Positions 1 to 64,000 of a DNA stretch of 64,000 nucleotides are shown piece after piece. Each line of letters starts with the position of its first letter. Within the stretch, counting starts at the first letter, position 1. Position numbers and translations under genes: made by a program. This DNA comes from Methanobrevibacter sp. GTDB lineage: Archaea > Methanobacteriota > Methanobacteria > Methanobacteriales > Methanobacteriaceae. Under the pieces are notes generated by a model that saw only the letters and a list, made by a program, of their open reading frames with translations, was not told the origin of the DNA and did not search any database. Location: the NCBI GenBank assembly GCA_017434525.1, contig JAFRFD010000007.1, forward strand, positions 1 to 64,000. The letters run 5' to 3'.

Positions 1-428
1 TTAAAAACAGTTCATTTATCGCCGTTCAAAACGAAAACATCATATCATGGAAAAACAACAAACACTTAAGTCATGCAATACAATTAAACGCACCACGACA
101 ACTCCTAGAAAAAATAGAACAAAAATACCAACAGGAAAATGTAGAATTCGTTAAAGTATCCAAATTTTTCCCATCAACACAAATATGCCACAAATGTCAA
201 AAAAGAAATGAAACCATCAAAGGACTTAAAAATCTAGAAATAAGAGACTGGGATTGTCCAATTTGCCATACGCATCACGACCGTGACCGGAATGCGGCCA
301 TTAACATCCTTAATAAAGGATTAGAAATCGTTGGGACGACGGTGCAGTAAAAATTTCCAAAAATAAATAAACTATATTCTTTTTTTTGGTTTGCGAATCC
401 CCGTCGTCAACACGACGGGGAAGTTCAA
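1..428 (+). mobile_element. IS200/IS605-family element, right part
   Basis: The left edge of the window lies inside a TnpB-coding insertion element. Visible parts are the C-terminal third of TnpB, an A/T-rich 3' region, a perfect 9-bp hairpin (399-407 with 412-420) and the sequence AGTTCAA at 422-428, where reading of an interrupted flippase gene resumes. A subterminal hairpin followed by a short cleavage motif is the known right-end layout of IS200/IS605 elements. The same AGTTCAA follows a similar hairpin near 30859, which supports placing the right end at 428. The left end and any tnpA lie outside the window. Confidence 0.8.
3..350 (+). CDS. tnpB: TnpB-family RNA-guided endonuclease, C-terminal fragment (runs off left edge)
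   Basis: About 115 residues in an open frame ending at 350, with no start inside the window. The fragment carries the TnpB zinc ribbon (CHKC, then CPIC about 28 residues later) followed by DRDRNAAINIL, which matches the third RuvC-like motif of TnpB with its catalytic aspartate. TnpB proteins are RNA-guided nucleases of IS200/IS605 and IS607 elements that cut at the vacated donor site. The visible part has no stop or frameshift and both cysteine pairs are present, so this end of the protein looks intact. The N-terminal two thirds cannot be judged. Confidence 0.85.
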   Translation, partial: KNSSFIAVQNENIISWKNNKHLSHAIQLNAPRQLLEKIEQKYQQENVEFVKVSKFFPSTQICHKCQKRNETIKGLKNLEIRDWDCPICHTHHDRDRNAAINILNKGLEIVGTTVQ

Positions 429-448
429 ATATTCGGGGCAATCATCAA
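351..448 (+). ncRNA. Possible omega-RNA 3' end and guide of the TnpB element
   Basis: The stretch after the tnpB stop holds the strong hairpin CCCCGTCGT-CAAC-ACGACGGGG (399-420) and the element end at 428. In characterised IS605-type systems the guide RNA (omega-RNA) is transcribed from the 3' part of tnpB through this right-end hairpin, and its guide is the roughly 16-20 nt just beyond the element. Here that guide would be 429-448, the resumption point of the interrupted flippase gene. The RNA itself is inferred from position and hairpin; its 5' boundary is unknown and probably lies inside tnpB. Confidence 0.35.
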
Positions 449-773
449 CATTGTCTTGAATCTGATTTTCATACCGTATCTTTCATATTATGGTGCGGCG
501 ATTTCGACAATCATAAGCTATGCTTTAATCATTGTAATTCAGAGAATCGTAATCTATCGCTTGGGTCATGGCTTAAACCAGAAGCTTTATTTTGACATAT
601 TCAAAATAATTGTGGGTTCTTTAATTTTGGGAGCTCTCTTCAATTTCATAACTCCAAGCATATGGCTGGCAATTCCTGTTGGAATTGTAATCTATTTCCC
701 GTTGATATACTTTTTAGGAGCATTCGACAACAACGACAGACGAATAATCAAAGAGATTTTAGGCAAAAACTAG
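429..773 (+). pseudogene. 3' remnant of a polysaccharide flippase (MATE/Wzx-like) gene
   Basis: Open frame from the end of the IS element to the stop at 773, about 114 residues. It has at least three hydrophobic segments and ends IKEILGKN. The sequence looks like the C-terminal membrane helices of polysaccharide biosynthesis/export flippases (Wzx/MurJ-like MATE fold), which move lipid-linked sugars across the membrane. There is no convincing start: the first possible initiator (TTG at 456) lies inside the conserved part, so this is a gene cut by the element at 428. The 5' half should lie to the left of the element, outside the window. Confidence 0.6.
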
Positions 774-1034
774 TTTTTCTATCTTGCTTTTGTAATGGAA
801 AAGTTCATGATAAATCCCTCAATCATATTGAAGATATTTTTAGAATCTTCTTAATACCTTGCAGAATATTAAAATCTATTCCTTTCATCTTCTACGCCTA
901 ATCAACAGAACATCTGTTCTATTTTTACCGTAAAGACAAATATTTTATATTAGAATGCAATAAAATATTCATATTTGTATTTAACCTACCAAAATACAAT
1001 ATGCATTCAATATAATCAATAGGAGGATATTTTG

Positions 1035-1835
1035 ATGAATAAAAAGATAGTTTTTGTATTAATCATAATAGGTTTGGTTGCTGTTTCAGCAGTCAGCGCT
1101 CAGAATTCATTATTATTGAACAATAATGATGATTCTATGTATCAAGTCTCTTTAATGCAGGCTTTTATGCATGGGGAATATAATGGTGTAATCACTGTGG
1201 GAGATTTTAAAACCCATGGAGACATTGGTCTTGGAACATTTGAAGGTGTAAACGGTGAGATGATAGTTTTGGATGGTGTCGTTTATCAGGCAGCCGCTGA
1301 TGGAAGCATTAATGTCATGCCGGATAATGAAACCATACCATTCGCCACAATCACCAAATTCGATGAAGACGGAAACATAACCAATATAACTGCCAAGAAC
1401 TTCGATGATTTGACCAGTCAACTGGACAAGGCAATTGAAAAATACGGCACTAACAACATGTACGTAATCAAAATCAAAGGTGATTTTTCAAACATTACAG
1501 TCAGAAGCGTTGAAAAACAGGAAAAACCATATAAGGAGTTCACTGAAGTTGCAAAAGTAGACCAAAAGGTATTCAACCACACCAACCAGACTGGAACAGT
1601 TGTGGCAATATACTTCCCAGAGTATATGAATGAGTTGAACATGCATGGATGGCATCTTCATTTCCTCTCTGATAATAAGACAACCGGAGGACATGTCCTA
1701 GGATTCAATAATTTCAGAGGATCCGGTCAGATTGATGAAATCCATGAATTCAGCATGATACTTCCAACAGATGACACATTTGTAAAAATGAACTTCACAG
1801 AAGACATGACAAACAAAATCAGCAGTGTGGAATAA
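1035..1835 (+). CDS. budA: Secreted alpha-acetolactate decarboxylase
   Basis: 266 residues. Acetolactate decarboxylases convert 2-acetolactate to acetoin and CO2, relieving overflow from branched-chain amino acid synthesis. The C-terminal region has GWHLHF (His207, His209) and GGH (His220). The H-x-H-x10-H spacing equals the zinc-binding histidines of the Brevibacillus enzyme, and NGEM near residue 75 fits the active-site glutamate region. Residues 1-22 form a signal peptide or membrane anchor (MNKKIVFVLIIIGLVAVSAV then SA), so the enzyme is predicted to act outside the membrane, as several bacterial homologues do. The ATG at 1035 is chosen because AGGAGG (1021-1026) precedes it at good spacing. 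A strong terminator follows, so it is probably a single-gene unit. Confidence 0.88.
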   Translation: MNKKIVFVLIIIGLVAVSAVSAQNSLLLNNNDDSMYQVSLMQAFMHGEYNGVITVGDFKTHGDIGLGTFEGVNGEMIVLDGVVYQAAADGSINVMPDNETIPFATITKFDEDGNITNITAKNFDDLTSQLDKAIEKYGTNNMYVIKIKGDFSNITVRSVEKQEKPYKEFTEVAKVDQKVFNHTNQTGTVVAIYFPEYMNELNMHGWHLHFLSDNKTTGGHVLGFNNFRGSGQIDEIHEFSMILPTDDTFVKMNFTEDMTNKISSVE

Positions 1836-1868
1836 CTCTCTTTTTGAGTTATTTCCTTTTTTTATTTT
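1831..1868 (+). terminator. Hairpin plus T-run after budA
   Basis: AATAACTC (1831-1838) pairs perfectly with GAGTTATT (1846-1853) around a T-rich loop and is followed by a T-run at 1857-1868. The stem includes the budA stop codon. Confidence 0.6.
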
Positions 1869-1943
1869 TTAAAAATGGGGCATAATTCTATATATGGGGG
1901 ATTACAAAAAGTTACTCATAAAAATATTGCAGAGGAGATTAAC

Positions 1944-2777
1944 ATGAAGATAACAGAAATAATCAGGGACGCTTTTCTATTTCCATCAAAAAATACTGGA
2001 AGGTTTGCAATTTATCTTCTTTTATCAGTGCTTATGGTAGGATTCGCTTTAGGGGGAGCTTTAACATATGCATATGGGATTATTAATGCTGATAATTATC
2101 TGGCTGGAGGAGTATATCTTATAATTGCCATGTTAATCGGATTCATAATCTTCGGATATCACATCAAGGTTATCAAATCCGGAATTGAACTTGATGACAA
2201 TGTTCCGGCTTTTGAACTGTATGATGACTTCATGACAGGTTTTGATAACTTTATTGTTTTAGTAGCTTACTTCATAATTCCCGCATTGATTGTTATACTT
2301 GTAGGATTTGATACAAATCTTTTTGGCAATGCAATAGCGGTTGTTCATGAATTAATCTTACAGATATTCAGTGTTTATATCATGGATGGTTCTATATCTC
2401 TTGCGATAATTGCAATATCTCTTGCATTATCCGATTTCTTGAATTCTCTAGCTATTACCATTACTGTTGCTATAATTTTATTTGTAATCTTTTCAATTCT
2501 TCAATTGATGGCTGAAGCAAGACTGGCAAATACGGGCAGTATAAGGGAAGCCTTAAATATTTTTGAAGCCGCAAAAGACATTATAAGGATTGGTGTGGGC
2601 AAGGCAATACTATTGATGTTATTAGTTGCCGTAATCATTGCAGCTATTGAAATCATTTTAATGATTGCATTAACTTATTTCCCATTTTTATTATCTGTCA
2701 TTTTTATTATAATGACTCCATACCTGATATTAGTTACTCAAAGAGCCCTAGGATTATTATACTCCGATATAGCTTGA
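1944..2777 (+). CDS. DUF4013-type integral membrane protein (paralogue 1)
   Basis: 277 residues with about six hydrophobic segments. It starts with the amphipathic stretch MKITEIIRDAFLFPSKN and contains the repeated pattern MAEARLANTGSIREAL in the second half, both shared with the next gene. This matches the DUF4013 family, membrane proteins of unknown function common in methanogens. The ATG at 1944 is preferred over upstream starts because GAGGAG (1932-1937) sits at proper spacing and the paralogue begins with the same residues. The gene lies 67 nt before its paralogue and the two probably form a transcription unit. No function can be assigned. Confidence 0.8.
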   Translation: MKITEIIRDAFLFPSKNTGRFAIYLLLSVLMVGFALGGALTYAYGIINADNYLAGGVYLIIAMLIGFIIFGYHIKVIKSGIELDDNVPAFELYDDFMTGFDNFIVLVAYFIIPALIVILVGFDTNLFGNAIAVVHELILQIFSVYIMDGSISLAIIAISLALSDFLNSLAITITVAIILFVIFSILQLMAEARLANTGSIREALNIFEAAKDIIRIGVGKAILLMLLVAVIIAAIEIILMIALTYFPFLLSVIFIIMTPYLILVTQRALGLLYSDIA

Positions 2778-2844
2778 TATTTAAGTTATATCTTTAGGAT
2801 AAAAACATGAAATTAAATTAAATAAATATTCAGTGGATGTTAAT

Positions 2845-3666
2845 ATGGACATAACAGAAATAATTAAAAGAGCAATTGTATTTCCATCAAAAAACTTAGA
2901 AATATTGTCAATTTATGCCATTTTGTCAGTATTGGGTGGAGCATTTGCTGTTCAGGGTGTAATAACGTTTTTATTTGGAATTATTGACCTTACAAATTTT
3001 GTAATTGGAGCAATATATATTGCAATTGCAATAATAATCGGAATTATTACTCGAAGTATATCCGTTCAGTGTGTCAAATCAGGAATTGAATTGCAGGATA
3101 AGATACCCGATTTCAAATGGTGGGGAAATTGGGGTGCCGGTTTAAAGAAAATCGTTATCATGATATTCTACTTTATCGTTCCGGCATTGATTGTCGTATT
3201 TATAGGTTTGGTCACAAATGTTTACGGCAACCTTATAAATATCGGTCAGGCACTAACTTTACAGATTTCTCCGGTTCTTATGGGAAATGTGGGCGTTACA
3301 GATGCAATAAATAATGCGGCATTTCCATTATTTGTTTCATTGGCGTTTACCCTTGTTGCTGGTTTGCTTATATTTTTAGTATTTACATTCTTCCAGGTTA
3401 TGGCTGAAGCAAGATTGGCACACACTGGCAGTTTATTAAAAGCTTTAAATTTCATTTCAGCCGCAAAAGACCTTAAAATGATTGGTTTAGGTAAGGTAAT
3501 CCTATTGTCCATATTAGTTTTAGTGATTGTTTCAGTAATTGAGATGGTCTTAACATTTATCTTTGATCATTTAGTGGTCTTGTCAATTCTTAATATCGTG
3601 ATAACACCTTACATCGCATTATTCGGTCAAAGCGCTCTTGGATTTTTATATTCAGATATAGTTTAA
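2845..3666 (+). CDS. DUF4013-type integral membrane protein (paralogue 2)
   Basis: 273 residues, clearly paralogous to the preceding gene: same N-terminus (MDITEIIKRAIVFPSKN), same polar loop (QVMAEARLAHTGSLLKAL), same C-terminal LGFLYSDIV. About six membrane segments. The ATG at 2845 is chosen by alignment with the paralogue; GTG and ATG codons a few residues upstream are less likely. The tandem arrangement points to a local duplication that has diverged strongly. The role is unknown. Confidence 0.78.
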   Translation: MDITEIIKRAIVFPSKNLEILSIYAILSVLGGAFAVQGVITFLFGIIDLTNFVIGAIYIAIAIIIGIITRSISVQCVKSGIELQDKIPDFKWWGNWGAGLKKIVIMIFYFIVPALIVVFIGLVTNVYGNLINIGQALTLQISPVLMGNVGVTDAINNAAFPLFVSLAFTLVAGLLIFLVFTFFQVMAEARLAHTGSLLKALNFISAAKDLKMIGLGKVILLSILVLVIVSVIEMVLTFIFDHLVVLSILNIVITPYIALFGQSALGFLYSDIV

Positions 3667-3710
3667 ACTACATCGCTTTTTAATTAATAACAACATATTC
3701 AGTGAAAATA

Positions 3711-5093
3711 ATGAACTTGAAATTAGACAATAAAATGCAGCTGCTGGTTTTGTTTACTTTGACCACCAGTCTGGTAACCATAGCCCAAGGCATAATCACA
3801 ACAGGTGTAGTTTACCTTATGAGTGACTTTTCCGTATCTTCAACACAGGCACAGTGGTCATATTCCGCATTTCTGCTTGTTGTTGGAGTCATGATTCCAT
3901 TAAGCGCTTTTATTTCACGCAGATTCAATGCAAGAACAATATTTTTCTTTTCATTGGTCATGTTTCTTTTTGGATCGGTTATATGTTACTTTTCAACATC
4001 AATGACTATGCTTATCATAGGTAGGGTTACTCAGGCTATTGGAAACGGTGTCCTGATGCCTTATGTTCAGATTCTTCTTTTGCGAATCATACCTGAGGAG
4101 AAATGGCAGACATATATGGGATTGTATGGTCTTATTATTGCAATAGCTCCTGTTGTCGGATCATTTCTCGGAGGATTTGTAATAACCCTATATGGCTGGA
4201 GGTCATTGTTTTCGTTTTTCACAATATCTGCACTGATTCTGATGGCTTTAGGTTTGATTCTTGTTAAGGACAATACGCCAACTCAGGATTATCCTCTGGA
4301 CTATCTCTCCGTAGTGTTGTCAGTCATTGGATGTGGAGGAGTGATGCTTGGTTTTACAAACGTTGCAGATTACGGTTTTACTCATTATTTTGTTATTGTT
4401 CCTATAATTATTGGAATTATTGCTTTGACATTGTTTGTAAGGCGTCAGCCAAAATTGGACAAGCCTTTTATTAATGTCTCCATTCTTAAAAACAAGTACT
4501 TTTCAGTGGGTACAATATTTATATGCATTCTCTTTTTCGCTTTAAACGGATGCACTGCACTTGTTCCAATTTTCATTCAGGGCATAGCCAACAATTCAGC
4601 AATCATTTCCGCTTCCGTGCTGTTTCCAGGCGGTCTTTTGATTATTGCATTTAATTTCATAGGGCCTCTGCTTACAAACAGAATAGGAATCAAAAAGGTT
4701 CTGATTATGGGTTGTGTAATTTCAATAATTGGATTTGCAACCATGATGTTCTATACTCAGGATTCCTCATTCGAATTCATGATGATAACCCAATCAATCC
4801 GTTATATCGGTGCAGGACTTGCCCTGATGCCCGCTACAACATGGGCACTGACAATGGTATCCGACAAGGTAGAGGACGGAACAGCTGTCAACAATACTCT
4901 AAGACAGATTTTTGCAGCCATCGGATCATCAATGGTTGTTGTTATGGTGGCAGTTCTGGCAGGAGGCACTATAGGTCATGATTCTGCTTCCGTTGTTGCA
5001 TTTAACCAGGTTTCATTAATTCTGCTTGTTTTGCATGTCATCATGCTTGTTTTGGCTATTGTCTACATTGATGATAAGGAAAAATTGAAGTGA
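3711..5093 (+). CDS. MFS multidrug-type exporter (DHA2-like)
   Basis: 460 residues with at least 12 hydrophobic segments. The loop after the second helix (SAFISRRFNARTIF) is a weak form of MFS motif A, and LIIAIAPVVGSFLGGF in helix 5 is the antiporter motif C typical of drug:H+ antiporters (EmrB/QacA group). It would extrude toxic compounds using the ion gradient. A GTG at 3702 could extend it by three residues; no clear ribosome binding site decides. It lies tail to tail with a pair of TetR-type genes, and a second MFS gene accompanies the paralogous TetR pair at 32-35 kb, which suggests a regulated efflux module. The substrate is unknown. Confidence 0.82.
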   Translation: MNLKLDNKMQLLVLFTLTTSLVTIAQGIITTGVVYLMSDFSVSSTQAQWSYSAFLLVVGVMIPLSAFISRRFNARTIFFFSLVMFLFGSVICYFSTSMTMLIIGRVTQAIGNGVLMPYVQILLLRIIPEEKWQTYMGLYGLIIAIAPVVGSFLGGFVITLYGWRSLFSFFTISALILMALGLILVKDNTPTQDYPLDYLSVVLSVIGCGGVMLGFTNVADYGFTHYFVIVPIIIGIIALTLFVRRQPKLDKPFINVSILKNKYFSVGTIFICILFFALNGCTALVPIFIQGIANNSAIISASVLFPGGLLIIAFNFIGPLLTNRIGIKKVLIMGCVISIIGFATMMFYTQDSSFEFMMITQSIRYIGAGLALMPATTWALTMVSDKVEDGTAVNNTLRQIFAAIGSSMVVVMVAVLAGGTIGHDSASVVAFNQVSLILLVLHVIMLVLAIVYIDDKEKLK

Positions 5094-5217
5094 TGCATAG
5101 ATTCTAAAAAGTCCAATTGTATTGGGCATTATGCATTAAATCAAGAGATATTAAATCTAATATGCTGATATTATGTAAATATGTGTTTATATCATTCAGT
5201 ATGTTGAAAAAATAGTC

Positions 5218-5820
5218 TTACTGGCATTCGATGGCCTGCCAGGTCATCTCAAAGTTTTTCTCGAAAAGGAGATCAATATCCTCGTTTGGGAAATCTAACC
5301 AAAAGCATTGAACTCCCATATACATGATGTACAATGTTTCGGCAATGTTTTTGGTTGAGAAGTCTTTCCGGATTTCATTTTTCCTTTTGCCGTCTTCGAC
5401 AAGGCCGTTTAAAAATATTCCAGTATCATTTCCCATTTGTGAAATTGTCCTGCTGACCTCGTCATCGGCATATCCTGTTGCGGTTAAAAGAAATAATACA
5501 GTGCCATAATTGATTTTTTTGTTGATGCTTTCAATTTCCACACCGTTTATGAAGTGATGTAAAATGTAAAGCAATGCGTCATGGATTCTCTCCTTTGATG
5601 AGCCTTCAAGTGGGATTTTATCAAAATCGATTTTAATATAATCTACCATATACTTTTGCATAATTGCTTCAAATATGTCGCTTTTATCTGAAAAATGATA
5701 ATATATTCCGCCGGTTGTCAGTCCTGTGCAATTTTGAATATCTCTAATTGAAATATCGACTGTACCTTTTTCCAATATTAATTTTAGCGTTTTTTCAACA
5801 ATCAAGTCTTTAGTGTTCAT
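5218..5820 (-). CDS. TetR/AcrR-type regulator, second gene of tandem pair (module 1)
   Basis: 200 residues. Residues 1-50 form the TetR helix-turn-helix (ISIRDIQNCTGLTTGGIYYH followed by FSDKSDIF); the rest is an all-helical ligand/dimer domain. It lies 30 nt downstream of the sister TetR gene, so the two are probably co-transcribed. It aligns without gaps to the protein at 34670-35272, with about 80% identity counted by eye. TetR proteins usually repress their own operon and an efflux gene; the operator candidates lie upstream of the first gene of the pair (6502-6553). The MFS gene at 3711-5093 ends 124 nt away in convergent orientation. Confidence 0.88.
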   Translation of the reverse strand: MNTKDLIVEKTLKLILEKGTVDISIRDIQNCTGLTTGGIYYHFSDKSDIFEAIMQKYMVDYIKIDFDKIPLEGSSKERIHDALLYILHHFINGVEIESINKKINYGTVLFLLTATGYADDEVSRTISQMGNDTGIFLNGLVEDGKRKNEIRKDFSTKNIAETLYIMYMGVQCFWLDFPNEDIDLLFEKNFEMTWQAIECQ

Positions 5821-5850
5821 CTAACCACACAATGTTTTTTAGTTAATTGA

Positions 5851-6459
5851 TTATTCTCTGAATCTTATCTTTTCCCATTGCAAATCAAAATTATCTTCAA
5901 AGACAAAAATCATATCATCAATTATATATGATTCCCATTTATATGCAATTCCCATGTACATGATAATTAATGAATCTACAATGTCTTTGGTTGAGTAGTC
6001 TTGTCGGATTTGTCTGTTTTTTTGACCTTCCTCAACAATTTCTGTGAAAAATTCCTTCAATTCGTTTAGGAGGCTTTGGCATAATTCCTGAAAATTTTCA
6101 TGAACAAATCCTTTTGCAGTCAAAATCGCCAATATGATTCTGTAGTCTATTTCCTCATCAATCGATTCAATCTTGATTCCGCTTTGTTTTTCCTTAAAAA
6201 TTTCAACCATGACATCGTGGATTTTCTCTTTTGAATTTCCATTTATCTGCCTGAGTTCATCTATATTGAATTTGTAAAAGTTTAGATAGTATCTTTCAGT
6301 AATCTCATTATATATCTCTTCTTTATTAGAAAAATGGTGATATATTCCGCCAGTAGCGATTCCTGATGCGGCGCTGATTTCTCTAATTGAAATGATGGAG
6401 TTCTGCTTTTCAATCATTAATTTTAAAGTCTTTTCTAAAATTAATTGTCTTGTATTCAT
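5851..6459 (-). CDS. TetR/AcrR-type regulator, first gene of tandem pair (module 1)
   Basis: 202 residues with N-terminal helix-turn-helix (ISIREISAASGIATGGIYHH) and a helical C-terminal domain ending EKIRFRE. It has the same length and is clearly homologous to the protein at 34031-34639; each is followed 30 nt later by the second TetR of the pair. The palindrome GAACGTTC lies 48 nt upstream of its ATG, at the same distance as in the paralogous locus, and a TATA box (about 6529-6535) sits between two operator copies. Autorepression is therefore likely. Having two different TetR proteins in one operon raises the possibility of heterodimers. Confidence 0.88.
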   Translation of the reverse strand: MNTRQLILEKTLKLMIEKQNSIISIREISAASGIATGGIYHHFSNKEEIYNEITERYYLNFYKFNIDELRQINGNSKEKIHDVMVEIFKEKQSGIKIESIDEEIDYRIILAILTAKGFVHENFQELCQSLLNELKEFFTEIVEEGQKNRQIRQDYSTKDIVDSLIIMYMGIAYKWESYIIDDMIFVFEDNFDLQWEKIRFRE

Positions 6460-6501
6460 ACAATCTAATAATTTATATTTTATGGTTTTTAAATGATGTA
6501 G

Positions 6502-6553
6502 AGAACGAACGTTCTGTCATATTGGAAATTTATATGACGAACGAAGGTTCTGT
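6502..6553 (-). promoter_or_regulatory. Promoter with two TetR operator candidates (module 1)
   Basis: On the plus strand AGAACGAACGTTCTGTCAT (6502-6520) and ATGACGAACGAAGGTTCTGT (6534-6553) are inverted copies of one motif. The first contains the palindrome GAACGTTC (6507-6514). Read on the minus strand, the TATA box TATAAAT (about 6535-6529) lies between them and the first copy falls about 25 nt downstream of it, at the expected transcription start of the TetR pair. A repressor bound there would block initiation. The block from 6491 to 6514 is almost identical to the reverse complement of 33977-34000 in the second module. Confidence 0.65.
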
Positions 6554-6795
6554 ATATTGGAAAACAGTAACTCACTTCACTGTTTTTGTTCATCAAGCAA
6601 CGATAGCTTTATTAATCAATAAAAAAATAAATATTAATGAAAAAAAATATTTGACATCTGCAATCAACATTATTTGCGGATATATGTAAATTGAATGTTT
6701 TTGAAAAGTTCAGTAAAACAAACTTAAGGTTGAATTTAAAAAAGAGAAGATTTGCGAAAAGCAAATGAAAAATAATATTGTGGGAGGTATAAAAT

Positions 6796-6942
6796 ATGAT
6801 GGATTTGATGATAATGAATGTTGTTAGGATACTAATAGTAGTTCTAATAATATATGCTGTGTTAAAAGGCTTGAAAACATTATTGAAAATAGGAATAATC
6901 ATATTTGTCATTTCTATAATATTGGGATTATTAGGATTTTAA
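6796..6942 (+). CDS. Small single-pass or hairpin membrane protein, 48 aa
   Basis: 48 residues, MMDLMIMNVV at the start and ILGLLGF at the end, almost entirely hydrophobic apart from a short KGLKTLLK stretch at about 24-31 that splits it into two membrane segments. GGGAGGT (6782-6788) stands 7 nt before the ATG, which is strong support for translation. A second ATG at 6799 is possible. It lies between the TetR promoter and the CstA-like gene and reads away from the regulators. I do not recognise the family and assign no function. Confidence 0.6.
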   Translation: MMDLMIMNVVRILIVVLIIYAVLKGLKTLLKIGIIIFVISIILGLLGF

Positions 6943-7155
6943 TTCCTAATTCCTAAACTTTTAAAAAGAGATATGATGAGAATAGCAATAGTATCTGGAA
7001 AAGATGAAGATTGTGGTATTGCTGCTTGCTCTTGGGAATAGTTGATATTTGGATATTTGTCTGATTTATTCTGTTTGAACTGCTCTATGTCGGAGTGGGC
7101 ATTGTTTTTGAAAATTATAATTAAATCAATAGTATATAAAATCAAAGGTATTATT

Positions 7156-8550
7156 ATGTATAGCTTTATTATTTGTGTTTTGGCATTGGTTGGATCATAC
7201 TTTGTTTATGGAAAATTTATAGAAAGAATTTCAGGGGTTGATGAAACTCAACAAACTCCTGCATTCAGACTGCAGGATGGCATTGATTATATGCCAATGT
7301 CCAAAATCAAGAATTTTTTAGTTCATTTTTTAAATATTGCCGGTTTGGGACCTATTTTTGGAGCAATACAAGGAGCATTATTCGGCCCTGCCGCATTCTT
7401 ATGGATTGTATTTGGTACAATTTTCATTGGAGGAGTTCATGACTTCTTCTCAGGGTTCATGTCCGTGCGAAATGACGGATTCACAATGCCGAGCATTATT
7501 TCAAAATATTTGGGAAGTAACATCCAGAAGTTCATGGCGGTTCTTATTGTAATTACTGGAATTTTTGTTTCGGCCACATTTGCAAAAGGAGCTGCAGCTT
7601 TGCTTGCAGACCTAACCAGTATTCCCATACTTATTTGGGTAACAATAATATTCATTTACTTTTTGATTGCAACCGTATTTCCGGTTGATAAAATCATCGG
7701 AAGAATATATCCTGTTTTTGGAGCATTACTGTTAATCATGGCAGTGCTGATGATTGGAGCATTGATCTTAAATCCGTCATATTCAATTCCGGAGTTCACA
7801 ACACAAGGCATGTATTTAACTGACAAAAGTATTTTCCCATATCTGTTTATTACAATTGCCTGCGGTGCCGTTTCAGGTTTCCATGCATCCCAATCCCCAA
7901 TTGTTGCAAGATGCATTGAAAATGAGAATGATGCAAGACCAGTATTTTATGGTGCCATGGTTTTGGAGGGTTTGGTTGCTCTTGTCTGGGCTGCAATTGC
8001 AATGGCATTTTTCCACGGACAGCCTCAACTTGCAGCAATATATGGTGCAACACCTTCAGTTGGGGTCTATGAAATGGCAAAAACATTAGTGGGGCCTGTC
8101 GGTTTGGTTTTAACCATTATTGGGGTTGTCATCTGCCCAATCACATCAGGTGACACTGCACTTAGAAGCTCAAGAATAACAATTGCCGATGAACTCCATC
8201 TCAATCATGAAAAACTAATTTCAAGACTGAAAATTGCCGTTCCTTTGTTTTTAGTGGCATTTGGATTAACTTTTATTGATTTTAGTCTGATTTGGAGATA
8301 TTTTGCCGTATCTCAATTAATAGTGGCTACAGTTGTATTATATGCTGCAAGCGCTTATCTTAGCAATAATGACAAACCGTATATAATTGCATTGATTCCA
8401 GCAATTTTGTGCACATTAATTGCATTCGGATATATTCTGCAGGCTCCGGAAGGTTTAAGGTTGCCTTCAATGATTGCAAATGTGATTTCGGTTATTGTGA
8501 CAGCCATTATTGCAATAATATTTCTTAAAAAATCAAAGCAGTCAATTTAA
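7156..8550 (+). CDS. cstA: CstA-family carbon starvation/peptide transporter
   Basis: 464 residues with about 12 or more membrane helices. Family signatures are the N-terminal stretch TPAFRLQDGIDYMPM, the block GPIFGAIQGALFGPAAFLW and VHDFFSGFMSVRNDG. CstA proteins take up peptides or, in some bacteria, pyruvate; here the substrate is unknown. It is shorter than the about 700-residue E. coli CstA and corresponds to the compact version found in many anaerobes. The ATG at 7156 is preferred because the core family sequence begins there, with AAAGGT (7143-7148) upstream; the open frame further upstream has no family-like residues. Confidence 0.85.
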   Translation: MYSFIICVLALVGSYFVYGKFIERISGVDETQQTPAFRLQDGIDYMPMSKIKNFLVHFLNIAGLGPIFGAIQGALFGPAAFLWIVFGTIFIGGVHDFFSGFMSVRNDGFTMPSIISKYLGSNIQKFMAVLIVITGIFVSATFAKGAAALLADLTSIPILIWVTIIFIYFLIATVFPVDKIIGRIYPVFGALLLIMAVLMIGALILNPSYSIPEFTTQGMYLTDKSIFPYLFITIACGAVSGFHASQSPIVARCIENENDARPVFYGAMVLEGLVALVWAAIAMAFFHGQPQLAAIYGATPSVGVYEMAKTLVGPVGLVLTIIGVVICPITSGDTALRSSRITIADELHLNHEKLISRLKIAVPLFLVAFGLTFIDFSLIWRYFAVSQLIVATVVLYAASAYLSNNDKPYIIALIPAILCTLIAFGYILQAPEGLRLPSMIANVISVIVTAIIAIIFLKKSKQSI

Positions 8551-8611
8551 TAATTTTCTCCTTTGATTTTTTTCAACACGTTTTTAAAGTCAAAAATCAA
8601 AAATTTAGAAC

Positions 8612-9571
8612 ATGAAAGGGATTTTAGAATTCATCGAAAAATATTTTTTCATAGTAATATTGTTGGCGGTAGCTATTTCTCTAGTTTATCCAAATTCATT
8701 TAAATGGGTTTTAAGTGAATATAACGGAATCAACATTATTAATTTACTTTTAAGCATAGTTCTTTTTACAATGGGAACAACATTGAAAGCGGATGATTTC
8801 ATTAATGTAATCAAAAATCCTAAGGCAATTACAGTTGGAATTTCAGCACAATATATCATAATGCCACTCATGGCATTCGCTCTTGCAAGAGCATTTTCTC
8901 TCGATACCGCTTTGACAGCCGGACTCATTCTTGTTGGAACCGTACCTGGAGGAACTGCATCCGACGTCATCACTTTCATTGCGAAGGGAGATGTGGCATT
9001 GTCGGTTTCCTTAACTGCAGTTTCCACTGTGATTTCGCCCTTGTTGACTCCAATAATCACATTATTGTTAATAGGTAATCAGATTCATTTCAATCCGGTT
9101 GACATGTTAATTTCAATTGTTCAGATAGTTATTGTTCCAATCATGTTAGGTTTGATTCTGAATTATAAATTCCCTAATTTTTGTGAAAAATTAAAAGATT
9201 ACTTGCCTACAGTATCCTCCATTGTGATTTGTTTAATCGTTGCAGGGGTGATCGGAGCCAATAAACAGGCTATTTTAACTTCATCCACTATAATACTTAT
9301 TGTCATTGTCCTGCAATATTTCCTTTCAATGTTAATTGGATTTGGAATCGGACGCCTTGCAGGAATGGACAAAAAACAGACAATTACAGTAGCTATTGAA
9401 ATTGCATTTCAAAATTCAGGTTTGTCAACCAGCCTTGCAAAAACCCATTTTCCAAACTTGTCTCAGGCAACAGTTCCTGGAGCGATTTATTCGGTTTGGC
9501 AGAATTTTGCAGGCTCAATTCTTGCCTATGCATTCAGAAAATATCAATCCAAAAATAATCCCTTGTTTTAA
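8612..9571 (+). CDS. Bile acid:sodium symporter (BASS/SBF) family transporter
   Basis: 319 residues with about nine to ten membrane segments. LFTMGTTLKADDF in the N-terminal half, GTVPGGTASDVITFIAKGD in the middle and EIAFQNSGLSTSLA near the C-terminus are the conserved blocks of the BASS family, Na+-coupled carriers of organic anions (bile acids, pantothenate, 2-oxoacids). The substrate cannot be told from sequence. The last 65 bp of conserved coding sequence (9486-9550) recur as a stranded copy at 11250-11314; after the repeat this copy adds KNNPLF before its stop, whereas the distal copy meets a stop at once. Confidence 0.88.
   Translation: MKGILEFIEKYFFIVILLAVAISLVYPNSFKWVLSEYNGINIINLLLSIVLFTMGTTLKADDFINVIKNPKAITVGISAQYIIMPLMAFALARAFSLDTALTAGLILVGTVPGGTASDVITFIAKGDVALSVSLTAVSTVISPLLTPIITLLLIGNQIHFNPVDMLISIVQIVIVPIMLGLILNYKFPNFCEKLKDYLPTVSSIVICLIVAGVIGANKQAILTSSTIILIVIVLQYFLSMLIGFGIGRLAGMDKKQTITVAIEIAFQNSGLSTSLAKTHFPNLSQATVPGAIYSVWQNFAGSILAYAFRKYQSKNNPLF
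9486..9550 (+). repeat. 65-bp direct repeat, proximal copy (BASS 3' end)
   Basis: This stretch, coding the C-terminal segment YSVWQNFAGSILAYAFRKYQ of the BASS transporter, matches 11250-11314 at 64 of 65 positions (G at 9493, C at 11257). The two copies are 1764 bp apart and enclose the AAA-type ATPase gene. Confidence 0.9.
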
Positions 9572-9807
9572 ATTTTATGTTTTTGCCAATTAAGCAACAA
9601 AAACTTTATCATATAATATTATTGTTTTTAGATTGTAAGTTTCTAAATATTATTAAAAATTGTTTTTGCTTCGTTTTAATCTTTTAATTACTCAATACTT
9701 AATTTTAAATAGTTTAAAATTCATAATATTTGTAATTATGTAATTATTATTTAATGGTTTATGTTCCATTTAATAATTTCTATTCAATTCTATTATTTTA
9801 TTGGATA

Positions 9808-9900
9808 TATTCAATTTTATAGAACTAGTTCGATTTAATAAAACTATGTCTAATATTCTATAATATAATATTTGTTCGATTTTATAGAACATGTCTAATA
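9808..9900 (+). promoter_or_regulatory. Repeated operator-like motif upstream of the ATPase gene
   Basis: The 389-bp gap from 9572 to 9960 is very AT-rich and holds no gene. Three related motifs occur in it: near 9809-9826 (TTCAATTTTATAGAAC), 9828-9855 (GTTCGATTTAATAAAAC then TATGTCTAATA) and 9874-9900 (GTTCGATTTTATAGAAC then ATGTCTAATA). The last contains a perfect TGTTC-N9-GAACA inverted repeat (9873-9891). Spaced inverted half-sites in repeated copies suggest binding by a dimeric regulator controlling the ATPase gene 60-150 nt downstream. Confidence 0.45.
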
Positions 9901-9959
9901 ACAAAAAACATATTAATTAGTTAAAATAAAATATGATTAAATAAAAGGAAGTGTTTAAC

Positions 9960-11150
9960 ATGAAAATATTGCCTGTTTCAATGCCGAAGGATATTGATAA
10001 ATACTTTTTTAACAGAACAAAAGACATTAACATGATTAACACGCAGTTATCCACAGTAAAATTGGATATTCCTCCACAACTGTTAATAACCGGATATCGT
10101 GGAGTTGGCAAAACATTCTTGCTTAAAAAAGTATTGAATGACCAAAGTAGTGATGTTCTAACAACCTTCATTGACATATCAGAAATAATGGGGAGGCAAA
10201 AAGGAAATTTAACAGAGGAAGAAGTTTTAAAAGCGCTTCTAAATGCAATTGATGATACAATTTCACAGGATAAGAAATATTACAAAAAGTGGATAGGCAA
10301 AATTGCATCATCCATTAAAAAGTTAGAACTGAAAAATTATGATTTTTCAGATAATGTAAATGTATTGGATGTTCCAATTCCAGTAATTTCAGATAATTAT
10401 GATAAATTATCAAAGTTCACAATGGAATTGCCTCAAAAGATTGTAGATTCATCAGATGAAATAACTGGGTTTATTATTGTCATTGATGAATTTCAATTGC
10501 TTAAAAATGTCGAAGACCCTGAAGCGTTCTTTTGGTTAATTAGAAGTTTCACACAAAAACAGTTCAATGTAGGGTATATTTTTACAGGTTCAGTTTCCAA
10601 AACGGCGGACATAATAAACATGATTAACGGTCAGGAAGGTGCATTTGGAGGAAGATTGATACAGATAAATGTAGAACCATTCACATTTGATGAAACAAAA
10701 AGATACATTGATGAAAAGTCAAACAATTTAAAATTCACCGACGAAGGATTTGGGAGATTTTATAATTGTACACGCGGAATACCATTATATATCAATAGCT
10801 TATCATCAATACTGCCTAATAATATAGTTTGTGATGAAGATTTAATAAGACAAACACTTCAGTTGAATATAGACCAGGTAGCAATAATGTGGATTTATAT
10901 TTGGGGAAGATTATCTCAAGGTGAAAAAGACTTCATCATTTACTTATTGGAGCATGAGGGAGCAACACGATCAACTTTAGATAATCAATTGGGATATTCC
11001 AAATCAAGTGTTACTAGGTTCATTGATTCTCTTTCAAATCAGGGGATTATTGAATTCAATACAATGGATAAAAAATTTGTTCTGGCGGATAAGATGTTAC
11101 AGTTCTGGTTGAAAATCAAATTAGAAACAAATGGATGTTATCCCCTTTAA
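9960..11150 (+). CDS. AAA-type ATPase with C-terminal winged helix (archaeal ATPase family)
   Basis: 396 residues. Walker A is GYRGVGKT (45-52), Walker B is FIIVIDEF (171-178), and a sensor-1-like segment YIFTGSVSKT follows near 207-216. The last 90 residues form a winged-helix domain (TRSTLDNQLGYSKSSVTRFI). This fits the archaeal ATPase/STAND-like P-loop proteins (PF01637 type) that pair an ATPase with a DNA-binding tail; their roles are mostly unknown, and many are found in mobile or defence loci. The ATG at 9960 is preferred (AAGGAAG at 9944-9950) over the GTG at 9951. The gene stands alone inside the 65-bp direct repeats, which suggests it arrived as a discrete insertion. Confidence 0.8.
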   Translation: MKILPVSMPKDIDKYFFNRTKDINMINTQLSTVKLDIPPQLLITGYRGVGKTFLLKKVLNDQSSDVLTTFIDISEIMGRQKGNLTEEEVLKALLNAIDDTISQDKKYYKKWIGKIASSIKKLELKNYDFSDNVNVLDVPIPVISDNYDKLSKFTMELPQKIVDSSDEITGFIIVIDEFQLLKNVEDPEAFFWLIRSFTQKQFNVGYIFTGSVSKTADIINMINGQEGAFGGRLIQINVEPFTFDETKRYIDEKSNNLKFTDEGFGRFYNCTRGIPLYINSLSSILPNNIVCDEDLIRQTLQLNIDQVAIMWIYIWGRLSQGEKDFIIYLLEHEGATRSTLDNQLGYSKSSVTRFIDSLSNQGIIEFNTMDKKFVLADKMLQFWLKIKLETNGCYPL

Positions 11151-11249
11151 TATTTTTGTCCAATTCAGCGGGTTAATGAATAGTTCGGATTAGCTATTGG
11201 AATTGGTAACGTTAATGTCAAATTTTTATAATAACTTTTCACTATTGTC

Positions 11250-11314
11250 TTTATTCCGTTTGGCAGAATTTTGCAGGCTCAATTCTTGCCTATGCATTCA
11301 GAAAATATCAATCC
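11250..11314 (+). repeat. 65-bp direct repeat, distal copy (stranded BASS 3' end)
   Basis: Near-exact copy of 9486-9550. It is not preceded by the rest of the transporter gene. In the transporter frame it is followed directly by TAA (11315-11317), so this copy could be the original gene end, with the ATPase segment inserted between. Confidence 0.9.
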
Positions 11315-11748
11315 TAACTATGGGTTCTTATATTTATGAATGATGTATTTAAGTACAAATCTTTCTTAGCAAAACATTCGTTCATTTCACATAAAAATTG
11401 CTCTGACTTTGTAAAATTGTTCTCACTATGTAAAATTGTCCTGAAAACAAAGAAAAAGTATTTCTTGTTTTAGTTACATAGTATAAGTTAGATTTTACTT
11501 GCTATGTTATTTATTGATGCTGGTGATTTGGTGAATTACATAACAAGTAGCAGTTGACTGGCTTATCATATTAAAGTAGATGATGTAGACGTTAAATAGA
11601 TTTTTAAGTTTAATTATTTTTCATAGGTGTGATTAAACGTTTATTGAGTATCTTATAATATGAATATGATAAGTTAAATGTAAAAAATTGAAAACTATTT
11701 AAATTATAATAATTATAATTATTATTATTAGTTTTCGGAGGAATTATT
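11315..11748. other. Non-coding stretch with an inverted repeat
   Basis: No gene is supported in these 434 bases. TACTTGCTATGT (11496-11507) and ACATAACAAGTA (11538-11549) form an 11-of-12 bp inverted repeat with a 30-nt loop. TGTAAAATTGT occurs twice around 11410-11440. The final 60 bases are a simple A/T run of ATAATT units just before the ribosome binding site of the 47-aa gene. Confidence 0.5.
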
Positions 11749-11892
11749 ATGGATGATTTAACAATTGATAAAGTTAAAGAGTTATATGATGCATTGGGAA
11801 TATCTCCAAAATCTAATGAGTTAAATGAGAAATCTTTTTTTAATACTGATGAAAAAGATGAACATTTGGCATGGAAATCCTTAGAAGTTTAG
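11749..11892 (+). CDS. Small acidic protein of 47 aa upstream of the SDH_sah protease
   Basis: 47 residues, MDDLTIDKVKELYDALGISP at the start and LAWKSLEV at the end. It is rich in Asp, Glu and Lys and predicted helical near the N-terminus. CGGAGGA (11736-11742) stands at ideal spacing before the ATG. Its stop codon is 11 nt before the preferred ATG of the protease gene, so the two are almost surely co-transcribed. Possible roles are a substrate, adaptor or regulator of the protease; this is inference from position only. The family is not recognised. Confidence 0.6.
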   Translation: MDDLTIDKVKELYDALGISPKSNELNEKSFFNTDEKDEHLAWKSLEV

Positions 11893-11903
11893 GGGGTCTA
11901 CGA

Positions 11904-12764
11904 ATGCCAAATTTTCATGAGATTACTAATGAAAGTAATCCTCAAAGTGTTATTTCAAAATATATTAATGCATATTCTGAAATGACTGGAAGAAATGTAA
12001 TTGTTTATTATTCAGGGTGGTTAAATCACACTCAACCTAAGTCTGGATCTAGCATTAATGATCTCGATAAAAATGGTTTCATGAGTGTTATTCAGGGTCT
12101 AGATAAATCGAAAGGTTTAGACTTATTTTTACATACTCCTGGTGGTGATGTTGGAGCCACTGAATCTCTTATTGATTATTTGCATGATTCATTTGGAGGA
12201 GATATTAGAGCAATTATTCCGCAAATAGCTATGTCTGGTGGAACAATGATTGCTTGTTCTTGTAAAGAAATTGTAATGGGTAAGCAATCAAGTTTAGGAC
12301 CTATTGATCCACAATTCAGTGGAATACCTGCTGAAGCCATAATTAAAGAATTTGAAAGGGCTAAAGAAGAAGTGTCTAAACATCCTGAAACCACTCCCAT
12401 TTGGCAGACTATGCTTTCGAAATATCCTCCAGCTTTTGTGATAATCTGTGAAAATGCTCGAAAATTATCTGATGAAATTTTAGAAAAATCTTTAACATAT
12501 TCTATGTTTGATGAATCTGAAAAGGATTCAATTGAGAAAATTAAGGAAGTTTTAGGTTCTCATGAAAACACAAAAAGTCATGGGAGACATCTTTCTGCAA
12601 AAGAATGTTCCAATATTGGTCTTAAAATTAAAAACATGGAAGATAATAATGAGTTTCAGGATTTAATTTTGTCTGTACATCATGCCTGCATGGATTTTTT
12701 CAATAAGAATGAGAGTGCCATAAAACTTTTGGCCAATAATCAAAAGAAATTTTTCATGCAATAA
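11904..12764 (+). CDS. Serine dehydrogenase proteinase-like (SDH_sah), ClpP/SppA-fold serine hydrolase
   Basis: 286 residues. LDLFLHTPGGDVG (72-84) and AMSGGTMIA (109-117) are the oxyanion-hole and nucleophile blocks of the ClpP/crotonase-fold serine proteases, with Ser111 as predicted nucleophile, followed by SSLGPIDPQF (129-138). This order matches the SDH_sah family (PF01972), soluble or membrane-associated peptidases related to SppA and archaeal membrane proteases. There is no transmembrane segment, so it is probably cytosolic. The ATG at 11904 is preferred because GGGGGT (11892-11897) precedes it; the ATG at 11871 would overlap the 47-aa gene. The true substrate is unknown; the name comes from a reported cleavage of serine dehydrogenase. 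Confidence 0.85.
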   Translation: MPNFHEITNESNPQSVISKYINAYSEMTGRNVIVYYSGWLNHTQPKSGSSINDLDKNGFMSVIQGLDKSKGLDLFLHTPGGDVGATESLIDYLHDSFGGDIRAIIPQIAMSGGTMIACSCKEIVMGKQSSLGPIDPQFSGIPAEAIIKEFERAKEEVSKHPETTPIWQTMLSKYPPAFVIICENARKLSDEILEKSLTYSMFDESEKDSIEKIKEVLGSHENTKSHGRHLSAKECSNIGLKIKNMEDNNEFQDLILSVHHACMDFFNKNESAIKLLANNQKKFFMQ

Positions 12765-12871
12765 TTTTCCATTTTTAGTTTTGGGCATTATTGATTTAAA
12801 AAGAAATTGTAAAATTCATTTTCCAGGGGTTATGAAATAGTTATATTATATTTTAAAACTAAATTATATTC

Positions 12872-14857
12872 ATGAGAAAGTTTTTGAAGGTTTCATTAAA
12901 ATTTCAATGGAAGACAATATTGATTATTTTCGCTTTGATAGTCATTCAGACATTCTTTCAAATGGAAATAATTGACTTGTTCAGTACGGCTTTGACCGGA
13001 GTTAAAGAACAGAATATCGATTTGCTTGTCAAATCAGGATCATACATGCTGATGTATACGGTCATTTCAGTGATTGCCATTTATGTCATTTCTTTTCTCT
13101 CGACAAAAGTGGCTTCAAATGCCGCATATACTGTCCGTGAGAAAATATTTCATATACTGATGAACCTGCCTGGTGAGGAACTTGAGCAATTTAAAATTTC
13201 AGGGCTGGTTACACGGTCAACCAGGGGAATGTCCTCGGAACAGGGTTTTATAGTGATAATACTCACACAATTAATGCTCGTTCCAGTTACACTCGTAGCA
13301 ATTATTTATGAAATAGCACTGATTGATACGACTTATGCGTTGTTCTTCTTGGCTTTTGTTGGTGTTCTTAGCCTGATTCTGATTTGGAGAATGAAACAAA
13401 TTGTGAAAATATTTTTCAGGGCCAAAAAGACATACGGAAAACTGAATTTGCTGTTTTTATCCAAAATCAGTGATATTGCAGGCAGGATTCCGTTCAATAA
13501 ACAGGAATATGAAGCCGAATTTGAAAAGGCATGTGAGAATTCCTATGACAAGAACGTGACCTATATTTTAAGCCAATATTACCTCGGACCGGTATTGTTA
13601 TGGGGTTTATATGCCATTGTTCTGATTACATTTGCAATGGTTAATGCCGGATACACCATTGGCTTTGAAACCGACAGTGTTGTGGATTCATTCGTTATTC
13701 TTATATATGTTGCCTACTTCGTCAGCACATTAACTTTCCTTCCGGCATTAATTGACAGGTGGCCACGTGCATATGCAACTTCCGTGCGTTTGGAGGAAGT
13801 CCTGAACCTGGAAGATAAAACCATAAAATCCAAAAGCACTGATAATCCAAAAACAATAGAAATTGTAGAGGAAGATGTATCCTGGCCGGATAAGGGCATA
13901 TGGGCTGAAAGAAAGGAAATCTCTCAAAAATTCACTCTAATATTAAAGGATGACAGGACCAAAGTAACAATATCAATGATTCTGCTTACGATATCCACAT
14001 TGTGCATGGTTTATGCCCCTAAAGTTGCAGGTAAGACAGTTAATTTATTGAGTTCCAATATGAATTCATTCAACGATGCTGGCGTCTACTTTAACCTTGC
14101 CTTGCTTTTGGCATTATATTCTGCAGGGTATCTCTTAAAATTAACTCCAAAGAGAATCATGGGAATTATCGGTGAAAAGGTGGCCTATAATTTAAGAATG
14201 GGATTATTTGACAAGATTGATGCAGTTGGGACCACTTTCATTAAGGAAAACTCAAAAGGTCTTATCATGTCCAGATTAAACAACGATGTGATGAACATCC
14301 GCGAGTTCGTCTCTTCCAGAATTTCTGAGATTTATGCGCAAATCCTATCGATAGTCCTTGTAATAGTGCTGATGATGATGACAGACTTCAGATTGAGCTT
14401 GATTTATCTGGTGATAGTGCCGATTTATATCATTTCATTTTCCTTATGCGATTATAAATCTAAAGACTATTATGATGGTCATCAAAAGCATTTGGGTCGA
14501 TTGATGAGCTATTTTGAAAGGGGTCTGGCAAATCGTGATTCATTTCATGAAAACGGGTTTAAAAAATTAAACCAAACAGTTATTGACTATTACGCCAAAT
14601 CCAGAAACGTTACCAACATTATGGAGCCTGTTACAACCCTTTTGACAAATGTAAGCAATATAACTGTTTATATGGCGGGCATTTACTTTTTATCAGTAGG
14701 TGAAATGCAACTGGGAACTCTACTGGCGGTTATCATGTACGGACAGCTATTGACAAAACCTATTAAAAAGCTAAGCACATCTATGGCTTCTATTGAAACT
14801 GCATTTTCAAGCATCAAAAGGATATTTGCGATTATTGACTATGGCAAAGAGGAATGA
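12872..14857 (+). CDS. Fusion of two ABC-exporter membrane domains without ATPase domains
   Basis: 661 residues. Residues about 1-305 form a first six-helix ABC exporter membrane domain ending in RLEEVLNLED, the point where a nucleotide-binding domain normally begins. After a linker of about 50 residues (IEIVEEDVSWPDKGIWAE) a second membrane domain runs from about 360 to the end, closing with SSIKRIFAIIDYGKEE, again exactly where an ATPase domain should follow. No Walker A, signature (LSGGQ) or Walker B motif is present in the protein or in the next 430 bases. LmrCD-type exporters are the closest layout. Either a separate ATPase works in trans, or the protein has a non-transport role. The reading frame is intact, arguing against recent decay. 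Confidence 0.75.
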   Translation: MRKFLKVSLKFQWKTILIIFALIVIQTFFQMEIIDLFSTALTGVKEQNIDLLVKSGSYMLMYTVISVIAIYVISFLSTKVASNAAYTVREKIFHILMNLPGEELEQFKISGLVTRSTRGMSSEQGFIVIILTQLMLVPVTLVAIIYEIALIDTTYALFFLAFVGVLSLILIWRMKQIVKIFFRAKKTYGKLNLLFLSKISDIAGRIPFNKQEYEAEFEKACENSYDKNVTYILSQYYLGPVLLWGLYAIVLITFAMVNAGYTIGFETDSVVDSFVILIYVAYFVSTLTFLPALIDRWPRAYATSVRLEEVLNLEDKTIKSKSTDNPKTIEIVEEDVSWPDKGIWAERKEISQKFTLILKDDRTKVTISMILLTISTLCMVYAPKVAGKTVNLLSSNMNSFNDAGVYFNLALLLALYSAGYLLKLTPKRIMGIIGEKVAYNLRMGLFDKIDAVGTTFIKENSKGLIMSRLNNDVMNIREFVSSRISEIYAQILSIVLVIVLMMMTDFRLSLIYLVIVPIYIISFSLCDYKSKDYYDGHQKHLGRLMSYFERGLANRDSFHENGFKKLNQTVIDYYAKSRNVTNIMEPVTTLLTNVSNITVYMAGIYFLSVGEMQLGTLLAVIMYGQLLTKPIKKLSTSMASIETAFSSIKRIFAIIDYGKEE

Positions 14858-14876
14858 TTCATACGTGTTAGTGTAA

Positions 14877-14909
14877 AAAGGTAAGTTATATACCTTTATT
14901 TATTTTTTT
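14877..14909 (+). terminator. Hairpin plus T-rich tract after the ABC fusion gene
   Basis: AAAGGTA (14877-14883) pairs with TACCTTT (14891-14897), followed by a T-rich tract to 14909. Confidence 0.45.
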
Positions 14910-14917
14910 AATTCAGA

Positions 14918-15141
14918 TTACTGTAAAACTTCAATAGGAAAATACTTTTTCATAATCAATGCAAATGCTTTAGTTGAAATCCACTTTAGTATTGAATAAA
15001 ATTTGTGGATTCCTCTATATTCAGCTGTTTTTTTAAGTTTGCATGTTAAAATTGTTGTCAATTTATTTTTATTGTAAATTTCGTTTTTTTCTTGTTTTTT
15101 TTTGCTTTTAAATCATTGTTGGTAAGAATTCCTGCAATCAT
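14918..15141 (-). pseudogene. Possible degenerate minus-strand gene remnant
   Basis: Read on the minus strand, about 55 codons ending at 14918 give a protein-like sequence (KLTTILTCKLKKTAEYRGIH ... KKYFPIEVLQ). The upstream part (MIAGILTNNDLKAK, from ATG at 15141) continues it only after a one-base shift in poly-A runs around 15083-15105. This looks like a small gene or gene fragment broken by a slippage frameshift. The family is not recognised. The rest of the 14858-15220 gap holds nothing else I can support. Confidence 0.25.
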
Positions 15142-15220
15142 CAATAAAAAAATAATGCCAAATATTTATTAATAATCAAAAATAAAACAGTATATTAAGT
15201 ATTGTGTTAATTTACAATAT

Positions 15221-15254
15221 CTATATGAGTATTATCGAACAGAACGAACGTTCG
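15221..15254 (+). promoter_or_regulatory. Promoter and TetR-type operator of the giant adhesin gene
   Basis: A TATA-like element (CTATATGAG, 15221-15229) is followed 24 nt later by the palindrome CGAACGTTCG (15245-15254) in the context AGAACGAACGTTCGGTTTAG. The same palindrome occupies the same position relative to the TATA box in both TetR-pair promoters in this window. The operator falls at the predicted transcription start, leaving a leader of about 45-50 nt before the ATG at 15296, with GAGGTAA (15281-15287) as ribosome binding site. Confidence 0.6.
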
Positions 15255-15295
15255 GTTTAGTTACTTGATTTTTAGACAATATGAGGTAATTAAAA

Positions 15296-18200
15296 ATGTC
15301 GAAAAAAACGATAGGGATATTGCTGATAATTCTTGTAATGATTATAAGTATCAGTGCAGTTTCAGCGGCTGATGCTAATGAAACGTTGCAAGGACAAGTC
15401 AGCGATACAAATATTGCTTTGGCAGACGAAGTTGATGATACAAATGTCGCAGCAACTTCTTCTGATTTGAAACAAGAAGTCAATGACACTTCACCTGCGA
15501 TTGAAAGTGTCAATGACGCTGATGAAATTAATGTAGATGACAGTCGAAATGAAAATCATAAAGTGAGTGCATCCTCTGATTCAAATGATGTGCTTTCCGC
15601 TTCAGATGATGATTTGCTTAAATCCAAAGGAAATAATTTTTTGTATAACGGTAAATGGTATGATGATCTAGATGATGCTTTTGATGATGCTGATGATGAT
15701 CCCGGAAATAAACTTATACAGGTTTGGGGAGGTACATATAAATACACTGATGATTCGGATGATTTTAGTATTACAATTAATGATGAAGTATCTATAACAC
15801 TCCAGCCCTACCCTGGCCATACGGTTATTTTTGACGCCGAGGATAAAGATTGGTTCTTTAAGATAACTAATAAAGATGTACGTCTCACAATCAATGACAT
15901 TACCTTTAAAAATGGGAATGCATATGATGGTGGTGCTATAGAAGTTGAAGATAGTGCACAATTGACCTTGAACAGATGTATATTTGAAAGTAATAACGCT
16001 TATTGCAATCTTGCTGGTGATTATGGATTAGGTGGAGCCATAGTTGTGGATGAAGGTTCACTTATTGCCAATAACTGTCGGTTTACAAACAATTGGGCAG
16101 GTAAATCCGGTGGTGCCATCTGTGTTGAAGATGCGGGTTCAGCTACACTTAATAACTGTTATTTCGAAGGAAATACAAAGAAATATAAAAGTGAAATGGA
16201 AGCAAACGATTTTGATAGTTATGATGAGGATTCAGAGGGCGCCATATCTTGGAGTTTTGACAATTGTCAGTTTAAAGGAGATAGTACAGGTTCCGTTACA
16301 TGGCAATTACATCCATTGACTAAATCAGTGGATATATCTGTTGACGTTAGCGACGATGTAAGTCATGCTGTTTTATATAAAGATGGTGTGGAATGTTATA
16401 GGACACCTTGTGGTAAAGATGATGATGTATCTTTCTCTTATTTGGAGAGGGGGACCTATACAATATACTTGATTAAAGGTTCATCTTTGACTACAGAAAA
16501 AAGATATGAGTATTCAGGAACTACCTTTACAATTCTAGAACCTTATTTTGTTTTAAATGACGAACAGGTATTTGAAACTTTAAGTGCTGCAGTAAATGCC
16601 ATTCCTAATGGTGGAACTGGTGAAATTGCTGTTGAAAATGGATTGACTTTCACTGATTCTGCTAATTTTAACGTGGATATTACAAATAAGGTAGTAACAA
16701 TTATGCCTAAAGATATTTCTGATGATGCTGATGAAGTCATCTTTTCAGGCAGTTCTCAAAAGTATCTGTTGTATGCAGGTTCTAATTCCAAACTCACTAT
16801 AACTGGTATAACTATAACTGGCGGTTTTTCAGATTCCGCATTAAAATTCATTACTAATCAGGAATGTACTATTTCAGATTGTGAATTTAAAAATATGCAA
16901 CATCTTGTAGTCCCGATTTTTGCGCAAAATTCAAATCTGGTACTTAGTGGCAATACTTTCGAATCAACTAGTAGGATAGTCTTAGGAAATACTGTTGTAA
17001 ATATAGATGATTGTACTTTCACTTCCAATGTTGGTATTAATGGAGGAGCTATCTATGCTAATCCCGAATCAGATGTAACAATTACCAACTCAGAATTTAC
17101 TGCTAATGAGGGCACAGGTAGTGGTGGAGCCATATATGCCAACAAACTTAATATTCATAATACTGCATTTATAGGAAATTCAGCCAATTTGGGAGGTGCT
17201 GTTTATATAGCTGGAGGCTCTAGCGATCTTGTAAATATAACCAACTGTGTTTTTGATTCAAATAGTGCAACTAATTACAGAAACATATACTCCGAATCAC
17301 TCACAAGGAAGATTAATTTCGAGTTCAATGAATATGATTTGAAATTGAATATAACCTTAAAAGATAGTTCCTATGGTTCTGAATATATTCTTGATGGTAA
17401 TTTTGACTGGGGATCCAATTTAAATAATTCTTATACTCTTTTAACTGGATTTGTAGATGAGGAAAATATCTTTGGAGATATGCTTACAGTTGTAGATAAC
17501 AAATTTAACATAAATCTTGGAGTGCTGCCTGGTGGAACACATGAAATAGTCATGCCTGGTATGTATACTCAGGGTGACAGTAATGACCATTTCTGGCAAC
17601 ATGACTACTATAATGATTTATACGGAAACGAATTCTATTTAAGTGGTCCGGCATATGCAAAAATTGGAATTGAAAAGGGTAAAATATCATTAACTCTTGA
17701 AGTAAATGATGTATTAATACCTGAAACACCTGTTTTAAATGTTTATGCCAATTGGGATTTGAATTATACTGTTTTCATTCAAAATAAATATTACCAACTT
17801 GAAGTTGTAAACGGTAAAGGCAGCATGCAACTGACAGGCCTTGATTTAGGTAATTATACAGTTGTTGCTATGCGCAATGCTGATGAAAACTTTGAGCTTG
17901 CAATGAATTACACTACATTTTCAATTGCTAAAACCTACAGCAACTTCCTTGTTTTAAGTACAAACGTGGAATACGATACATTAAATGAAGCTGTAGCCAA
18001 TTCCAATGATGAAGATACAATATATGTTAAAAACGGCACATATAAAGACACTGGAATAGTGATATCCAATAAGGTTCTGGACATCATTGCATTGGAAGGT
18101 GCAGTCTTTGATGCTCAAGGCGGTGACGCCAATTTCATAATAGTAAATGAAAATGCTGTAGTTGATATATCCGGCATAACATTCAGAGGACTTCACAACA

Positions 18201-21200
18201 GAAATACCAATTATGGTGCTATAGTCAATCACGGATATCTCGCGCTGACTTTATGTAATTTCACAGACAATAAGATTACAAAGACTTCATTTGCTGAAAA
18301 TGGTGGAGCAGCCATATTCAGTGACGGACATTCATTGGAGATTGACAGTTGTAATTTCATAAATAATGCCGCTCCTTTAAAAGTAAGTACTGCTGCGGTC
18401 TCATCATTGGGTTATGAGGATGTTTCAATTATGGACTCTAAATTCATAAATAACTCTGCACGTGATGGTGGAGCATTGTACTTCAAAAACATAACACAAT
18501 TTGAAGCAGTGATCACTTCATGTGACTTTGAGCGTAATACTGCTGTTAAAGGGTCTGCAATATATGTAGGCAACAATTCCAAATATATTGCTGTCACTCT
18601 ATCTGATTTCAAGAAAAACGACATCAAAAATAGTTTGGGAGAAAAAACTCAACTTGAAGGTGGAGTAATTTATGTCAATGCCAATAGTGAGGTAGTCTTG
18701 GATATCAGCTTATCCAATTTTGAAGACAACGCAAACAGCAATGTTGATGGTGGAGTCATATGTCTTGATGGATCTTCAAAAGCCAGCATTGACAGTTGTA
18801 TCTTCAATAACAATAGCGGTAAGGCGGGTTCTGCAATTTTAATCAAAAACCCTAATGATAAAAAGTTAACCTTATTTATCGACAGCAGTGCATTTACAAA
18901 TAACCATGCAGTAACTGGAGCCATTGCAACATCTCCTAAAGTTACAGCATTCATTGATGAGTGTGTTTTTGCAAATAACACTGGAGAAAACAGAAATATT
19001 TACAGCAATGGATTTACCGTAGTCCATGATTCTGTTTTAGATGTCAGGGATGCTAAATTAAATGTGCCATCTGTTCAGTATGGTGAAAACTCAATAATCA
19101 ATGGTTCAGCAGATTTCGGTACTAATATATATGCTACAGCCAATTTAACAGTTGCTGGTGAAAATGTTATTGTAGATATTAAAAACAATGAATTCACCTA
19201 TGATGCAGGTATGTTGAATCATGGAAAATATTCTACTGTTTTAAACAGTATTGCAGATAACAATAACAATACTTATATTATGGACAGCATAACTGAAATT
19301 TTCAGAGTTAACCGTGAGAGTATTGAAATAAATGTTTCAGTTGACAACATTACATATGGTGAAACCCTGAAAGTCGTTGAAAGTCTACCTTCAACTGCTA
19401 CAGGTACAATTGATTACCAACTGAACGGAAAGTATTATACAAAAGATGAAATCGAGTCATTGAAATTGGATGCTGGAAAATACACTCTTGTAGCCATCTA
19501 TGATCATGATGATTTCGCATTCACATCAACTACTGTTGATTTCGAAGTCTATAAAGCTAATCCGACAATATCTGTACCTAATGTGGATGTAAAATATAAT
19601 GACAGCATTGTTTTAAACATTGAATCAGATGTTCCATCAATTTATACAATTGAAATTGAAGATTACAGAAATGTCGTATTTGTCAATGGCAGCAGATCTA
19701 TCGTAATTGATAAAACATTGAATCCTGGCAATTACACAATCAAAGTCACTTCACAGGAACGTGTAAACTACATATCAAATTCCACTGAGGCCAATTTGAA
19801 TGTCAATGAAAATCTTCCAGTATTTGGCTTAAGAATCTCAAACGCTAATATGGATGATATTGGAACTGGCAATGCTGGAGAAACCGACTCCGTAGTTGAT
19901 ACTTCCAATAATGTTCAGGCAAAACCTTTACTTGCCATTAGGTATTTTGCAGTTGCTGATAATGAACAGCTCAGTAATTCTCTAGACGACAACAACCTTG
20001 GTGAGGAATATGGGGAAGGCAAATTCCTTTACCAATACGATGAGGACGATGATTACAGCTATTTCGATACTTTAGAAGATGCGGTTGATGAAGCTATCTT
20101 ATATGGTGCAGGTATCATTACAGTTAGAGGTGGAACATATTCCGTATCCAGTATGGATATTGAAGGAGAAGTGGAATTAACAATCAGAGCTTATGGGGAT
20201 GAAGAGGTTATCTTTGACTGTGGAGGAGAAGATTACTTCATGCTTTTAACATATGAAACTGAAGTGGAGGTAATGGAGGCACCTCCTTTCTTCTATACTT
20301 ATCAAACAGAAGGCCCTACCGTTACACTTGAAAACATTACAGTAATCAATGGAGTTGCTACTTATGGTGGAGCTATTGACCTGGAAGCAGGTACTTTGAC
20401 CTTGAACAACTGTAATTTCTACAGTAACACTGCTACGGAAGGTGGAGCCATATATATTGGCCAATCTGATGCAGAAAATGATGCAATGCTTATTGCACTA
20501 AACACTACCTTTATAAACAATTATGCAGAAAGTGAAGGTGGAGCAATCTATATTGCAGACGACAATTTGGACGGTCAAACAACATCAGCTTCATTCTACT
20601 TATGTACCTTTTTAGATAACTACCAGGGTGAAGATGATGAGAAAGTGAGGAATTACTTTGCTGGCGGTAATGTTGAGGAAATAACTTGTCAATATTGTAT
20701 CTTTAACGCTAATGGGGAAATATACAATTTCACTATGGATAAAATCAATCAGACTGTCTATGTAAAAGGTACATCTAATGATACCTTTGATTCAGTGGTC
20801 TTATTGTACTTCGATACAGCACCTTTATACACTATTAACAACAACGGTTCACGTGATTTCAGCATCACTTTTGAGGATGTTATGGGCGGAAACTATACAG
20901 TAGGTGTAATGAACGACCATGACTTCAATACATATATCTTTGATGTCAAATTTGAAATGAAAGTTCCAAATTTCATCATATCCGAAGATGAAGTATTTGA
21001 AAACTTAACCGATGCTATTGAGGCCGTTAGTGATCATGGTGTTATCTATGCAAATGTAAACTATTATTATGAAGACAATATGGAAATTGATATCAACAAA
21101 TCATTCACCCTTAAGAATTTCAGAGATGACGGAGTTATTTTCGACGGAAACAGTACACAATGGTTCTTTACAATAGCTGAAGGATGCACTGTTGCATTTG

Positions 21201-24200
21201 AAGGCATATACTTCACTGACGGTGCTGTAAAAACTCATGCAGCAATTGAAAATTACGGTACTTTAGTAATCAATAATTGTACATTCGACAGTTTTGAAAC
21301 AAGTGCCATTATATACAATTCAGGTTTGTTAAACATATTGAACTCTACATTTTCACTTAACTTTGTTAATAATGCTGTTGTTTGGAATGAAAAGGATTTA
21401 GTCATCGATACAGTTGAATTTTCAAGCAATATTGTCAATGTAAATTCCGTAGTATACACCAATGGTGTTGCAGAAATTATCTCCGCTAATTTCACAGAAA
21501 ACTATAATTTTGGAAATGGTGGTGCAATCTATAACGCCAAGTCATTAATTGTTAACGGAACTGTTTTCACAGAAAATGAGGCCTACAATGGTGGATCTGT
21601 TTATAATGAAGGAACCTTAACAGTATTAAACTCCACTTTTGAAGACAACACTGCAAACGGATATGGTGGAGCAGTTTACAATGGAAATGAAGCAAGCATA
21701 TTCAATTCAACATTCACAGGATCCTCCAGTGAATTTGACGGTGGTGCCATTTATAACAATAATGTAATGGCTATCGATAATTCCACATTCGTTGGAAATA
21801 CCGCAACCGGCAGAGGTGGAGCAATTTACAACAACAAATCTCTGGAACTTGCAAAATCATTCTTCGGAATTAACTTTGCTGGAGAGTTTGCTAACATTTA
21901 CAATGCAGGTGATATTCAATTCGGCGAAAACATATTTGATTTCTATGATGTGATATTGGTCATACCTGATGGTGAATACGGCATTCCAACAACAATTACA
22001 GGTACACTTGACCCTCAATTCAACATGGACCTTCAACTTGTATTGCCTGGTTTTGTCAATCATAAAAATGCCTTAGTCACTATTTCAGAAGGAGTATTTG
22101 AATATACTACAGATATCCTGCCAAAAGGAATTTATGATGTTATATTAGATGAAATCATTTATGACACCTACGGCAACATCTATTATGGTGAAGCAATATT
22201 TGACAGGCTTATCATAAATAAGGCAAATGTCTACATCAATCTGACTGTAGATGATATTGTCCTTAGAAATACTGATCAAGCTGCACCGGTTTTAAAAATC
22301 AGTACAAGTAAAGATGGATTAATGCGTATTCTTTTCAACAATAAGTTTTCCGAAGTCAATGTCACAGGCGGTCAGGCCACAGTAACATTGGATGCTGTCA
22401 GAGAAGGAAACTACAGTGTATTTGTTGTCCGTGAAGGTGATGAAAACTATAATGATGCTATAAACTCAACCACATTCAAAGTCACTGAATATGTGGGCAA
22501 TTTCATTGTCAACAGTACTGGCGGTAAATTTGATACATTACGTGAAGCTATTGAAAATTCTGCAAATGATGACATCATTTATGTAATGGAAGGAAACTAT
22601 TCCGGTGCCGACAATCTCGGACTGATAATTTCAAATAAGAAATTATCTATAATTGCAGTTGGAGATGTTGTTTTCGATGCAAATTCAACCAATTTAATGT
22701 TTTTGACTGTTGAGGCAACTGCCGATGTTACTATATGTGATGTTGTAGTTTCTGGCTTTAATGTTAAAAATAAGGTGTCAATCCTTGAGAATAGAGGTGA
22801 TTTGACTCTTGATGGATGTATCTTTATCAATAACACTTATGCGGATGACTGTATGACAATTGTTTACAATTCTGGAAATTTAAATATTACTGGATCCGCA
22901 TTTTATGACAATATTGCAGAACATTACATTATTCAGTGTGATTCCGGTCTTGTCATTAATGAATCAACATTTGAGAATAATACCGTTAACGAAGCTATTA
23001 TTTCAATCCATGATGCACAAGATTCATCAAAAATTATATCAACAGAATTCATTGGAAACACATTATCATGTGCTCTTATTGATGTTGTAGGTTGTAGTGA
23101 TGTTCTTATCAGTTCTGAATTTTACAATAACACTAAAAAAGGTGAAGATATTGTAGATATTGTTTATGCAAGGGATTCCAATTTACTTGTTGAAAATTCC
23201 ATATTTAGGGGCAATGCTGTGAATGCGTTAATACGTGGAATGAGTAATAATAATGTTATTTCAGAATCTCTCTTCACAGATAATACCGTTGCAAATGTTG
23301 TTTTCAGTTTTGACAATAATCTATCAGTTATTGATTCTATATTTACAGGCAACACACTTTCAGATGATGATGCATTATTCATTGCAGTAGATGTGCATGC
23401 AACTGTCAATGGCAGTGTCTTTTTAAACAATAAGGCAGACGAGTACAGAAACATTTATAGTGTTTCTACTGATGTGAATATTGTCAATACAACATTTGAT
23501 GCAATAAACGTTGATTTCACTGTTCGTGATATTGACTATGGTGAAAACGCAACAATTGAAGGTACTATTGACATCGGTACAAACATCAACTTTACCGTTA
23601 ATTTGGACATTAACTCCAAGATTTATTCAGTCAATGTATCTGACAATAAGTTCACATTAAATGCAGGTATTCTTAACGGTGGAGACTATACTGTGGTATT
23701 AAATCCAAAAGATACTAATTCAAACACTTTTGTATTTGATAAAATAACCAAAGTATTCACTGTAAGCCGTATAGATCCTGGTTTAAGCGTATCAATAGAT
23801 GATATTACTCAAGGTGAAAAATTAAATGTTACTTCAACTATTGCTAAGAATGCTAAGGGTAATGTTGTCTATGAATTGAACGGTAATGTGTACAGTAAGG
23901 CTCAACTTGAAAATCTCACATTAAACCCAGGTAATTATTTAATTACAGCTGTCTACAGAGGAGATAAAAACTACATTCCTGCTAGTGAAATGGTTAATGT
24001 GAAGGTTAACAAAGTCGCTCCAAACATAACCGTAAATGATGTTGCAGTTAGCTATGGTGATGAGATTAAAATCAATGTAACTGTTGGTGCTGCTGATTAT
24101 TACACAGTATTTTTAGACAACAGATACAATGAATCAGTTTCATTATATGTTGACAATAGCGCAATATTCACCTTCCCAAGTGAAACCTTCAAAGCTGGCA

Positions 24201-27200
24201 GTTATAAAATCACTGTTTATGTATTTGAAAGTGACAATTATGCTGAAGAATATGCATATGCTACTTTAACAGTTAATAAGGCTGCTGGATTCTTCAATTT
24301 ATCAAACGATTTGATTATTGAAGGTGAAAATGCAACCATTAATGTATCAGTTCCACTCAATGCATACGGAAACATGACATACAGAGTATATGATAGGAAT
24401 TTAAATGTGGTTTATAATATCACTCAATCCTGTCTGGAAGACCTTATTGTTCCTAATTTGGATGGCGGAAGATATATTGTCTCAGGTACTTATGGAGGCG
24501 ATTCCTATTACCTTATTAGTTCTAGAGTCAATTCCGGTACAATATTTGTCAGGGAATATGTGGATGTTAACATTGCTGTAGATAATATAACCTATGGTGA
24601 AAATGCCACTGTCACTGTTGAAAGTGATGTTGATGGTGACTATCTTGTTTATGTAGGAACTGAACCTATAGTAGTTACTGTTATTAACGGTACCGGAAAT
24701 GTGTCTGTTCCTAATTTAAGTGCTGGAAGTTATGCTGTTAATGTTACTGCTGTTGATGGCAATTATTTCGCATTTAATGAAACAGAATTTGGCGTAGCTC
24801 CTAAATCTGCTTCCGTAACAGTTTCTATTGAAGATATTGTATTCGGTGAAAATGCTATAGCTGTGGTCAATGGTGAAATTGATGGCGAATACATTATAGA
24901 GATTGATAATCAGAATTACACTGCAAATGTTGTTGGCGGTAAAGGTAATGCTACACTTGATGGTCTTGCTGTTGGTGAAAATATTTTAGCTTCCATAACA
25001 ATTGCCAACGCTAACTATACTGCATCCAATACTACAACATTTAATGTATTCAGCAAATATAACACTCCAATCTCCTTGGATATGGAGATTGTGGAAAACA
25101 ATATTACAATGACCGTTACTGTTAATGATAAGGCAACCGGCCTTGTCAAATTCCAGGTAACTGGCCAAGAAGAATATGTGGTATACTCTGATGTCATCAA
25201 CGGTGTAGCTATTCTTGAAGATGTTCTTGAGTCTGGTGATTACACAGTTGTTGCAACATATCTGGGTAATGACAGGTTCAACACTAACATTACTTATGCG
25301 GATTTCACTATCAAAGGCCACATTAAGAAAAACACTACTATTAGTGCTCACGCTGATGTGATTGGAAACAGGGTTACATTAACTGTTAACGTTGATGAAA
25401 ACGCTACAGGATTTGTAAAACTGACAGTTGGTGGTACTGTTGCTAATATCGAAGTGGTTGATGGTGTCGCAACACTAACAACAATATTGCCTGCAAACAG
25501 TTACTATGTTGATGTGACTTATCTTGGTGATGACAACTTCAATATGAACAATACAATGGCGACATTTACTATAGTGGAAGCTGCCAAGGAAAATACCACT
25601 ATCGATCTTAACATTATTGCTTATGAAGATGCTGCTCTGATTGTGGTTGATTTGAATGAAACTACAACCGGATTGGTTAAATTCTATATGGTATCTAAAG
25701 AAACCGGTGAAAACTATACCATGTACATGGATGTTGAAAAAGGTCATGTTGAAACTTACACTAACAGCATTGAACCTGGAAACTACACTGTAGTTGCAAC
25801 ATACATGGGCGATTCAGTATTCAACACCAACACTACATCAGGGGATGTTGAAATCCTCGGACATATGATGAAAGATACTCCAATCACAGCAAATGTTGAA
25901 ACCAGTGCAAATAGAGTTATATTAACTGTCAACGTTGATGAAAACGCAACCGGATTTGTAAAGGTAACTGTTGGCGGCACTGTAGCTAACATTGAATTGG
26001 AGAAAGGTAAAGGAATATTAACAACTGTATTGCCTTACGGAAGTTACAGCTTAAATATCACTTATTTAGGTGATGCGAACTACAATAAGAACTCAACAAA
26101 ATCTGAATTTACACTTGTTGAGCCTAAAAAAGAAAACACACCTATCGCTTTGGATATCGTGACTGATGAGTACTATGTTGGAATAACTGCTACTGTTAGT
26201 GATAAGGCAACTGGTCTTGTCAAATTCCAAGTATCTGGTGCAGAAGAATATGTGGTATACTCTGATGTTATTAATGGTGTAGCTATTCTTGAAGACACTC
26301 TTATAATTGGTGATTACTCAGTAGTTGCAACCTATATGGGAGACAGCAGGTTTAACACCAACATTACTTATGGTGATTTCACTATCCAAGGCCACATTAA
26401 GAAGGACACTCCTATTAGTGCTAGTGCTGATGTGCTTGGAAACAGGGTCACTTTAACTGTTAAAGTTGATGATAACGCTACCGGATTTGTAAAACTGACC
26501 ATTGGCGGTACTGCTACTAATATTGAAGTGGTTGATGGTGTTGCAAAACTGACAACTACATTATCTCCAAACAGTTACTTTGTTGATGTTACTTACCTTG
26601 GTGATGATGACTTCAATATGAACAGTACTAAAGTGGCATTTACCATAACAGAGGCTTCCAAGAAAAATACTAATATCAATCTTGACATTATAACTGGTGA
26701 AGACAATGCTCTGATTATGGTTGATTTGAATAAAGCCACAACTGGATTGGTTAAACTCTATATGCTTTGGAAGGAAACCGGTGAAGAGTATACTATGTAT
26801 ATGGATGTTATTGATGGTCATGTGGAAACCTTTACTAACAGCATTGAACCTGGAAACTACACTATAGTTGCAACATACATGGGCGATTCAGCATTCAACA
26901 CCAACACTACATCTCAGGATGTTGAAATCTTTGGACATGTGCTGAAAGATACTCCAATCACAGCAAGTGTTGTTTCAAGTGGAACCAGAGTTGCATTGAC
27001 TGTTAAAGTTGATGATGAAGCTACTGGATTTGTTGAACTTAAATTTGGTGATAACGTATTTAACATTGCATTAGAAGATGGTATCGGAACACTTACAACT
27101 TCATTGCCTTACGGAAGCTACAGTTTGGATATTACTTATCTTGGTGATGAGAACTTCAATAAGAACTCCACTAAACTTGAATTCACTCTTGTAGAGCCTG

Positions 27201-30200
27201 CTAAGGAAAGCACTCCAATTTCCATGGATATTGTGACTTATGAAGATGAGGTGTGGATGACTGTCACTGTTGATGATGCTGCAACCGGTCTTGTCAAATT
27301 CCAAGTAACTGGTCCAGAAGATTTCACACTCTATGTGGATGTAGTCAACGGTAAAGCGCTTGTTGATGAGGTTCTTTTACTCGGTGATTACAATGTAATT
27401 GCAACCTATATGGGAGACAGCAGGTTTAATACCAACATTACTTATGGTGATTTCACTATCAAAGGCCACATTAAGAAGGACACTCCAATCACAGCAAATG
27501 CTAATGTAAATGGAAACAGGGTTACATTAACTGTTAAAGTTGATGATGACGCTACCGGATTTGTAAAACTGGCCATCGGCGGCACTGTTACTAATATTGA
27601 AGTGGTTGATGGTGTAGCAACATTAACAACCGTACTTGTTCCAAACAGTTACTATGTTGATGTAACTTACCTTGGTGATAATGACTTCAATATGAACAAG
27701 ACTAAAGTGACATTTACCATAACAGAAGCTTCCAAGGAAAATACCACTATTGATCTTAACATTATAGCTGGTGAAGATGATGCTCTGATTGTGGTTGATT
27801 TGGATAAGGCTGCAACCGGATTGGTTAAATTCTATATGGTATATGAAGAAACCGGTGAGAATTACACTATGTACATGGATGTTGTAGATGGTCATGTGGA
27901 AACTTATACTAACAGCCTTGAACCTGGAAACTACACTGTAGTTGCAACATATCTGGGTGATTCAGCATTCAACACCAACACTACATCAGGCAGTGTTGAA
28001 ATCCTCGGTCATATGCTGAAAGATACTCCAATCACAGCAAATGTCGAAACCAGTGCAAATATGGTCAAATTAACTGTTAAAGTTGATGAAAACGCTACTG
28101 GATTTGTTGAACTTAAATTTAGAGATAATGTATTTAACATTGCATTAGAAGACGGTATTGGAACATTAACAACTTCATTGCCTTACGGAAGCTACAGTTT
28201 GGATATCACTTATTTAGGTGATGCAAATTACAACAAGAACTCCACCAAATGTGATTTCACACTTGTAGAGCCTGCTAAGGAAAACACTACTATCTCTTTG
28301 GATATTGTGACTGATGAAAATTATGTAGGAATGACAGTTAGTGTTAATGATGCTGCAACCGGCCTTGTCAAATTCCAAGTATTTGGCAGCGAAGGTGAAT
28401 ACACACTCTATGCAGACGTAATTGATGGTAAAGCTATTCTTGAAGACACACTTCCAATTGGTGATTACTCAGTAATTGCAACATATATGGGAGACAGCAG
28501 GTTTAATACTAATATTACTTCTGATGAGTTCACTATCGTGGGCCATATTAAGAAGGATACTCCTATTAGCGCTAGTGCCGATGTACTTGGAAACAGGGTT
28601 ACATTAACCGTTAAAGTTGATGATGACGCTACCGGATTTGTAAAACTAATCGTTGGCGGTACTGTTGCTAATATTGAAGTGGTCGATGGTGTAGCAACAC
28701 TAACAACTATGTTGTCTCCAAACAGTTACTATGTTGACGTAACTTACCTTGGTGATGATGACTTCAATATGAACAAGACTAAAGTGACATTTACCATAAC
28801 TGAAGTTTCCAAGATGAATACTAATATTGACCTTGACATTGCAGTTTATGAAGACACTGCATTTATTGCGGTTGATTTGGATAAGGCTGCAACTGGATTG
28901 GTTAAATTCTATATGGTATCTAAAGAAACCGGTGAAGAGTATACTATGTACATGGATGTTATTGAGGGTCATGTTGAAACATTTACCAACAGCATTGAAC
29001 CTGGAAACTACACTGTGGTTGCAACATACATGGGCGATTCATTATTCAACACCAACACTACATCCAAGGATGTTGAAGTCATTGGACATATAATGAAAGA
29101 TACTCCAATCTCTTTGGATATCGTGACTAGTCAAAACAATGTTACAATGACAGTTACAGTTAATGATACTGCAACCGGCCTTGTTAAATTCGAAGTAACC
29201 GGCACAGAAGAATTTGTGATGTACGTTGACGTTGTTGACGGTAAGGCAGTTCTTGAAGAAGTTCTTGCAGCTGGTGATTACTCAGTAGTTGCAACATACA
29301 TGGGAGATTCACTATTCAATTCAAATATGACCTCAAAAGACTTCGCTGTTAAGGAGAAAGTGCAATCCAATATTACTATTGTTGTGCCTGATCCTATCAA
29401 GGCGGGTGAAAACATTTCAGTAAGCATTCCTGGTGCTACTGGTAATGTGTCTGTAATTTTTGAGGGTGTTGAATGTATTATTCCTTTAGTGGATGGAAAA
29501 GCCAACTTTACTGTTCCTAGCATCACTTCTGGTGAGTATAGTGTTGTTGTAATGTATGCTGGTGACGATACTCACACACCAGACTATAAGGCAATTTCAC
29601 TAAAAGTTGAAAAATTAGGCAGTTGGTTTAATGTAACTGAAGGCACTACCTTTGTAACTTATGCCGCTGAGACTGCTGTCGGCGAACAAGGAGCTTTATA
29701 TGCATTTGTATTGAGAGATTCCAATGGAAACCCTATTGCAAACGCTACAGTTACATTTGCATACAAAACAGTGGTATTCAACTCAACCACAGACGAAAAC
29801 GGTACATTATACTTGGGTATCAGTACATATCTCTCACAAGATGCACTCTGTGCTTTGTCATATCTTGGAGATGAAACACACAATGCAACATTCGTAGCAT
29901 TCAACTTCAAAATCCAAAAGAAACCAACAGCAATTAAAGCAGCAGCAAAAACCTACAAGGTTACTAAAAAATACAAATATCTAACTGTTACTTTAAAAAC
30001 CACAAAAGCATCATCCAGAGACGGTAAAGTCTACCTCAAGAAAGGTAAGAAAATAACTTTAACCGTCAACGGTAAAACCTATAAAGGCTACACAAATGCT
30101 AACGGCAAAGTAACATTTACAATAACCAACCTCAACAAGAAAGGTAAATACACTGCTGTCATTAAATATGCTGGAAGTGAAACATACGAAAGTGCAAAAA

Positions 30201-30226
30201 CAAAAGTAAAATTAAAAGTTTATTAG
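15296..30226 (+). CDS. Giant secreted adhesin-like protein (beta-helix cassettes plus Ig-like modules), 4976 aa
   Basis: Predicted surface protein of the adhesin-like family abundant in gut Methanobrevibacter, thought to bind host or bacterial surfaces. Residues 1-24 are a signal peptide ending ISAVSA; residues about 25-110 are an acidic linker. Six right-handed beta-helix cassettes start near residues 116, 419, 887, 1582, 1892 and 2402, each opening with a cap like FDTLxxAV and containing Pmp-like coils with GGAIY. Ig-like (Big_3 type) domains separate some cassettes and fill the region from about 2740 onward. A tandem super-repeat covers about residues 3256-4690. The last 100 residues are a Lys-rich Ig domain ending KTKVKLKVY, the usual C-terminus of this family; no membrane anchor or sortase signal follows. 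The frame is unbroken over 14.9 kb. Confidence 0.92.
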   Translation: MSKKTIGILLIILVMIISISAVSAADANETLQGQVSDTNIALADEVDDTNVAATSSDLKQEVNDTSPAIESVNDADEINVDDSRNENHKVSASSDSNDVLSASDDDLLKSKGNNFLYNGKWYDDLDDAFDDADDDPGNKLIQVWGGTYKYTDDSDDFSITINDEVSITLQPYPGHTVIFDAEDKDWFFKITNKDVRLTINDITFKNGNAYDGGAIEVEDSAQLTLNRCIFESNNAYCNLAGDYGLGGAIVVDEGSLIANNCRFTNNWAGKSGGAICVEDAGSATLNNCYFEGNTKKYKSEMEANDFDSYDEDSEGAISWSFDNCQFKGDSTGSVTWQLHPLTKSVDISVDVSDDVSHAVLYKDGVECYRTPCGKDDDVSFSYLERGTYTIYLIKGSSLTTEKRYEYSGTTFTILEPYFVLNDEQVFETLSAAVNAIPNGGTGEIAVENGLTFTDSANFNVDITNKVVTIMPKDISDDADEVIFSGSSQKYLLYAGSNSKLTITGITITGGFSDSALKFITNQECTISDCEFKNMQHLVVPIFAQNSNLVLSGNTFESTSRIVLGNTVVNIDDCTFTSNVGINGGAIYANPESDVTITNSEFTANEGTGSGGAIYANKLNIHNTAFIGNSANLGGAVYIAGGSSDLVNITNCVFDSNSATNYRNIYSESLTRKINFEFNEYDLKLNITLKDSSYGSEYILDGNFDWGSNLNNSYTLLTGFVDEENIFGDMLTVVDNKFNINLGVLPGGTHEIVMPGMYTQGDSNDHFWQHDYYNDLYGNEFYLSGPAYAKIGIEKGKISLTLEVNDVLIPETPVLNVYANWDLNYTVFIQNKYYQLEVVNGKGSMQLTGLDLGNYTVVAMRNADENFELAMNYTTFSIAKTYSNFLVLSTNVEYDTLNEAVANSNDEDTIYVKNGTYKDTGIVISNKVLDIIALEGAVFDAQGGDANFIIVNENAVVDISGITFRGLHNRNTNYGAIVNHGYLALTLCNFTDNKITKTSFAENGGAAIFSDGHSLEIDSCNFINNAAPLKVSTAAVSSLGYEDVSIMDSKFINNSARDGGALYFKNITQFEAVITSCDFERNTAVKGSAIYVGNNSKYIAVTLSDFKKNDIKNSLGEKTQLEGGVIYVNANSEVVLDISLSNFEDNANSNVDGGVICLDGSSKASIDSCIFNNNSGKAGSAILIKNPNDKKLTLFIDSSAFTNNHAVTGAIATSPKVTAFIDECVFANNTGENRNIYSNGFTVVHDSVLDVRDAKLNVPSVQYGENSIINGSADFGTNIYATANLTVAGENVIVDIKNNEFTYDAGMLNHGKYSTVLNSIADNNNNTYIMDSITEIFRVNRESIEINVSVDNITYGETLKVVESLPSTATGTIDYQLNGKYYTKDEIESLKLDAGKYTLVAIYDHDDFAFTSTTVDFEVYKANPTISVPNVDVKYNDSIVLNIESDVPSIYTIEIEDYRNVVFVNGSRSIVIDKTLNPGNYTIKVTSQERVNYISNSTEANLNVNENLPVFGLRISNANMDDIGTGNAGETDSVVDTSNNVQAKPLLAIRYFAVADNEQLSNSLDDNNLGEEYGEGKFLYQYDEDDDYSYFDTLEDAVDEAILYGAGIITVRGGTYSVSSMDIEGEVELTIRAYGDEEVIFDCGGEDYFMLLTYETEVEVMEAPPFFYTYQTEGPTVTLENITVINGVATYGGAIDLEAGTLTLNNCNFYSNTATEGGAIYIGQSDAENDAMLIALNTTFINNYAESEGGAIYIADDNLDGQTTSASFYLCTFLDNYQGEDDEKVRNYFAGGNVEEITCQYCIFNANGEIYNFTMDKINQTVYVKGTSNDTFDSVVLLYFDTAPLYTINNNGSRDFSITFEDVMGGNYTVGVMNDHDFNTYIFDVKFEMKVPNFIISEDEVFENLTDAIEAVSDHGVIYANVNYYYEDNMEIDINKSFTLKNFRDDGVIFDGNSTQWFFTIAEGCTVAFEGIYFTDGAVKTHAAIENYGTLVINNCTFDSFETSAIIYNSGLLNILNSTFSLNFVNNAVVWNEKDLVIDTVEFSSNIVNVNSVVYTNGVAEIISANFTENYNFGNGGAIYNAKSLIVNGTVFTENEAYNGGSVYNEGTLTVLNSTFEDNTANGYGGAVYNGNEASIFNSTFTGSSSEFDGGAIYNNNVMAIDNSTFVGNTATGRGGAIYNNKSLELAKSFFGINFAGEFANIYNAGDIQFGENIFDFYDVILVIPDGEYGIPTTITGTLDPQFNMDLQLVLPGFVNHKNALVTISEGVFEYTTDILPKGIYDVILDEIIYDTYGNIYYGEAIFDRLIINKANVYINLTVDDIVLRNTDQAAPVLKISTSKDGLMRILFNNKFSEVNVTGGQATVTLDAVREGNYSVFVVREGDENYNDAINSTTFKVTEYVGNFIVNSTGGKFDTLREAIENSANDDIIYVMEGNYSGADNLGLIISNKKLSIIAVGDVVFDANSTNLMFLTVEATADVTICDVVVSGFNVKNKVSILENRGDLTLDGCIFINNTYADDCMTIVYNSGNLNITGSAFYDNIAEHYIIQCDSGLVINESTFENNTVNEAIISIHDAQDSSKIISTEFIGNTLSCALIDVVGCSDVLISSEFYNNTKKGEDIVDIVYARDSNLLVENSIFRGNAVNALIRGMSNNNVISESLFTDNTVANVVFSFDNNLSVIDSIFTGNTLSDDDALFIAVDVHATVNGSVFLNNKADEYRNIYSVSTDVNIVNTTFDAINVDFTVRDIDYGENATIEGTIDIGTNINFTVNLDINSKIYSVNVSDNKFTLNAGILNGGDYTVVLNPKDTNSNTFVFDKITKVFTVSRIDPGLSVSIDDITQGEKLNVTSTIAKNAKGNVVYELNGNVYSKAQLENLTLNPGNYLITAVYRGDKNYIPASEMVNVKVNKVAPNITVNDVAVSYGDEIKINVTVGAADYYTVFLDNRYNESVSLYVDNSAIFTFPSETFKAGSYKITVYVFESDNYAEEYAYATLTVNKAAGFFNLSNDLIIEGENATINVSVPLNAYGNMTYRVYDRNLNVVYNITQSCLEDLIVPNLDGGRYIVSGTYGGDSYYLISSRVNSGTIFVREYVDVNIAVDNITYGENATVTVESDVDGDYLVYVGTEPIVVTVINGTGNVSVPNLSAGSYAVNVTAVDGNYFAFNETEFGVAPKSASVTVSIEDIVFGENAIAVVNGEIDGEYIIEIDNQNYTANVVGGKGNATLDGLAVGENILASITIANANYTASNTTTFNVFSKYNTPISLDMEIVENNITMTVTVNDKATGLVKFQVTGQEEYVVYSDVINGVAILEDVLESGDYTVVATYLGNDRFNTNITYADFTIKGHIKKNTTISAHADVIGNRVTLTVNVDENATGFVKLTVGGTVANIEVVDGVATLTTILPANSYYVDVTYLGDDNFNMNNTMATFTIVEAAKENTTIDLNIIAYEDAALIVVDLNETTTGLVKFYMVSKETGENYTMYMDVEKGHVETYTNSIEPGNYTVVATYMGDSVFNTNTTSGDVEILGHMMKDTPITANVETSANRVILTVNVDENATGFVKVTVGGTVANIELEKGKGILTTVLPYGSYSLNITYLGDANYNKNSTKSEFTLVEPKKENTPIALDIVTDEYYVGITATVSDKATGLVKFQVSGAEEYVVYSDVINGVAILEDTLIIGDYSVVATYMGDSRFNTNITYGDFTIQGHIKKDTPISASADVLGNRVTLTVKVDDNATGFVKLTIGGTATNIEVVDGVAKLTTTLSPNSYFVDVTYLGDDDFNMNSTKVAFTITEASKKNTNINLDIITGEDNALIMVDLNKATTGLVKLYMLWKETGEEYTMYMDVIDGHVETFTNSIEPGNYTIVATYMGDSAFNTNTTSQDVEIFGHVLKDTPITASVVSSGTRVALTVKVDDEATGFVELKFGDNVFNIALEDGIGTLTTSLPYGSYSLDITYLGDENFNKNSTKLEFTLVEPAKESTPISMDIVTYEDEVWMTVTVDDAATGLVKFQVTGPEDFTLYVDVVNGKALVDEVLLLGDYNVIATYMGDSRFNTNITYGDFTIKGHIKKDTPITANANVNGNRVTLTVKVDDDATGFVKLAIGGTVTNIEVVDGVATLTTVLVPNSYYVDVTYLGDNDFNMNKTKVTFTITEASKENTTIDLNIIAGEDDALIVVDLDKAATGLVKFYMVYEETGENYTMYMDVVDGHVETYTNSLEPGNYTVVATYLGDSAFNTNTTSGSVEILGHMLKDTPITANVETSANMVKLTVKVDENATGFVELKFRDNVFNIALEDGIGTLTTSLPYGSYSLDITYLGDANYNKNSTKCDFTLVEPAKENTTISLDIVTDENYVGMTVSVNDAATGLVKFQVFGSEGEYTLYADVIDGKAILEDTLPIGDYSVIATYMGDSRFNTNITSDEFTIVGHIKKDTPISASADVLGNRVTLTVKVDDDATGFVKLIVGGTVANIEVVDGVATLTTMLSPNSYYVDVTYLGDDDFNMNKTKVTFTITEVSKMNTNIDLDIAVYEDTAFIAVDLDKAATGLVKFYMVSKETGEEYTMYMDVIEGHVETFTNSIEPGNYTVVATYMGDSLFNTNTTSKDVEVIGHIMKDTPISLDIVTSQNNVTMTVTVNDTATGLVKFEVTGTEEFVMYVDVVDGKAVLEEVLAAGDYSVVATYMGDSLFNSNMTSKDFAVKEKVQSNITIVVPDPIKAGENISVSIPGATGNVSVIFEGVECIIPLVDGKANFTVPSITSGEYSVVVMYAGDDTHTPDYKAISLKVEKLGSWFNVTEGTTFVTYAAETAVGEQGALYAFVLRDSNGNPIANATVTFAYKTVVFNSTTDENGTLYLGISTYLSQDALCALSYLGDETHNATFVAFNFKIQKKPTAIKAAAKTYKVTKKYKYLTVTLKTTKASSRDGKVYLKKGKKITLTVNGKTYKGYTNANGKVTFTITNLNKKGKYTAVIKYAGSETYESAKTKVKLKVY
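25061..29358 (+). repeat. Ordered super-repeat of Ig-like modules within the adhesin gene
   Basis: Sixteen modules of about 86-95 residues follow one another in the order D-A-B-C, D-A-B-C, D-A-B-C, D-A-B-D. Type D contains ATGLVKFQV and GDYSVVATYMGDSRFNTNIT; A contains ATGFVKL and NSYYVDVTYLGDDDFNMN; B contains YTMYMDV and EPGNYTVVATYMGDS; C contains LPYGSYSLDITYLGD. The junction marker GGCCA before KKD recurs at 25316, 26390, 27464 and 28541, giving periods of 1074, 1074 and 1077 bp. The fourth period lacks a C module. Confidence 0.9.
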
Positions 30227-30261
30227 TGAGATAATTTCTCACTAACCTTTTTTCTTTTTTT
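30223..30261 (+). terminator. Terminator of the giant adhesin gene
   Basis: TTAGTGAGA (30223-30231) pairs perfectly with TCTCACTAA (30237-30245) and is followed by two T-runs (CCTTTTTTCTTTTTTT). The stem includes the adhesin stop codon. Confidence 0.75.
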
Positions 30262-30828
30262 AATACATTTTAAAGACAATATTTATTTCTCAAAACGCTA
30301 ATTTTAAAGACAAGGTCTTGGCATTATTGATTGAATTTTTGAAAATATTGGTAGTTTAGTCATTAGCAAATAATGCTAAGCGTCATGACTATATTCATTG
30401 CAATGTTGAAAATGTGAAAGCGCTGCACAAAACTCAAAAAACATATGCATGGGTTGACTAAAAAACAAACAAAAAAACTACTCCTATAAAATAATTCACA
30501 ACTCACTAAAAAATTATGCTCTAATCCGTATGAAGAGCTTAAAATATTAAAGGTTTCTTTAAAAATATGCATCGGATTTCTAAACTTCACTAGCTCTTTA
30601 CTTGTTGGTGGAAAAAATCTCCCATAATTTTGATTTGCATGAGATTATTCATCCAACTGAACTGTTGGTTTGCATCAATCAAAAAAATGCCGCCACTTCA
30701 AAACTACAAATTTGAACTAGAATATGAAAAAGAGAGGGCAGGTCCAAATATAAAAAACATCACGACGGGACATCAACGCCGGGGATTTCAAAAAACAGTA
30801 TTCTTGGAGCTGCTCTGTGAAGTGGGAA
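30262..30828. other. Gene-free, degenerate stretch
   Basis: No intact gene is seen in these 567 bases. Short open fragments interrupted by stops (around 30363-30460 and 30690-30828) have a protein-like look but no recognisable domain. Because the right end of an IS200/IS605-like element follows directly, the stretch is probably decayed mobile-element sequence. Confidence 0.4.
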
Positions 30829-30859
30829 CCCCCGACGTCTGCACGTCGAGGTAGTTCAA
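30829..30859 (+). mobile_element. Relic right end of an IS200/IS605-type element
   Basis: CCCCGACGT (30830-30838) pairs with ACGTCGAGG (30843-30851) with one mismatch, and AGTTCAA (30853-30859) follows. The layout (GGGAACC or GCGAATCC, CG-rich hairpin, about 2-4 nt, AGTTCAA) matches the element end at 391-428. No intact tnpB or tnpA precedes it, so this is a solo or decayed end. Confidence 0.55.
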
Positions 30860-30881
30860 TCAATTTTCACATTTTTCGAAA

Positions 30882-31583
30882 TTAAATAGGCAACTTTCCG
30901 GTGTATTTTTCTATTGTGTTTTTAGCGTTATCCAAATTAACTCCGGTTTCTTGCTCTACTGAGGATTTGACTTTACTTAAATTGGCATTGTTTGCATAAT
31001 CATTTGCTTTTGATTGCAAATCCCCAGTCATGTTTTCTACACTTGAAAGGGCAGCATCTAAACCAGTACTGTTAGGGTAAATGTTTTTGTACTCCACTGA
31101 TTTTGCCATGTGAGCTGCCATATCCTTGTTATTGCAGCAGATTAGGATATTGTCATGAGTAGTTTCGTTAGTTAAAGGAATGCAGTAAAATTTGCCGTTA
31201 TAATTTACTTTAATAATATCAAATATATGGATTTCCAATAAGTCATCGGCATTAATGACATAACATGTAAAACCATCAATGTTTTGCTTTTCACCTTTTT
31301 TTACCACTTCATTCAGGGTATTGAAACCTAGTTCACTCACTTTGATGAAATTTGGATCCTCGTGACTATTGTATGTAACAAGTATTCCATTGTTCCAATG
31401 CCATATTTTGGCTCCCTCAAAATTTCCGTCATATTTTGTTTGTTCGGCCGGAACCTCTATTGTTGTTCCGTTTGGCGTTATGTCAATTCTATCATAATTA
31501 ACTGAGGTTAAAATTACAAAAATAGCCCCTGCCACTATGATAAGCAGTATTATTCCAATTATAATCATTTTTTTCCTGTCCAT
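30882..31583 (-). CDS. Membrane-anchored extracytoplasmic protein of unknown function
   Basis: 233 residues. One N-terminal membrane helix (about residues 6-28) after MDRKK anchors a domain predicted outside the cell. The middle has a DUF4352-unlike alpha/beta region with two Cys pairs (FTCYV, LICCN), and the C-terminal 60 residues are helical with NMTGDLQSKANDYANN. AAGGT upstream of the ATG at 31583 supports the start. Several Asn-X-Ser/Thr sites fit a surface protein. The family is not recognised. Confidence 0.65.
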   Translation of the reverse strand: MDRKKMIIIGIILLIIVAGAIFVILTSVNYDRIDITPNGTTIEVPAEQTKYDGNFEGAKIWHWNNGILVTYNSHEDPNFIKVSELGFNTLNEVVKKGEKQNIDGFTCYVINADDLLEIHIFDIIKVNYNGKFYCIPLTNETTHDNILICCNNKDMAAHMAKSVEYKNIYPNSTGLDAALSSVENMTGDLQSKANDYANNANLSKVKSSVEQETGVNLDNAKNTIEKYTGKLPI

Positions 31584-31701
31584 TGTTCATACCTTCATTA
31601 TTAAAACCAACATTTGTCATAGCATGACTATTCGAACTCTATTGTCTGTTAATTAAAGATTTCAATTCTATAATATATAAAAAGAGTAGTTGCAAAACTT
31701 T

Positions 31702-31737
31702 TAAAAAAATAAAAATAAAGCAATCAAAAGATTGCTT
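31702..31737 (-). terminator. Terminator after the DUF308 gene
   Basis: On the minus strand AAGCAATC and GATTGCTT form a perfect 8-bp stem with a 4-nt loop (31737-31718), followed by a T-rich run (31716-31702). Confidence 0.6.
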
Positions 31738-31746
31738 ATTAAGCTT

Positions 31747-32199
31747 CTATTCCATATATAATCTTACACCTTGGACGATTAAAGCCACACCGATAAGTGC
31801 TGCAGCGAATAGAGGTTGATCTATTGAAAGTCCTCCAAGAGCAAAGGATATTATACCTAAAAGTATAATAAATACTGAAGCGATTTTTCCAAATTGGGTA
31901 TCTGAAAAGATACCAACAATACCTGCTATAATCATTATGATACCAATGATATAGAATTGTAATCCGAAAATGAATGATAATGCAGTAATGTTAAATACGA
32001 ATACCAGCCCAACAAGGATGGCAAGAATTCCAACAATTATATTGAGTGCTGAAAATTCGGATAGTATAAATGCTATACCAAAGAAGATTAAACTTAATCC
32101 AATCAAAGTGGATAAGAACGCAGTACTAAAAATAGGACAAATTAAGAAAATCAATCCCAAAATTATTGATAATATTCCAGATAGTTTATTTGATTCCAT
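31747..32199 (-). CDS. DUF308/HdeD-like membrane protein
   Basis: 150 residues, almost entirely hydrophobic, with six membrane segments in three similar helix pairs (GILSIILGLIFLICP, IIVGILAILVGLVFVF, IIGIIMIIAGIVGIF). This repeating pattern is typical of the DUF308 family, which includes E. coli HdeD, linked to acid or stress resistance in bacteria. AGGAGG (32205-32210) precedes the ATG. It lies 57 nt downstream of the MFS exporter on the same strand, but a terminator hairpin sits between them and it has its own TATA-like box (32222-32229), so it may be expressed independently. Confidence 0.8.
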   Translation of the reverse strand: MESNKLSGILSIILGLIFLICPIFSTAFLSTLIGLSLIFFGIAFILSEFSALNIIVGILAILVGLVFVFNITALSFIFGLQFYIIGIIMIIAGIVGIFSDTQFGKIASVFIILLGIISFALGGLSIDQPLFAAALIGVALIVQGVRLYME

Positions 32200-32228
32200 G
32201 TGTTTTCCTCCTAAATTTCATAATATAT

Positions 32229-32261
32229 AAAAAAATTGAAAATGAGAGTTAAACTCTCATT
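32229..32261 (-). terminator. Terminator after the second MFS exporter
   Basis: On the minus strand AATGAGAG (32261-32254) and CTCTCATT (32248-32241) form an 8-bp stem around the MFS stop codon, followed by a T-run (32236-32229). Confidence 0.6.
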
Positions 32262-33768
32262 GTTTTTTCGGTTGCAGCCGCAACGTTGCAATAAATACAA
32301 CTGCCAGCAGGATGGCCGTTACAATCATTACGAATCCCATGGCTTCCTGAATAATGGTGTCGACTGCTTTTACAAGAGTGTTGTCTTGTGTAATTTCATC
32401 AGTACCAGCTGTCTGGAGGTATTGTGCTGCATCATCAAAGAATTTTGCATTGCCTGAATGGTCCGGAGCATACATATCGATTGCAGTGCTGAGACCTCCC
32501 ATAACTCCAAGAATTAAAATTACTCCAATAATTGCGGTACCCATTGATTCACCTAATGTCTGAGTGGTTGTAAGAACACCTGATGCATTGTTTTCATTTT
32601 CCTTAGGTATATTGGCCAATGAAATGTCTGTACTTAAAGACATTACGAAACCAAGCCCAGCACCCAATACAAACAAACCAGGCATTAAATCATACATTGA
32701 TGTGTTCAATCTAAATTGATAGCTTAAAATCAGACATCCAGCGATTGCGATTAAAGATCCTATTGCTATTAATTTTTTATGACCCACTTTAGTGGATAAA
32801 CTTGGTGCCGCTATTGCAAAGATAAGCAGACCTATAGTCATTGGAAGTGTGGTCAAACCCGTGTTTAATGCGTTTAACTGCATTACACTTTGCAGGAACA
32901 GGGAAACAGCAAACAAAGCTCCTCCCATAGCAAGACAACCTATTAATCTAATTATTGCTCCTACACGTAAATTTCTGTCTTTGAATAATCCCATATCAAG
33001 CAATGGCACTTTACCATTACTTTTTCTTCTACTTTCAAACCATGCGAATGCTGCTAAGATAATTAAACCTGCAACGATTACCATTATGCTGGTAGAGGTA
33101 TCTTTTGTCAGCATTAAAATACCCCATACGAACAAGACAAGTCCTATTAATGAAATTATAGCACCGGTAATATCCAAATCGCTTCTGGATTCGGTAGGTT
33201 CAAAGTCAGGTATTTTATGTTGCATTATTAAAATAAATATAACGAATATTAATTCGATTGCGAATCCCCATCTCCAACTGAAAAATGTTGTCATTACCCC
33301 ACCGAACAGTGGACCGACAGCAGCAGAAACGGAAACCATTACACTTTCAATTGCCAAAGCAAATGTACGTTTTTCACCGGAATAGATTCCACTTATAAGG
33401 GAAACGGTAGCAGGTGTCATTAATGCTCCTGCAATACCTTCAATCAATGCCCATCCAATAAATAATACTGGTGTACTCCAACTTATTGCTGCAGTAAATG
33501 TACCTACACCATAAAGTATAGTACCAATTATGAACAGTTTCTTTTTACCAACTATATCCTGAAGTTTGGTACTCAGCAGCATGAATGCCGCTGTAATCAG
33601 AGTATAAAAGGACATGATCAATTGAATGGTACTTACATCAGTATGCAGGTCGACTACAACCTTAGAAATACTAACATTCATGAATGTAGCATCCAATGTT
33701 ATAATAAATGAAGCACAGGCCACTAATATTAATGGAATCCATGAGTGTTCCTTAAGACTTTCATTCAT
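32257..33768 (-). CDS. MFS multidrug-type exporter (DHA2, 14-helix type)
   Basis: 503 residues with about 14 hydrophobic segments. The N-terminal LDATFMNVSISKVVVDLHTD resembles helix 1 of EmrB/QacA proteins (motif D1, LD.T..N.A...I). LLSTKLQDIVGKKKLFIIG is motif A, and VSVSAAVGPLFGGVMTTFFS is motif C. It is an H+-coupled drug exporter of the DHA2 group, only distantly similar to the MFS protein at 3711-5093. GGAGGA (33777-33782) precedes the ATG. It is divergent from the second TetR pair, whose operator region (33935-33990) is shared or adjacent, so TetR control is likely. Confidence 0.87.
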   Translation of the reverse strand: MNESLKEHSWIPLILVACASFIITLDATFMNVSISKVVVDLHTDVSTIQLIMSFYTLITAAFMLLSTKLQDIVGKKKLFIIGTILYGVGTFTAAISWSTPVLFIGWALIEGIAGALMTPATVSLISGIYSGEKRTFALAIESVMVSVSAAVGPLFGGVMTTFFSWRWGFAIELIFVIFILIMQHKIPDFEPTESRSDLDITGAIISLIGLVLFVWGILMLTKDTSTSIMVIVAGLIILAAFAWFESRRKSNGKVPLLDMGLFKDRNLRVGAIIRLIGCLAMGGALFAVSLFLQSVMQLNALNTGLTTLPMTIGLLIFAIAAPSLSTKVGHKKLIAIGSLIAIAGCLILSYQFRLNTSMYDLMPGLFVLGAGLGFVMSLSTDISLANIPKENENNASGVLTTTQTLGESMGTAIIGVILILGVMGGLSTAIDMYAPDHSGNAKFFDDAAQYLQTAGTDEITQDNTLVKAVDTIIQEAMGFVMIVTAILLAVVFIATLRLQPKKQ

Positions 33769-33934
33769 CTATTTAATCCTCCATATCATTAAAAATTTTA
33801 AGAAAATACTAACAAAAAAATGTTGATTTAGTTGTTCAATATTTTTCTTGCAAATATTTATTTTTTTATTGTTTTATAAAGTTTTTGTTGCTTAATGAAT
33901 TAAAAATATGATGGGAATTACTATTTTCAAAAAT

Positions 33935-33990
33935 AACCGAACATTTATTTTTTATATTAATTTTCTAACATTACCGAACGTTCGTTCTCT
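33935..33990 (+). promoter_or_regulatory. Promoter with TetR operator candidates (module 2)
   Basis: ACCGAACGTTCGTTCTC (33973-33989) contains the palindrome CGAACGTTCG (33975-33984). A second partial copy, AACCGAACATT, lies near 33936. The TATA-like box TTTATATT (about 33950-33957) lies between them, and the palindrome falls about 25 nt downstream, at the expected transcription start of the TetR pair. This repeats the arrangement at 6502-6553. The divergent MFS gene begins 170 nt away on the other strand. Confidence 0.65.
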
Positions 33991-34030
33991 ACATCATTTA
34001 ATAACTACGGTATATAAAATTATTACATGT

Positions 34031-34639
34031 ATGGATACAAAACAATTAATTTTAGAAAAGACTTTAAAATTAATGATTGAAAAGGAAAACTCTCTCATTT
34101 CAATTAGAGAAATCAGTGCCGCCACTGGAATTGCTACTGGTGGAATATATCACTATTTTTCAAATAAAGAAGAGATATATGGTGAACTTATTGAGAGATA
34201 CGTTATAAATTATATCAAATTCAACATGGATAAACTTCGCCAGATAAATGGAAATGCAAAAGAGAAAATTCACGATGTCCTGGTTGAAATTTTTAAGCAA
34301 AAAGAAATAGGAATCGGGATTGAATCGATTGATGATGAAATAGACTACAGGGCCATATTGTCGGTTTTGACTTCAAAAGGATTTGTTTATGAAAATACCC
34401 TAGTCTCCGTCCAAAGTGTCCTAAAAGAATTAGGGGAACTTTTTACAGAAATTATTAATGAAGGTCAAAAAAACATGGAAATCAGGAAAGACTTCTCAGC
34501 CGAAGACATTGCGGAGTCATTAATTATCATGTACTGGGGAATTCAGTATAAATGGGAGATGTATATGTTTGATGATATGATTTCAGTCTTTGAAGATATT
34601 TTTAATTTGGAATGGGAAAAGATAAGATTCAGAGAATAA
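34031..34639 (+). CDS. TetR/AcrR-type regulator, first gene of tandem pair (module 2)
   Basis: 202 residues with the helix-turn-helix ISIREISAATGIATGGIYHY then FSNKEEIY; closely related to the protein at 5851-6459 (same length, well over half the residues identical by eye, same C-terminus EKIRFRE). An upstream ATG at 33908 would add 41 residues without similarity to the paralogue and would span the operator, so ATG 34031 is chosen. The palindromic operator ends 48 nt before the start, as in module 1. It probably represses its own operon and possibly the divergent MFS gene. Confidence 0.88.
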   Translation: MDTKQLILEKTLKLMIEKENSLISIREISAATGIATGGIYHYFSNKEEIYGELIERYVINYIKFNMDKLRQINGNAKEKIHDVLVEIFKQKEIGIGIESIDDEIDYRAILSVLTSKGFVYENTLVSVQSVLKELGELFTEIINEGQKNMEIRKDFSAEDIAESLIIMYWGIQYKWEMYMFDDMISVFEDIFNLEWEKIRFRE

Positions 34640-34669
34640 TCAATTTACAGAAAAACATGATGTGGTTAG

Positions 34670-35272
34670 ATGGACACTAAAGACTTGATTGTTGAAAAAA
34701 CTCTAAAATTAATATTGGATAAAGGCACAATTGATATTTCAATTAGGGAAATTCAAAATTGTACGGGACTGGCAACCGGTGGAATATATTATCATTTTTC
34801 AGATAAAAGCGACATATTTGAAGCAATTTTGCAAAAGTATATGATTGATTATATTAAAATAGATTTTGATAAAATCCCTCTTGAAGGTTCATCAAAGGAC
34901 AGGATTCATGATGCATTGCTTTATATTTTACATCACTTCATAAATGGTGTGGAAATTGAAAGCATCCATGAAAAAATCAATTATGGGAATGTATTAAGTC
35001 TTTTAACCGCAACAGGATATGCCCATGATGAGATTAATAGTATGATTTTACAAACAGGAGATGATATTGGAATATTTTTAACTGGCCTTGTCGAAGACGG
35101 CAAACGGCAAAATGAAATCCGACAAGATTTTCCAACTAAAAGTATTGTTGAATCATTATATGTCATGTATATGGGAATTCAAGGTATTTGGTTAAGTTTT
35201 CCAAATGAGGATACTGATTCCATTTTTGAGAAAAACTTTGAGATGGCCTGGCAGGCTATTGAATGCCAGTGA
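34670..35272 (+). CDS. TetR/AcrR-type regulator, second gene of tandem pair (module 2)
   Basis: 200 residues with helix-turn-helix ISIREIQNCTGLATGGIYYH. It aligns without gaps to the protein at 5218-5820 (about 80% identical by eye) and is spaced 30 nt from the preceding TetR, as in module 1. The much higher conservation of this member than of its partner between modules suggests stronger constraint or more recent exchange. Likely co-transcribed with the first TetR; ligand unknown. Confidence 0.88.
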   Translation: MDTKDLIVEKTLKLILDKGTIDISIREIQNCTGLATGGIYYHFSDKSDIFEAILQKYMIDYIKIDFDKIPLEGSSKDRIHDALLYILHHFINGVEIESIHEKINYGNVLSLLTATGYAHDEINSMILQTGDDIGIFLTGLVEDGKRQNEIRQDFPTKSIVESLYVMYMGIQGIWLSFPNEDTDSIFEKNFEMAWQAIECQ

Positions 35273-35403
35273 AACCTATTTTTTAATCTTTGAAGATGTG
35301 GAGCAAAATTTTTAATTAAATTTTGAGTTTTTGATTTTTTAATTTCAAGATTATTTTTTCTAATTCTAATAAAAAAATTCTGATTTTTAATTCATGTTGA
35401 TAA

Positions 35404-35437
35404 TGTATACATTGTATACTGTGTCAACTTTATATAC
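35404..35437 (+). promoter_or_regulatory. Toxin-antitoxin promoter with paired GTATAC operator
   Basis: GTATAC occurs twice (35405-35410 and 35414-35419) separated by ATT, giving an overall near-palindrome just upstream of the TATA box TTTATATA (about 35429-35436). Antitoxins of RelB type bind such repeats to repress their own operon. The antitoxin ATG lies 35 nt after the TATA box, with GGTGAT as ribosome binding site. Confidence 0.5.
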
Positions 35438-35470
35438 CTCCAAGAACAAATAATTAATTGGTGATATAAT

Positions 35471-35692
35471 ATGGAAACAAAATCTATTAGAGTCAGTTTA
35501 TTAAACCATGAGAGATTAGCAGACATCGGCCATAAGAATGATTCCTTTAATGATATTATTTCCAAATTATTAGATGCTTATGAAGAGTATCAAGAAATCA
35601 AAGAGTTAATTGAAGCAGACAAAGAATTTGAAAAAGGAGAAGGAATTCACTTTTCTTCATTAGATGAACTTGATGCATATCTAGATGATTAA
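35471..35692 (+). CDS. RelB-type antitoxin
   Basis: 73 residues. The N-terminal part (TKSIRVSLLNHERLADIG then NDSFNDIISKLLD) is a ribbon-helix-helix-like DNA-binding region of the kind found in many archaeal antitoxins. The acidic C-terminal half (EADKEFEKGEGIHFSSLDEL) would wrap the toxin. The stop codon overlaps the possible start of the downstream RelE-like gene, the usual arrangement of a toxin-antitoxin operon. A paired operator lies upstream. Confidence 0.75.
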   Translation: METKSIRVSLLNHERLADIGHKNDSFNDIISKLLDAYEEYQEIKELIEADKEFEKGEGIHFSSLDELDAYLDD

Positions 35693-35693
35693 T

Positions 35694-35948
35694 ATGGAAC
35701 TTGAATTTAAGCGTTCTGCTTTAAGGCAATTGAAAATTTATAAAAGGAAAAATCCAATAGCATATAAAATAATCCGTGAACAACTAGGTGAAATAGTAAA
35801 AAACCCTGAGGATATTCGTTATAAAAAAATAAAACGATATCCTAAATATAAAAGGGCTAGAAAAGGAAATTATAGAATATGTTTTAAGGTTGTTGACAAT
35901 TGCATTTATATCGGACGTATTGAGGATAGGTCCAAAGCATACAACTAA
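35694..35948 (+). CDS. RelE/ParE-family toxin
   Basis: 84 residues. The pattern of short helices followed by beta strands (FKRSALRQLKIYKRKNP, then KRARKGNYRICFKVVDN and IYIGRIEDRSKAY) is that of RelE-superfamily toxins; RelE proteins cut mRNA on the ribosome. The conserved basic residues and GxYRI(C)F strand are present, and a C-terminal Arg/Tyr-containing segment is retained, so it looks functional. ATG 35694 gives the usual family length; ATG 35685, inside the antitoxin gene, is an alternative. It is translationally coupled to the antitoxin. Confidence 0.75.
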   Translation: MELEFKRSALRQLKIYKRKNPIAYKIIREQLGEIVKNPEDIRYKKIKRYPKYKRARKGNYRICFKVVDNCIYIGRIEDRSKAYN

Positions 35949-35995
35949 ATTTATTTATTCTTTGTTTTACAAACTATTTTTAAAGGTGATTTCAT

Positions 35996-36559
35996 TTGAA
36001 TAAGGATAGAATTATGGCTTTGACCGATGGAATTGTTGCCATTGCAGCAACAATCATGGTTTTAGAATTGGCAGTTCCACAAACAGTGACTCTCAGCTCA
36101 CTTCTGGCGCAGGGGCCAGTGTTTTATTCATATCTTGTGAGTTTTGTATTGATTTATTTGGCATGGAGATCCCATCACAATGCTTTTGAAAAGGCGGAGG
36201 TTATTGATGGGAAAGTGTTTTTGGCTAATGGACTGTGGCTGTTTTTCATTACACTGATTCCTTTTACGACTGCTCTTGTGGGAAATGCTCCATCACAAAC
36301 AATGGCTGAAGCAATATATGTGGTGTCATTGATATTGTGGATATCCTCTTTTCAGCTTCTTGACATTGCAATTACAAATGCAAATCCATTGGCTCCAAAA
36401 GATGAGGGTCGTGACAATACTGCAAGGCTTATTCTTTTCGGAGGGCACTTCTTGGCATTGGCTGTCGCATTCATAGCTCCGATATATACGATGGGGGTAT
36501 TGGGTATTGATATATTGATAATGGCCATTGGAATAATTTGGAACTCAAACAACTGCTAA
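35996..36559 (+). CDS. TMEM175/DUF1211-family potassium-channel-like protein
   Basis: 187 residues with about five to six membrane helices. The N-terminus RIMALTDGIVAIAATIMVLE matches the TMEM175 family signature (R..AF.D.I.AI..T..VLE), which forms the selectivity filter of lysosomal and bacterial TMEM175 K+ channels. The conserved Phe of FSD is replaced by Leu-Thr here (ALTD). A TTG start at 35996 is chosen because AAAGGTGAT (35982-35990) lies just upstream and the family signature begins a few residues in. Bacterial and archaeal members have one such repeat and assemble as tetramers. Confidence 0.78.
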   Translation: MNKDRIMALTDGIVAIAATIMVLELAVPQTVTLSSLLAQGPVFYSYLVSFVLIYLAWRSHHNAFEKAEVIDGKVFLANGLWLFFITLIPFTTALVGNAPSQTMAEAIYVVSLILWISSFQLLDIAITNANPLAPKDEGRDNTARLILFGGHFLALAVAFIAPIYTMGVLGIDILIMAIGIIWNSNNC

Positions 36560-36650
36560 ATATTCCAACACTTGCGGTGGTTTTAATAGTTGCTAGAAGC
36601 AACATTTAAAAATAATTCAAAACATATAGTTTCACTAACAAGTGATTTTA

Positions 36651-37760
36651 ATGGAAGTCAAAACAAAACCTGTTGAATTAATAGAATTATTTTATGATCT
36701 GATTTTTGTATATGCAATATCAAAGTTAACCGCATTAATTTCAGAGCCGATAAATGGTGTGATTCCACCATATAACTTTTTTGCTTATTTGATTACTTCA
36801 TTTGTAATCCTGCAGGCCTGGCTTTACTTTACAAACTATGTGAACAGATACGGTCAGTGGAAGTGGTATGATTATGCGTTTGCATGCGTAAACATGATTT
36901 CAGTAATCTACATGGCAAATACGATTTCCAATGATTGGGCATCAATGGCGTTTCCATTTGACCTTTCAATGTTGATGCTCCTATTGACTGTTTTGGCATT
37001 GTATGTCATTCAAGCAAGAAAGGAGCGCTCAATGACCGGTGCAGCAGGAAATTCAATAACAATACTGTCGGTGGTTTGTACAATCTATGTAATTGCCATC
37101 TTATTCACTCTTTTTAATTTGACGGATTATGTCATTTGGATAAACGTCGTTGCGGTCTTGACAGGCGCGTTTCTACCGTTCTTCATCAGGGGCAACTTTG
37201 ACAAAAGCATCATCAGTTTCCCGCATCTGGTTGAGAGATTTGAACTTCTGACAATCATAACATTCGGTGAGGCTATTGTTGGCCTTACACATTTCTTCGA
37301 CACCTCAAACTTCAGTTTAGTTCCAATATTAGTATTCTTTTTAATTTTAACAATGTTCGGTTCATATGTCGTTCAGATTCATCGTCTGATGGAACATCAA
37401 AGAGTGGAAAGGTCACTTAGACTCATGTTCAGCCATTACTTTGTTGTAATAAGCATAAATCTTGTCACTGTGGCTTTGGAGCTGATACATTCGGGCGAAG
37501 TAAACCATTTGTTTGCAAGCGGATTGATGATTGCCTCTCTGGTTATTTTCTACCTGTCAATAATGGCAAATAAGGAATATTATAAGCAAAATATCAAATT
37601 AACAAAAAGAGATGCATTGGCGATGGTAGGGGTCACAATTGTGGGAATGGCAATTATGTTAATATTCATTTCAAATTTATATGCTTTCTTAATCGGAAGC
37701 CTAATCATCGCATTCGGCAATTTCGAAATATTGCTTATTAAATACAAAGGAGCTGTTTAA
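36651..37760 (+). CDS. LtrA-family (low temperature requirement A) membrane protein
   Basis: 369 residues, about ten or more membrane segments. VELIELFYDLIFVYAISKL at the N-terminus and HLVERFELLTIITFGEAIVG near the middle are the two conserved blocks of the LtrA family, first linked to growth of Listeria at low temperature; the biochemical role is unknown. The ATG at 36651 follows GTGAT at suitable spacing. The aldo/keto reductase gene begins right after its stop codon, so the two form an operon. Confidence 0.8.
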   Translation: MEVKTKPVELIELFYDLIFVYAISKLTALISEPINGVIPPYNFFAYLITSFVILQAWLYFTNYVNRYGQWKWYDYAFACVNMISVIYMANTISNDWASMAFPFDLSMLMLLLTVLALYVIQARKERSMTGAAGNSITILSVVCTIYVIAILFTLFNLTDYVIWINVVAVLTGAFLPFFIRGNFDKSIISFPHLVERFELLTIITFGEAIVGLTHFFDTSNFSLVPILVFFLILTMFGSYVVQIHRLMEHQRVERSLRLMFSHYFVVISINLVTVALELIHSGEVNHLFASGLMIASLVIFYLSIMANKEYYKQNIKLTKRDALAMVGVTIVGMAIMLIFISNLYAFLIGSLIIAFGNFEILLIKYKGAV

Positions 37761-38801
37761 ATGAAATACATTAAATTGGGAAACTCTGATTTGAAAGTCA
37801 GCAGAATATGCATGGGTTGCATGGGTTTTGGAGACCCTGAAAACGGGATGCACACATGGACATTGCCTGAAAAGGAATCTCTAGAAATAATAACAAACGG
37901 ACTTGACAACGGAATCAATTTCTATGATACTGCCATAGGCTATCAGAACGGAACTTCCGAACAGTATTTGGGAAAGGCAATCAGAGAAAACGCTTCCCGC
38001 AGTGATGTTGTTGTTGCAACAAAGTTTCTGCCCCGTTCACAGGAAGACATTGAAAACAACGTCTCCGGCGGACAGCACATTCATAACATGGTTGAAAAGA
38101 GTCTGACAAACCTTGGCTTGGATTACATTGACTTGTATATCTATCACATGTGGGACTACAACACTCCTTTATATGATATTCTTGAAGGTTTAAATGAAGT
38201 CATTGAAGAGGGTAAGGTCAGATACATTGGAATTTCAAACTGTTTTGCCTGGCAGCTTGCAAAGGCCAATGCACTTGCCGAAGCTGAAGGATTTGCAAAA
38301 TTCGTATCAATTCAAGGCCATTACAACCTGATTTTTAGAGAAGAGGAACGTGAAATGGTTCCATTATGCCACACAGACAACATTGCAATAACTCCATACA
38401 GTGCGCTGGCTTCAGGAAGACTCTCAAGGCTTCCGGGTGAGGAATCCAAAAGACTTAATGAAGACTACTATGCCAAATTGAAATATCAAAAATACGAAAA
38501 AGAGGATTTGGAGATTATCAAAAGAGTTGATGAGATTGCTCAAAACCATGATGTGTCAATGACTGAAGTGTCTCTGGCATGGCTGCTTACAAAGGTAACC
38601 TCCCCTATTGTGGGAGCTACCAAAATGCACCACGTCGAAGGTGCAGTCAATTCCGTTGATTTGACATTGACAGATGATGAGATTACTTATCTGGAGGATC
38701 CATATGTTGCCCACGATTTGGTGGGGGTAATGGCTGAAAACAAGGTTTCAGCAAGCGATAACGAGAAGGTCTGGATTAAACACACTAAAAATAGGATTTA
38801 A
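37761..38801 (+). CDS. Aldo/keto reductase
   Basis: 346 residues, NAD(P)H-dependent reductase of the AKR superfamily, (beta/alpha)8 barrel. The catalytic tetrad is visible: Asp56 (NFYDTA), Tyr61 (GYQNG), Lys88 (ATKF) and His129 (IYHMWD). The C-terminal cofactor region contains SPIVGATKMHH. It starts at the base following the LtrA stop codon, consistent with an operon, and resembles the YdjG/PdxI-like general-stress or aldehyde-reducing AKRs of anaerobes. The substrate is unknown. Confidence 0.88.
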   Translation: MKYIKLGNSDLKVSRICMGCMGFGDPENGMHTWTLPEKESLEIITNGLDNGINFYDTAIGYQNGTSEQYLGKAIRENASRSDVVVATKFLPRSQEDIENNVSGGQHIHNMVEKSLTNLGLDYIDLYIYHMWDYNTPLYDILEGLNEVIEEGKVRYIGISNCFAWQLAKANALAEAEGFAKFVSIQGHYNLIFREEEREMVPLCHTDNIAITPYSALASGRLSRLPGEESKRLNEDYYAKLKYQKYEKEDLEIIKRVDEIAQNHDVSMTEVSLAWLLTKVTSPIVGATKMHHVEGAVNSVDLTLTDDEITYLEDPYVAHDLVGVMAENKVSASDNEKVWIKHTKNRI

Positions 38802-38806
38802 ATCCA

Positions 38807-39403
38807 TCATTCTCTCATTTTTTTAATTATATTTTTCCTGCTTATGCCCATGCCACCATAAACTTGTGAACTCAGTATCATGAAACTTATAATGAACAGT
38901 ATTGTTCCAATCAGATAGTCCATTGGACTTATAAGGTTAAATTTGTTTAATTGGATAACTGAGTATATTGCAGCTATTGCTAAAATCCATGCTGTAACCA
39001 GACCTGGTGTGTATGGCTTATCCAATTTGTGGATTTTAATTCCTGCCGTGTGTATGAACGCTTCAAAAATGGATAATACGATTGTCATCATGAAGAAAAA
39101 TACAAAGTTATCAAATATGTATCCCAATCCCAAATAAACCAACCAGAATATAAATACAGCCAAATTTGCCCTTCCGACATCAACATCATTGATATCTATT
39201 TCCAGTTTCTTTACCATCAAATCAACAAAACCGCCCGGCCAATATTTTTCCTCGATTTCATGCAGAATCGCCAATATTGCAAACAGATTCACCAATTTTC
39301 TTACAAGGGAAATATGGCCCCAATTCAAAAAGTCATAAACAGTTAAAATAGCAATTAGAACAATGAAAATGTGCATATTATATTTTTTGAGAAACTCGAT
39401 CAT
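38807..39403 (-). CDS. HXXEE-motif integral membrane protein
   Basis: 198 residues with five to six membrane segments. The motif HEIEEKYWPGGF near residue 50 and a later E-A-F-I-H-T segment fit the HXXEE family of putative membrane metallo-proteins, whose function is unknown. ATG 39403 is preferred because AGGTG lies just upstream on the minus strand; a GTG at 39412 would overlap that site. Convergent with the aldo/keto reductase gene, with only 5 nt between the stops. Confidence 0.65.
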   Translation of the reverse strand: MIEFLKKYNMHIFIVLIAILTVYDFLNWGHISLVRKLVNLFAILAILHEIEEKYWPGGFVDLMVKKLEIDINDVDVGRANLAVFIFWLVYLGLGYIFDNFVFFFMMTIVLSIFEAFIHTAGIKIHKLDKPYTPGLVTAWILAIAAIYSVIQLNKFNLISPMDYLIGTILFIISFMILSSQVYGGMGISRKNIIKKMRE

Positions 39404-39474
39404 GAAGAACACCTAGTTATAAATGTTACATTAATTGTTAATTAATGTTACATGTGTAAAAGTAGCATATGCAT

Positions 39475-41400
39475 TTAGAATTTTTCTAAAATTCTAGCAT
39501 ACACTGCTTTTAAATCATCATCTGATTTTTCATAGATTCTTTTTAGAATCAGTTCAGGTGTACTTTTTGCAAGGAAATTCATTTTAGGTGTTCTATCAAC
39601 AATCAAATTATAGTCTTCATCTAATCCTTTGGCTTCAATGCCGTCCACTCTGATATCGGTGTAGTTCATTAGTTCCCGTGCCATATGGGTTACAATCACT
39701 CCATATGAATTAGATTCCTTTATCATATCGATGAAGGTGGATATGATTTTAACTGCTGCATCGAGTTCTGTTATTCCTTCAAGTTCATCTAGTAATACTA
39801 ACTTTTCGCTATTGGTGGTGACGATTGGTATGAACACATTTAAGAATGATTCAAATGCCCCTGCATCCAGGGATCGTTTTTTGGAGAAGTGATAAATTTC
39901 ATCAAATAATTTTATCTCGGCCGTGTTGGCACTTACTGGCAGTCCCATTTGGGCCATTATGGAAATTTGTGTCAATGTTTCTAGAAGTGTGGTTTTTCCT
40001 CCACTGTTCGCTCCAGTTAAAAGTGCTATGTTTTCATCTTTGGTTAATTGGTAATCTACAGTCTGGACATATTCCTTATCTTTTTTAAGTGCCAATTCCA
40101 GGTGCAGAGCTCCATTTAACTTTATCTCATCACTAAATTGTGGTCTGCACAAATCATATTCGTATGCAAAGCTGCCTAAACTGAATTCGTAGTCGAATCT
40201 TATTGCATCCTCGACTTCTTCAATTGCCCTTTTCTTAATGGAGTTTAGCTGTATTGCAGCACTTTTTTTAATGTCAAAAATGTCATTTTCTTTTTTTGAT
40301 GACTGTTCCAGTGTTACTCTTTGGATTTCAGTTTCATCAATTTGGATTGGATATGTCCTGAGGTATGGGTCAAAACTCATGCCTGTTTTCTCACGGATTA
40401 TATCTTTGCGTTTATTTATAATTTCATCAAATATTTTACTAATCTTTGGAGGGAAGTTATTGTTTAATAAGTTAAGAATTTCATCTCCTTCAAGATCAAT
40501 ATTTTTTATTGATTTCTCCAATTCTTCATCCATCTCATCTTTTAGAGAAATGACAAGTTTTTCAACATCCACTTCCCTTTTATCGATGATGTTCAATTCA
40601 TCGATGATTGGGATGATGTCTCCGAGAACGCTCTCCTTGTTTCTGATTTTCTGGATTTCATGAACCCTGTCAAAGAGGTCCTTGTTTTGAATAAAGAAGT
40701 TAATTATTTTTTCAGGAACAATCTCATAATCGTTTTCCTCGATGTTTATCATTACAAGATTCGGCATTCCTTCAAAATCAAGAATTCCCTGAGAATAAAC
40801 ATAGAATACAAGGTCATAATTCATCATTTCTTCCTGAAGCAATGGGGAATCGGTTGCGGTAATGATAGGATAATACTGGTTCAAACCCAAATCTGTAAGG
40901 TATGCATTGTCCTCCTCACGTTCCACTAAGATGGCTTTGCTCGGGTCATATTCGGGTTTGGCTTCTTCAACTTCCTTTAGATTTTTCATCAAACCTCTCA
41001 ATTTGATGATTGGGAGTTGAGAGACATGTTCTTTGGCGTTCATTACAAAATCAAGCTGTGAATTAATCTTGCCAATGTCTTTGGAAGGAGAAAGCAGTAA
41101 TATTCTGTTTTTTGAGTAGCTTGTGTTTGAATAGGATAATATCTTGTTTATTATGTCCTCGTAAAGTTCCATTGCCCTATCGCTTTTTATGAATTCATAA
41201 GTGGGATTGTTTAAGAGTTGATTCATTATTTCAATTGCTTTTCTTTGACTTATCCCTTCGATATTGGCTATCTTTTCAACATCGACATTATCAACTATTT
41301 TTTGGAGTTCCTCTTCTCCCCCAACACTGTTCAATATCTTTTCAGAGATCTTATCTCCAATTCCTTTTATGTTCTGCAATGTAATTCTTTCCCCTTGCAT
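39475..41400 (-). CDS. MutS-family ATPase with N-terminal helix-hairpin-helix (archaeal MutS-related)
   Basis: 641 residues. The N-terminus has tandem helix-hairpin-helix elements (NIKGIGDKISEKIL, NIEGISQRKAIEIM), a central helical region of MutS core type, and a C-terminal MutS ATPase domain with Walker A GANSGGKT (about 463-470) and a Walker B-like LVLLDELEGI. It lacks the mismatch-reading N-terminal domain of MutS1 and the Smr domain of bacterial MutS2. Archaeal homologues of this type (aMutS5 group) are proposed to act on branched DNA or breaks. ATG 41400 is chosen; a TTG nine bases upstream is possible. It lies 80 nt downstream of two U32 genes on the same strand. Confidence 0.85.
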   Translation of the reverse strand: MQGERITLQNIKGIGDKISEKILNSVGGEEELQKIVDNVDVEKIANIEGISQRKAIEIMNQLLNNPTYEFIKSDRAMELYEDIINKILSYSNTSYSKNRILLLSPSKDIGKINSQLDFVMNAKEHVSQLPIIKLRGLMKNLKEVEEAKPEYDPSKAILVEREEDNAYLTDLGLNQYYPIITATDSPLLQEEMMNYDLVFYVYSQGILDFEGMPNLVMINIEENDYEIVPEKIINFFIQNKDLFDRVHEIQKIRNKESVLGDIIPIIDELNIIDKREVDVEKLVISLKDEMDEELEKSIKNIDLEGDEILNLLNNNFPPKISKIFDEIINKRKDIIREKTGMSFDPYLRTYPIQIDETEIQRVTLEQSSKKENDIFDIKKSAAIQLNSIKKRAIEEVEDAIRFDYEFSLGSFAYEYDLCRPQFSDEIKLNGALHLELALKKDKEYVQTVDYQLTKDENIALLTGANSGGKTTLLETLTQISIMAQMGLPVSANTAEIKLFDEIYHFSKKRSLDAGAFESFLNVFIPIVTTNSEKLVLLDELEGITELDAAVKIISTFIDMIKESNSYGVIVTHMARELMNYTDIRVDGIEAKGLDEDYNLIVDRTPKMNFLAKSTPELILKRIYEKSDDDLKAVYARILEKF

Positions 41401-41480
41401 TTTTACCAAACCCTTTGTGTAAATATAATTAGTATTTAAATAATATATTCAATATTGCCGAGAGCATTTGAAAAGTAATA

Positions 41481-43904
41481 TCAGTAGTTTCCCATGGTAT
41501 TTTTAGGACTGAATTTCAAAAGTTCCTTTTTGTTAATATTTCCGTTTAGAGCTGATTTGTACACATCAACCATTTTATAATAGTCATCGTCTTTATACCG
41601 TCCATCTATTGAGAAATTGCAGTAGCCAAGATTTTTCAGGTGACTTATTTCTTCAAGAAGTGAAAGTTCGCTGTCATTGAAGATTGTTATTTCCTCTCCC
41701 GAAATGCTTTTGTGAATAGGATATCTGTTGTTTTTTCTATCGACCAAATAGTTTTTATAATTCCTTTCAAGTTCGCTTCCATGCAACAGGTGATATCTGC
41801 TTTTCATAAGCTCAACTGATCCCTGAACCAGCAACTCTATTCTATTCGGGTCTTTACAGCCTTTGATGATGTCCTCATAATCATTTTTTGAAAGTTCAGG
41901 AGATACTGTTAAAATCTTATAATCTTCAAGACTCTCTATCGTTTGTGTGTTGGTTATGTTCATTGAATATGGGCCGTATTCGCCGTTGAATGCATTGCTC
42001 ATGATTGGGATGTCATAATGCATCTTATTTAATATTCCTCTGACCTTGTTCAGTGCTTTAATCAGTTTGTCATGTGCAATGTCTGGCCATTTCCATATCA
42101 ATTCATATTCTTTGCCGTATGAAATCTCATAAGCCTCCTTTAGGAAATTAATCATGTGGTTTAGATTATAGTTTCCGCTGAAGACCATATCTAACGTGTC
42201 ATCATCATTCGGAATTTCCAGATAAACCCTTCTGACGCAATCAATATTTTTCAGATGATTTAGGTTATTGGTATAAAAGGAAATGTTCGCTTCATTTGCA
42301 GTATTGATGTTTTCTGAATTTTCTAATTTTATTTTCTTTGATTTGTTTCTGTATAGTGCATTGACTTCATTTTCAAGGGTTTTGAACAGGTTTCTTCGAA
42401 GTTCATTGATTTTGCTTATTGGGATAAACAGTGTTCCGTCATAGTTGACGTTAATCTGCGTAATCTCGTACGGGTAATTGTCCGTTTTTGAAAGCTGCTT
42501 TTTGATGGTGTCTGCACTAATGGCCTTTTTAAGAGGCTTTTCAAAGGGTGCATTTCCCCTGACCTCACTTGATATTTCCTTTCTATTTGCCAATGTCAAT
42601 CTTCCCTTCAGTATCGGGAACTTGTTTTTGATTGAAAAGGTAAGCATTAATTTGGATTTGATGAAGCTGTTTCCTTTGGTTTCTATTTCCTTTACCTTCT
42701 TGGTCAGCTTATTTCTTTTGGTTAGGTACACGTCGGATTCATTCAGATTAAAGTCACTTTTCTTGTTTTGCCATACCTTTTTAACAATCAGGACTCTATT
42801 TTTCCTATTCAGGTCTTTAATCTCTTTATTTTTGCCTTTCTTAAAGTGATTTAGGGTTGTCACTATTGGGTTCTGGGATATTTCCAGGCCGTAATCCTTG
42901 CTGTTTTTAACGATAAGGAGTCCATCACCCTTCTCAGGAATGCTTTTAAGAGAATCGTCTAATTTGATTGCAATCTGGTTTTTGCGGGAGTCGATTACAC
43001 GACCTATTTTGAGCCCAATATGTCCGGGCCTTATGCTTCTTTGGGACTGGTGGTTAAACTGCCCTTCACTGAATCCCCTGTTGAACACCAAACTGATTTC
43101 TTCGCTTCTTGTTTCTTTTCCGCTCTTTAACTTGTTCAATGCTTTTCTATAGCTACTGATTACGATGGCCAAATATTCCTTGCTTCTCATTCGCCCTTCA
43201 ATCTTAATGCAGGATATATTCAAATCAGCAATTTCCTTTAAACGGTTAAATAAGCTTAAATCACATGGGGAGAGGTAATAATCCTCTCTTTTAATTCCAT
43301 CAATCTTGTATTTTTGACGGCATGGCTGTGCGCAGGTTCCCCTGTTTCCACTTCTCCCTCCTTTGAAACTGCTCATGAGGCATTGTCCGGAATAGGAATA
43401 GCATAATGCTCCATGGGCAAATATTTCAAGTTCCATATTTGTTTTGAGTTGTGAAATTTCCTCTTTTCTCATTTCACGGGGTAGAACAATTCTTTTGATT
43501 CCTTTGCTTTCAATATAGTCAAGCTTAAGCTGGTTTTCGGCCGTCATCTGTGTTGATGCATGGATCTTTAATTTTGGCAGATGTTTTCTAATCAAATCCA
43601 CCAAACCCAAATCCTGAACCAAGACAGCATCCACGCCGATTGCATATAGCTTTGATAGGTAGTTCATCACGTCTTCCAGTTCGGATTGCTTGATTAGGGT
43701 ATTTACGGTAACGTAAACCTTAACGTTATGCAGGTGGGCGATGTTTACCGCATCCTTGATTTCTTCTAAAGTGAAGTTGGCGGCGTACTTGCGGGCTCCG
43801 TAATCCTTTCCAGACAGATAGACGGAACCTGCTCCTGCATTAATCGCCACTTTCAAATGGTCCATTGATCCAACCGGTGCAAGCAATTCGGGAATTCTCA
43901 TCAT
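41481..43904 (-). CDS. Peptidase U32 family protein (second of tandem pair)
   Basis: 807 residues. The N-terminal 350 residues hold the U32 core: ELLAPVGSMDHLKVAINAGA, then EIFAHGALCYSYSGQCLMSS and NRGTCAQPCR with four conserved Cys. U32 proteins named as collagenase-like peptidases include the tRNA and 23S rRNA hydroxylation factors TrhP and RlhA, where the cysteines bind an Fe-S cluster, so an RNA-modification role is likely here. The C-terminal half is the long extension (DUF3656-like region plus a second barrel-like part) seen in RlhA. Its ATG overlaps the stop of the upstream paralogue by 4 nt (ATGA), so translation is coupled. Confidence 0.85.
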   Translation of the reverse strand: MMRIPELLAPVGSMDHLKVAINAGAGSVYLSGKDYGARKYAANFTLEEIKDAVNIAHLHNVKVYVTVNTLIKQSELEDVMNYLSKLYAIGVDAVLVQDLGLVDLIRKHLPKLKIHASTQMTAENQLKLDYIESKGIKRIVLPREMRKEEISQLKTNMELEIFAHGALCYSYSGQCLMSSFKGGRSGNRGTCAQPCRQKYKIDGIKREDYYLSPCDLSLFNRLKEIADLNISCIKIEGRMRSKEYLAIVISSYRKALNKLKSGKETRSEEISLVFNRGFSEGQFNHQSQRSIRPGHIGLKIGRVIDSRKNQIAIKLDDSLKSIPEKGDGLLIVKNSKDYGLEISQNPIVTTLNHFKKGKNKEIKDLNRKNRVLIVKKVWQNKKSDFNLNESDVYLTKRNKLTKKVKEIETKGNSFIKSKLMLTFSIKNKFPILKGRLTLANRKEISSEVRGNAPFEKPLKKAISADTIKKQLSKTDNYPYEITQINVNYDGTLFIPISKINELRRNLFKTLENEVNALYRNKSKKIKLENSENINTANEANISFYTNNLNHLKNIDCVRRVYLEIPNDDDTLDMVFSGNYNLNHMINFLKEAYEISYGKEYELIWKWPDIAHDKLIKALNKVRGILNKMHYDIPIMSNAFNGEYGPYSMNITNTQTIESLEDYKILTVSPELSKNDYEDIIKGCKDPNRIELLVQGSVELMKSRYHLLHGSELERNYKNYLVDRKNNRYPIHKSISGEEITIFNDSELSLLEEISHLKNLGYCNFSIDGRYKDDDYYKMVDVYKSALNGNINKKELLKFSPKNTMGNY

Positions 43905-46402
43905 TTGTCCTCGTGTAATCTTCCTTCAATGAAATTGCCTTTGTTAATGTAGGACTGTGAGAAATCCATAATCTGATATTTGTATTTGGTCAATTCCTCA
44001 TCATCCTTATTGTTAAGGCTTTCATTATAAATTGATAAGATTTGTGAAGTGTATTTTTCATTTGAATATCTGCAGTCAAGAATCAATGAGTCAAGGCCCA
44101 TTTCCTTTATCTGATTGATTTCCTCAATCAGACATAGGCAGTCCTTGTTTATGATGTGGCTTTGACGGTTATGGTCGAAAAATATTTTATATTTGAACTT
44201 TTTCCTTTTCTTATCTTCCAAGGTCGCATAATCAGCATCATTTGAAATGATAAAGTCCTTTCCATCATTGAGGTTTGTAAAGTCATCTTTGCTTACTATA
44301 ACTTCCAGATTTCCGTTAACAATCATTTCCAGGTCTATGTTCCTGTCATGATTTCTTTTCACCAGTTCCCTAATCTCGTCACCTGAAAGCTCTGAGGATA
44401 AAATCAATGATTTGAATCCGGATGCGTTAAGGTTTCTAACGCAGAAGCTGTTCCATACATTCAGATTATGATTTCCGTAAATCGGACAGTCGAATATTTC
44501 GCTCATCGCAGGGAAATCTCCCATCACTGAGACAATGATTCCCTCATTTTCCAGATCTTTAATTATCTCGTTGCATTTGATTGCTTCCTCTTCTGAGATG
44601 AATGATGATAAAACCCAAACGAACTCTGTTGGCGCTGCCATTAAGCTGCCCTTCTTCAGGGTTTCCTTTATGTTTTCAAAGTAATCGTCGGGATTGTTAT
44701 AGTGGCAGTTTCCATCAAAATAGATTCTTTTCAAGTCAAAGCCTGAAGTTGCTTTGATTTGGGATATGTCATCAATGAATACGGACAGTTTAGGTTTTTT
44801 ATTTTTGACTTTGCCCTTGTCCGCTTCATAATCCTCGAAAAATTTGGTCAGGTTTTTACGAACAGCTTTAACAGATTTTTTGGTTGGAGTGTAATGGTTT
44901 TGAAGCATTTCTGTTGCAGTATCCAAAATTTCCCTTCTAATCTGGTTGATTTCTCTAATCGGTATGAAAATGTCTTTTGGCATGTTGTTGAAGCGGATAT
45001 TTTCAATGTAGAATGGTGTTCCTCCGGTTTTATTGAGTTGCTGTTCTATTGTTTCTTTAGTTACGGGTTTGTTTTTTGCCTTTTCGAACTTATCTAATGT
45101 TTTATGCCTGAAATTGATCAGTTCATCATCAAGGTAAAATTCGACTTTTGTAAAGAGGTTCAGATTCTCGTCCCATGTTAGGGATAAATTAATTCCAACA
45201 TTGTTTTTGATGGTTTCCTTTTCGAACTGCTTTAGATAATCGTGAGTGGATTTGGAATAACTGATGAACACTTCGGTTCCAACCTTGACAAGACGGGTGG
45301 TGTCTATCACGATTTCGTTTTCATCCTGTTTTATTATGTTTTCCAAATAGATTCCCTTGATTTTTCCGTTGTATTTGAATGCTATTCCGTCTCCAGGCTC
45401 CAGAATAACTGGAATCTCTTTGTTTTTTATCTCGATTGTGACCTTGGTGTCTTCAATCTTTGTAATGTCTCCGATGTATAGTCCCTCATGGCCGGAATGT
45501 CCTCTGCCCATGACTTCTCCTGGTTTGTCTCCCATAATGTATCCGTTGGTGAACTGTCTGTTGAATACAAGGTGAAGGTCTTTTTTATAGTCTCCGGGAT
45601 TTCCGTCTATTAGGTTTCTGTAACTGTTTACTATGGTTCCGATATAGTCTCCAGATTTCATTCTGCCTTCCAATTTGAGGGATTTCACTCCTGCATCCGC
45701 AATTTCATCAAGATGGTTGTAGGTTGCAAGGTCATGTGTTGATAGGAGGTATCCGTTTCCTATGTTGTATCCCCTGTATTTCAGACGGTATTCTCTTCTG
45801 CAAGGCTGTGCGCATGCTCCCCTGTTGCCGCTTCTTCCGCTGTTGTATGAGGACATGTAGCATTTTCCGCTGACGCAATAGCATAGCGCTCCATGTCCGA
45901 ACGCTTCGATGTCCATGTTTATGTTTTCTTCTTTAAGTCGGGATGTGGTTTGTCTGATTTGGTCAATATTGACTTCCCTTGGAAGCACCACTCTCCTGAT
46001 ATTGTTTTTAGCAGCCCATTTGATTGAGGGGTAATTGTTCAATCCCATCTGTGTTGATGCATGAACTTCCAAATCAGGAATGAATGTCTTTAAAAGCCAA
46101 ATCAATCCGAAATCCTGTACAATCACTGCATCCACTCCAATCTGGTAGAGTTTAAACAGATACTTCATCACGTCAACGATTTCGAAATTGTTTATCAATG
46201 TGTTGACGGTAACATGGACTTTAACGCCATTTAAATGGGCATAATTGACTGCCTTTTCAATCTCTTCGATTGTGAAGTTTTTGGCATATGCCCTTGCCCC
46301 ATAATTCTGCCCGGCAATATAAACGGCATCAGCACCTGCATTGACTGCAATGACCAACACCTCATAGGAACCTGCCGGGGCCAATAATTCTTCTAAAACC
46401 AT
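43901..46402 (-). CDS. Peptidase U32 family protein (first of tandem pair)
   Basis: 833 residues, paralogous to the downstream gene over its whole length. Core blocks: ELLAPAGSYEVLVIAVNAGA, EAFGHGALCYCVSGKCYMSS and NRGACAQPCR. The Cys set for the presumed Fe-S cluster is complete. Two full-length U32 paralogues in one operon may act as a heteromer or on two RNA sites; RlhA and TrhP-like roles are known for the family in bacteria, while archaeal roles are not established. AAGGTG precedes the ATG on the minus strand. The thymidylate kinase gene diverges 82 nt upstream. Confidence 0.85.
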   Translation of the reverse strand: MVLEELLAPAGSYEVLVIAVNAGADAVYIAGQNYGARAYAKNFTIEEIEKAVNYAHLNGVKVHVTVNTLINNFEIVDVMKYLFKLYQIGVDAVIVQDFGLIWLLKTFIPDLEVHASTQMGLNNYPSIKWAAKNNIRRVVLPREVNIDQIRQTTSRLKEENINMDIEAFGHGALCYCVSGKCYMSSYNSGRSGNRGACAQPCRREYRLKYRGYNIGNGYLLSTHDLATYNHLDEIADAGVKSLKLEGRMKSGDYIGTIVNSYRNLIDGNPGDYKKDLHLVFNRQFTNGYIMGDKPGEVMGRGHSGHEGLYIGDITKIEDTKVTIEIKNKEIPVILEPGDGIAFKYNGKIKGIYLENIIKQDENEIVIDTTRLVKVGTEVFISYSKSTHDYLKQFEKETIKNNVGINLSLTWDENLNLFTKVEFYLDDELINFRHKTLDKFEKAKNKPVTKETIEQQLNKTGGTPFYIENIRFNNMPKDIFIPIREINQIRREILDTATEMLQNHYTPTKKSVKAVRKNLTKFFEDYEADKGKVKNKKPKLSVFIDDISQIKATSGFDLKRIYFDGNCHYNNPDDYFENIKETLKKGSLMAAPTEFVWVLSSFISEEEAIKCNEIIKDLENEGIIVSVMGDFPAMSEIFDCPIYGNHNLNVWNSFCVRNLNASGFKSLILSSELSGDEIRELVKRNHDRNIDLEMIVNGNLEVIVSKDDFTNLNDGKDFIISNDADYATLEDKKRKKFKYKIFFDHNRQSHIINKDCLCLIEEINQIKEMGLDSLILDCRYSNEKYTSQILSIYNESLNNKDDEELTKYKYQIMDFSQSYINKGNFIEGRLHEDK

Positions 46403-46450
46403 TTTATAAAAACACCTTGCATAGATTTATTCATTTACATTTTTGTAATT

Positions 46451-46484
46451 AATTATATATTAACATTAAAACATATTCTATCAT
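46451..46484 (+). promoter_or_regulatory. TATA box of a probably leaderless thymidylate kinase gene
   Basis: AATTATATATT (46450-46460) is centred about 28 nt before the ATG at 46485 and no ribosome binding site is present between them. In archaea transcription starts about 25 nt downstream of the TATA box, so the transcript should begin at or within a few bases of the ATG. Confidence 0.5.
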
Positions 46485-47063
46485 ATGTATATAGTTTTTG
46501 AAGGAATAGATGGTGCTGGAAAATCAACCCAAATTCAAATGCTAAAGGAATGGCTTGAGGCAAATGGGTTTAGGGCGGAAACAATGGTCGAACCGACAGA
46601 TTCTGAAGTCGGAAAGCTAATCCGCAAGATTCTGCAGCGTCCGGATGCAACAACCGAAAGGGTTCAAAAGACATTGGGACTTCTTTTTGCGGCAGACAGG
46701 ATGTTGATAATGGACAAGCTTGAAGATAAATCCAAAATATTCATTTCCGACAGATCATTTATTTCCAGTTTGGCATATCAGGAACCTGCAGAATGGATTG
46801 AGGTTTTAAACAGATATGCTAAAAAGCCAGATTTATTGATTTTGCTTGATTTGGACGTTAAAACATCAGTCGCAAGAACTTCGGGTGAGGACACATTCGA
46901 AAATGAGGAATTTTTGGCTGGCGTTAAAGAAAACTACTTAAAACTGTCTGAAAATTATACTTGTGAAATCATCGATGCCAATAATGGTGTCAATAAGGTA
47001 TCCTCAGACATTAAAAAGGCCGTAGCACCATATCTGGGAATTTGCCCGGATTGCATACAATAA
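46485..47063 (+). CDS. tmk: Thymidylate kinase
   Basis: 192 residues. It phosphorylates dTMP to dTDP for DNA synthesis. The P-loop is GIDGAGKST (7-15), followed by VEPTDSEVGKLIR, and SDRSFISSLAYQ contains the DR(Y/S) motif that binds the base and phosphates. Length and order of motifs are normal. The predicted leaderless start is described for the upstream promoter. The C-terminus carries CPDC, a small extension not needed for activity. It diverges from the U32 operon and faces the TyrRS cluster tail to tail. Confidence 0.93.
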   Translation: MYIVFEGIDGAGKSTQIQMLKEWLEANGFRAETMVEPTDSEVGKLIRKILQRPDATTERVQKTLGLLFAADRMLIMDKLEDKSKIFISDRSFISSLAYQEPAEWIEVLNRYAKKPDLLILLDLDVKTSVARTSGEDTFENEEFLAGVKENYLKLSENYTCEIIDANNGVNKVSSDIKKAVAPYLGICPDCIQ

Positions 47064-47085
47064 ATAAAAAATAAGTTAAGGAAAA

Positions 47086-47298
47086 TTAGTTTTTTCCTTC
47101 TAATTCTTCTAATCTTTCTTTAATTGCGTTAGCTAGAAATTCTCTAACTTTTACAAGTTCATCATATTCCCCAATTAACACTGGGCCGAATTCTGTTTGT
47201 TCTAGTTTAAAATCGAATTTTTCAAATGCATGAGCAAGCATAGCTTCTCCAACACCGTTTGGTATTCCCATTTGAAATTCTTCTTTTTCCTCTTGCAT
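47086..47298 (-). CDS. Small conserved-looking protein, 70 aa, downstream of tyrS
   Basis: 70 residues, mixed charge, with NGVGEAMLAHAFEKFDFKLE in the first half and a helical, highly charged end (AIKERLEELEGKN). Its ATG follows the tyrS stop codon without any gap, and the TTTTCCTCC on the plus strand (a GGAGG-type site on the minus strand) lies just before it. Cotranscription with tyrS, NMD3 and aIF2-beta suggests a link to translation. I do not recognise the family. Confidence 0.75.
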   Translation of the reverse strand: MQEEKEEFQMGIPNGVGEAMLAHAFEKFDFKLEQTEFGPVLIGEYDELVKVREFLANAIKERLEELEGKN

Positions 47299-48261
47299 TT
47301 AATTTTCCTCCATGTAATGTCTAACCGGAGCAAAGAATTCAATTAAGAAATCTTTAATTCCATTTTTCAAATCCATTGGGTGCAGGTTTCCTTCACTGAA
47401 ATCTTTAATCAATTCATCATGTGTAAGTTCAATGTCGCCACCGAATTTTTCAGGTCTTTTGATAAGTAATGTATCTTGATTTGGGAAAACGAAAGTCTCT
47501 GCAATTTCAATCATAGGATTGCCTTCAACTTCTCTTTGAGGACAGAAACTTTTCTTGATTTTTTTGCTGATTTCTTCAACGGAGTCATCCACTGCGATGT
47601 AGTTTCCTTTGCTTGAAGACATTTTGGCATCGCCGTCAAGTCCATGCAATAATGGGGTGTGGATACAGACAGGAACATTTTCACCTATTTTTTCCAGGTT
47701 TTCACGTGCCAACATTTGGATTTTTCTCTGTTCCATTCCGCCGAGTGCAACATCAACTTCTAAAGCCGCCATGTCGACGGTTTGCATGATTGGATAAATT
47801 ACGCTAGCTACCTTTGGATTGTCATCTGCACGGCTTACCTGATCCATACTTCTTCTTGCCCTTTTTAAGGTGGTCATGGTAGCTAATTGATAGACTTTGT
47901 TAGTATAATCTCTTTCTAACTGGAATGAAGATCCTAAAACAAATTCAGTTGTTTCGTCAAGTCCTAAAGCCTGGAAACATTTTTTGTTGTATTCTGCAGT
48001 TTCTGCTATTTCTTCAAGGGTTCCTTTTCCATTTAAAAACGCGTGATAGTCCGCTAAAAGGATTTTGATTTTAAAGCCTAACTTCTGCAATTGCTTTAAC
48101 TTTTGCACAGTCACTGCATGTCCTAAATGGATTTTTCCAGAAGGTTCATACCCTGTATAAGCTATAGGTTGTTCCTTTTTGAGAACTTCTTTTAATTCTT
48201 CGTTATCTATAACTTCCAAGGTTCCATTCTCGATTAACTGAATCTTTTCTTCAATGTTCAT
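47299..48261 (-). CDS. tyrS: Tyrosyl-tRNA synthetase (archaeal type)
   Basis: 320 residues, class I synthetase that charges tRNA-Tyr. The HIGH motif is HLGH in [15 protein letters not shown] (about residues 37-51) and the KMSKS motif is KMSSS. The compact length and absence of an S4-like C-terminal domain are typical of archaeal and eukaryotic TyrRS. It lies 8 nt downstream of the NMD3 gene and directly before a 70-aa gene, as part of a translation cluster. Confidence 0.94.
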
Positions 48262-48269
48262 TGTATCAC

Positions 48270-49313
48270 TTAACTTAATAAATAAATGTTATTGTCAATT
48301 CTAATGAGTTTCACTTCGCCGCCAACATTGTAATCAGCAAATTCCTCTTTCATATCAATATCGACTGTCGAATAGTCGATTGGGTCTAAAATCTGTATAA
48401 ACTGTGGGGATTTTGAAATGATTGTGGCGATTTCAACATCCTCTGCCTTTTTGACAAGTTCAATGCCTTCCATATTTTTCATGGGGATATTGTGTTTCTT
48501 GTGTGTTGAGATGTCTATTCCCACAAGGCTGTTTTTGCTGATGCTTTTGACTTGCATTATCTTGTCTTCATATCTGATGAAATCGTCGATTTCAAATTCT
48601 GGGATTCTGATGGAAATCCAAATCCTGTAAAGTCCTTTTCCTGTGGATTTGTCTTCACTTATCAACCTTGGAGATTCCTTTATCACTCCTCCAAACTCTT
48701 CTTTGAGGGCTTCGGCCACTTTTTTTCCTGATTTAAAAGACCCGATATAGTAGTCATATCCTTCCTTAAGTTTGGCTATTTGAGGACAATACGCCAATTT
48801 GTCTGAACTGGATTGCTTTATTAGGGTTCTTTCAACAATTTCATCGGCTTTTGTATATTCTTCAGGCTTTATTTCTCTTTTGTCCGCTCTGAATTGAACA
48901 ACGGTTTCGTAATATCCTGACTGCATTTTGCTGCATGTTGGACAAACGGTCTTTTTAATCTTAACTTGAACGTCATGGGTTTCATCTATTTGAACTCCAT
49001 GAACTTCTCCTGTAACTTCAACAAAACAGCTGGCTATTGTGCCTTTAATCTGGTCAATTTCAAGGTTGATGATTTCGTTTGAAACTTCATCGGCGATTTT
49101 TATGTTTCTCTCAAGTGCCCTGTAGATAATCTCTTCTTCGGGAATGAACTCGTCAATCCATTTTCCCTCTTCGAATTTGCTGTTGCAGTGGCTGCATATT
49201 TCCACTTCAATGTTTTTCGGCATTTCAATCATTTGAAATTCCTTTAAAAAACAGTCGATGCAGACGTCTCCAACCATTTCCTTATCTGTACTTCCGCACT
49301 CCGGACAAAACAT
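48270..49313 (-). CDS. nmd3: NMD3-family large-subunit ribosome factor
   Basis: 347 residues. The N-terminal zinc-binding region has CPECG ... CIDC, then CSHC and CPTC pairs, followed by OB-like and SH3-like segments without the eukaryotic nuclear export signals. In eukaryotes NMD3 is the adaptor that exports the 60S subunit; archaeal forms probably act in late 50S maturation or tRNA-site proofreading. Its position between aIF2-beta and TyrRS genes fits a translation role. Confidence 0.88.
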
Positions 49314-49344
49314 AATATCAATAAAAATAAAATAAAAAGTAGAA

Positions 49345-49752
49345 TTATAATGATTTTAAAGGTGCTGTAGCACCGCATGCAGCACATTTAAGTAAGAATA
49401 TTCTACCTTCTCTGATAATTCTGGTATCTGGTCTGTTACATTCGTGACAAATTACGTATTTGTCTACATAATCTTCAATTCTTTCGTTGATTAGGTAATG
49501 TGTAAATTTACCTTGCAATATTGCTCTTTGACCTTCAATATTTCCTGCAGTACCTAATTCTCTCATTAAGAATTTTAATAAATGTTGAGGGTCTCTGTTC
49601 AAACCTTCTGCAACATCTTTAAAGTTTTTAATAAAGGTTCTATTACCTTGTATATCTGAATAAGCTTTAGGGATTTTGAATCTTTTATGTTCAAATACTT
49701 CAGGAGGTAATTGGTCTATTGCTCTTTCTAATAAATCTTCATATTTGTCCAT
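49345..49752 (-). CDS. Translation initiation factor aIF2 subunit beta
   Basis: 135 residues. Order: N-terminal helix, central alpha/beta domain ([20 protein letters not shown] and [20 protein letters not shown]), and a C-terminal zinc ribbon with CHEC and CAAC pairs. It belongs to the aIF2 heterotrimer that delivers initiator Met-tRNA to the small subunit. The length is normal for archaea. It lies 31 nt before the NMD3 gene on the same strand. Confidence 0.95.
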
Positions 49753-49875
49753 TTTATCTCTCCTATAAAAATCAGTATAAGTATAATATATTAAATTTGG
49801 TCCTAATCCTTTATTAATGTATTGTTAATATGGGCTTTTTTAGAAAATTTTTAAAAAAAATAATATTTGGAAATC

Positions 49876-51876
49876 TTAAGCACGCTTAAGATATCCGGTG
49901 GCCGGGAAGTAAATTAGTCCTTTTTGATTAAGGTCTCTAACAAATGCTTCAACAGTTTCTTCACTCATGTCGAATTTATCTGCCATATTTGAGACCAATA
50001 CATTCATTGGAGCTTGGTTTCCATATTCTTGTTCAAGAATGGCGATTTCTTCCATCACTTTTTGCATTTTCTCTCTTTTTGAAGTTGGGGTTCTTCCTTC
50101 CATGACTTCGATATCGATTTCTCCGGTTTCAGGATCCACTCCCACTTCTCTAAGACATGCCAACTGCAGTTTCACCGCTTTTTCAGCATCTTCCTTATCC
50201 ACAGTGTCTTTAAGTTTGATTTTTGCACTGGCCTCTGACAAACGAATGATAGCTTCCAATTGTCTTGCAGTAATCGGAACAGGGGCCTGTTCTTCTGTGT
50301 TGCTGTTTCTTGTACTTACATAAAACTCTTTTAAAACGGTGTTTGCTTCGTCAGTTAATTTTGGATGAACGTTCTTACGTGCATAGGCAATATATTTTCT
50401 AAGCAATTCCGGTTCGATTTCATAGTCTACGGTGTTGGACTGGTGTATTTTCAAAATGTGGTCAGCCAATTTCGTATCGTTTTCAACACTAGGCTTGTCT
50501 TCGATAACAAATATCAAATCAAAACGGGAAATGATTGGTGCTGGCAAGTCAATTTGCTCTGCAAGTACTTTAAACCTGTCGAATCTTCCAAATTTAGGGT
50601 TTGCCGCTGCAAGAACTGAACATCTTGAATTTAAGGTAGCCATAATTCCCGCTTTTGCAATACTTACGGTTTGTTGTTCCAACGCTTCGTGGAGTGCAGA
50701 CCTGTCTTCAGGTCTCATTTTATCCAATTCGTCAACACATACGTTACCTTGGTCTCCAAGCACTAATGCACCTGCCTCAAGGGACCATCCTCCAAGTTCA
50801 TCCCTAACCGCCGCTGCGGTTAAACCTGCACCACTTGTACCTTTACCACTTGTGTAGATACTTCTTGGAGCAAGCCTTGAGACGTACTTCAGTATTTGGG
50901 ATTTACCAATACCTGGATCCCCTACAATTAGGATGTGGATGTCTCCTCTGAGTTTGGTTTCATCTTCAAGTTGTTTTGATGCTCCTCCGAACAATTGAAG
51001 CGCAATAGCTTCTTTTACTTGTCTGTATCCTCTGATTGAAGGAGCAGTTGATTTGATAATCTTTTCATAAATTTGAGGGTCTTTTGATAATTCCACGATT
51101 TTTTCTTCGTCCTCTTCAGAGAGTTGCAGTTCCTCAAATTCCTGTTCCAACGGTTCGATGTGGTTTACGTAAATGTAATTTTTGAATTTGCCGCTTCTCT
51201 CTTCCCTGAATGTTTTTAAGGTTCCGGTTATCCTTACCTTATCTCCGGGATTCAATTTATCCACTAAATCGTCTTCAAGAATCATCAGCATCTGTTTGGG
51301 TTCTGTTCCTCCGGACAGGTTTTCCAAAGGTTCCTGCATTCTTGCGGTTTGGGTATCGATGTATTTTGATTCTTCCTGAAGCAGTCTGAATGACCTTCCA
51401 CCACATTCGCTACATAATGAAGGTTCTATAATCCTATTTCCTGAACTCTGTTCGACCTCATGCAATCTCATACATCCTCTACATTCAAAAACACCAGTCT
51501 CAATACGAGGTCTTATCTCATCAGTTTTCCTTACAATCCCATCTGCGGCAACGAATGTTCCGATATATTTGCTTAACAAATCTTTAAGCGGGATTATATT
51601 GGATAGATTTTCAAAACGAATATTTATGTCCGCATCCTTTACAAGGGGGTCGATATTTTTAATAGCGGTTTGTGCCGCTTCAATAACATCTTCAGGTTTA
51701 TCTATCAGTAAATCAGCCAAGTCAGGATCGAACAATTCCAATGTATTATAGTCTACATTGAGTGAGCGTTCGTCAGGGTATTTTTCCAGTATTTCGAACA
51801 CGTCATCCTTATATGACGTTGCAAAAAATTCTTCGAATTTTCTAATTGATGTTTGAGATTTTGTAGTGGAATTCAT
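49876..51876 (-). CDS. mcm: MCM replicative DNA helicase
   Basis: 666 residues. N-terminal domain with a zinc-binding motif (CRGC ... CSEC, about residues 133-160) and OB fold, then the AAA+ core with Walker [10 protein letters not shown], Walker [10 protein letters not shown], an arginine finger region (SRFDLIF), and a C-terminal winged helix. It forms the hexameric replicative helicase. No intein is present. It is transcribed in the same direction as aIF2-beta, 123 nt upstream of it. Confidence 0.96.
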
Positions 51877-52004
51877 TATATTTTTATTAATATTTCACAC
51901 TATAAAAAAATATTGTATGAGAGCATTTGACAAGTAAAAGATTATATACTAAAATTAATAAATTTAATAGTTACCACAAACTATTTGTTAAAAATGAGGT
52001 TATT

Positions 52005-52424
52005 ATGAGAAAATCAAGATTAAGCTTATTCAAATCCACTTCTATGCTAATTTCCGTTGTCGGAATTATCATGATAATATCAACAATCATTGTTGTTGCA
52101 TATGTGGGATACAGTATTGTTTCATCCGGAATCACCAATGAGATATCTTCCGGAACCCAATATGATGAGCTTGCAGAGCTAAAGGCATCATATTCCAATC
52201 TGTCAGTCCAGTTTGACAGTGTCAAACCTACCTATTATGCGGGCAGTGCAGATGACATTAAAACATATAATGATGCACGGATAGAACTGTCACGGGCAAA
52301 TTCCGCAATCGAAAATGTTCAAAGTGCCCTGGATGCAGGCAAGCCATCCAATGAAGTGGACAGTAGAATTGTATTTGCTAAAGAAAAATTAGAAGCAGCC
52401 AACACTGCATACAACAGTCTTTAA
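52005..52424 (+). CDS. Single-pass membrane protein with extracytoplasmic helical domain
   Basis: 139 residues from ATG 52005, chosen because GAGGT stands upstream at good spacing; an open frame upstream to 51927 has no ribosome binding site. One membrane helix at about residues 15-40 (LISVVGIIMIISTIIVVAYV) is followed by a helical region with many Ala, Ser and Asn residues that may form a coiled coil. It lies convergent to rlmE. The family is not recognised. Confidence 0.65.
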   Translation: MRKSRLSLFKSTSMLISVVGIIMIISTIIVVAYVGYSIVSSGITNEISSGTQYDELAELKASYSNLSVQFDSVKPTYYAGSADDIKTYNDARIELSRANSAIENVQSALDAGKPSNEVDSRIVFAKEKLEAANTAYNSL

Positions 52425-52429
52425 TTTTT

Positions 52430-53056
52430 CTATTTTTTTCTATTTTTTTTAGGTTTGTAGCCAAGCCCGACAACATACATTTCAGAACTTTTTTTACGGG
52501 ATGAGGCTGGTTTTGTTGTTTTAACTTGTCTGAACTTGCCCTTTAGGGAATCCAGCATTGTTTTATATTCAGGTCCTTGGAATACTTTCATGACAAGGTT
52601 TCCCTTTGGCTCCAGTATGTTTTCAGCTATTTCAATCACTGTATTTGTCAGGTCTATTGACCTTAATTGGTCGATATTTTTGATTCCGCATAGTGATGGT
52701 GATGCGTCAGACATTACAACTTTTGCTTTTCCTCCAATGAGCTCCATTATTTTTTCCTGAACTTCTGGTGTTGTAAAGTCTCCTCTGATTCCGAAGTAGT
52801 TTTCCTCCTGGAATTTCTTAAACCTGTTTAAGTCAACTCCGACCACAATTCCTTCTTCGCCAACCTTTTCAAGTGCAACCTGTGACCATCCTCCCGGAGC
52901 GGCCCCCAAATCCACGACGGTATTCCCCTGTTTTATGAGCTTAAATTTTTTGTCAAGCTGTTTAAGTTTGTATGATGCTCTTGAGCGGTAATCTTCCTGT
53001 TTCGCTTTTTTATAGTATGGATCATTATGCTTTTCTACTTGCCATCTGCTTCCCAT
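52430..53056 (-). CDS. rlmE: 23S rRNA 2'-O-methyltransferase (RlmE/FtsJ)
   Basis: 208 residues from ATG 53056. The SAM-binding motif is [15 protein letters not shown] (about 49-63). The N-terminal [14 protein letters not shown] (about 24-37) contains the catalytic lysine, and [10 protein letters not shown] and VMKVFQG supply the aspartate and second lysine of the K-D-K-E tetrad. It methylates a ribosomal RNA uridine in the A-loop. The start follows the stop codon of the upstream phosphodiesterase gene after a single base, so they share an operon. Confidence 0.93.
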
Positions 53057-53057
53057 C

Positions 53058-53588
53058 TTAATCACTCTTGAATTTGTCAAAATCTAATGCACTGCACACC
53101 GGAGCTCCAATCTTAATTATTTCAACGTCAACTTCCTTATTGTTTATTTCAAGTAACATTACAGTTCTGTCTGCAAGTCTAGGAACGATTGGGCTTCCAG
53201 GATTAATCAGTAAAACCCCATCTGTTTTCTCTATCTTTGGCTGGTGTGAGTGGCCTGAAACCAATATGTCCACATCAAGTTCCTTTGCAATATACACTAG
53301 TTGCTGTGTGTCCGCTCTCGGATAAACCTCTCCATGAACCATTCCAATTTTCAATCCTTCGGCTTCCAAGGTTTTGGCTTGTGGCAGGTCAATTCCATTG
53401 ACTCTATCCATATTTCCCTGAACTGCCATTACCGGTGCGATTGTTTCCAATTCTTCAATAACTCTTGGTGATGTCAAATCTCCTGCATGCAGAATTAGGT
53501 CAACATCTTTAAATGCATCAATGACATTTTGAGGCAGTATCTTGGCTCTATCGGGAATATGTGTATCTGAAATTAAACCGATTAACAT
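53058..53588 (-). CDS. YfcE/MJ0936-type metallophosphoesterase
   Basis: 176 residues from ATG 53588, which has AAGGAA upstream; an upstream ATG at 53636 adds residues unlike the family. Metal-binding motifs are SDTHIPDRA (D-x-H), HAGDLTS (GD), QGNMDRV (GN-D), VHGEVY and SGHSHQP. Members such as MJ0936 and YfcE hydrolyse phosphodiesters with Ni2+ or Mn2+; physiological substrates are not known. It lies upstream of rlmE and is divergent from purP. Confidence 0.9.
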
Positions 53589-53731
53589 TTTTATCGTTTC
53601 CTTGGTAATTTGTTTTAGATATTTGTTTGTTATCACTATTAATTATTTACTTCATGTGTCGAATTAAATAAAAACTATTATAAATTCATAAAAACATATA
53701 TAATATTATCATTCTTTTAGGAGAAGATATA

Positions 53732-54823
53732 ATGGGAGAAGTTAAAAAGGAAGACATTTTGAACATTTTGGCCGAATATGATAAAAATGAAATCACAATA
53801 GCCACCCTTGGAAGCCACACCTCTCTACACATTCTGCAAGGTGCTAAGGAAGAAGGGTTTAGAACAGCTATTGTTTGTGAAAAAGGAAGAGAAGTCCCAT
53901 ATCAACGTTTTGGTGTAGCTGACGAATACATCATAGTTGATGAATTTAAAGACATTGTAAATGAGGACGTTCAACAACAACTTAGGGATATGAACGCAAT
54001 TGTGGTTCCTCATGGATCTTTTGTTGCATATGCTGGACTTGATAATGTTGAAGACAAATTCAATGTCCCAATGTTTGGTAACAGGGATGTACTCAGATGG
54101 GAAGCTGAAAGAGATAAGGAAAGAGCACTTCTTGTAGAAGGTGATGTAAGGATTCCATTCAAATACGACAGTCCTTCAGAAATCGACAGGCCTGTAATGG
54201 TTAAATTCCCAGGCGCAAGAGGAGGAAGAGGTTACTTTGTAGCATCATCTACTGAAGAATTTGATGCAAAAATTGAAGCTATGAAAGCACGTGGATGGCT
54301 AGATGACAGTGATGTAGAAGCTGCACACATTGAAGAATATGTCTCAGGCTGTAACTACTGTATACACTATTTCTACTCCGCACTTGACGATAAGGTTGAA
54401 TTGATGGGTATGGATACAAGATACGAATCAAGTATTGACGGTTTTGTAAGAATGCCTGCTAAAGATCAATTGGACATTGATTTAAGCCCATCTTATGTGG
54501 TTACCGGTAACCACCCTGCTGTTATCCGTGAATCTTTACTCCCACAAGTGTTTGACATTGCTGATAAATTAACTGAAAGTGCTAAAAAATTAGTTGCTCC
54601 TGGATTAAACGGTCCATTCTGTATGCAAACATTAGTAAATGATAATTTAGAAGTAATCTGTTTTGAAATCAGTGCAAGAACTGATGGTGGAACTAACACA
54701 TTTATGGACGGTTCTCCTTACTCCTACCTGACTTATGGCAAACCAATGAGTATGGGTAGAAGAGTAGCTCTTGAAATCAAGAGGGGAATTGAAAGAGATG
54801 AATTAGATAAAATAATAACATAA
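53732..54823 (+). CDS. purP: FAICAR synthetase PurP (archaeal purine synthesis)
   Basis: 363 residues, ATP-grasp enzyme that formylates AICAR with free formate and ATP, replacing the folate-dependent PurH step in methanogens. Family blocks: ATLGSHTSLHILQGAKEEGF, GNRDVLRWEAERDK, VKFPGARGGRGYF and ARTDGGTNTFMDGSPYSYL. GGAGAA precedes the ATG, and a TATA-like box (ACATATATAATATT, 53692-53705) lies upstream. Length is normal for the family. Confidence 0.95.
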   Translation: MGEVKKEDILNILAEYDKNEITIATLGSHTSLHILQGAKEEGFRTAIVCEKGREVPYQRFGVADEYIIVDEFKDIVNEDVQQQLRDMNAIVVPHGSFVAYAGLDNVEDKFNVPMFGNRDVLRWEAERDKERALLVEGDVRIPFKYDSPSEIDRPVMVKFPGARGGRGYFVASSTEEFDAKIEAMKARGWLDDSDVEAAHIEEYVSGCNYCIHYFYSALDDKVELMGMDTRYESSIDGFVRMPAKDQLDIDLSPSYVVTGNHPAVIRESLLPQVFDIADKLTESAKKLVAPGLNGPFCMQTLVNDNLEVICFEISARTDGGTNTFMDGSPYSYLTYGKPMSMGRRVALEIKRGIERDELDKIIT

Positions 54824-54831
54824 TTTTGTTA

Positions 54832-55293
54832 TTATTTTTTAAATATTTTATCTACAAAAGTTGTCTTTTCATTTGTTTTTTGAACAGCAGCTTTTTTCTT
54901 TTTCTTTTTATTTTTACCGATGTTTTGTTGTTTTTCATATTCTGCTTTTGCTTTTTCACGGCTTGCTTTTGTCCAAGCCCCAACAAGACCCACAACAGCT
55001 CCAACAATGATGATTAAAGCGACCACTGCAAGTATTCCATTTTCGGTTATGAAAAAACCGCTAGGTTGGCCTAAGTATCCTTCCAAAAACAATATTGCAA
55101 TCGGTGTTGATGCAAGTGCACCCATTAATGTTCCCATTTTAATGTTTCCTTGTCCATATCCAGCATATAAAAGTCCTATTGCTGAGAATGGGTAAAGCCA
55201 GTCATTATATTGAAATCCCAATAGTATACATCCTGCAGCTATTGCAGCTCCGAATACTAATGCTTTCATGTTCATTCCTAAATCGTATTTCAT
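54832..55293 (-). CDS. Membrane protein with basic C-terminal tail
   Basis: 153 residues with four membrane segments in the first 110, followed by a very basic cytoplasmic tail (KNKKKKKK, then KIFKK at the end). GGAGA lies 7 nt before the ATG. It follows the DUF5518-like gene by 18 nt on the same strand, so both are probably co-transcribed. No family recognised. It converges on purP with 8 nt between the stops. Confidence 0.7.
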   Translation of the reverse strand: MKYDLGMNMKALVFGAAIAAGCILLGFQYNDWLYPFSAIGLLYAGYGQGNIKMGTLMGALASTPIAILFLEGYLGQPSGFFITENGILAVVALIIIVGAVVGLVGAWTKASREKAKAEYEKQQNIGKNKKKKKKAAVQKTNEKTTFVDKIFKK

Positions 55294-55311
55294 TATATAA
55301 TCTCCAAAAAT

Positions 55312-55686
55312 TTAATCTCTATCTTTGGAAGCTATTGCTCCTCCAATCGCTCCTGTAATTCCCATGACAATTGCATAATAAATTAATTCCATCAAGACTG
55401 CAGTTAGGCTTGAAATTCCTGATACTGTAAATCCAGTTAGGCCTCCAAAAATTCCAAACAGGCTTCCTCCAAATGTTGCAATTATGATAAACAGTATTGC
55501 ACAAACGATAGTACCAAATGCTCCTGCAACGGCAGCATTCCACAGGCCTCCAAGGACTCCACTGTGGGCAATATATCCTGTAATAAATCCAACAATTAAT
55601 AATCCTATGAATTCATAATGTGAAAAGAAGGATTTGACAATTACTGCCAATATGAATCCTATAATAACTGCTTTCCATTTTGTCAT
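55312..55686 (-). CDS. DUF5518-like small membrane protein
   Basis: 124 residues with four membrane segments and repeated small-residue patterns (GFITGYIAHSGVLGGLWNA, GGSLFGIFGGLTGF). This gly-rich layout is typical of DUF5518-type proteins common in Methanobacteriales. GTGATATC precedes the ATG. The function is unknown. First gene of a two-gene unit with the downstream membrane protein. Confidence 0.7.
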   Translation of the reverse strand: MTKWKAVIIGFILAVIVKSFFSHYEFIGLLIVGFITGYIAHSGVLGGLWNAAVAGAFGTIVCAILFIIIATFGGSLFGIFGGLTGFTVSGISSLTAVLMELIYYAIVMGITGAIGGAIASKDRD

Positions 55687-55755
55687 GATATCACATTTTA
55701 TTTAAATCAATATGTATTTTTCTGTTCATTTAATTTTAATGTTTTGTTTTTTTTG

Positions 55756-58353
55756 TCAGTAAATATCATTTAGTTTATCCTTTATCTGGTCGAGTATTGC
55801 CTGATGCATTCTTTTTGTAAATTCTCCCTTATCATTTTGATTTAAGACATCCAAATATCCTTGTGAAACCAGATTGAATGCGAAAGGACTAGGAATAACA
55901 GTATTTATTGTTTTGATTTCCATTTCTTCCCTTGCAATCATTTCAATTACTTTCAGGGCATTTTTGATGTCCATATAATCTTCAAGGGCTTCCCGTCTGG
56001 CTTCATTTAATATTGGGAAATTGTCGTCCATGTCCTGAACGAATTTAAGCAGTATTTTCCCGCGCACCTGCTGGCGCCCAACGGATTTGGATTCTCCTTT
56101 GTATTTTCTAAGTGTCATCAGTGATCTTCCGGCGCAGTGCCTGAATCTTGAAGCCAATGTCTCTGTTTTGTTTAGGGATTTTGTCAGAATGGTTTCAAAA
56201 TTTTCAGGAGTCAGTTCCCTAAATGATTCCAGACCTCCAATCTTGCTGTCTGAGCTTAAGTAAAATCCATTGTCAGTGATGGAAATTGTAACGTTCATGT
56301 TGTACCTTCTTGCAACCACATATGCTACTGCCCTTGATAGTGCATCATTTACTTTTCTTCCAAACAGGGAGTGGAAGATTACAAATCTCCTTCCGCCAAA
56401 TCCTTTGTAGTATTCGATTAACAATTTTTGATTGCTTGGAATTTGAGCATATTTGAACTGTTCCACGAAGTATTCGTATATGGAATTTGCCGCAAAATCA
56501 TCAACGTATAGATATTCATGAATGAATTCCATTATCTCTTCCTTGCTTCTCCTGTATCTGAATTTAACATCCATATGTGCTCTAAAACGTTGAATGTCCA
56601 TTGCAAGGTCAAATGCCAGTGGAAGCTGTTGTGAAAACCATGAGGGGATTGTTGGAGGTCCGCTTGCAGGGGTCACATTGATTGTCATTCCCTTTCCATA
56701 GTTGAATCTGTAGGTTCGCCCTCCCAAAACAAAGGTATCTCCCTTTTTCAGTCTTTCCATGAATGTCTCTTCAATTTTTCCGACTGTCTCTCCGTCATAT
56801 TTAACCAAAACCCCTGATGAGTCGGGGATTGTTCCGATGTTTGTTGAATAAAGCATTCTGGCCAGCTTTCCACGTTTTCCAAAGGTGTTTTCCTTATAGT
56901 CAATCCAGATTTTGGCATATACATATCTCTCTTCGAGTTCTTCGTATTCTCCGGCCATGTAACTCAAGACATCTTCATAATCATCTCTTGAGAGGTTCTT
57001 ATAACAATAGCTTTTTCTAATCACGTCATAGGCATAATCGATGTCCCATGGATTTTCAATGCTCATACCGTAGATGTGTTGTGCTAAAACATCCAAACAG
57101 TTTGTAGGTATTGATATTTTATCGATTTTGCCTTCCTTTGCATTTTTCAGCAAAACGGAGCATTCCACTAGGTCATCACGATCCGTAACGATAATTCTTC
57201 CTTTGGACTTTTCGTGTAATTTATGTCCGCTTCGCCCAATTCTTTGAAGGGCCCTTGCAACGGATTTTGGAGAGTTAATCAAAACCACTAAATCAATGTA
57301 TCCGATGTCTATTCCAAGTTCAAGAGATGTTGACGATACGACTGCCTTTAGTTTTCCTTCCTTTAGCTTGTTTTCTGTTTCAAGACGAACTTCTTTTGAT
57401 AGTGATGAGTGGTGCGCCATTATGTTGGAGTCATTGTAATGCATGGGATACATTTTCTTTAGATTATAAACGAAACGTTCCGTGCCGCTACGGGTATTTG
57501 TAAATATCAATGTTGTTTTGTTTTCCCAAATCAAATCATCTAACATGTCATACATGCCTAAACGAGTGTCCTCTTCATCAGCAAGCACGATATCGCTTAC
57601 CGGACACATCACTTCCATATCCATCTCTTTTAGATAGTTGATGTTGACAATTTTGCAGCTTCGCCCAACGCCATATTCGTAGCCCACTAAAAATTTTGCA
57701 ACTTCTTCAATTGGGCTGACGGTTGCCGAAAGACCGATTCTGGTATATTGGCCAATCAAATGTTGCAGTCTCTCCAAGGATAAACTTAAATGAACTCCCC
57801 TTTTGTTTTCAGCCAATGAATGAATCTCATCAATAATGACATATTTCACTCCGCTTAATTTTTCCCTGAATTTCGGTGCAACAAGCAATATGGACAGTGT
57901 TTCGGGGGTTGTAATGAGAATGTGAGGAGGTTTTTTAAGCATTTTTTGTCTTTGATATTGAGATGTGTCGCCGGTTCTAACGGCCTTTCTGATTCCTAGG
58001 CTGCGGCCTGCAATCTTTTCGATTCCCTTTAAAGGTTCATCTAAATTCTTTTCGATATCGTTGTCCAATGCTTTAAGTGGCGAAATGTAAATGCAGTAGA
58101 CCTTATCCTCCAGTTGGTCCTTTTCGGCAAGGTTTGTAAGTTCGCTGATGATTGATAAAAATGCGGTTAATGTTTTACCCGAACCGGTTGGTGATGAGAT
58201 TAGGATGTTGTTTTTCTTGTGGATGTCTATTATTGACTTTTTTTGGGCAGGGGTAAAATCATCAAATTGTGAACTGAACCATTTCTCTACCCATGGATGC
58301 AATATTTTAAATATCTTTTTTTTAGAGTAAGTTTTGGTTTGTTCTTCAATCAT
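55756..58353 (-). CDS. Lhr-type ATP-dependent DNA helicase
   Basis: 865 residues, superfamily 2 helicase of the archaeal Lhr-Core type. Walker A is SPTGSGKT (about 55-62), the DEAH-type box is DEIH, and motif VI is QRIGRSGHK. After the two RecA-like domains come the winged helix and the Lhr-specific C-terminal region. Lhr enzymes unwind forked or Holliday-like DNA and act in replication-coupled repair. AAGGTG lies before the ATG on the minus strand. Length is normal for archaeal Lhr. Confidence 0.92.
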
Positions 58354-58625
58354 TTTTTACACCTTTTTTATTAAACTGTAAATATATTCTAATGATATTT
58401 TTTATTTTTATTTTTTTATCATTTATTATAATTTTTGCATAGCTTTTCTGTACAGTTTAAATTTTTTATTTGAATAAATTGCCCAGTCTGTTGTAAAATA
58501 TTAATATTTGTTTTGGATTCAATATTATTTTTCTGAATATGTGCTTAAAAATTATATAATAATAGTTAAATATTTTAATTTTTAATATATTTAATCATAG
58601 GCTCATGCCTTAGGTGGTTAAAAAT

Positions 58626-59396
58626 ATGAAAAACTATTTTGATATTAAAGACAAAGTTGCAGTTGTAACTGGTGCTTCTTCCGGTCTTGGTTGGCAAATT
58701 GCTCAAGCATATGCAAGCCAAGGTGCAAAAGTAGCATTATTTGCAAGAAGAGAAGAAAGACTTCAAGAAAATGTCGCAGAAATCGAAAAAGAATTCGGAA
58801 CTGATGTAATGTATGCAGTTTGTGACGTTGGTGACTACGACAGTATCACAGCAGCAGTTGCAAAAGTTATGGACAACTGGGGCAGAATCGACATTTTAGT
58901 TAACGCAGCAGGTATGGGAAACAACAAAATGGTTACCGATCAAAGCAATGAAGAATGGGAAAGACACATTCACATTGACTTAAGCGGAGTATACTACATG
59001 TGTAAAGCTGTTGGAGAAATCATGATTGAACAAGAATATGGTAAAATCATCAACATCGGTTCAATCCACTCAAGAGTTATCTTCCCTGGTGGAGGAATCA
59101 GTGCATACTCTTCAGCTAAAGGTGGAGTAATGAACTTAACCAAAAACTTGGCAGTTGAATGGGCAAAATACAACATTACTGTAAACGCAATCGGTCCTGC
59201 TGTATTTGCAACTGAATTAACACAAGATACCATTGATTTAGATGGATTCATGGATCTTATTGCAGCATACTGTCCTGCAGGTCGTTTAGGTGAACCTGGT
59301 GAATTGGATGGTATTGCAATTTACTTGGCATCTGATGCATCATCATACTGTACAGGTCAATTGATCTGTATTGACGGTGGTTGGACTGCTATTTAA
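58626..59396 (+). CDS. Short-chain dehydrogenase/reductase
   Basis: 256 residues from ATG 58626 (TAGGTGG upstream); a GTG at 58614 is less likely. The NAD(P) motif is TGASSGLG (15-22), NAAG is at 93-96, and the catalytic residues are Ser146, Tyr161 and Lys165 (YSSAK). The C-terminal CIDGGWTAI matches gluconate 5-dehydrogenase or 3-oxoacyl reductase-like SDRs. The substrate is unknown. Its use of a narrow codon set (ACA, GCA, GTA, CAA) suggests strong expression. The 272 bases upstream hold a TATA-like box near 58548-58555 and nothing else. Confidence 0.88.
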   Translation: MKNYFDIKDKVAVVTGASSGLGWQIAQAYASQGAKVALFARREERLQENVAEIEKEFGTDVMYAVCDVGDYDSITAAVAKVMDNWGRIDILVNAAGMGNNKMVTDQSNEEWERHIHIDLSGVYYMCKAVGEIMIEQEYGKIINIGSIHSRVIFPGGGISAYSSAKGGVMNLTKNLAVEWAKYNITVNAIGPAVFATELTQDTIDLDGFMDLIAAYCPAGRLGEPGELDGIAIYLASDASSYCTGQLICIDGGWTAI

Positions 59397-59429
59397 GAGA
59401 AATTAACTTTTCTCTTAATTTTACTTTTT
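59393..59429 (+). terminator. Terminator of the SDR gene
   Basis: TTAAGAGAAA (59393-59402) pairs perfectly with TTTCTCTTAA (59409-59418) and is followed by a T-rich tract to 59429. The stem includes the SDR stop codon. Confidence 0.65.
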
Positions 59430-59702
59430 TTCTTATTTTTAATATCTGATCTTTGTTGACTTTGAGCAATATCCTCTAATGTATTGTTCAAAAAATTATA
59501 AAGGAGATATTTTTTTGCAAAGATCACGTCTTGAAAAATGTTCATATAATAATTTGTAGCATATTTTGATTGTGTTAAACTTTTTAGCATGTTGTGAATG
59601 CAATTTGAAAAAGTATCATTATCAAATTGGAAGTTGGAAGGTTCCGCACTAAATCTATTATCGTAAAGTTTAAATATTATGTTTTTTCGACTACAATTTT
59701 AC
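59393..59702 (-). pseudogene. Minus-strand gene fragment, possibly from a transposase
   Basis: An open frame of about 103 codons reads on the minus strand from 59702 to a stop at 59393, protein-like throughout (LYDNRFSAEPSNFQFDND, MLKSLTQSKYATNYYMNIFQ, EDIAQSQQRSDIKNKKK). The only start codon is at 59590, inside the coherent part, so the 5' end is missing. A short related peptide (GFCTEPIQDF) is coded on the plus strand at 60445-60474 and then stops. Paired, truncated copies of one coding motif in a gene desert suggest decayed mobile DNA; the family assignment is inference. Confidence 0.3.
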
Positions 59703-59789
59703 TATGTCGCTTCAACAAGCTTTAAATAAGGTTTAATATAATATATAAATCTGAAATAGGCCTCCAATATAAAAACGGAGGTGGTAAGT

Positions 59790-59975
59790 ATGTCTCTTAA
59801 CTTAAGCGATACTTATTCATTATGCGTCACCATTTTTTTTGAATTGAATGATGTCTCCATCCTTTTAAATTACCAAAAAGAGGTGAGAACAATGGAGATA
59901 ATTGTGCTCTTGCTGGCGACATATTATCAAAATATCTTAGTGATATTGATGATTGCTAGAAAAATGAGAGCATAA
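59790..59975 (+). CDS. Small hydrophobic peptide gene with two good start sites (61 aa / 27 aa)
   Basis: The frame from ATG 59790 (preceded by GGAGGTGG, 59777-59784) codes 61 residues. A second start at ATG 59892, preceded by GAGGTGA (59880-59886), gives a 27-residue hydrophobic peptide MEIIVLLLATYYQNILVILM followed by the basic tail IARKMRA. A TATA-like box (AATATATAAAT, 59740-59750) lies upstream, with transcription predicted near 59770. A short membrane helix plus basic tail and a strong ribosome binding site is the look of type I toxin or holin-like peptides of Firmicutes; this is inference. A 105-nt stem-closed element follows 25 nt downstream. Confidence 0.45.
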   Translation: MSLNLSDTYSLCVTIFFELNDVSILLNYQKEVRTMEIIVLLLATYYQNILVILMIARKMRA

Positions 59976-60000
59976 TGTCTCTTTAATTCGCCTCATTAAA

Positions 60001-60105
60001 TGTAATTGATTAAAACCCATTTCGATGATGGACTTTTAGAAAATTCATTCCCCAAAATGATTTGGCCGAGGCCTTTTCGCCTGAGAAGAACACTAATCAA
60101 TTACA
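60001..60105 (+). ncRNA. Stem-closed 105-nt element, candidate structured RNA
   Basis: TGTAATTGATTA (60001-60012) and TAATCAATTACA (60094-60105) are perfectly complementary over 12 bp and enclose 81 nt. Inside are ATGATGG (60025-60031), which resembles a C box (RUGAUGA), and CTGA (60081-60084), which matches a D box, so an archaeal C/D-box RNA is one reading. The distance between stem and boxes is larger than usual, and a 3'-UTR structure of the small peptide gene is the other reading. Confidence 0.35.
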
Positions 60106-60154
60106 ATTCTTAAAAATAATTACATTTATATATGACATTCCACAATATACTAAC

Positions 60155-60287
60155 ACAAGAGCGTTATCTCCACGTGAGAAAACCTCAAACCGGTAATTTA
60201 ATAGGTTTTAATGTCTAAGGGGAATGTATTGTGAGGTAAAACTCACAATATAGACATTAATAGAACTATTTTGAATGCTTTTTTTAA
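60155..60287 (+). ncRNA. Candidate independently transcribed small RNA
   Basis: A clear TATA box, TTTATATA (60125-60132), predicts a start near 60155, and a T-run at 60279-60285 could end the transcript, giving about 130 nt. No ribosome binding site plus start codon combination is seen. Predicted stems are AAAACCT/AGGTTTT (60179-60185 with 60203-60209) and a longer arm AATGTCTA/TAGACATT (60210-60217 with 60251-60258) capped by TTGTGAG/CTCACAA (60229-60235 with 60242-60248). The arm has an asymmetric 11-nt bulge. No known RNA family was recognised. The rest of the 59430-60550 gap holds nothing else supportable. Confidence 0.4.
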
Positions 60288-60550
60288 GTACTTTCACAAT
60301 TATAATCATGGTATGGTCTTTAAATGCCATTTGGAGGGGTTGCATGTTTTGCTATGCCAGTATTGGAGTTAAATATATTTTCTTTAATTCATAGTGCATT
60401 ATTTTTAATATAACTTTGTATTATCATTTAATCAATTATTGGGGGGTTCTGCACTGAACCTATCCAAGATTTTTGAAGTGAATCTTGCTCTATATGGCTA
60501 TAACTATTTCATATATGTAGTTTTTTGGGGGAGGAAAAAAATTTTAAATA

Positions 60551-60581
60551 TTTATATATTCTTAAAATCTAACTTATTATC
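60551..60581 (+). promoter_or_regulatory. TATA box of a probably leaderless HEAT-repeat gene
   Basis: TTTATATATT (60551-60560) is centred about 27 nt before the ATG at 60582 and no ribosome binding site intervenes, so the transcript should start at or next to the ATG. Confidence 0.5.
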
Positions 60582-61421
60582 ATGACAAATTTAGATGAAG
60601 CTATTAACAATTTATCAAATGATGATGTTAAAGTTAGAAAAGAAGCTATCGAATCATTGGTTGGAATCACTGATGAGCAAGCCATTGAACCATTAATCAA
60701 AGCCACTACCGATGAAAGCGCTCAGGTTAGATTTAAAGCTGCTGAAATTTTAGGCAGTATGGGTGATGTGGCCGTTGATAAATTAATTGAAGAATTTGAA
60801 AGTGCTGAAGGAAAAGATAAACGTTTCCTGGCATTTGCACTCAAAGAAACTGAAGATGAAAAGGTCATTCCTTATTTTGTTAAAGCAACTGAAGATGAAG
60901 ATTTCGGAGTTAGAAAAGTTGCCGTACGTTCCTTAGGAGAGCTTCAAGCCGAAAGTGAAATGGACACCATTGCAAAATGTCTTGAAGATGAAGACTGGGG
61001 TGTAAAACTGGCCGCAATCCAGGCATTAGGCGACATTGCAACTGATGATGCAATTGATTTAATTAAAAAAGCAAGAAAAACTGAGGATGATAAGGACTTC
61101 AAGAAATCCTGTAATAAGGCCATCAAAAAAGCTCAAAAAAGACAGAAAGCTAAGGCCTCAGGCGAATCAATTGTAAAAGTCATTCCAATGAGCACAATCA
61201 AAGAAATGGAAAAAACCAACATGCAAAAGGCCATAAAAGAATATGAAAGGTATGTTGAAGCAAGACAGCCAAAGGATGCTCCATATAAGAGATTATGTGT
61301 TCTTTACAGAAAAGCTAATGACTATGACAATGAAGTCAGGGTCATAGAAACAGCTATTGAAGTGTTTGACGGTACCAAAAAGGTTGATTACTTCACTAAA
61401 AGATTGGCTAAATTAAAATAG
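60582..61421 (+). CDS. HEAT-repeat (PBS-lyase-like) protein
   Basis: 279 residues. Residues about 15-170 contain five HEAT repeats of about 30 residues with the typical signature VRFKAAEILGSMGD, VRKVAVRSLGELQ, VKLAAIQALGDIA. A basic linker (KKAQKRQKAKA, about 180-190) leads to a helical, TPR-like C-terminal domain (about 205-279; AIKEYERYVEARQP, KANDYDNEVRVIETAIEVFD). Such proteins act as scaffolds in protein-protein contacts; no partner is evident. It has no membrane segment. Its stop abuts the convergent nitrilase gene with no spacing. Confidence 0.85.
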   Translation: MTNLDEAINNLSNDDVKVRKEAIESLVGITDEQAIEPLIKATTDESAQVRFKAAEILGSMGDVAVDKLIEEFESAEGKDKRFLAFALKETEDEKVIPYFVKATEDEDFGVRKVAVRSLGELQAESEMDTIAKCLEDEDWGVKLAAIQALGDIATDDAIDLIKKARKTEDDKDFKKSCNKAIKKAQKRQKAKASGESIVKVIPMSTIKEMEKTNMQKAIKEYERYVEARQPKDAPYKRLCVLYRKANDYDNEVRVIETAIEVFDGTKKVDYFTKRLAKLK

Positions 61422-62246
61422 TCATTTTTCAATGACTTCGTAGAGATCTTCCCTTTTGTTTTTCAAAAGAGGAAGTTCTTCCCTTACTTTTTTTATTTCA
61501 TCCAAATCGATTTCACAAAATATTATATCTTCTTTTTCGTTGGCTTCAGCCATCACTTCTCCCCAGGGATTTGTGACAATTGAGTGACCGTAGCTATGAT
61601 AGCTTGCATCCTCATTTAATGCAGGTGCAACGCCAATGCAGAAAACCTGATTATCCAATGCGCGAGATCTAAATAACAATTCCCAGTGTGCAGGACCGGT
61701 TGTCATATTGAATGCTCCTGGATAAAACAATACTAAAGCACCATTTTCAACCATGACTCTGGCCAACTCCGGAAATCGAATGTCATAGCAGATTCCAATG
61801 CCAATTTTTCCAAATTCCGTATCGGCTATTGTAAAATCATCTCCCGCAGTCAATACGTCGGATTCCCTAAATGTAATCCTGTCTTTAACGTCTATGTCAA
61901 AAAGATGCATTTTACGGTGTTTGGCAATAATGTTTCCCTGCCTGTCAAAAAGGTAGGATGTATTGAATAGATTGCCGTTATCTTTTTCAGGAATGGACCC
62001 TGCCAGGATGTAAACATTGTTTTCACGGGCCAGTGCTGAAATCCTATTTAATGTATAACTGTCCTTTTCGTTCTCACCATATTCAATGAATTTATCGTTG
62101 GAATATGGGCAGTTAAACATTTCAGGCAAAACTATAAAATCAGAGTTTTCAGAGGCACTGCTTATCATCAAGCTAGCTTTCTTTAAATTTTCCGCCTTAT
62201 CATCGATAACATTCATCTGACAAAGGACAAGTTTGATTTTGGTCAT
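61422..62246 (-). CDS. Nitrilase-superfamily carbon-nitrogen hydrolase (omega-amidase-like)
   Basis: 274 residues. The catalytic triad is visible: Glu42 (LPEMFNCPY), Lys112 (KHRKMHLFD) and Cys153 (GIGICYDIRFPE). The YSND and HLFDIDV motifs place it near Nit2/omega-amidase and NitFhit-type enzymes that deaminate alpha-ketoglutaramate or deaminated glutathione. The exact substrate is inferred only from this resemblance. Length normal; AAGTG lies before the ATG on the minus strand. Confidence 0.9.
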   Translation of the reverse strand: MTKIKLVLCQMNVIDDKAENLKKASLMISSASENSDFIVLPEMFNCPYSNDKFIEYGENEKDSYTLNRISALARENNVYILAGSIPEKDNGNLFNTSYLFDRQGNIIAKHRKMHLFDIDVKDRITFRESDVLTAGDDFTIADTEFGKIGIGICYDIRFPELARVMVENGALVLFYPGAFNMTTGPAHWELLFRSRALDNQVFCIGVAPALNEDASYHSYGHSIVTNPWGEVMAEANEKEDIIFCEIDLDEIKKVREELPLLKNKREDLYEVIEK

Positions 62247-62289
62247 AATAACACTTAAAAAATAGAAAAAAGTATGAAATTAATCATAC

Positions 62290-63015
62290 TTAAGCAATAT
62301 TTGCTGAATTTACCATTGCATTGATTTTATCTGATGTAATTGAATTAATGGAGTCTCCAGTTATTTTGAAAACATATAATTCACCATCAGTAAACATTGA
62401 AACATATCTTGTGTAGTTTCCATCAGAGTCTTCCAAGATTATGTTTGAACCATTTCTACCGTCTAATGTAACGGTTTCAAGAAGTTCAACCGCATCGCCA
62501 TCACTTAAAGCACGACTAATTCTTTGCTGGTTTATCTCCTTTAGAGATGTAGCGCTACTGCTTATGTTATAATGTTCAATAACGGTATTGTTGTCTTTAA
62601 AGAATATTGCGGTTTCATGGTCGGAATCGGTGAGATTCACTTGTTCCCAATCTTTAGGGTATTTGAATGAAAAATCACCTGCATCGTAGTCAGCTAAATC
62701 ACCGGATATTACGCTTGTTGTAGCATTTTTATTTGATCCGGTAATGAAAATTCCACAAATCACAATTAAAGTAATGAGTAAGATTATTCCAATAATAAGT
62801 TTCTTTTCTTTAATGATATCTAATACACTTGGTTCATTGGAAGGTTTTTTTACTTCAGGTTTTTCTTTTTCAATTTTCTTTTCCACTCTTGGTTGTCCTT
62901 CGAAGATGCTTTCCCTTTTAGCGGCAACTTTTGGTTTTGGGAATTTATATCCACAATTTCCACACACGGGAGCACCATCATAACTAGGATTTCCACATTC
63001 AGGACATTTTTTCAC
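62290..63015 (-). CDS. Zinc-ribbon membrane protein with PsbP-like extracytoplasmic domain
   Basis: 241 residues. The N-terminal zinc ribbon CPECGNPSYDGAPVCGNCG (4-22) is followed by a charged linker rich in Lys and Glu, a membrane helix at about residues 73-92 (LIIGIILLITLIVICGIFIT), and an external domain of about 140 residues. That domain begins DFSFKYPKDWEQV, a pattern of PsbP-like lipoprotein domains common in Methanobrevibacter membrane proteins. The function is unknown; the topology suggests sensing or tethering. GAGGTTA precedes the ATG. Confidence 0.8.
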   Translation of the reverse strand: MKKCPECGNPSYDGAPVCGNCGYKFPKPKVAAKRESIFEGQPRVEKKIEKEKPEVKKPSNEPSVLDIIKEKKLIIGIILLITLIVICGIFITGSNKNATTSVISGDLADYDAGDFSFKYPKDWEQVNLTDSDHETAIFFKDNNTVIEHYNISSSATSLKEINQQRISRALSDGDAVELLETVTLDGRNGSNIILEDSDGNYTRYVSMFTDGELYVFKITGDSINSITSDKINAMVNSANIA

Positions 63016-63109
63016 AGCCTAACCTCCATTGAAATTTACATTTTTTTAAATAATGTATATTTATAATAATGTTTTTATTATTTAAAAATATATTTATATC
63101 CGTGGTATA

Positions 63110-63589
63110 ATGGATGGCGATGAAATTATTAATGTTAATGATGTAAATTATGCAATTTATAAAATTGGCGGTTGGAAAAATAGTTATGAAATTAATCAGA
63201 TAGGATTATCTGATGAGATTCCGGTTACAAAAAACACCGTACACCATATTAAATTGTCCATGGAAGAAATTAGAAAGTCCGAGTTCGCTCTTTCAGATAA
63301 AACAGTCAACGGATTTGTAGCTATTGCAACACAATTGAATCCAAAAATTATAGAGATGGATGTTGAAGACATCATCTCACTTGAAAAAGAAGAGTACGAT
63401 AATATATTGGCCGAATTGGACGGTTTGGAGTTATTGGATGAGGATGACACAGTTCCTCTTGAAAATGATGAATATCTCATTTACAAGTTGCAAAAAGAGT
63501 GTCATGTTACAACTGCAACTCCTGCAAATGACTTTACAAGGGAATTTCATGCCAAAGAACTTAAAAAGATTGAAGATGCATTGAATTAA
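63110..63589 (+). CDS. Uncharacterised soluble acidic protein
   Basis: 159 residues, acidic (many Asp and Glu), with no membrane segment, signal peptide or recognisable motif. The middle segment [20 protein letters not shown] and the end [20 protein letters not shown] look helical. GTGG stands just before the ATG and a TATA-like box (AAATATATTTATATCC, 63086-63101) is upstream. It converges with nucS, overlapping its 3' end by 4 nt. I do not recognise the family. Confidence 0.7.
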
Positions 63590-64000
63590 AATGCGTCCAA
63601 TGTTACTTTTTTATCTCTTTTTAACTCGCGAGGAGGTTCGATTGCAACAAATTCTATTCCTTCCTCTTCAATCATTTCCTGTGCATCATCCATTAGGGAG
63701 GGTGCGACAAGAAGTCCTCTGATTTTTTTCTTTTGGGCCTTGCAGTCTTTCAGATAGTCATTTTCAGTATTTTCAAAGTCCTGAATGTATCTTTTAAGTT
63801 GCTTTACTGCAGTAACGCCGGCTTTTCGGGCTTTCAGTTCAAGTATCATCAGATTATTGTCACTGTCTTTTCCTAAAATGTCAATGAAACCATGTTCCAC
63901 ACTGTATTCTCTTGCTGTCGGTGTAAAACCTTCCTCAATCATATGGGGCTTGTCCATTATCATGTCGCCCATATCCTTTTCATATCCTGCCTGTTCAAGC
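63586..64000 (-). CDS. nucS: Endonuclease NucS/EndoMS, C-terminal part (runs off right edge)
   Basis: At least 137 residues remain open to the window edge; the real start lies outside. The visible part is the PD-(D/E)XK nuclease domain: [20 protein letters not shown] then LKARKAG holds the catalytic Asp, Glu and Lys, followed by VKQLKRYI. NucS cuts mismatched or branched DNA and works with PCNA in archaea; its last residues usually form the PCNA contact, here VTLDAF. An ATG at 63972 lies inside the conserved domain and is not the true start. Confidence 0.88.

Follow-up and report, generated by a model that had tools for sequence, protein, structure and literature searches.

Why does the gene of a giant adhesin-like protein in Methanobrevibacter carry, at its predicted transcription start, the same palindrome as two operons that encode pairs of TetR-type proteins? 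The window, i.e. the whole stretch of 64,000 nucleotides that was analyzed (G000:C32:1-64000), contains the 16-bp site AGAACGAACGTTCKGT at 6502, 15241 and 33973, each time at a predicted transcription start. Sequence comparisons make it likely that AGAACGAACGTTCKGT is the operator of the tandem TetR-A/TetR-B pair, acting on the pair's own promoter and on the adhesin start by ligand-released repression. Binding by these TetRs, repression and the existence of a ligand are the parts of this regulation model that we infer. The features around the adhesin start are as follows.

15221 to 15228, + strand: presumed TATA-like box of the adhesin promoter (ctatatga), placed by eye; orthologous promoters are TATA-like at this place
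15241 to 15256, + strand: putative TetR-type operator AGAACGAACGTTCGGT at the predicted adhesin start, 39 nt before the ATG; 29.6 bits
15296 to 30226, + strand: giant adhesin-like protein, 4976 aa, with signal peptide, beta-helix N-terminal part and 18 Big_3_5 Ig-like domains

The palindrome was found at all three positions for which the initial annotation had claimed it, as CGAACGTTCG at 15245-15254 and 33975-33984 and as GAACGTTC at 6507-6514. Two of the sites do belong to tandem TetR-pair operons and the third precedes the 4976-codon adhesin gene, and all three lie about 20-25 nt from a TATA-like box (distance to the operator centre, judged by eye). All three sites have 16 bp in common, namely AGAACGAACGTTC with KGT directly after it. 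The window contains a fourth GAACGTTC at 50367; this copy is part of a coding ORF and devoid of the flanks.

Chance can be rejected as the origin of these sites, since the expectations from shuffled sequence, base composition and Markov models are all far below what is observed. Dinucleotide shuffles of the window predict 0.01 copies of the 10-mer CGAACGTTCG; a base-composition model predicts 0.006 perfect matches to GAACGAACGTTCKGT per genome; and Markov sequence yields 0.06 hits above 12 bits per 64 kb. The genome was scanned by pattern, and the stretches around matches were then examined. The only exact copies of AGAACGAACGTTCKGT in the 3.13-Mb genome are the three in the window, and the same is true of the three perfect matches to GAACGAACGTTCKGT in the whole 3,130,754 bp (6503+, 15242+ and 33973-). 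Even the sole match with one mismatch is in the window, at 6539, adjoining the first TetR operator. Two sites elsewhere in the genome with two mismatches (C12:12658 and C156:25132) were discounted for want of a family link. A weight matrix built exclusively from other genomes gives the three main sites 29.6-30.7 bits; the next best sites in the window are at 6538 (16.7 bits) and 905 (16.1 bits). In 805 kb of related loci, only 2 of 127 sites above 12 bits are inside genes, a proportion that differs in meaning from a genome-wide rate, as the loci were picked for motif, TetR or adhesin. A motif common away from promoters would have counted against an operator; what we find are three genomic matches at starts and 2/127 intragenic sites. 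The original list of sites was correct, but incomplete, in that it lacked second operators at 6538 and 33936 and the weaker palindrome at 905.

The putative regulators and their own promoters comprise the following features.

5851 to 6459, - strand: TetR-A1, 202 aa; PF00440 (7e-10), predicted TetR fold
5218 to 5820, - strand: TetR-B1, 200 aa, tandem partner of TetR-A1 and 40% identical to it; PF00440
6502 to 6517, - strand: proximal operator of pair 1; TetR-A1 starts 42 nt further on
6530 to 6537: TATA-like box of TetR pair 1, by eye
6538 to 6553, - strand: distal operator of pair 1, beyond the TATA box and 36 bp upstream of the proximal one
33936 to 33951, + strand: degenerate distal operator of TetR pair 2; 10.0 bits
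33952 to 33959: TATA-like box of TetR pair 2, by eye
33973 to 33988, + strand: proximal operator of pair 2, 42 nt upstream of the TetR-A2 start; the motif reads as the consensus on the - strand
34031 to 34639, + strand: TetR-A2, 202 aa when counted from the conserved start; the ORF as listed begins at 33908
34670 to 35272, + strand: TetR-B2, 200 aa; PF00440

As TetR-A2 starts at 34031 and not at 33908, its operator lies upstream of the gene and not within it. The order is TetR-A then TetR-B in both operons, with about 40% identity between A and B, and all four proteins match PF00440 (the TetR_N helix-turn-helix) above the gathering score. The AlphaFold model of TetR-A (pLDDT 90) finds TetR structures as Foldseek matches at probability 1.00, among them the efflux repressors NalD, AcrR and SmeT as well as FadRs, and is predicted to possess the all-helical ligand-binding and dimerisation domain of the TetR/AcrR family. 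The recognition helices of TetR-A and TetR-B are nearly identical (GIATGGIYHYFSNK versus GLTTGGIYYHFSDK), so both proteins could read the same half-sites; homodimers, heterodimers and two dimers per site are all possible. Like members of this family, the pair has a palindromic operator in its own promoter. In 34 TetR-A upstream regions, the proximal operator is located about 42 nt before the ATG in nearly every operon, a position that would cover the predicted start site, as at the adhesin. Most of these regions contain a second operator, mostly 33-37 bp upstream, with a TATA-like stretch between the two.

These arrangements suggest how the switch might work. The TetR pair would occupy its own promoter, mostly via the two operators flanking the TATA box, and also the adhesin start site. 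As long as ligand is absent, initiation or promoter escape would be blocked by TetR dimers (AA, BB or AB) bound over the start site. Release would follow when a small molecule fills the TetR pocket; this molecule would probably be hydrophobic, a toxic compound or metabolite that the MFS pump handles as well. Expression of the adhesin, the efflux pump and further genes with surface or metabolic functions would then rise together.

Should the TetR pair read the motif, the two ought to be inherited together. The comparison set consisted of 67 genomes of the genus, the named relatives being rumen or gut Methanobrevibacter sp. MAGs. The TetR pair is found in 28 of them. The motif (with at most one mismatch) is present in 26 of the 28 genomes with TetR-A/B and in none of the 39 without (Fisher 1.4e-16), and the adhesin core (query: residues 801-1300), which has a close orthologue in 29 genomes, 26 of them with TetR, follows the same pattern (both 26, adhesin only 3, TetR only 2, neither 36; Fisher 4e-13), relatedness of the genomes being ignored in both tests. 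The three genomes with adhesin only (G022, G085, G090) are assemblies of 75-92% completeness in which the adhesin genes are cut at contig ends, making their promoters unreadable; the two with TetR only are 81-83% complete. A DNA-binding protein other than the TetR pair might read the motif, as each genome encodes further weak TetR relatives. The absence of the motif from all 39 genomes without the pair, and the fact that the TetR-A promoter itself has the densest and strongest sites, make this very improbable.

The operator is located upstream of the adhesin gene in 25/25 orthologues with a visible start, in genomes of different species. In 15 of the 25, it is found in the start-site arrangement, 36-43 nt before the ATG, in one register with the AGAACGAACGTTC-type sequence (11 cases) or in the mirror register (4 cases), such that the promoters align as GAACGAACGTTCTGTT versus GAACGTTCGTTCTGTT. 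The adhesin promoter of G069 has two operator copies. In the other 10, the operators reside in an intergenic region common to the adhesin and the TetR operon or what is left of it, at distances of 143 to about 560 nt from the ATG. The adhesin is divergent to the TetR pair in these relatives, except that in G072 the sites alone are seen, with the adhesin about 530-560 nt downstream of them. In three loci with the divergent layout (L098, L118 and L160), GAATGAATATTC is found about where other promoters have GAACGAACGTTC, and may be a decayed operator.

With the operator 143 to about 560 nt away from the start of the adhesin, as in the 10 divergent cases, one would not expect simple blocking. The TetRs could bind but activate, or act dually, at the adhesin, above all where operators are at least 143 nt upstream, and the upstream operators in these 10 genomes speak for this possibility. 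We nevertheless regard it as unlikely: in 15 genomes, among them the present one, the site covers the predicted start, which is where repressors classically act, and the autoregulated TetR promoter has the same geometry. The FadR(Sa) repressor of Sulfolobus acidocaldarius provides a precedent for unusual action from sites more than 130 bp from promoters, though still as a repressor (PMC6449355).

The two arrangements are intermingled in the adhesin-core tree, whose well-supported branches require at least 4 changes from one to the other; G066 and G064, for example, differ in arrangement while their adhesin cores are almost identical. As the operator is always present, the link has been kept although the promoter was replaced. 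The promoter and its neighbourhood appear to have been exchanged repeatedly, with the TetR sites never lost (25/25). An alignment of nine closely alike adhesin promoters proves little by itself, since the operator (mean column identity 0.97) is no better conserved than the best flanking blocks (0.98-0.99).

The neighbourhoods of the TetR genes are themselves fluid. A common divergent TATA region, ctttataaaacaataaa, is seen in TetR intergenic regions (6554-6660 and 33830-33930 in the window, and loci L098, L118 and L102), whichever gene lies beyond it (MFS, adhesin or CstA), as if the TetR pair and its bidirectional promoter formed a cassette with exchangeable partner genes. TetR-A fragments or pseudogenes occur beside intact operators in L114, L116, L119, L120 and L166 (G018, G032, G016, G023 and G072), mostly in front of an MFS gene, which suggests that a different copy of the pair exerts control there. 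Either mis-binning or recent transfer would account for L142 (JAGBBT010000071.1), a contig that is assigned to a Treponema MAG and encodes the initial 44 residues of TetR-A at 80% identity.

Such fluidity could also mean that the operator spread with promoter segments by recombination and that the adhesin was inherited in one block with the TetR genes, with no real regulation. TetR, MFS, decarboxylase, CstA, ABC and adhesin genes do travel and reshuffle in one neighbourhood, many TetR intergenic regions share their divergent promoter whatever gene comes next, and TetR remnants lie beside some operators. However, the start-site promoter of the adhesin differs from the TetR promoter outside the operator and is kilobases away from the TetR genes in several genomes. 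One operator distance is kept in two registers, with a doubled site in G069, and no exchange of arrangement has ever cost an adhesin its operator. Passive spread thus has a small chance of being the explanation. The claim that a common start-site operator ties the TetR pairs to the adhesin is supported by co-occurrence, by the fixed distance to the ATG and by the divergent layouts, and regulation by the TetR pair is the reading that we prefer.

The proposed control concerns one adhesin and not adhesins as a class. The initial annotation had expected enrichment at adhesin promoters in general, which did not materialize. The genome has at least 19 open frames with Big_3_5 over the cut-off, and the genome-wide motif search detected the operator at only one, the adhesin gene at 15296..30226, and at none of the at least 18 others. 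A general adhesin regulon is therefore rejected. Three more giant Big_3_5 frames (7253, 5405 and 3572 aa), all without operator, are found on contig G000:C63.

Which other genes might be subject to the pair? The window offers the following candidates.

32257 to 33768, - strand: MFS efflux transporter (MFS-2), 503 aa, DHA2-type, divergent from TetR pair 2; the operator lies 204 nt upstream of the gene
905 to 920, - strand: palindrome AGAACAGATGTTCTGT, resembling the operator but weaker (16.1 bits), situated upstream of the gene for acetolactate decarboxylase
about 1035 to 1835, + strand: acetolactate decarboxylase with a signal-peptide-like start; TIGR01252 above cut-off, PF03306

The models nearest MFS-2 are EmrB/QacA/LfrA. 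Its operator is located 165-208 nt upstream in 13/13 genomes with a visible gene start and adjoins a TetR pair or remnant in most of them, so that, as in AcrR/QacR-type systems, an operator lies between regulator and pump gene. The description of the two TetR operons as efflux modules is apt for pair 2, which is divergent from this EmrB/QacA-like gene, but not for pair 1, which is merely convergent with another MFS gene. The decarboxylase gene comes first in a run whose later genes, at 1875-5093, include two for DUF4013 proteins and one for an MFS protein. An operator is present 57-232 nt upstream in 8/9 acetolactate decarboxylase homologues, including the 905 site of the window (7/8 in relatives). 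To our knowledge, a secreted-looking acetolactate decarboxylase is unusual for a methanogen. ABC, DUF4013 and other genes carry the operator in some genomes; homologues of CstA, SBF, ATPase, MFS-1 and W30882 mostly have no operator of their own. As repressors, operator and adhesin are co-inherited across the genus, cell-surface adhesion is probably under the same signal as a drug-type efflux pump.

Gut and rumen methanogens have dozens of giant adhesin-like proteins, which are vaccine candidates with a presumed role in contact with partner microbes. M. ruminantium M1 alone encodes 105 of them (PMC2812497). Lauric acid increases the expression of many adhesin-like genes in M. ruminantium (PMC5816558). 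This response makes membrane-active compounds worth trying as ligands, but nothing here ties it to the TetR pair. Our literature search found no named regulator for any Methanobrevibacter adhesin-like protein, and a search on tandem TetR heterodimers gave nothing on point. In its most specific form, the model would have TetR-A and TetR-B act as a heterodimeric, ligand-released switch on an asymmetric operator (GAAC-GAAC-GTTC-KGT), coupling efflux as a chemical defence to the display of one specific giant adhesin among many in rumen Methanobrevibacter. We put this forward tentatively and with considerable doubt; if true, it would mark the first time that a regulator is assigned to an adhesin-like protein of an archaeon. 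One adhesin would be singled out by a sharp DNA switch that is common to an efflux pump and kept across 25 genomes, and the adhesin operator offers a concrete handle on the question of which chemical leads a methanogen to alter its surface.

Three known systems invite comparison. FadR(Sa) is a TetR-family repressor with four genomic sites that serve one cluster of about 30 kb; its operator is semi-palindromic, and one site closely follows the repressor's own transcription start, with others further off (PMC6449355). The protein can bind as a single dimer or as two, exerts its block once TBP/TFB have been recruited, and leaves the DNA in response to a small ligand (PMC6449355). The present system likewise involves an archaeal TetR with few sites, a local cluster and a site at its own start. 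In contrast, FadR(Sa) is a single regulator with lipase and beta-oxidation targets and an acyl-CoA ligand, whereas here a tandem pair is associated with an efflux pump and a giant adhesin-like protein. The sites seen here belong to the TetR pair, MFS, adhesin, acetolactate decarboxylase, DUF4013 and ABC genes instead of beta-oxidation or lipase genes. Identity in the fold match with TetR-A is only 14-16%, and the TetR-A fold, which resembles many TetRs including FadRs, is not diagnostic for an acyl-CoA ligand. A FadR(Sa)-like mechanism at this operator would be an analogy only.

Staphylococcus IcaR is a TetR repressor divergent from the ica adhesin operon (PMC11178275). It shares with the present pair the family, the divergent position relative to its target and the link to a cell-surface adhesion trait, but controls a polysaccharide-adhesin synthesis operon in a bacterium. 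The match of TetR-A to IcaR is weak and confined to the HTH (E 4e-4), and there are no icaADBC-like polysaccharide genes among the window neighbours scanned. Repressors of the AcrR/NalD/SmeT/QacR type are, as here, autoregulated TetRs with a divergent or nearby multidrug pump, and TetR-A has AcrR and NalD among its best matches in sequence and fold. They differ in being single regulators and not a tandem pair. TetR-A reaches 41.5 bits with the AcrR equivalog model of NCBIfam, whose curated cut-off is 271, and all equivalog matches are far below their cut-offs. We know of no repressor of this type with a giant surface protein as its main target. Read from the DNA, the present system is a small local TetR regulon, of a kind already known, that has been extended to a giant surface protein in an archaeon.
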